Made by a program: the position numbers and the translations under genes
Virus record (IMG/VR): IMGVR_UViG_3300025679_000112
Coordinates: 1-21,715 of that record
DNA from: a virus
Direction: 5' to 3' (one strand)
Length of the DNA stretch: 21,715 bases
Notes under the pieces: model-generated
Databases searched by the model: none
What the model saw: only the letters and a program-made list of their open reading frames with translations
What the model was told of the DNA's origin: nothing
Part shown: positions 1 through 21,715 of the stretch, piece after piece
Numbering within the stretch: position 1 is the first letter of the stretch
Layout of the letters: every line of letters starts with the position of its first letter

Positions 1-687
1 ATTTCCCCTGCCGATCCTGGCGGCTAGCTCCTGGCGCCAGCGGCTGGCTGCGAGCGATCCGCTCTTCATCGGGGATAGGTGGTCGGCCATCATTACCGCG
101 TACTCGTCCTTACGCTTTCGCTCGGCCAGTTCTTCTTCGTACTCGTAGCGCAGCAGCGCCTCTTGCGCTCGCGAGGCCGGCGTCCCCCTCCGGTTATTGA
201 TCTCCGACGAGTAGCTGGAGACAAGCTTCTGCAGCATGTCGGTCGAGGGAATGCGCGCCCACGGCCCGAAGATCAACTCGTAGTCGCCGCTCTCCGGATA
301 GGCGCCCAGCATCGGCGTCATGCCGTCGACCGCCTTGTAGGAGTACCACTCCTCCTGCGATCCGTAGGCGGAAGCCGGAAACCACTTCTCCAAAATCCAT
401 CCATCGGCATGGGGATACTTTCGTATCTCCCGCATCTCCGTCACCACCCGTATCGGCTTGTTGTCGTAGCGGCCAAAGTTGCATCCGGGAAGATCTTCGC
501 GAGGCTCAAAGCGCAGCCCGCCCTTCTCCGCGGTCGTCAACCCTGGAGCCCAATCGCGATAGACTCCCGCTTCCTTTACTAGCCGGTCGGCGCCGATCAG
601 TAGCCGCCACTGCGGCTTGCCGTATGGATTCTTACCGCCATAGCGGGTCAGAAACTGCTGTACTGTCTTGGGAACGATGTGGTTCAT
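1..687 (-). CDS. Hypothetical phage protein downstream of the capsid gene (3' end cut by window)
   Basis: The reading frame is open from the ATG at 687 to the window edge, giving 229 residues with no stop. It begins MNHIVPKTVQQFLTRYGGKN. An AAGGAG ribosome-binding site lies 6 bases before the ATG. The protein is mixed and soluble-looking, rich in Tyr, Trp and Arg, with no signal peptide or membrane helix. Roughly residues 160-205 are charged and probably helical, including EYEEELAERKRKDEY. I do not recognise the family. Its place just after the major capsid gene on the same strand suggests a virion or head-completion role, which is inference from position only. A terminator-like hairpin separates it from the capsid gene, so it may be expressed at a lower level. 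The true C-terminus lies outside the window. Confidence 0.8.
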   Translation of the reverse strand, partial: MNHIVPKTVQQFLTRYGGKNPYGKPQWRLLIGADRLVKEAGVYRDWAPGLTTAEKGGLRFEPREDLPGCNFGRYDNKPIRVVTEMREIRKYPHADGWILEKWFPASAYGSQEEWYSYKAVDGMTPMLGAYPESGDYELIFGPWARIPSTDMLQKLVSSYSSEINNRRGTPASRAQEALLRYEYEEELAERKRKDEYAVMMADHLSPMKSGSLAASRWRQELAARIGRGN

Positions 688-697
688 CGAACTCCTT

Positions 698-784
698 AAA
701 AAAAGCGGCAAGCCGTCAGTGAGCGAGCAGGAGTCAGCCTGGTTTGACTGACTCGCTAACTCGCTGTGCCGCCGGCTTGCCGGC
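698..784 (-). terminator. Long imperfect hairpin plus T-run between capsid gene and next gene
   Basis: Three nested stems can be drawn: cggcaagccg at 706-715 with cggcttgccg at 773-782, agcgag at 722-727 with ctcgct at 760-765, and gagtcag at 731-737 with ctgactc at 748-754. Read on the minus strand, the outer stem is followed by C and seven Ts (complement of 698-704). That is the form of an intrinsic terminator. The T-run is immediately followed by the AAGGAG site of the next gene, so it probably acts as a partial terminator or mRNA-stabilising hairpin after the highly expressed capsid gene. The fold was drawn by eye; no energy was calculated. Confidence 0.55.
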
Positions 785-787
785 TCC

Positions 788-2077
788 CTAGTTAAAGACC
801 GGAACCTTCAGCCCGGTCACCGACGAGATGGCCTGCGGATTGTCCACGGCGTACTGACGGGCATCCACGTAGTAGCATCCCTCGTTGGCGGTCGGATTGC
901 CGGAGGCCGGATCGTAGATCTGGAAGACCCACTGCCCGCTGCGATTCTTGAACCAGAACGGCGCCTTGCCCCATACCACCTTGAGCCAGGAGCCGAAGTC
1001 CATGAAGTCGATGCGGGTATTGTCGGCGTGAATGTTGCGGACAATCTCCCGCCCGGCAATGGTGAACTGGCCCACGTCGGAGGTCACTCCGTCGAAGCCG
1101 GGCATCTTGCCGTTCGACATCAAGATCTCCTGCTTGGCGAAGCCCATCTCCTCGTAAGCCTGAATCTGCGAAGGATGCGCATGCCAGACCTGCGACTTGA
1201 GCGCGTCGGTTCCCAGTGACTGCTCCACGCGGCTGAGTGCCGCCCGCAGCATGGGCAGAGACAATGGCGCTCCGCCGGCAGCAACCCCATTCGCCACCAC
1301 ATAGCTCTGCGTCCGGGCGATGCCCAGATAAGTCCCGGTCGTCGAGGTGTTGTGGAAGTAGGGAATGCCGTAGAGAAACACCGGCGTGGTAGCTGCGACG
1401 CCGGCGACCATGATGAAGTCGCCCGCGACCGTGCCGGCGGGAACCGAGTCCACGGTAATGGACTGGACGCCGCCCAGCTTATTGTTCACATTGGTCACAT
1501 AGCAGGTGCCGCGCAGAGTGTAGTTGCCGTCGCCGGTCATCACCTGCACCTGCTGGCCTTGCGAGATCAACCGCGCGCCCCACGGGCTGTTGGCCAGCAC
1601 GATGGGGTTGGCGCCGCCGCCGCCGTAAGTGGTGTCTACCTGGCCGATCTTGCCGTCGCCGGACTGCTGCAGGAACTGATCGCGATTCTTCGCCATCTGC
1701 ACCGCAACGTCGGCCAGCGTCTTGGTGACGGGATTCTCGGAGACCACCTTCGGTCCCCCCTCGCCCACAATGTCCACCAGCCGCGAGTACTCGACCGGGA
1801 TCACATAAGCCAGAGGAGTCGTGGTGCCCTGTACCCACTGCGAGAAGTTGCCTGCCGGCAAAATGCCGCCGTCCAGGTTGAACATGGCGACGTTGCCGGG
1901 AAATGCGGTCTGGAAGCGGATACGGAAGCTCCGCAGCGAGACCGGAGTGATGGAGCCGCGCTCGGAGATACGGCTGTCCAGCTTGGCTTCTTTTTCAATG
2001 AGCAGCTTGATGACCTCGTTCAGGGCCTCCAGCTGCAGTTCTTGCGTGGTGCTCGCGGCACCGGGAAGATTCGGCAT
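788..2077 (-). CDS. Major capsid protein, HK97-fold type
   Basis: This 429-residue protein builds the icosahedral head shell. It has the length and character of HK97-type major capsid proteins. The first 40 residues are helical and charged (ALNEVIKLLIEKEAKLDSR). A central region (about 40-160) contains MFNLDGGILPAGNFSQW and PVEYSRLVDIVGEGG. A Gly/Thr-rich beta segment (about 170-240) could be an inserted domain. The C-terminal half (about 270-429) includes a helix with LPMLRAALSRVEQSLG and FKNRSGQWVFQIYDPASGNP. It lies directly after a scaffold-like gene and a portal gene, the usual head order. Start choice: ATG at 2077 has AAGGA about 12 bases upstream, a little far, but no better in-frame start was seen. 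The family call rests on features and context; no profile search was run. Confidence 0.82.
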   Translation of the reverse strand: MPNLPGAASTTQELQLEALNEVIKLLIEKEAKLDSRISERGSITPVSLRSFRIRFQTAFPGNVAMFNLDGGILPAGNFSQWVQGTTTPLAYVIPVEYSRLVDIVGEGGPKVVSENPVTKTLADVAVQMAKNRDQFLQQSGDGKIGQVDTTYGGGGANPIVLANSPWGARLISQGQQVQVMTGDGNYTLRGTCYVTNVNNKLGGVQSITVDSVPAGTVAGDFIMVAGVAATTPVFLYGIPYFHNTSTTGTYLGIARTQSYVVANGVAAGGAPLSLPMLRAALSRVEQSLGTDALKSQVWHAHPSQIQAYEEMGFAKQEILMSNGKMPGFDGVTSDVGQFTIAGREIVRNIHADNTRIDFMDFGSWLKVVWGKAPFWFKNRSGQWVFQIYDPASGNPTANEGCYYVDARQYAVDNPQAISSVTGLKVPVFN

Positions 2078-2117
2078 AATGCATCAATCCTTTTTGGGTC
2101 AAAAACCTGGCTCCCGT

Positions 2118-2137
2118 GAGTTACAGCGAGTTACAGC
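2118..2137. repeat. Perfect tandem 10-bp duplication before the capsid gene
   Basis: The unit gagttacagc occurs twice back to back in the 77-bp spacer between the scaffold-like gene and the capsid gene. It is short enough to be chance, but a direct repeat just upstream of a heavily expressed gene could be a protein or RNA-processing site. Confidence 0.5.
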
Positions 2138-2154
2138 TGGCCTCGGGGAGAGTT

Positions 2155-3789
2155 TCACCAAGACGACATCAACTGAAGCACGCGAGGAAGAATCTCCTCC
2201 TTCGCGACGTTGTCGAAGGGTCTGCCGGGGTTGGCCTTTTGCCACTCGGAGCGCGCGTGGTCGAATGCCGCGCCGGCTCCGAGAGCCGTGCCTCCCCGTC
2301 CGGCTGGGCCGGTCGATCCCTTGGGCTCGGTCTTCTTCGTTGCGTCGATCTGGGCGTCGACTTTGGCGCGCTTTGCCGCTGCAGAAGCCGCCGTCTGCAC
2401 TCCCGCCTGGCGCAGCTCCTCGCGCGCCACGTCGGGAAGATATTGCTGGATAGCGCGGTCAATCGCTGACAGTCTGCGCTGCCGCGATGCATCGCCCACC
2501 GGCAGCCGTTGCAGCTCCTGCATCTGTCCTTGCAGCGCCGGGTTCGCCTGTATCTTACGAACCAGCTTGGCGCCGATGGCTTTGGGGAGAATGTTCTTCA
2601 AATAGGGGCTTACCATGGCGCCCTGCTTCTCAACGTTGGTCAGAATCCGCTGGATGCTGTCGTTGATCCGCTTCTGCGCTTCCTGCTGCAGCCCCTGCTC
2701 GAAGCCTTTCCTCTCCTCCACCTGAGCGCCATGTCGGCGTTGCTTCAGCTCTATCTCGCCGCGCTCCAACGCTTCCAACCTCCGTCGCAGCGACTCCGGC
2801 AAATCCTCTTTCGCCGGGGAAGGAGCGGCGGTTTCTTCCCTGAGGATCTCCAGTGCAGCCTTAACGCTTTCATCTCTGTCCCGCTCCTCTTGCGAGCGGT
2901 ACATGTTGCTCCTGAGCCGCGCTTCTACCTCCGCGCTTCTATGCTCCAGATCCAATCCCACCACGTTATCGACGAATCCATAGAAGTCCTCGCCGATCAC
3001 CGGCTGCCCGTCTTGCTCCAGCACCTCGCCGTTGGCGCCGCGCTCGTAGGAAAGCTCTGCGATCCGGGCCAGCGCGGTCAGTGTGCCTTCACGCGTGGTT
3101 GAGCCAAGAAAGGTCTCCCGTACGTCCACCCATGTCGACGAGTTGTCATGCGCCGACTTAGCTGATTCGAGATCGGGGAAAAGCTCGCGATACGGCTTCA
3201 GTTCCGCAGCCTCTCGCGCGGTCTTATAGAGTTGGCCTTTCAGCTTAGGATCGGCATCGAGGATTTTTGCGAACTCCTCGTTCTCCTTAGCCATCTGGCT
3301 CAATGATTCGGGAGTTACCGGAGCTTCCGGTTCCAGTTGAAAGTCGTCGTCGGCTTCAGCTGTCCGCTGTTCCTCGGCGGCGTTCGTAGTCGCTGGCTCG
3401 CCTTGATCGGCATCTCCGGGAGCCTGCGCGGCCTCCGGAGTTTCCGCCGGCTCACCGGCTTCTTGGTTCGGCGTCTCGCCTTCTTCTGCTTTTGCTGGTT
3501 CTGCAGCCTGCTCCGCCGGAATCGCAGCCAGCTTCTCTTCAAGCAGCGCTTTCGCGTAGTCTTCGCGAATCGGATACTTGGCCGGGTCCACGCCGGATGC
3601 CTTGGCGCCGCTTGCGCCCGCCGCGCTGCCTGGAGATTCAGGCGCCTTCGCGGGGCTCGGCGTGGGCTTGCTCGCGCCACTGTTCGAAGCCGCCGGATGA
3701 GCCGGTGCCGCCGGTGCAGACGCTGCCGCCGCAGCCGGTGTCGGTGCTGCCGCCGCAGGAGCGGCAGTTATCGTTCCATCTGTAGCCAT
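2155..3789 (-). CDS. Scaffold-like head assembly protein
   Basis: This 544-residue protein is probably the capsid scaffold or an internal head protein. Residues 1-65 are low-complexity Ala/Pro/Ser. Residues about 85-160 are very acidic and Ala/Glu/Pro-rich. The middle and C-terminal parts (about 160-470) are charged and predominantly helical, with likely coiled coil around 330-400 (SLRRRLEALERGEIELKQRR). The tail (about 490-544) is basic and ends PRVLQLMSSW. A disordered acidic N-terminus, helical core and position between portal and major capsid genes match phage scaffolding proteins. No protease motif was recognised, and the scaffold role is inferred from composition and order. The ATG at 3789 is preceded by GAGGAA about 11 bases upstream. 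The repeated Ala codons at 3640-3780 could be prone to slippage. Confidence 0.68.
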   Translation of the reverse strand: MATDGTITAAPAAAAPTPAAAAASAPAAPAHPAASNSGASKPTPSPAKAPESPGSAAGASGAKASGVDPAKYPIREDYAKALLEEKLAAIPAEQAAEPAKAEEGETPNQEAGEPAETPEAAQAPGDADQGEPATTNAAEEQRTAEADDDFQLEPEAPVTPESLSQMAKENEEFAKILDADPKLKGQLYKTAREAAELKPYRELFPDLESAKSAHDNSSTWVDVRETFLGSTTREGTLTALARIAELSYERGANGEVLEQDGQPVIGEDFYGFVDNVVGLDLEHRSAEVEARLRSNMYRSQEERDRDESVKAALEILREETAAPSPAKEDLPESLRRRLEALERGEIELKQRRHGAQVEERKGFEQGLQQEAQKRINDSIQRILTNVEKQGAMVSPYLKNILPKAIGAKLVRKIQANPALQGQMQELQRLPVGDASRQRRLSAIDRAIQQYLPDVAREELRQAGVQTAASAAAKRAKVDAQIDATKKTEPKGSTGPAGRGGTALGAGAAFDHARSEWQKANPGRPFDNVAKEEILPRVLQLMSSW

Positions 3790-3836
3790 AAGTGTGTGCT
3801 TTCCTCTGTTTAGCTTCTAGCCATTCGTTTCGGGTG

Positions 3837-3875
3837 GGTCCCAACCTGGCGCGTCTTCTGCACCAGATTGGGACC
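3837..3875. other. 13-bp-arm hairpin in the portal-scaffold spacer
   Basis: ggtcccaacctgg at 3837-3849 pairs with ccagattgggacc at 3863-3875 with one mismatch (G-T in the RNA) and a 13-base loop. Neither side has a T-run, so it is not a standard intrinsic terminator. It could be an mRNA processing or stabilising stem between portal and scaffold cistrons, or part of a dispersed repeat. Confidence 0.6.
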
Positions 3876-3924
3876 GCGCGATTATGTCGGTGGTAGACGC
3901 TGCTCCGCTTTTGTCTTTCTTTCT

Positions 3925-3998
3925 GTCATTCCCGAAGGGAATCTGCTTGCCGCATTCGCGCCGCCAGATTCTTTGAAAGGGCACGGCTTCAGCCGTGC
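3925..3998. repeat. Two small palindromes resembling host intergenic repeats
   Basis: The first is attcccgaagggaat (3928-3942, 6-bp arms, 3-base loop), sitting in gtcattcccgaagggaatctgc. The second is gcacggcttcagccgtgc (3981-3998), preceded by aaaggg. Both resemble short palindromes I associate with repeated intergenic sequence in acidobacterial genomes. That comparison is from memory and unsearched. With the hairpin at 3837-3875 they fill most of the 217-bp gap between portal and scaffold genes, a space with no convincing ORF of its own. Confidence 0.5.
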
Positions 3999-4006
3999 AG
4001 TGAGTC

Positions 4007-6568
4007 TTACTTCTTTACCGTGTTGGCTAGCCTGATCAGCGTGTTCGCCGCCTGGACTTGGCGCTGGATATTGCCGCCTGTAGCGGCGGGCGGCAAATGC
4101 ATCAGGTTGCCCACCGTGTGTGCGACATCGTCGATTGCCGCCGGGGGAATCTCCGGCTTGGGGGCTTCTGCCGGCGCTCCGGCCTGCGCTACCATTGCTT
4201 GCCGTTGCGCTTCTTCCATTGCCCGCTGCGTCTCGAGCGCGGTCGCCGCCGTGAGATAGGCGAGCACGTTCTGCCATCCAGCCGGATTCTTCGTTGCCAG
4301 ATCGGAGTTCTCCTGCGCATATTGCCGGACCACCCGCTTCAGCACAGAGAAGTCGTCGATCTCCTTGTCCGGCAGAATCGATGGCTTCCATTGCCCCGTG
4401 GGCTTGCTAGTGGCGGAATCCAGCATCGGAATTGGCTGAGACTTTATCAATTGGTCGAGAACCTGCAGCACTTTGGAACGCATCGCCGCTCCCGGAATCA
4501 CGATTCCTGGCACTCCGAGCGCCGTTGCCGCCTGCTCCTGATTGCTGGATTCCTCAAAGATCGCCTGCGCCAGCGGATTCTGTGCCGCCGCCTCCATCAG
4601 ATCCATCCAGCGTTGCCGCAGCTCGGCCGCCGTCATGGGGAATCCCTGATCGATATCCGGATAGGCGTGGGCATTGCCTTGCAAATCGTCGAGTCGCACA
4701 TAGTTGTTGCGAAACTCCGATCCATTTTCCACGATGACTTGGCGCTGATCCTCCGTCATATTTCGCTGCGCGCAGCGCACTGCGATGCCGTCTGCGGCGG
4801 CATGCTCGTCCCGTAGGTTTTCCCAATAGATATTCAGCTTGCCTAGAGCCACGTTCAATTGCTGTTGCTGGCCGCCGAAGGTCTGCACATTCTCATCGCC
4901 GGGTCCGCCATGGATTTGCGGCGGCACGCCCGCGAAGATCTGCGCATTCATTGCCAGCTTGTCCAGATAGGCGAAAGCCTCTTCGTGCATCTGAAACTGA
5001 AATTGGAAGAGCGCGTCGGCCAGCCGCTGCGATCCCGGCGCCCCGGTCCGCTTCAGCTTGACCAGGTTCAACACGCCCGGCAGCATCGGCTTGCCCTGCA
5101 TCGCCTTGTTGTCGATCAGATCTGCATTGGCCAGCGTCACTCCTGAAGAGCAGCGGTCCATGAACTCGTGCAGGATGTTGGCCATGTCGTTGTAGCGTTT
5201 CTGGAACGGTACAACGATGTCGCCGATTGCCGGCGGATATGGCCCAAACCCCTCATGTGTGCCGGCCCATGTCCATTCATCCACCAGCTTGGCTTCTTGC
5301 GCCGCCAGAAACGTGTCGCCTACATTCACCAGCAAGACGCCGTTGGGGTAGTACTCGCGCATTCGCTTTCCGAACTCCTGATCGTCTTCCAGATCGAAGG
5401 CCCAAGGCTGGATCCAGCTGCGCGAAAGCGTGGGGCGCTGATCCTCCAGAACGCTTGCATAGGCGCCGGTCTGCGAATACACCTGCTGCCGCGCGATGCG
5501 GTCTATGCTTCCATTCGCTGAGAGCGTGCTCGTCGCCGATGCGACAATCTGCTCGTACATGCCGGGATACGCTGCTCGCAGGGCGCCAACATGCACTTCG
5601 AGCTCGAGATTCAGAATCGGTGTCTGGTAAAGGCTTTGCGCTGCCGGATCGCAGTCCACTTCCAGTGGAGAGTACACATTTTGCGCCACCATGCCATTGG
5701 GAACTTCTTCCTCTCCCAGCTTCTGTGTAGCCGTGCCATACTCCGCCGGAAAGAAAGACTCGCCGCCAAAAGGGGACTGGCAGCTTGAGCAGAGCCGAGG
5801 TGCGCTCCAGTTCGCCGCTTCTTCGGTATCGAGCGGGTCCGTCGCGCCGGCGGCCGCCAACGCCGGCGTATCTTGCCCACAGGAAAAACAGTGATAGCGG
5901 GCCGGAAGAATCTCCGTCTCCGACTCTTGCAAGACCGGCTCATGCCGGCTGCCCGCGCGGTCCGCATCCACAATGTAGCGGGTATGGCGAAAGGCGGCGC
6001 CCGTCGTATAGAGATACAGCAACTGCTGCTTCAACAATGCCTGCTCGCGGTTCTGGCGCTCGATGATGCCGATCAGTGTTTGCGCGGCCTTCGCCGTCGT
6101 CACATCCGTCAATTGCTCGGCATTCTCAGGCAGCCAGCGCGACTTGGGGACCTGCGGTGACAGCGATGCAATAAATCCGGTCGCCAGCATCTGATAGAAG
6201 TTGCTGCAGTACTGATACAGGTCCTTGTCGTCGGAGTCTTTCGGATGCGGGCCGTTGTCGTTCATCCATCCGACAGCGTCGAAAAACTCAGCCCTTCCCG
6301 GACCAAACGCGATGAATTGGTTCCCTTTAAAAAACTCCAGGTTCAGCAGGCAGCGCTCGATCAGCACCATCCGGTCTTGCGACCACTGGTCTTTGTATCG
6401 GCGCACCAGCGCGATCAGCCGCTGCTGGTCCTCGAGAGTAAGTCCGGGGCTATTCTCCGGGTCCTCTGCTCTGCCCTCCATGGGGTCTGAGGGTGTGTGC
6501 TCGCGCGAGGGCAAAGAAGCCGGGGGAATCACTTCAGGGATCAAATCAATTCCAGGATTGGTCGCCAT
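4007..6568 (-). CDS. Portal protein with a zinc-ribbon-like insertion
   Basis: This 853-residue protein is the probable portal, the dodecameric ring at the head vertex through which DNA passes. It begins after a disordered Pro-rich N-terminus (1-45). Residues 46-130 look like a typical large podovirus-type portal start (RYKDQWSQDRMVLIERCLLNLEFFKGNQ). Around 440-560 there is a conserved-looking stretch (PPAIGDIVVPFQKRYNDMAN, then QIFAGVPPQIHGG). The C-terminus is long, helical and Gln/Ala-rich (about 640-853). Two CxxC pairs, C227/C230 and C260/C263, lie 29 residues apart and would suit a zinc ribbon, an unusual insertion for a portal. The protein is longer than most siphovirus portals. The ATG at 6568 has only a weak AAAGG about 14 bases upstream. 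Scaffold-like and capsid genes follow. The call is from size, motifs and order. Confidence 0.78.
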   Translation of the reverse strand: MATNPGIDLIPEVIPPASLPSREHTPSDPMEGRAEDPENSPGLTLEDQQRLIALVRRYKDQWSQDRMVLIERCLLNLEFFKGNQFIAFGPGRAEFFDAVGWMNDNGPHPKDSDDKDLYQYCSNFYQMLATGFIASLSPQVPKSRWLPENAEQLTDVTTAKAAQTLIGIIERQNREQALLKQQLLYLYTTGAAFRHTRYIVDADRAGSRHEPVLQESETEILPARYHCFSCGQDTPALAAAGATDPLDTEEAANWSAPRLCSSCQSPFGGESFFPAEYGTATQKLGEEEVPNGMVAQNVYSPLEVDCDPAAQSLYQTPILNLELEVHVGALRAAYPGMYEQIVASATSTLSANGSIDRIARQQVYSQTGAYASVLEDQRPTLSRSWIQPWAFDLEDDQEFGKRMREYYPNGVLLVNVGDTFLAAQEAKLVDEWTWAGTHEGFGPYPPAIGDIVVPFQKRYNDMANILHEFMDRCSSGVTLANADLIDNKAMQGKPMLPGVLNLVKLKRTGAPGSQRLADALFQFQFQMHEEAFAYLDKLAMNAQIFAGVPPQIHGGPGDENVQTFGGQQQQLNVALGKLNIYWENLRDEHAAADGIAVRCAQRNMTEDQRQVIVENGSEFRNNYVRLDDLQGNAHAYPDIDQGFPMTAAELRQRWMDLMEAAAQNPLAQAIFEESSNQEQAATALGVPGIVIPGAAMRSKVLQVLDQLIKSQPIPMLDSATSKPTGQWKPSILPDKEIDDFSVLKRVVRQYAQENSDLATKNPAGWQNVLAYLTAATALETQRAMEEAQRQAMVAQAGAPAEAPKPEIPPAAIDDVAHTVGNLMHLPPAATGGNIQRQVQAANTLIRLANTVKK

Positions 6569-6717
6569 AAGAAAGTTTCAGAGCCTTTAGCAGAAGCATT
6601 CGAGTCCCTGCGACAACACGGTTTCCGCCGGTTCGTATGCGCAGGAATAAGTTGCGGGCGAAACTCGCCGGCGAACTGCCGGCAGTGTGCGGCTAGAGCG
6701 GAAATTGTGAATCGGCG

Positions 6718-7113
6718 CTAGGACGCTCTTCGCCGGCCTAACTCTTCGGCGTGGTCGAGCGCGGCCGTCACCGCGTCCCCCTCCGGAATCCAGGCCACGC
6801 GCGGTCCGGGCATTTGATTGCTCTCTGCGCGCCGCAATCGCCGGGTCAGAGCGTCGGCGAGTTTGGCCGGCCGGCGGCGCAACCGTAACATCTCCTCGAG
6901 CGTTTCGTTGGAGTCATCTGCAACCTCTTCCTCTCTCATAGCGGAGGCATCCGTTGCCGGCTCCATGGGCTCGCTATAGAGCGTCGCGCCCAGGCCCAGC
7001 ACTGCCAAGCGGTCCAGCAGGAGCCTGCGCTCTGCTTTGAGCTCTCCGAGTTCTAGGCTCAGGAACGCGGTGATCTCCCGGTGCGCGCTGCGTGAAATCC
7101 AAGGCATATTCAT
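6718..7113 (-). CDS. Small charged helical protein upstream of the portal
   Basis: It encodes 131 residues with a strong GGGAGG site 8 bases before the ATG at 7113; an alternative ATG lies two codons later. Residues 10-40 form a charged heptad-like helix (ITAFLSLELGELKAERRLLL). The middle is acidic (about 55-75, EEEVADDSNETLEEM). The C-terminal half is Arg-rich (LRLRRRPAKLADALTRRLRR). I do not recognise a family. Small helical proteins just before portals can be terminase small subunits or head-tail components, but no DNA-binding helix-turn-helix was seen, so no function is assigned. The 149-bp spacer that follows it holds short GC palindromes (ctgccggcag, cgccggcg) and no supported gene. Confidence 0.65.
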   Translation of the reverse strand: MNMPWISRSAHREITAFLSLELGELKAERRLLLDRLAVLGLGATLYSEPMEPATDASAMREEEVADDSNETLEEMLRLRRRPAKLADALTRRLRRAESNQMPGPRVAWIPEGDAVTAALDHAEELGRRRAS

Positions 7114-7132
7114 CGAGCAAACCTCCCGGCAA

Positions 7133-7756
7133 TCATTTCAGCTCTACGCACCAGTACCTCCAGAGGTATTCGGTCGAGGCAGCCAACTTTTGAGAGTTCG
7201 CCATCACCGTGAAGGCGGCCGCGCTGGTGGCCGAAGGAGCGCTCGCCGCGGCGGGCGGTATCGGCACGTAAGGAGCCTGGTTGTTGTTGAGCGCCGCAGC
7301 TGCTCCGTTCGCCGCGGCGATGCCGCAATTCCATGTGTCGCCACTGGCGATGGGACTCCCAGGGCTGATGGTGGCGATAACCGCATTCTTGTCGGGAGAG
7401 GAACCTGTCGTAACGTCCAGCCACCCGGCGGAATCGCTCGAATGCGTTTCTAGGCTGACCTCGGGCGATTTGCCCGCTCCGGTTCCTCCCTTTACTGTGG
7501 GCGTGGAGCCGCCAACGGTCAAATGCTCACCGTCCGTCAGCATCCCCGGCTGCGGTAGCACGGCGCAGCCGAATTCTTGCTTCTCGTTGTCGAAGGTAAG
7601 TGCATCCTCCGGCCCGGAACAGGAGGGCAGTGTCGTCCATGCTCCCGTCCCGTCTCCGCTTCTCGATTGATTCAGCGAAAGCGACGTTTGCGCGATCCCT
7701 GCGAGCGGAAGCAATATCACAACCGCAATGGAGGGGAGAAGAGTGGTCGCTTTCAT
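7133..7756 (-). CDS. Exported protein of unknown function
   Basis: It encodes 207 residues with a textbook Sec signal peptide: MKATT, then a hydrophobic core to about residue 20, and likely cleavage after GIAQ or nearby. The mature part is Ser/Thr/Gly/Ala-rich and beta-like, with three cysteines in the mature region before position 145 and one near the C-terminus (WRYWCVELK). Motifs such as LTVGGSTPTVKGGTGAGKSP recall repeats in phage fibre or decoration proteins, but no family is recognised. AGGA lies close before the ATG at 7756. The next gene begins about 20 bases after its stop. An exported protein directly before a head module is odd and matches the exported neighbours at 7948-9347. Confidence 0.68.
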   Translation of the reverse strand: MKATTLLPSIAVVILLPLAGIAQTSLSLNQSRSGDGTGAWTTLPSCSGPEDALTFDNEKQEFGCAVLPQPGMLTDGEHLTVGGSTPTVKGGTGAGKSPEVSLETHSSDSAGWLDVTTGSSPDKNAVIATISPGSPIASGDTWNCGIAAANGAAAALNNNQAPYVPIPPAAASAPSATSAAAFTVMANSQKLAASTEYLWRYWCVELK

Positions 7757-7898
7757 TCGTCCTAACTTATCTCGAAAGGGTGTGCTTGTGGTCTTAGCGA
7801 TCGCGGCGGCCTCTGCGTTATTTCGGCAAAGGTGGGAGATTGTTTACGGTTTTACCGGCAATGTCGCCTGGACCTCTCACTTGTAAGGAATCCGCAAA

Positions 7899-7927
7899 AT
7901 AGTACCGTCAGCTAGTCCCCAGCCCAA
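7899..7927 (-). promoter_or_regulatory. Weak sigma-70-type promoter candidate
   Basis: On the minus strand, TTGGGC (complement of 7922-7927) and TACTAT (complement of 7899-7904) are separated by 17 bases. This lies in the 191-bp gap before the exported protein and head module, the longest intergenic space in that part of the operon. The -35 match is only partial, so this may be chance. Confidence 0.2.
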
Positions 7928-7947
7928 GGCACAAACTGCGGCCACCA

Positions 7948-8814
7948 TCAATCCGCGCAGATGTAATTCAAGACGTCGCTGCCTGTACCGGTCAGCGTCA
8001 GCGTCGTTGTCGTGACGGTCACCTTGATCGGGGCCGCTGTCGTAGTGTCCGTCGCCACACAGGTCGGTGCGGTGACGTAGGATTTCACAAACGTGTAACT
8101 ACCGGCGCCAGATGACAGCATGATGTGCCCGCGCAGGTCGGTGTTTCCGTTATAGCCGTCTCCGATCGCCTCTGCTTGGAGCCAACCGTCAGTAAGTCCA
8201 TAGGCGCTCCCGAACTGGACTATGCCGCCGGAAGGCGAGCTGATCGAGATCTTCGTCGAGACGCCATAGGTGCCAATCGCGAACGCGCCGTTGTTCGGAA
8301 TCTCAAAGTGGATGTCCCCTCCATAGGTGTAGAGCGAGAACTGATTCACGCTGGACGCATCTGTGATCGTAAAAAGGCTGCTAACCGATCCGGAGGATGT
8401 TTTGTATGCAATCGTGTCGCTGCCGGAGCCTCCATCTGTGAGTACAAAGGAATCGGCGAATGTTTGGGCCGCGGTAAAGGTATTCGGCGTATTCGTCACG
8501 GCGGCATTCGTCACTTGCGTCGCCGTGTAATCCCCGCTCTGCGCCGTCACCGCGCCGGTTCGACCGAAGACCGAACTCACCGCTCCGCTGGCTTCCCTGC
8601 CAGGGACGCCGCCGGGGCCTACCGACTGCGCAAGGACGTTCTCCCATGGAGAGAGAAGCACCGCCACGGCAAGACAGAGGATCGCAGAAATAGTGAAAGT
8701 TCGCAGACGAATACGGCTAAGCCCTTCCGGCGAGCTTTGCCGCAGCACGGCTTCGCGGTGTGTAGAGACCTCTAGCGTGCCAAACAAGTCCAGGGCGAGT
8801 TTCTTGTTCGCCAT
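7948..8814 (-). CDS. Membrane-anchored or exported fibre-like protein
   Basis: It encodes 288 residues from the ATG at 8814, whose first base is the last of the preceding TGA (TGATG), so reinitiation is likely. A GTG one codon earlier is also possible. A long basic N-region (about 35 residues) precedes a hydrophobic helix (about 36-56) and a possible cleavage at LAQ/S. Residues 81-104 contain SVFGRTGAVTAQSGDYTATQ, a motif I know from phage tail-fibre and structural proteins. The remainder is Gly/Ser/Thr-rich and beta-like, ending with two cysteines and a Thr-rich segment. The sequence SVGPGGVPG after the hydrophobic helix is shared with the upstream gene. A receptor-binding or decoration role is plausible; the export signal is unexplained. 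Confidence 0.66.
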   Translation of the reverse strand: MANKKLALDLFGTLEVSTHREAVLRQSSPEGLSRIRLRTFTISAILCLAVAVLLSPWENVLAQSVGPGGVPGREASGAVSSVFGRTGAVTAQSGDYTATQVTNAAVTNTPNTFTAAQTFADSFVLTDGGSGSDTIAYKTSSGSVSSLFTITDASSVNQFSLYTYGGDIHFEIPNNGAFAIGTYGVSTKISISSPSGGIVQFGSAYGLTDGWLQAEAIGDGYNGNTDLRGHIMLSSGAGSYTFVKSYVTAPTCVATDTTTAAPIKVTVTTTTLTLTGTGSDVLNYICAD

Positions 8815-9347
8815 CACAGCTGGGTCACCGTATACCAGTACGTATAAATTGGATTGGTCGCCGGGGAACCCCCAACGATAAAGCCTATCCCGATTGCCTT
8901 ATTCGCGTCCGTTAGTGCAGTTATGCAAGTGTTCTGCCCATAACCTGCCCCCGATGCTCCTAAGGCTACGGCTGCTTCGGCTGCGCCGCCAAGCACTGGC
9001 TGGTGGCCGATGCCGGCATTGTAAAACGAGGCGTATCCTTCTAATGTGGCCCCAGTCGAGCCAGCGCTGGTCACGAGATAGCCCCCGCAAATCCTGTAGA
9101 TTCCGGCGGTCGCGGGAGTATAGACAGCGACAGCCGGGATGGTCACGTTTGCGTTAGGTACAACTGCACTCGCCACCGTTACCGCTCCGGCTCCCTTGCC
9201 CGGCACGCCACCGGAGCCTACCGACTGCGCATAAATGCTCTCCTGGGGAATATAGGGGAAGGCAAGCATCGCCAAGACGACAGAGATGATCGCGGCGGCA
9301 GCGAGCCTCTGTATGCGGATGTCACCAAGTGCCCTCAGTACTTTCAT
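8814..9347 (-). CDS. Exported beta-rich protein sharing a leader with its neighbour
   Basis: It encodes 177 residues. The N-terminus has about 14 polar residues, a hydrophobic helix (about 15-33) and a signal-peptidase-like end at YAQ/S. SVGSGGVPGKGAG follows, matching SVGPGGVPGREAS in the next gene; at DNA level 16 bases are identical (9216-9231 and 8617-8632). The mature domain (about 55-177) is small, Ala/Gly/Thr-rich and beta-like with two cysteines (RICGG, NTCIT). No family is recognised. The ATG at 9347 abuts GAGG and lies 2 bases after the stop of the upstream gene, so it is probably coupled. It may be a capsid-decoration or fibre-type domain behind an export leader. Confidence 0.66.
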   Translation of the reverse strand: MKVLRALGDIRIQRLAAAAIISVVLAMLAFPYIPQESIYAQSVGSGGVPGKGAGAVTVASAVVPNANVTIPAVAVYTPATAGIYRICGGYLVTSAGSTGATLEGYASFYNAGIGHQPVLGGAAEAAVALGASGAGYGQNTCITALTDANKAIGIGFIVGGSPATNPIYTYWYTVTQL

Positions 9348-9349
9348 CC

Positions 9350-9712
9350 TCAGTCAAACTCCGTGACGCGAACCATCGTTGCGTCCCCTGCCGATCGGAG
9401 ATTGATAAGTGGCGTAGCCGCCAACTCGTAGCCGCCGGAATTGTCTGGACCGCGGCCGATAACCGGGGCATATCCGGCCCCCTGCGGAACCGGCTGTCCC
9501 AGAATGATTGGTTCCGTCTGCGGAGCAATCGAATACATGGTCGTGAACGGCGTGGCCGAGCCATCGTCGAACTGATACTGCAGTCCCTGTCCGACCCCTC
9601 CGTTCGCCGCTGCATCTTCGATAATCTCCACGCGCCGCGTTACCTGTGTCGCGTAAATTGAGGTAAAAGTACCGGCGACTGCATTGAGGCCAATCAGACG
9701 TGTGTGTGCCAT
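9350..9712 (-). CDS. Small beta-rich virion-type protein
   Basis: It encodes 120 residues from the ATG at 9712, beginning MAHTRLIGLNAVAGTF. A longer frame extends to 9817, but that extension overlaps the upstream gene and is Arg-rich shadow sequence. GAAGGG lies about 12 bases before the chosen ATG. The protein has no signal peptide, unlike its downstream neighbours. It looks like beta strands with Gly/Pro turns (PIILGQPVPQGAGYAPVIGR). The style would suit a capsid-decoration or tail-completion protein, but there is no recognised domain. It sits between a small basic phage-type protein and two exported proteins. Confidence 0.65.
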   Translation of the reverse strand: MAHTRLIGLNAVAGTFTSIYATQVTRRVEIIEDAAANGGVGQGLQYQFDDGSATPFTTMYSIAPQTEPIILGQPVPQGAGYAPVIGRGPDNSGGYELAATPLINLRSAGDATMVRVTEFD

Positions 9713-9713
9713 G

Positions 9714-9914
9714 CTATTTCTTTCCCTTCTCGGTCTTCTTGCGAAGCCCCAGGAGCATCTCGGCCAGCCGTGCCCGGCGGCCCGTCTTGCTCTGATCGTC
9801 GGCGTGCTCTCCCGCATACTCCGCCGTCGTTTTCCCCGCGCGCTTGGCTGCGGCGCTCAAGCTACCCGGCTTTTCAATCGCGTTTTGAATCCAATGGTTC
9901 TTTTTCTCGGCCAT
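9714..9914 (-). CDS. Small basic conserved-type phage protein
   Basis: It encodes 66 residues from the ATG at 9914 (MAEKKNHWIQNAIEKPGSLS). AGAGGA lies 7 bases upstream of this ATG; an ATG two codons earlier sits too close to that site. The pattern WIQxAIxxPGSL, then AAKRAGKTTAEYAxEH, then a Lys/Arg-rich tail resembles small proteins found in many phage genomes, whose role is unknown to me. It is strongly basic, so it may bind DNA or a virion partner. Its stop is 1 base before the next start codon. Confidence 0.72.
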   Translation of the reverse strand: MAEKKNHWIQNAIEKPGSLSAAAKRAGKTTAEYAGEHADDQSKTGRRARLAEMLLGLRKKTEKGKK

Positions 9915-9930
9915 ATCCATTCCTCTTCCC

Positions 9931-10260
9931 TCAAATAGCGCTTTCCTGCTGCAGCACTTCGTCCAGCCCCACCAGGGTTTTCCAGTCTTGTTCGAGGATT
10001 GTCGCCTCTTTGACAAACGCCGCATCGTCGCCCGCTTCCCGGAGCGTCGCAATGTCGCGCTGGACTGCGGCGATCTCCGGGCCTTCAAACCGGGAGAGTG
10101 GATCGGCCGTGTATGCGGAGATTTGGGTAATCGCCGCACTCGCGTCCGATTCGGCTTGCTCCAGCGCGCCCCGCGGCAAGTCCGTCTGGGCCGGGGTACC
10201 CACGGCGGTCCCGCAGAACGTGAGCAACAATAGGCTCCCCGGCAGCAACATCCTGATCAT
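9931..10260 (-). CDS. Signal-bearing helical protein, spanin candidate
   Basis: It encodes 109 residues from the ATG at 10260, with GGGGG about 7 bases upstream; an ATG two codons earlier is too close to the site. A hydrophobic segment (about 4-20, MLLPGSLLLLTFCG) is followed by a mostly helical, acidic region with KEATILEQDWKTLVGLDEVL. LTFC resembles a lipobox but has Phe before Cys, so lipoprotein processing is doubtful. Position among lysis-type genes plus a single N-terminal membrane or export segment and a periplasmic helix would suit an inner-membrane spanin. No family match can be shown, so this is a candidate only. Confidence 0.55.
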   Translation of the reverse strand: MIRMLLPGSLLLLTFCGTAVGTPAQTDLPRGALEQAESDASAAITQISAYTADPLSRFEGPEIAAVQRDIATLREAGDDAAFVKEATILEQDWKTLVGLDEVLQQESAI

Positions 10261-10312
10261 GTGCATTCCCCCTTTGCAGAGAGTGCAAGAGAAAACGAAA
10301 CGCCGGCCCGTG

Positions 10313-10353
10313 CCGTTCGCCCGGTGGTAGCACGAACGGTGAGCTGTAGCTCA
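10313..10353. other. Paired small hairpins in a 113-bp spacer
   Basis: ccgttcg (10313-10319) pairs with cgaacgg (10333-10339). Immediately after, tgagctgtagctca (10340-10353) is a near-perfect palindrome. No T-run follows on either strand. They occupy the gap between the 103-residue gene and the spanin candidate and could stabilise or separate transcripts. Confidence 0.4.
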
Positions 10354-10373
10354 GGCCTCATGGGTGGACCCGG

Positions 10374-10685
10374 CTACTTCCCCTCGGCGGCGGTAAGCAC
10401 GCCTTGAGCCACTACGACGAATGACTTCGCGTCCGTCACGATCTTCAAGAACGCCGTATAGGCAGCCGAATCGGCCGCAAAATTCAGTCCGGAGGCCCCG
10501 GCTGCTGGTGCAGCCAAGCTGATGAATGACTCCACGTCGCTGAACAGAGTCACCGCTGCGGCAGCTGCAGCGGGCGCGACGGCTTTCTCTGCGGTAAAGA
10601 TTGCGGCCGCCTTCTCTTCTAATCCGAGCAGGAATGAACCGGCCTTCAGCAGAGCGTTTTCAATCGAAGTGAATGGGTTAGACAT
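10374..10685 (-). CDS. Small Ala-rich helical protein in the lysis region
   Basis: It encodes 103 residues. An AGGAG site lies 6 bases before the ATG at 10685, among the best in the window. The sequence is Ala/Val/Phe-rich with amphipathic to hydrophobic helices (about 10-35, KAGSFLLGLEEKAAAIF; 35-60, VAPAAAAAAVTLFSDVESFI; 75-100). No charged signal n-region or clear transmembrane run exists, though the 35-50 segment could insert in a membrane. I recognise no family. Placement right after the two-helix holin candidate suggests a lysis accessory or membrane-associated protein; this is inference. Confidence 0.65.
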   Translation of the reverse strand: MSNPFTSIENALLKAGSFLLGLEEKAAAIFTAEKAVAPAAAAAAVTLFSDVESFISLAAPAAGASGLNFAADSAAYTAFLKIVTDAKSFVVVAQGVLTAAEGK

Positions 10686-10695
10686 AGTTTCTCCT

Positions 10696-10917
10696 CTACC
10701 TCTGGGTTGAATCCTTTGTGGAGTTGGGCAGCGGGCTCTGTTTCAGATATGCCAGCGCCGGCATTGCGGCGCCAGCGGCGACGACCTTGGCAAGTGCAAT
10801 CAGGCCCGCATGGGTGAAGTTGAAGTCTTGCGGTTCGGCAAATGTTGCCGCGGCTGCCGATGCCGCGCCACCAATCACCGCCGCGCCGAAGCCGTGGAGC
10901 CATGCTTTCCAGTTCAT
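10696..10917 (-). CDS. Holin candidate with two membrane helices
   Basis: It encodes 73 residues from the ATG at 10917 (MNWKAWLHGFGAAVIGGAAS). Two hydrophobic helices are visible: about 9-26, Gly/Ala-rich, and about 35-58 (HAGLIALAKVVAAGAAMPAL). The tail is short and polar (KDSTQR). This is the form of small two-helix phage holins, which form membrane lesions that release the lysozyme. The candidate lies one small ORF after the lysozyme gene. A GTG start at 10932 would add 5 residues. The ATG is preferred because it overlaps the stop of the upstream 60-codon frame as ATGA. Assignment is by topology and location. Confidence 0.6.
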   Translation of the reverse strand: MNWKAWLHGFGAAVIGGAASAAAATFAEPQDFNFTHAGLIALAKVVAAGAAMPALAYLKQSPLPNSTKDSTQR

Positions 10918-11096
10918 TGCGGCGAACCCCACGCCCGTTTTGCCCTTGCGATAGGCGTCTCGTCGCTAGCAAACTTACTCATCTGCATTGGGGTGCCCTG
11001 ATCTTGCTGGAAAAGGCTGAAAACATCCGAGAATGGCATGCGGTGTTTGACGCGGTCTTTTGGCGCCACTGTAGACGAAGCAATGCAAGTTGCCAT
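10914..11096 (-). CDS. Possible 60-residue protein between lysozyme and holin candidate
   Basis: The space from 10918 to 11236 is 319 bp, and this is the only plausible minus-strand frame in it. It starts at the ATG at 11096, preceded by GGGG about 9 bases away, and ends with a TGA that overlaps the holin-candidate ATG as ATGA. The product is basic and polar (APKDRVKHRMPFSDVFSLFQ, ending KRAWGSPQ), with no membrane segment. Shorter starts exist inside. The overlap is the main support. The rest of the gap (11097-11236) holds no supported gene. Confidence 0.35.
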   Translation of the reverse strand: MATCIASSTVAPKDRVKHRMPFSDVFSLFQQDQGTPMQMSKFASDETPIARAKRAWGSPQ

Positions 11097-11236
11097 AGGT
11101 ATCTACCCCGGCATTCAAAGGATGTGACAAAAGCAGCTACGTTATTTTCCGCGGAGGAAAAGCCATGAGAGACCACGAGACATTCGCTGGGTATTGCCCA
11201 CGAGCCGCGTCATGCGAATGAGCTAGAATTTAAAAG

Positions 11237-11740
11237 CTACGCAGCCGCCCGCCGCATCCATCCCGCCAGATACATGCGCAGCGACGGATTCTTTCTCACG
11301 AGCTCTTCATAGTGCGCGGTGGCCCGCCCCCGCATGTCCTCAAGGACCGCCTGAGGGTTGGCTCGGTCCAGCCGGTCCAGCGTGATCGGTCCAATGCGGC
11401 CGTCACCACTCACCTGGAGCGTCTCCTGGAGCATCCTGGCCGCCGTAACCACTCCGCAATTCACTCCCAGGGAAAGTAATCTATTGGCTATCTCTTGGCT
11501 CACGATCTGCTCAATGCACAAAGGTTGGCAATAATCACGGTCATAGACCCCAATCGCCACTTCCAGGGCAGCCGTGCATCCCATTGAGCTGTAGAATAGG
11601 CAGTTCGTGAGCTCGGGATGAAAATGCTCGTCGATCCCGAGCCGGGTTCGCTTCCCATCCGGAGATCTGGTGATTGCTCCGGTGAGCGTCGCATCCTCAA
11701 ACCGAAGCACATAGTCGATCGCGCGCCTAAGATCTGCCAT
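11237..11740 (-). CDS. Endolysin: GH108-type lysozyme with peptidoglycan-binding domain
   Basis: It encodes 167 residues and probably hydrolyses peptidoglycan to release phage. The N-terminal part (1-75) fits the GH108 lysozyme layout: a helix ending FE with a candidate catalytic Glu at residue 15, then LGID at 34-37 where the family has TxxGI. The motif is degenerate: the usual EGGY reads EDAT and the DPGG loop reads SPDG. The C-terminal domain (about 90-163) closely fits the associated peptidoglycan-binding domain, with GVVTAARMLQETLQVSGDGR, IGPITL and a final NPSLRMYLAGWMRRA. There is no signal peptide, so release would need a holin, and a candidate lies downstream. GGGA precedes the ATG at 11740. 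The changed catalytic loop leaves activity uncertain. Confidence 0.82.
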   Translation of the reverse strand: MADLRRAIDYVLRFEDATLTGAITRSPDGKRTRLGIDEHFHPELTNCLFYSSMGCTAALEVAIGVYDRDYCQPLCIEQIVSQEIANRLLSLGVNCGVVTAARMLQETLQVSGDGRIGPITLDRLDRANPQAVLEDMRGRATAHYEELVRKNPSLRMYLAGWMRRAAA

Positions 11741-11755
11741 TCGTTCCCGCTTCCC

Positions 11756-11883
11756 CTATGAGTTTGTTGAAAAACGCGCCGACCCCCCAGCGAGGCGCAA
11801 GATAATGTGTCACTGCTCCAGATGCCGTCACCACATCCTGGATGCTCGGCGGGAGCTGAGCGTGCTTTTCAACAAACTCCTAG
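11756..11883. mobile_element. MITE-like element with 14-bp perfect terminal inverted repeats
   Basis: gagtttgttgaaaa at 11760-11773 is the exact inverse of ttttcaacaaactc at 11866-11879. The 120-bp unit is flanked by ctat (11756-11759) and ctag (11880-11883), a near-match that could be a 4-bp target duplication of the C/T-TA-A/G type used by some IS5-family elements. No transposase frame is present. It occupies the gap between the lysozyme gene and the coiled-coil gene, and the latter's TAG stop lies in the right-hand flank. The alternative is a long-loop hairpin in the transcript. No second copy was seen in the window. Confidence 0.55.
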
Positions 11884-12272
11884 CGGACCCCGAAGATGTG
11901 CCCGATCGCCGCGATCAGGGTGCCGCCTACGCCGCCGCCACAAAAAGCCAAAATGCCATGTGCTAGCCGATGGCGCGCATGCATTTCGATCTTTTCCGTC
12001 TCCAACGCTTCGAGGCGGTCTGCGTGCCGGCCCACTGCGGCTTCCACAATCGGCAAACGCCCGTGAGGGCCGTCGATCCCAAGCTCCTTGCGCAGCAGTT
12101 TTAAGTCTGTATTGCATTCCCGCCCCTGCGCCAGACTCTCATCTACTTTGCCCTTCAACTCCGATAATTCGGCGAGAATCCTTGTTTCTATCCCGGCCCC
12201 CAACTCTACGTCCAGCGGGATGCGAGCCTCCTCCCGCCGTTTCTGCACCCTTTGTAGTTGAGCGCGCGCCAT
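11880..12272 (-). CDS. Coiled-coil protein with C-terminal membrane helix (XhlA-like topology)
   Basis: It encodes 130 residues from the ATG at 12272, which shares a base with the stop of the giant spike gene (TGATG) and has GGAG 7 bases upstream. A longer frame to 12290 or 12305 is less likely. Residues 1-85 are charged and helical with heptad character (ETRILAELSELKGKVDESLA), then DRLEALETEKIEMHARHR. Residues about 107-127 form a Gly/Ala/Ile-rich hydrophobic helix ending in FGVR. A soluble helical region followed by one C-terminal membrane span matches XhlA-type phage cell-lysis proteins, and the next gene is the lysozyme. It could instead be a tail accessory protein. Confidence 0.65.
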   Translation of the reverse strand: MARAQLQRVQKRREEARIPLDVELGAGIETRILAELSELKGKVDESLAQGRECNTDLKLLRKELGIDGPHGRLPIVEAAVGRHADRLEALETEKIEMHARHRLAHGILAFCGGGVGGTLIAAIGHIFGVR

Positions 12273-15200
12273 CACATCACTCCAGCCCATGCTCCCGACT
12301 TGCACACGTAGAGAGTGTCGGGGCTGTTCGATGTATTGGTGTACAGGCTTCCGCTATTGCAGCTTCCGCTCGGCGCAGAAGCCCCCGACGACCAGCAAGC
12401 TGTCCCAATGCACGCCTCCGGAATGCTCGTCGTGCCCGGTGGCGAACCGCCGGTTGCGGCGCCCCCGAAGTCAAACCCGCCGACCGGCTGCGTCGTTCCG
12501 GTTAAGATCAGTCCCTGATCCGGGCCGCCCACCGTACGCCAAATGTTCGTTGTGACTGCACCGGGCTCGTATGGGCAAGTCACCTGCACATAATTGCTGG
12601 GGTTGCTTAGAGTGGCGGAGCCGTTCGTGATCGTCGCCACGGTACCGCCGATGGTGTTTCCCTGCGAGTCCACGCCGGTGCATTCGTAGCTGTAAGTTGT
12701 CGATCCCGTCCCTGGCTGAACGAAGAGGCTAGGCGCGCCATATGTAGCAGGCGTCGTGATGTTCACCGGACCGGCAAAGTTGAGAAAGCTGTACGGCTGG
12801 AGCACCGTGTTTGGCTCGTCCGATTTGAGAACGCGGTCGGAATGCGCAATCGGCTGGTGGATATCACCGCCCACATCCAGCGTCGTCAGATGGTTCGTCG
12901 CAGAAAGATTCGCCTGCTGGATTGACCCGTCATTCAAGACATCCGTTTCATTTCCGCCACTGTTTATGACAAGCTTGTTGATGCTGCTGTGTGTCGAAGG
13001 CGTTCCGTTGTTGATGCCCAACACTCCCACGCCCGCGCCGTAGTTCCCTGCAACCACCAGCCCCGGAACGTCACTGGAGTTCCCGAGCGCCACCGTGAGC
13101 GAAGTAACAACCGCGCCGGAGGCATGTGACGCCGCAGTAGTGTGATACATGCCACGGCTCAATCCGGTGAGCGTGTCGCCGCTGATCCCGGTGTAGCACT
13201 CCGCTTCCGAATCAATGTAGAAGCACCCCGCAGGAGAGTAGGCAGCAGGAGAACTTGCCAGCGTCGCAGTCGTATCACTCGCGCCCTGAGGACCACCAAG
13301 AACGGTGCCCCATCCTGTTTGTGGGCAAGTCCAGCTAGAATTCGCGATGCCAAGCACGGGCGAGGAATTACAGCCGGGTGTCGGCAGACTAAGTTGCTGC
13401 CACACTGGAGCGAAGTCCACGTAGCCGATCTCAACCGTGTCGGCGGAAGTCGCGTCATTGACCTGGATGGTGAGATACGCTCCCGCCGCCGCGCCAGTAA
13501 AATCAACCGGGAAGCTATAGGTTGTCCAAGCATTGGTGACGGGAACCGCATTTGTGTTAGTTCCGGTGCCTGCGCCAAACGCCTCGACCTGTACCGTGTT
13601 TGAGGAGAGAGATCCTTTTACTTCGACGGTCTCAATGTACTTTCCTGCGGCAAGTCTTTGTCCGGAGCCAATGGTGATTCGGGCTGGAGGAGTGAAGTAC
13701 GGAGACTGACATCCGCTGGCCGTTCCCACCGCGCAGCTTGTGTATCCCTGCGAGATCGGAGCAGTCGCGTCAAATGTCCATGCGCTGAATGGATTAGACG
13801 CCCAGCTAGAATCTGTGTTGAACTCATCCGGGCAGATCAGGCCGCTCGTTGAATTCACATACGGGGCTGTGAGATTTCCCGTGTTGAATGTTTCGTTGGT
13901 CTGGCCGAGCGTGGGCTGCTTCCCACAGCCGTAGCCAATCTGCTGCTGCGGTGAGCCTTCCGAGCCGCGAGGCCCATAGGCAACATTGCCCGGACCCCAG
14001 AAGATGGGGCTTCCCTGTCCGTATACATTAGTCAATGCGCTTCCGTTCCACATAGCGGCAACATCATCGAAGATGTTGTCTGCTCCGTACACAATGACAG
14101 GCTTCGCTACGTCGTAAAAGTCCGTTCCCAGGCCGCCGCCGACGATGTGCTGACGGATTCCACTTAGCACAATCTCCCCGTTCGGCTCGATGTGTGGGCT
14201 TGTCCAAGTGCAGTTGGTGCAATCCCATTCCCCCATCGGGCCAGTCGTTCCAGCGGTCCCTGTACCGGGATAAACGGTCCCTCCCGGCTCATGGTAGATG
14301 TTGATGAAGTTTGCGGCGCTCTCTCCCAGGCTGGCTAGCGCTCCCGTTTGATCGTCGTAAGTGGAAAAAAGGTTGAACCCCGAGCCGCCATCGGTGTAAA
14401 GGTCGAAGTCGCGGTATGAGGTGTCTCCGCCGTAGACGGTAGCCCACGCCATGCCGGACCCGAAGCTGTGAATCGAAATCCCGCTGTAGGAATTACCATC
14501 GCCGGAGATGCCACCCGCGATCCACGGGTGGTTGTTTACGGACGGCATTCCCTCGACGAAGCCAGAGTTAGTGAAAGTGATGTTGATGTTCTGAAATCGC
14601 GTAGCGTAGGGCGGCTGAACAAGGTAGATACCAGCATCAGGATCAGTCGATGTTGCGCCCCATGGAAGAATCGAGATGTCATGCACCCGCGCCTGATAGA
14701 ACGCCTGACTGCCGGAGTCCGCTCCATTTGCCAGCGGAGTGCAGATGCCGCAGTTTCCCACGTTGAACGCTGGGTAATAGCTCGCATTCGCCGGAGTAGT
14801 CGCGCCGGAATTGATGGTCGGCGTCACCGGCCAGGGATAGGTCGGCTGGAACGGGTTCAGCGGAACGATTACCGAGTTCACGGCGTGGTCAGCCGCAGTA
14901 GTTCCGTTCTGTGCGCGCGCCGTCAGCGTGATTGTGTACGGCGAGACCTTGCTATAGCCGATGTATGCGAACTCTTCGTCGCCAATCTCAACCAAACCGT
15001 AAGGCGCGACGTTCGATTCTCCTACCGGCGTGGGGTCAATCGAGTTCGCGAGGGTGATGGTAAACGGCATCGTCTGACCGGATGTAATCTCAGTCTGGAT
15101 ATTCTGTGCCGAGCTGCCTGCGAAGAACTCCTCTTGCGCGGCAGTCGTGCCGGGGAAGTTTGCCGCAAGCGTGACGGCGCTCCCAGAAACGCTGCTGACG

Positions 15201-16834
15201 GTGGTCACAAAGAGGCCAGTAGAAGCAAGCGGGAACAGTACCGTCTCTCCGGCGGTCGGAATCGCGGCAGACGCGACTGTTAGCGTGGCTGATCCATTCG
15301 TGGCCGAACCAACACCAACGATGCTGCCGCTGCCGTTCGGACCCGAACCGGCCAGCCAACCCGGACCAAGCGGGTTGTTCGAGTAAACGCTATTCGCCGC
15401 CAGAGGCCGGTAATTGGGCGTCTGGCTCGTTGTCGTGCCAGAGGCGTCTACGATGTTCCACGGCTTGGTGGGGTCAATGCTCTGATCGACGCCGATGGTG
15501 AACGAACCCCAATCGCCATTCGTTCCATTGCCGCCATCAATCACGTCCAGCCCCGGAAGCCCGACCAGCTCCGACATTCCGTGATCGTAGAGTGATCCAC
15601 GCGCGAATCCGCGCAGCCATGAAACTTCAGGCAGCGGGCCAGTCAGGCATGCGCCATTCGGGATGGTCAGCGTGACGTTTGCAGTGCTCTGGTATGTAAT
15701 CGCCGCTTCAATTGCAGCCGTGTCCAGATGCCCTAGCGTGAAGACTACATTCGACACGGTAAAAGGCGCTGGGGTTGATAGAGTCGCGGTCGCTCCGCTG
15801 ACTGCGGTAATCGTCGGCATGAAAGAGGTTTGGACGCCCGAAACGAACCCTGCAATGGCAACCGTCTTGCCAATGTCCGCGGATGTAAAGCTGCCGCTGG
15901 AACGGGTCAGAATGGCCGAGCCGCTCGTTGCACTGCCAGTATCGAGGGTCGCGTCGCATTGCGCTCCCCATTCCTTGACGGAGCGCTCGGTAGCCGACAC
16001 ATCGGTCCGGTTGTCGACAACCTTCACCCCGGAGGGGTTAGAAAAAGGCGTGTGACCTGCGCCGGGTTGGATCGTCACCGCTCCCTGCTGAGTCGCTGCC
16101 GCATTGATGGCGTTCTGGGCAGTGTATGTCGGGCTGGTCGCGTAAAAGTGATACAAGTCCTCGAATGCATCTTGAGAGTTGTTGGCGAATAGATCGTTTA
16201 CTTGCGTATCGCCACCCGTCGAGCTGGGCGGCGCAACTTCGACGTATTGAGATCCGTTCCACTTGTACCAGATCGTCGGCACCTTGGTTACATCCACCAG
16301 ACCTAGCGTCTGCGATCCGTGTACGCTGGCGATGATCGCCGTTGAGCCGCCCAACCTGTACCAGTCATTGTTCAGAATGATCGTATTCGGTTGCGGGTTC
16401 GCCAAGTTAGCGTCAATGGCTTCCTGTAGCCCCGCTGTCGCCGAGGTGAGATAGAAGGGAACCTGATGATGATTCAGCGGATGGATCGTTACCGAGCACG
16501 TGCTGTTTGTGGATGACACCGCCGTCGGTGTCACCGTTTCCGACAGGCTGGGGTTTCCATCGACGATTCTGATCGGCACCCCCGCCGTGAAGGCGGAAAA
16601 GAACGATGCTCCGCCCTGAACCCTGCAAGCCGTGGGAGCAAAGCTCGAATAGGTATCCCCGGCATAGCCTGGAACCTTCCACGTCCCATACTGTGAGGCG
16701 ATGATCTGGCCCTCTATATTCTGAGCGACCGCCCCTCGGCCTGACATCAGGAGGGCGGTCAGCACAAGGCTGGCCGCAGCCAGCAGAGGCCTTGCCGATC
16801 CCCCGCCCCAACGAATAAAAATGTCTCGGTTCAT
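12272..16834 (-). CDS. Giant exported spike-like protein with beta-helix features
   Basis: It encodes 1520 residues from the ATG at 16834 (MNRDIFIRWGGG); ATG at 16849 adds five residues and is also possible. A Sec signal has its hydrophobic core about 14-30 and cleavage near AVA/QN. Residues about 285-299 (VKEWGAQCDATLDTG) and 370-379 (DTAAIEAAIT) resemble the two halves of the pectate-lyase-type tailspike motif (GAxGDGxxDDTxAI), split by an about 70-residue beta module. A second similar module (NGSATLTVASAAIP) occurs further on. Beta-rich Gly/Asn/Thr sequence fills the rest. Near the end are a fibronectin-like SYECTGVDSQGNTIGG stretch and a cysteine-bearing tail (SLYTNTSNSPDTLYVCKSG). It may bind or cleave surface polysaccharide. 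No catalytic residues were identified. Confidence 0.75.
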   Translation of the reverse strand: MNRDIFIRWGGGSARPLLAAASLVLTALLMSGRGAVAQNIEGQIIASQYGTWKVPGYAGDTYSSFAPTACRVQGGASFFSAFTAGVPIRIVDGNPSLSETVTPTAVSSTNSTCSVTIHPLNHHQVPFYLTSATAGLQEAIDANLANPQPNTIILNNDWYRLGGSTAIIASVHGSQTLGLVDVTKVPTIWYKWNGSQYVEVAPPSSTGGDTQVNDLFANNSQDAFEDLYHFYATSPTYTAQNAINAAATQQGAVTIQPGAGHTPFSNPSGVKVVDNRTDVSATERSVKEWGAQCDATLDTGSATSGSAILTRSSGSFTSADIGKTVAIAGFVSGVQTSFMPTITAVSGATATLSTPAPFTVSNVVFTLGHLDTAAIEAAITYQSTANVTLTIPNGACLTGPLPEVSWLRGFARGSLYDHGMSELVGLPGLDVIDGGNGTNGDWGSFTIGVDQSIDPTKPWNIVDASGTTTSQTPNYRPLAANSVYSNNPLGPGWLAGSGPNGSGSIVGVGSATNGSATLTVASAAIPTAGETVLFPLASTGLFVTTVSSVSGSAVTLAANFPGTTAAQEEFFAGSSAQNIQTEITSGQTMPFTITLANSIDPTPVGESNVAPYGLVEIGDEEFAYIGYSKVSPYTITLTARAQNGTTAADHAVNSVIVPLNPFQPTYPWPVTPTINSGATTPANASYYPAFNVGNCGICTPLANGADSGSQAFYQARVHDISILPWGATSTDPDAGIYLVQPPYATRFQNINITFTNSGFVEGMPSVNNHPWIAGGISGDGNSYSGISIHSFGSGMAWATVYGGDTSYRDFDLYTDGGSGFNLFSTYDDQTGALASLGESAANFINIYHEPGGTVYPGTGTAGTTGPMGEWDCTNCTWTSPHIEPNGEIVLSGIRQHIVGGGLGTDFYDVAKPVIVYGADNIFDDVAAMWNGSALTNVYGQGSPIFWGPGNVAYGPRGSEGSPQQQIGYGCGKQPTLGQTNETFNTGNLTAPYVNSTSGLICPDEFNTDSSWASNPFSAWTFDATAPISQGYTSCAVGTASGCQSPYFTPPARITIGSGQRLAAGKYIETVEVKGSLSSNTVQVEAFGAGTGTNTNAVPVTNAWTTYSFPVDFTGAAAGAYLTIQVNDATSADTVEIGYVDFAPVWQQLSLPTPGCNSSPVLGIANSSWTCPQTGWGTVLGGPQGASDTTATLASSPAAYSPAGCFYIDSEAECYTGISGDTLTGLSRGMYHTTAASHASGAVVTSLTVALGNSSDVPGLVVAGNYGAGVGVLGINNGTPSTHSSINKLVINSGGNETDVLNDGSIQQANLSATNHLTTLDVGGDIHQPIAHSDRVLKSDEPNTVLQPYSFLNFAGPVNITTPATYGAPSLFVQPGTGSTTYSYECTGVDSQGNTIGGTVATITNGSATLSNPSNYVQVTCPYEPGAVTTNIWRTVGGPDQGLILTGTTQPVGGFDFGGAATGGSPPGTTSIPEACIGTACWSSGASAPSGSCNSGSLYTNTSNSPDTLYVCKSGAWAGVM

Positions 16835-16845
16835 TTTCTTTTCTA

Positions 16846-16962
16846 TCATGCGAATGACAATAAACGATCCTTGGTTTTTCTCACCACTACGCCGGTCGCC
16901 CGGCTCAAGCGCTTCCAGCACTCCGGCAGTCGCGGGGCGGCGGAACGCTGCAGCAGCCGCAT
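16846..16962 (-). CDS. Possible 38-residue basic peptide before the spike gene
   Basis: In the 214-bp gap before the spike gene there is a frame from the ATG at 16962 (MRLLQRSAAPRLPECWKRLS) whose TGA overlaps the ATG at 16849 as ATGA. It is Arg-rich and has no clear ribosome-binding site. The overlap could be chance. If real, it would favour 16849 as the spike start. The remainder of the gap shows no gene. Confidence 0.2.
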   Translation of the reverse strand: MRLLQRSAAPRLPECWKRLSRATGVVVRKTKDRLLSFA

Positions 16963-17048
16963 CGGCTGATCTGCTGACTCGAAGATTGTCGCCTGGCTTC
17001 TCTCTGCCACGGATGGCGCAAATGTCAGCCAGGGTATGTCGCTATATC

Positions 17049-18584
17049 TCAGTTGTGATGAAGATGACAGTAGATGGTCGGGGTGGAACTGGTGGCAGAA
17101 TTGGCTTCGATCTCGGTCCAATAGTATGAAAAGCCGGTTGTCGTGAGCGTCCCCGTCAGACTGAAAGCCGCGGTATAGCTATTGCCGGTATTCACCGTGC
17201 AGAATGGATAATAGGTCGTATCCGGCATTGCCGCGAGGCTTGGCGTGGTGTTTCCGCCCGAGGTGAAGGTCACCGTTCCCGAGCAGTTGTCGAGATTGGA
17301 GCCGTTGGTGATCGTGCACCCCGTGAAGGTAAAGTAATCATCGGTCCCCGTGTTACTTCCATCCGCCGCCGCTGTCACCTGACCCTTTGCGTTTACCGTG
17401 ACCTTCGCATTGGTGTAAACACCGGCAACTACTCCCGAGGGTGCTAAGTCGATATTGGTGCTAGCTCCCATCGCGTCCGCCAGCGTGAATGTCGATGCGA
17501 AGTTTTCCGCCGGCTCCTGTGGCTCAGCCACGCCTCCGGACTGCAGCGTCTGATATTTCAATAGGAGGCCGCTGATCGCGCTGGCCGGAATCGTCGCACT
17601 GTCCACATAGGCGTTTCCGTTCCCAACCAGAAGGTGATTGAGCGGGGCCGCACCGTCATACAGGTAACCGCCACTCGCGTTGATCTCCCCATTCTCCACA
17701 TCCACCGGCCATGACGGAGTGGATGTTCCCACGCCTAGGGCTGCCACCCCCGTCAAGTTGTAGCCGCTCATGTTGAGCGAACCGGCAATCGACTGCGGTC
17801 CATGGTTCAACGGCTGCGCCAGAATCGGCTGCGGATAGATCACCGTTCCATTCCACAGCGGCGCTCCCTGCGAGATGTTTACGGTTCCGTTGGTTCCGCC
17901 GTTGAATTGCCAGGCCTGAGGCCAGCCGGGATAGGCATTTCCATTCGCCGAAGTCAGAGAAACGTTATAGCCGGAGTAAGGAATGATCGTATCGTTGAAT
18001 GCGATCGAGCACACCGACGTATTGCCGGCCGGAGGAGCTGTCCCGCCTGTGAGTCCCGCTGCCTGACGGAATGGTTGCCCACTGCCAATTGTCTCTCCTT
18101 GCAGCTCTTCCCCGCCGGGAGTGTTCCCGATGTAGACCTTGATGCCCACTGCGTTCGGCGGAAAATCAGAGGGAGCGGAAATCGTCAGCGTGCCCGGACC
18201 GGTCAGTTGGATTTGCTGCTCGGGGGAGGGAAGCGTCTCTTGGCTTCCATCGTAGTAAGTTATCTCAACATAGTAAGTGCCACCCGGCAATGTTCCCGAG
18301 CCATACCCAATCACCGGGGCGGAGATCTCCAGGGGATCCGGCAACCCGGTCACCGAGCCGTCGACGGTCGTGTAGCAGTTGACGGTCAAGGGAACCACGG
18401 CGCCGCTCCCGGCGATGAGCCCTGCTTGGGCGAGATCGAAACTTAGGGTGGCGTTTGTAACCGGCAGGCCACTTGGACCTTGCAGGCGCCCTGTCACCGT
18501 GCCTGCATAGGCAATCCACGCGGTTCCAGTCACCGCCAGCACCAATGCACGCGTCAAACTCCGCAAAACGGAAGACATGTTCAT
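17049..18584 (-). CDS. Exported tail-fibre-like protein
   Basis: It encodes 511 residues. A signal peptide spans about 1-27 (hydrophobic core 11-26, AYA/G cleavage). Residues 28-70 contain GTVTGRLQGPSGLPVTNATL. A fibronectin-type or similar beta module lies at about 98-155 (GGTYYVEITYYDGSQETLPS). Fibre-type motifs follow: SLNMSGYNLTGVAALGVGTS (269-288), GGYLYDGAAPLNHLLVGNGN (305-324) and VYTNAKVTVNAKGQVTAAAD (389-408). These last resemble phage side-fibre repeats. The C-terminus has three cysteines and ends HLHHN. The ATG at 18584 overlaps the preceding TGA (ATGA). Its neighbour is the giant spike, so the pair probably forms an adhesin module; the signal peptide is unexpected for a virion fibre. 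Confidence 0.75.
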   Translation of the reverse strand: MNMSSVLRSLTRALVLAVTGTAWIAYAGTVTGRLQGPSGLPVTNATLSFDLAQAGLIAGSGAVVPLTVNCYTTVDGSVTGLPDPLEISAPVIGYGSGTLPGGTYYVEITYYDGSQETLPSPEQQIQLTGPGTLTISAPSDFPPNAVGIKVYIGNTPGGEELQGETIGSGQPFRQAAGLTGGTAPPAGNTSVCSIAFNDTIIPYSGYNVSLTSANGNAYPGWPQAWQFNGGTNGTVNISQGAPLWNGTVIYPQPILAQPLNHGPQSIAGSLNMSGYNLTGVAALGVGTSTPSWPVDVENGEINASGGYLYDGAAPLNHLLVGNGNAYVDSATIPASAISGLLLKYQTLQSGGVAEPQEPAENFASTFTLADAMGASTNIDLAPSGVVAGVYTNAKVTVNAKGQVTAAADGSNTGTDDYFTFTGCTITNGSNLDNCSGTVTFTSGGNTTPSLAAMPDTTYYPFCTVNTGNSYTAAFSLTGTLTTTGFSYYWTEIEANSATSSTPTIYCHLHHN

Positions 18585-18829
18585 CGACGAGGTCTCAGGG
18601 GAGCGCTCTGCCTATCCCGCTGGTCAGGAATCGGGCGATCATCGGCGTCCGCATGGCACTTGCCATCCAACAGTGGATTGCGTGCGTCGTATGCGTGGTA
18701 ATGCGTGAAGGCCGGGCAAACCCCAAAACCATCGTCGCGCAACCTTGGCGAGGGTGCCGGTTTTACCTCCGGATGAGGCCGGCTCTGCGCTGGTCCTGCC
18801 AAAAGAGCAATGGCTAGCAAAAACGTCAC
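18581..18829 (-). CDS. Small exported protein before the fibre gene
   Basis: It encodes 82 residues from a GTG at 18829. GGGAGG lies 5 bases upstream; an ATG at 18833 opens another frame and sits too close to the site. A short signal peptide (core 2-13, likely cleavage AQS/R) is followed by a Pro/Arg/Asp-rich mature part with two cysteines at about 38 and 58 that could pair. The stop overlaps the fibre start as ATGA, suggesting coupling. No family is recognised. A role with the exported fibre, for example as a partner or chaperone, is only a guess from linkage. Confidence 0.55.
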   Translation of the reverse strand: MTFLLAIALLAGPAQSRPHPEVKPAPSPRLRDDGFGVCPAFTHYHAYDARNPLLDGKCHADADDRPIPDQRDRQSAPLRPRR

Positions 18830-18891
18830 TCATGCCTCCCGTGTGCAGCGTGGATCATCTGAACTGCTGAGGTGTGTGTGGGGCCTGACAC

Positions 18892-19161
18892 TCAGCTCTG
18901 CTGTAGCGGCTGGCTTCCATCGTGAAGCGCGGCCTGAGCTGCTGCATCCACTGTGCGGGTGAAGCCTGCAAGCTTCACCGTCCAGGGTGCGTGCTTCACA
19001 TCGATGGTCAGAATCTGGCGCGCGGGCGTGTAGTTGTAGCCGATCGTCGCGCCCAGCTTCTTCACCATCCCGGAATTGCCCCTCGCCTTCAGCCCATGGC
19101 TCAATAGGTTTGCCTGCAATCCCGCAAACTCGGCAGGCGTCACTCCGGTGTAAGTGAGCAT
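18892..19161 (-). CDS. Hypothetical 89-residue protein
   Basis: It is preceded by a strong GGAGGG site 7 bases before the ATG at 19161. The product is small, basic and alpha/beta-looking: a helix (about 8-24, PAEFAGLQANLLSHGLKA), then strands around YNYTPARQILTIDVKHAPW, then a helix at about 68-82. It has no signal peptide, cysteine or membrane span. No family is recognised. It lies between the 95-residue gene and the small exported gene on the same strand. A longer overlapping frame at 18830-19315 is Arg/His/Cys-rich shadow sequence and was not chosen. Confidence 0.68.
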   Translation of the reverse strand: MLTYTGVTPAEFAGLQANLLSHGLKARGNSGMVKKLGATIGYNYTPARQILTIDVKHAPWTVKLAGFTRTVDAAAQAALHDGSQPLQQS

Positions 19162-19182
19162 TTTGGTCCCTCCTGCATAGGT

Positions 19183-19470
19183 CTAAAAGCCGCCGCCGCC
19201 GCGCACCAGCTGCATGTTGCACGAGACAGTTTCTCCATAGCGGTTTCGGCGATAGACCTTCATCCAGGTTCGCGCCTGATTGTAGGTGGCAATCCGGCGG
19301 TGCTTTCCCAGCCATCTCAGCTCGCCGTCTCTCACCATCTGTTCAACCTTCAGGCGCGAATAGTGCCGGTGGCGCCGTGTCGCGCACGCGTACTCGATTC
19401 CAACCGTGAAATTCTGAGCATCCTCTTCCGTAAGAATGCATATCCTGTTATGCGGCTTTGCTGTGTTCAC
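19183..19470 (-). CDS. Hypothetical basic 95-residue protein
   Basis: It encodes 95 residues from a GTG at 19470, with GGGAT about 6 bases upstream, a modest site. The protein is strongly basic and aromatic (CATRRHRHYSRLKVEQMVRD, then KHRRIATYNQARTWMKVYRR), which would suit nucleic-acid binding. YSRLKVEQMVRDGELRWLG has the spacing of a short helix-turn-helix or excisionase-type DNA-reading segment, though I cannot confirm it. It is the first gene after the sigma factor across a 184-bp gap (19471-19654) that contains a ccggtgaccgg palindrome and no other supported gene. It could be an auxiliary regulator; this is inference. Confidence 0.62.
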   Translation of the reverse strand: MNTAKPHNRICILTEEDAQNFTVGIEYACATRRHRHYSRLKVEQMVRDGELRWLGKHRRIATYNQARTWMKVYRRNRYGETVSCNMQLVRGGGGF

Positions 19471-19654
19471 AGTTATCCCGTAAGAGGTTTGGGCCGGTGA
19501 CCGGTGGCGTGGATTGATGCTGCGCTACGCTCGCAGAGAAAGCTGATTGTCTGGTACAGCGCGGGCGGCTGTGCGCGATGGAATCGCCGCGGGCAACATG
19601 TCACTCCTAGGGGAGAATGGAGTGAGCTGTTGCGGCAGCCGCCTTTCGGATGCG

Positions 19655-20248
19655 CTAGTTTTTAGATTCGGCTCGCGGCGGAAAGCTTGATCTCTCCGTC
19701 AGTTTTTGACGCAGTTGTTTCTTAGCGTGGTGTAGGCGGCTCTTGACGGAAGCCAGCGTCATCCCTAAACGGTCGGCGATTTCCTGATCCGGTAGATCGT
19801 CCAAATAGGCCATCTCCAGAATTGCTCTCTGTTTCGGCGTGAGCTCCTGCAACAGCTTCTCTAAGTCGAACCGTGCAGGGGCTGCTCTGAGCTGCCTATC
19901 TTCCGTTACGAAGATGCATTGGTCGAGTAGTTCATCGGCAATGTCGTCCGCGTCTAGTTGGAGCAGTTGTGAGGCTCCGTTTGTTACCTGCCGGTTGCGG
20001 CGTAAGGTCATCAGGCATTGGTTCATTGCAATACGCGTTATCCAGGTGCGAAAATTCGAGTTGCCCTGAAAGCTCTTCAGGCGTGTGAACGCCAGCATGA
20101 AGGTGTCCTGGCAGAGATCGTCCAGATCATTGGTGCGGAGAATCGTCCGCCCCGCTGCTTTTACGTAGGGAAGGTGCTTCTTATACAAGGCGGTGAATGC
20201 ATCTTGGCTGCCGTTGCGCGCAGCCGCAATTAAGGTCGCTTCATCCAT
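19655..20248 (-). CDS. ECF-type RNA polymerase sigma-70 factor
   Basis: It encodes 197 residues and should direct host RNA polymerase to a specific promoter set. Region 2 lies at about 14-85: FTALYKKHLPYVKAAGRTIL, DLDDLCQDTFMLAFTRLKSF and FRTWITRIAMNQCLMTLRRN are typical of the family. Region 4 lies at about 133-185, with ELTPKQRAILEMAYLDDLPD and an EIADRLGMTLASVKSRLHHA helix-turn-helix. There is no region 1.1 or region 3, as expected for ECF factors. AGGAG lies about 9 bases before the ATG at 20248. No anti-sigma gene with a membrane span or zinc motif is adjacent. It sits between replication-type and structural genes, so it may switch on the late genes. An uptake from the host is also possible. 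Confidence 0.9.
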   Translation of the reverse strand: MDEATLIAAARNGSQDAFTALYKKHLPYVKAAGRTILRTNDLDDLCQDTFMLAFTRLKSFQGNSNFRTWITRIAMNQCLMTLRRNRQVTNGASQLLQLDADDIADELLDQCIFVTEDRQLRAAPARFDLEKLLQELTPKQRAILEMAYLDDLPDQEIADRLGMTLASVKSRLHHAKKQLRQKLTERSSFPPRAESKN

Positions 20249-20409
20249 TGAGGGAGACTCCTATGAAGTGGGCATCCGCTCTGCTCCTTTCCGGGTTCCA
20301 ATTGCGTTGTGGAATGCGCCGGCGTCAATCCGCCGCCATGCGGCCTTATCACTGTCCCGAAGAGGGAGGAGAAGGCCCGAAACAGCATTCCCCCGCCATA
20401 CCAGGAGTG

Positions 20410-20760
20410 CTATGCCGTCAAGCGCGCGCGCAGTCGCTGCGCCAGCTGCTGCTCGAGCTTCTTCTCCATCCGCCGCCGGTCCCAACCCGCGCGTGCTGCA
20501 TCGAGAGCCTCGCGGAGCCACACAGCATTGACCCCAGCCGCCATGGAGACTACCCAGTCATAGTGCTCCCGGTACTCCGGCTCCGTCGGGTAGAGAAAAC
20601 GCGCAGCGCCCGCCTGTGCCTGCTCATCCAGGCTCAGATAGTCCTCGATCGCCGCCACCAGAATTCCGCAGCCCAAGTTGCGCTTTGGCGGCCGGAATAG
20701 GCTGGAGAGTGCTCCGCTGCTTGATAGTGCCTGCTGCCCGATGTGCAAGGTTGTCTTCAC
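20410..20760 (-). CDS. Hypothetical 116-residue protein
   Basis: The GTG at 20760 is chosen as start because GGAGG lies 5 bases upstream (GGAGGAAATAGTG). The in-frame ATG at 20772, which contains the first part of that site, has no site of its own, and a frame extending to 20886 overlaps the upstream gene. The product has a small Gly/Cys segment (KRNLGCGILVAAIEDYLSLD) and then helices, ending with a coiled, Arg/Gln-rich helix (RRRMEKKLEQQLAQRLRARL). No family is recognised. It follows the helicase-loader-like gene by 38 bases and precedes the sigma gene by a 161-bp spacer that holds only weak short frames. Confidence 0.65.
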   Translation of the reverse strand: MKTTLHIGQQALSSSGALSSLFRPPKRNLGCGILVAAIEDYLSLDEQAQAGAARFLYPTEPEYREHYDWVVSMAAGVNAVWLREALDAARAGWDRRRMEKKLEQQLAQRLRARLTA

Positions 20761-20798
20761 TATTTCCTCCATGGTCTGGTTCGCCGTTTTGTTCCGCT

Positions 20799-21464
20799 TT
20801 ACCGCAACGCTTGCCGGTAGCAGCGCGTCCATTGCCGTTCGATCCGTTCCGCTCGCCCCGCCGGATCGCCCCCCGGCTCCTCCCATCCCTTCAGCCGCGG
20901 ATGCTGGCTTACATAGAGCAGACCGTGCTTTACCGAGCCATTTCCCAGCGCACCAAGGACCCGTTGGATCCTCGGCGGCATCGCCGGAGCCTCCCGCGCT
21001 GGCGCGGCCGCTGCCAGATTCCGCCGGCCCGTGCTATCCACCGTGATAGTGACCGCGCCGCTCTGCCGCCGCCCGCTTATTCCGTGTGCTTCCAGATAAC
21101 CGAGTACCCAATCCAGCGCCTCCTGCGCCTCCTGATGTTCGGAATATCCGGCTAACTCCCGTATCTCCCCGGGTCCCGGCCAGAAGATGCAGTTCCTTTC
21201 CGCCAGTGCATACGCGCCTGCTAATGCTGCAGGATCGATATCATCGAGGTTTCTCGCATGCGCCATCGTTACCGCGGGATTGCCATCCTTCTCCATGGCT
21301 GTCCGTAATTCACGCACCGCTCGCGCGATCGCGCGCCTCAACTCGGCCCGTGCTTCGGCCTTCGCCTGGCTGCATCCTTCTTCGCCCGCGGCCTCCGCCT
21401 CCGCGCGACGGCGTGCAGCGTCGGCGAAGATACTTTCGTAGATGTCGCCGGCGCTAGCTCTCAT
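20799..21464 (-). CDS. Replication-accessory type protein (helicase-loader-like motif)
   Basis: It encodes 221 residues. Residues 1-60 are a charged helical region (AEAEAAGEEGCSQAKAEARA). Residues 71-106 contain NLDDIDPAALAGAYALAERN and FWPGPGEIRELAG. This resembles the D-L-x-D-[IV]...FxPxxxEIRxLA pattern of phage replication accessory proteins, including helicase-loader families. A likely disordered linker (about 130-165, Arg/Ala/Pro) precedes a basic C-terminal part ending QWTRCYRQALR. A related pattern is present in the gene upstream. GAAGAG lies 8 bases before the ATG at 21464, and the start overlaps the end of a tiny frame. The function is inferred from one motif, so it remains tentative. 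Confidence 0.55.
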   Translation of the reverse strand: MRASAGDIYESIFADAARRRAEAEAAGEEGCSQAKAEARAELRRAIARAVRELRTAMEKDGNPAVTMAHARNLDDIDPAALAGAYALAERNCIFWPGPGEIRELAGYSEHQEAQEALDWVLGYLEAHGISGRRQSGAVTITVDSTGRRNLAAAAPAREAPAMPPRIQRVLGALGNGSVKHGLLYVSQHPRLKGWEEPGGDPAGRAERIERQWTRCYRQALR

Positions 21465-21543
21465 GAGTCACTCTTCGATCGCCATTGGAGCTCTCACTCG
21501 GGTGCATTCCTTCTGCCGCGGACCCGCGCCGAGCCGCCAGCAT
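21454..21543 (-). CDS. Possible 29-residue frame between the two replication-type genes
   Basis: The ATG at 21543 follows the previous TAG as TAGTGATG and has GGAG 8 bases upstream. The frame ends at a TAG 11 bases inside the next gene. The peptide is MLAARRGSAAEGMHPSESSN followed by nine more residues. Coupling geometry is its only support, and the peptide has no recognisable feature. Confidence 0.2.
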   Translation of the reverse strand: MLAARRGSAAEGMHPSESSNGDRRVTHES

Positions 21544-21545
21544 CA

Positions 21546-21715
21546 CTAACTCTCCAACTCCAGCAGCTCGGCCTGCGCGCGCAGTTGCCGCGCCGTCGGA
21601 AAGCGATCCATCTGCTCCGGCTTGCCCATCTTCAGCGTCCCCTTCCTCCAGCCGGTGATGGCCGTCTCCAGCGATCGCCATGGCACATCCGCGAGATCCT
21701 GCGCCATCATCAGCA
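21546..21715 (-). CDS. C-terminal end of a replication-accessory type protein (5' end cut by window)
   Basis: The frame is open at the right edge and ends with TAG at 21546-21548, giving 55 visible residues. DLADVPWRSLETAITGWRKG and then FPTARQLRAQAELLE match the D-L-x-D-[VI]...FPTxxxLRxxA pattern of C-terminal segments in phage replication accessory proteins. The same arrangement occurs in the next gene, so the two may be paralogues or share a domain. The N-terminal part and start lie outside the window. Confidence 0.6.
   Translation of the reverse strand, partial: LMMAQDLADVPWRSLETAITGWRKGTLKMGKPEQMDRFPTARQLRAQAELLELES

Follow-up and report, generated by a model that had tools for sequence, protein, structure and literature searches.

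Tailed phages of soil Acidobacteria, cultured ones included, appear to export disulfide-locked spikes and fibres through the host export route

By the textbook account, tailed phages are assembled in the cytoplasm. The window, a viral record of 21.7 kb (21,715 nt), raises the question of why a set of fibre-like proteins encoded next to phage head genes should begin with what look like export signals, and whether such proteins could still become parts of the virion. An earlier note on this DNA counted seven such signals. Structural and lysis genes lie on the minus strand and, read from right to left, follow the order sigma factor, leader-bearing block, putative portal, scaffold-like protein and putative major capsid protein. 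The portal and capsid names are based on size, order and comparison. The landmarks of the block are as follows.

19655-20248, minus strand: phage sigma factor (phrog_1740, 5.5e-28), upstream of the export block
11237-11740, minus strand: endolysin (phrog_315, 3.4e-20), within the export block
4007-6568, minus strand: putative portal, named from size and position, no PHROG match, at the downstream end of the block

The leader-bearing proteins are named here by the position of their start, and a slash marks the boundary between leader and mature protein. Leaders were scored with a home-made signal-peptide scorer, not SignalP, on which eight E. coli leaders give 9.0-11.7.

18581-18829, minus strand: 18829 ORF, 82 aa, begins with GTG, N-terminus hydrophobic but lacking basic residues, the weakest leader of the seven (score 9.8)
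17049-18584, minus strand: 18584 protein, 511 aa, fibre-like, MNMSSVLRSLTRALVLAVTGTAWIAYA/GTVTG, 6 mature Cys, contains VTVNAKGQVTAA
18504-18584, minus strand: leader of the 18584 protein, 27 residues (score 9.7)
12272-16834, minus strand: 16834 protein, 1520 aa, spike-like, 22 mature Cys, split GAQCD...DTAAI motif (score 10.1)
16724-16834, minus strand: leader of the 16834 protein, 37 residues, ending ...GRGAVA/QNIEGQ
16124-16723, minus strand: N-terminal module (N-module) of the 16834 protein, QNIEGQIIASQYG..., about 165 ordered residues, two conserved Cys
9931-10266, minus strand: 10260/10266 small lipoprotein-like protein, lipobox LTFC in the window and LVSGC, LTGC or LTSC in relatives (score 8.2)
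8814-9347, minus strand: 9347 protein, 177 aa, leader-bearing, 2 mature Cys (score 10.2)
7948-8814, minus strand: 8814 protein, 288 aa, fibre-like, ENVLA/QSVGPGGVPG, contains VFGRTGAVTAQSGDYT, 2 mature Cys, phrog_16348 (score 8.7)
8579-8632, minus strand: linker DNA common to the 8814 and 9347 genes, AQSVG(S/P)GGVPG, an 83% identity self-match to 9181-9231
7133-7756, minus strand: 7756 protein, 207 aa, leader-bearing, PLAGIA/QTSLSL, 4 mature Cys (score 10.5)

The window represents part of an acidobacterial phage of podovirus-like type. Its putative portal has 18 related IMG/VR loci at 69-83% identity. The portal, the capsid protein and most of the leader-bearing proteins return nothing useful from Pfam and PHROGs, and tblastn against INPHARED with the portal, 16834 and 8814 proteins as queries gives zero matches. 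The N-module has a 96% match in an Acidobacteriaceae MAG (L030), and a related phage is integrated in an 87-kb Acidobacteriaceae contig (G001 C94), where it is flanked on both sides by bacterial genes. Because of this match and this prophage the host phylum is taken as Acidobacteriota, and the earlier guess of an acidobacterial host is borne out.

All seven starts and their ORFs are present on the minus strand, with hydrophobic N-termini, and the fibre motifs are where they had been reported (VFGRTGAVTAQSGDYT in 8814, VTVNAKGQVTAA in 18584 and a split GAQCD...LDTAAI in 16834). Across all window ORFs of at least 60 aa, a score of at least 8 is reached by only 9 of 127; the genes called as portal, scaffold, major capsid, endolysin and sigma factor all score below 8. 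The features of a Sec leader cut by signal peptidase I (basic n-region, hydrophobic core, small residues at -3/-1) occur in six of the seven window proteins and, by the same home-made scorer, in every close relative of the module. The count of seven export signals therefore holds for six, which fall within or near the range of known bacterial leaders, and is weak for 18829, whose score formally lies there too but which lacks a basic n-region. The 18829 ORF may nevertheless be a real gene, since L030, a close relative, has it intact and the codon differences between the two (11 synonymous, 9 non-synonymous) are biased to third positions. At two other loci, L024 and L025, the neighbouring genes leave no room for it.

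Individual leaders differ in how they read. With 8814, 9347 and 18584, shuffling the N-terminus equals the real score in a few percent of cases, so that comparison with relatives outweighs the score. Since 43 residues of n-region precede the hydrophobic segment of 8814, that segment may act as a signal anchor. Cleavage of 9347 is likely at ESIYA/QSVGSGGVPG, though the scorer prefers an earlier site; the stop of this gene overlaps the start codon of 8814. A 455-aa protein of a related locus (L003), with the mature start QQVGPGGVPG, matches the tail spike family phrog_4636. The leader of 10260 is, from the lipoboxes of its relatives, probably a lipoprotein leader, and a small lipoprotein encoded close to the lysis genes is a better reading of the protein than an adhesin. 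As a candidate lysis lipoprotein or o-spanin it has endolysin and holin-like genes nearby, and its own LTFC is a poor lipobox.

The N-module is seen in dozens of soil phage contigs. An IMG/VR search with the module behind the 16834 leader gives 60 loci and one with its leader-less relatives gives 57, on partly overlapping contigs. A leader stands directly before the module in 87 of 100 non-redundant copies, and the other 13, all distant, have none. Leader sequences diverge widely and mature starts stay, as in MKKALLVVLALVPCFPHVQA/QNIEGQIIAAQYG, MRRITLLLLIVCARLHA/QNIEGQIVASQFG and MNRDIFIRW...GRGAVA/QNIEGQIIASQYG. The same pattern is present in relatives of 18584, where the mature start GT(V/I)TG.LQGPSGLP is kept behind very different leaders; one relative reads MLKIKALLLLIIATTTAYG/GTVTGTLQGPSGLP and the window MNMSSVLRSLTRALVLAVTGTAWIAYA/GTVTGRLQGPSGLP. 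These comparisons indicate that the leaders are kept as leaders, not as sequence.

Such conservation also bears on whether the genes are captured host genes for secreted adhesins whose leaders are leftovers. Acidobacterial hosts export many proteins and the leaders look host-like in our judgement, but they have been kept over deep divergence. Of 396 genomes sampled from the host phylum, moreover, 395 lack the module among the limited candidates scored per genome, and in the single positive genome it lies inside a prophage, as against dozens of phage contigs. By this survey it is therefore not a host family, and host capture, which we consider extremely improbable, was rejected on the ground that the module is no chromosomal family outside prophages in the sampled genomes. 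The AlphaFold model of the module (pLDDT 75.7) finds nothing below E 0.001 in the Foldseek viral library, with low TM-scores. Its barrel has a weak best match in a Klebsiella capsule lyase (Z 8.7 over 73 residues, rmsd 2.6), and this is only suggestive because common beta-barrels, such as ATPase and EF-Tu domains, reach Z near 7 among the other PDB matches.

Several of the leader-less copies sit in a slot between terminase and portal where other phages carry a leader. The module gene in this slot is leader-less in L088, L090, L091, L101 and L112 and leader-bearing in L089, L097 and L083; the leader-bearing L095 has the same order from the module gene onward. L089 and L112 have portals that share 45% identity. 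The mature start of L095, QNRTSFAGLKNAFDFAYG, matches the very start of the leader-less L088 protein, MANRTRFAGEFNALNYAYG: L095 reads FAQNRTSFAG and the leader-less proteins begin MANRT(R/K)FAG. Since the leader-less proteins begin at the mature N-terminus of L095, the leader looks like a removable targeting tag on a homologous protein. A tree-based test of leader against Cys by independent pairs offers at most 3 contrasts (3 changes on the tree) and has no power, and no significance is claimed for gains and losses of leaders on the tree.

Bacterial proteins that are exported and disulfide-bonded prefer even numbers of Cys (PMC7678975). Among the full-length leader-bearing module proteins, 76 of 78 have an even, non-zero number of mature Cys (2 to 28); their leader-less homologues are even in 5 cases, odd in 5 and zero in 1. 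The five large exported proteins of the window have 4, 2, 2, 22 and 6. Because related proteins are not independent, figures for all loci are given after collapsing at 40% identity: among putative exported families the count is even in 42, odd in 4 and zero in 7, and among cytosolic families it is even in 40, odd in 47 and zero in 40. The difference between 42/4 and 40/47, even against odd, has a Fisher p of 9.8e-8. Leaders were removed by a home-made cleavage rule, and the parity test is insensitive to the details of the leader predictor. Two Cys of the module are near-invariant (79 of 80 and 80 of 83 rows in the first set); in the leader-less copies the first column has none and the second has 3 of 13. 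Read as a sequence signature, Cys content is evidence for working leaders that is independent of the leaders themselves.

One of the four odd families counted as exported is apparently a gene of bacterial origin at the L030 contig edge.

Hydrophobic segments occur in some phage ejection proteins, and the N-termini here might likewise be uncleaved cytoplasmic tags, for instance for tail-tip insertion or as an inner-membrane anchor. The long n-region of 8814 would suit an anchor. This explanation is nonetheless very unlikely for the set, given conserved small-residue sites followed by Q in leaders otherwise unconstrained in sequence, a leader-less homologue that begins at the mature N-terminus and a Cys parity that points to an oxidising compartment. 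Export plus disulfide folding is, on the combined sequence evidence, very probable.

Where the exported proteins act is a separate matter. The earlier note had offered two branches, an unusual assembly of adhesins or their export to the host surface or outside the cell; export itself is strongly supported by leader conservation over deep divergence, even-Cys parity and the same-slot contrast. The leader-bearing genes lie on the same strand and in the same block as the putative portal, scaffold and capsid genes. Several proteins per phage have one N-domain in common and differ in the remainder, as in sets of spikes. The C94 prophage has seven large leader-bearing phage genes (three of them module paralogues) and a lipoprotein; all the large ones lie between sigma factor and portal, with none from portal to terminase. 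An 887-aa module protein of this prophage has a PF12708 pectate-lyase fold (1.3e-11, above the Pfam cut-off). The 1520-aa window protein is without a Pfam match and has the GAQCD...DTAAI motif only. Other module proteins match tail-spike or virion-structure PHROGs (phrog_1171 tail spike, phrog_4636).

The same leaders and Cys would be expected of exported proteins that never join the virion and act from the infected or lysogenic cell, either on its surface or free in the surroundings. They might degrade polysaccharide and so release progeny from slime, mask receptors to keep out superinfecting phages, or serve as decoys. Several different proteins per phage, pectate-lyase and chitobiase C-terminal/Ig-like domains, and an integrated relative whose lysogens could express them are in keeping with such roles. 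However, the genes are embedded in the late block among lysis and structural genes and do not stand alone as morons would. Homologues without a leader occupy the same slot in other phages, the C94 prophage showed no further obvious fibre gene, and no outer-membrane anchor was noticed. A role outside the virion, the main rival reading, is in our view the less likely one. Virion spikes folded in the periplasm are favoured over masks or decoys because of the operon context, the tail-spike homology and the common N-domain with its variable remainder, and most of the exported proteins are probably virion parts.

The reading that spikes and fibres take the host Sec route, fold with disulfides in the periplasm and then join virions is a reasonably probable one. 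Leaders and their conservation, the cleavage site, the Cys pairing signature, the operon and domain context and a late block with endolysin are its supports in the sequence, from which we infer export, cleavage, disulfides, periplasmic storage, and attachment to the virion at the time of lysis. Each spike or fibre would be made late with a cleavable signal peptide and would cross the inner membrane via the host Sec system, losing its leader, usually at A/Q. It would fold in the oxidising periplasm with disulfide bonds formed by host enzymes, and mature spikes would be stored there until lysis, whose genes are in the same block. At lysis they would meet heads and tails from the cytoplasm and attach by the conserved N-terminal domain, and the variable remainder would bind or cut surface polysaccharide. 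P22 spikes bind preformed heads in vitro, which makes joining after lysis chemically reasonable. The fuller proposal, that virion assembly in many phages of Acidobacteria is split between cytoplasmic heads and tails and periplasmic disulfide-bonded spikes joined only at burst, with leader plus Cys pairs gained or lost in homologous spike genes as a switch of folding compartment, stands in our estimate at even chances.

Cultured phages have comparable genes. Tunturi 1 and 2 (PP887698, PP885685), isolated by Demina et al. (PMC11924767), are podovirus-like phages of Tunturiibacter; signal peptides, fibres, spikes and mass spectrometry go unmentioned in the main text of that paper. Both carry leaders on gp12, gp13, gp14, gp16 and gp17, with 20, 10, 20, 1 and 32 mature Cys (34 for gp17 of Tunturi 2); the single Cys, which runs against the parity, belongs to a leader-bearing protein of 149 aa. 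By annotation, which is predicted for all Tunturi genes, their products include tail spike, tail fiber, pectin lyase and virion structural proteins, gp14 being a tail spike in one record and a pectin lyase in the other and gp17 virion structural. As in the window, these are consecutive large, leader-bearing, Cys-rich genes that adjoin head genes, but the gene order differs and the N-module is unmatched. The module HMM has no match in the three Tunturi genomes searched, so the Tunturi genes appear to be a separate sequence family. In the siphovirus-like Tunturi 4, leaders occur on an annotated tail protein and on a virion structural protein homologous to Tunturi 1 gp17, and not on the tail fiber. 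In Tunturi 3, which shares its host strain with Tunturi 1 (Tunturiibacter psychrotolerans X5P2), the fibres lack leaders and their Cys are few or odd in number, and export is therefore not required by the host.

The proteins would work like filamentous pIII and look like podoviral tailspikes, and they fit neither cleanly. The pIII of Ff inoviruses has a cleavable Sec leader, is disulfide-bonded outside the cytoplasm and then becomes part of the virion, and is in this respect an exported, oxidised adhesin as proposed here. Unlike the present proteins, it joins a non-lytic, tail-less phage at the inner membrane during extrusion. The phage here, with portal, scaffold, capsid, terminase and endolysin genes, is no inovirus, and the family searches show no homology to pIII. 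Tailspikes of P22-like and Klebsiella podoviruses are large beta-helix or pectate-lyase-like proteins; like the proteins described here, they have a conserved N-terminal part and a variable remainder and often number several per phage. To our knowledge they carry no leaders and are both synthesised and assembled in the cytoplasm, whereas leaders are present in the window and its relatives. Exported endolysins (Lys44 of phage fOg44, SAR endolysins) are tailed-phage proteins that use host Sec (PMC6116005), but they are lysis enzymes, neither adhesins nor virion spikes. A search of open-licence papers found no description of Sec-exported, disulfide-bonded spikes or fibres in tailed phages and no demonstrated example of attachment after export.

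If true, exported and oxidised spikes would give tailed phages a second assembly compartment and would account for the way in which disulfide-stabilised adhesins arise in phages whose hosts are diderm soil bacteria. A leader followed by an even number of mature Cys is a test by which such phages may be found from sequence alone. With three cultured phages that have the signature and one that lacks it, on the strain of Tunturi 1, the question is testable at once.

Two genes of the window bear on its placement among known phages:
788-2077, putative major capsid protein
4007-6568, putative portal protein

PHROG has no match for either protein, and INPHARED has none for the portal, which places the phage in an undescribed group. 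The same dark group is represented in an Acidobacteriaceae genome:
L150-L154 (G001 C94, about 26.9-70 kb), integrated prophage

This prophage is largely complete and is flanked on both sides by host genes. An integrase and attachment sites were not identified for it. One of its genes (L153:5508-6332) has a sub-threshold RelA/SpoT match (PF04607, 6.9e-5).

In both the window and the C94 prophage, a sigma factor gene immediately precedes the export block, the run of leader-bearing genes. The window copy is:
19655-20248, - strand, phage-encoded sigma factor

This factor may switch on the late block.

One linker, AQSVG(S/P)GGVPG, recurs in almost the same form in the leader-bearing 8814 and 9347 genes (8579-8632 and 9181-9231), while the leaders before it and the heads after it differ. 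This pattern suggests N-terminal module shuffling. A leader is also present in the cultured Tunturiibacter phage Tunturi 1:
L160:3745-4947, gp78, annotated tail protein

The protein opens with a leader of the lipoprotein type (LLLTGC), and a segment rich in proline comes next.

The 69-kb contig IMGVR_UViG_3300048815_000026 (L023, L038, L039, L045), from a larger phage, contains at least three genes with the N-terminal module of the 16834 protein and a homologue of the 18584 protein. The spike set may therefore move between phage lineages.
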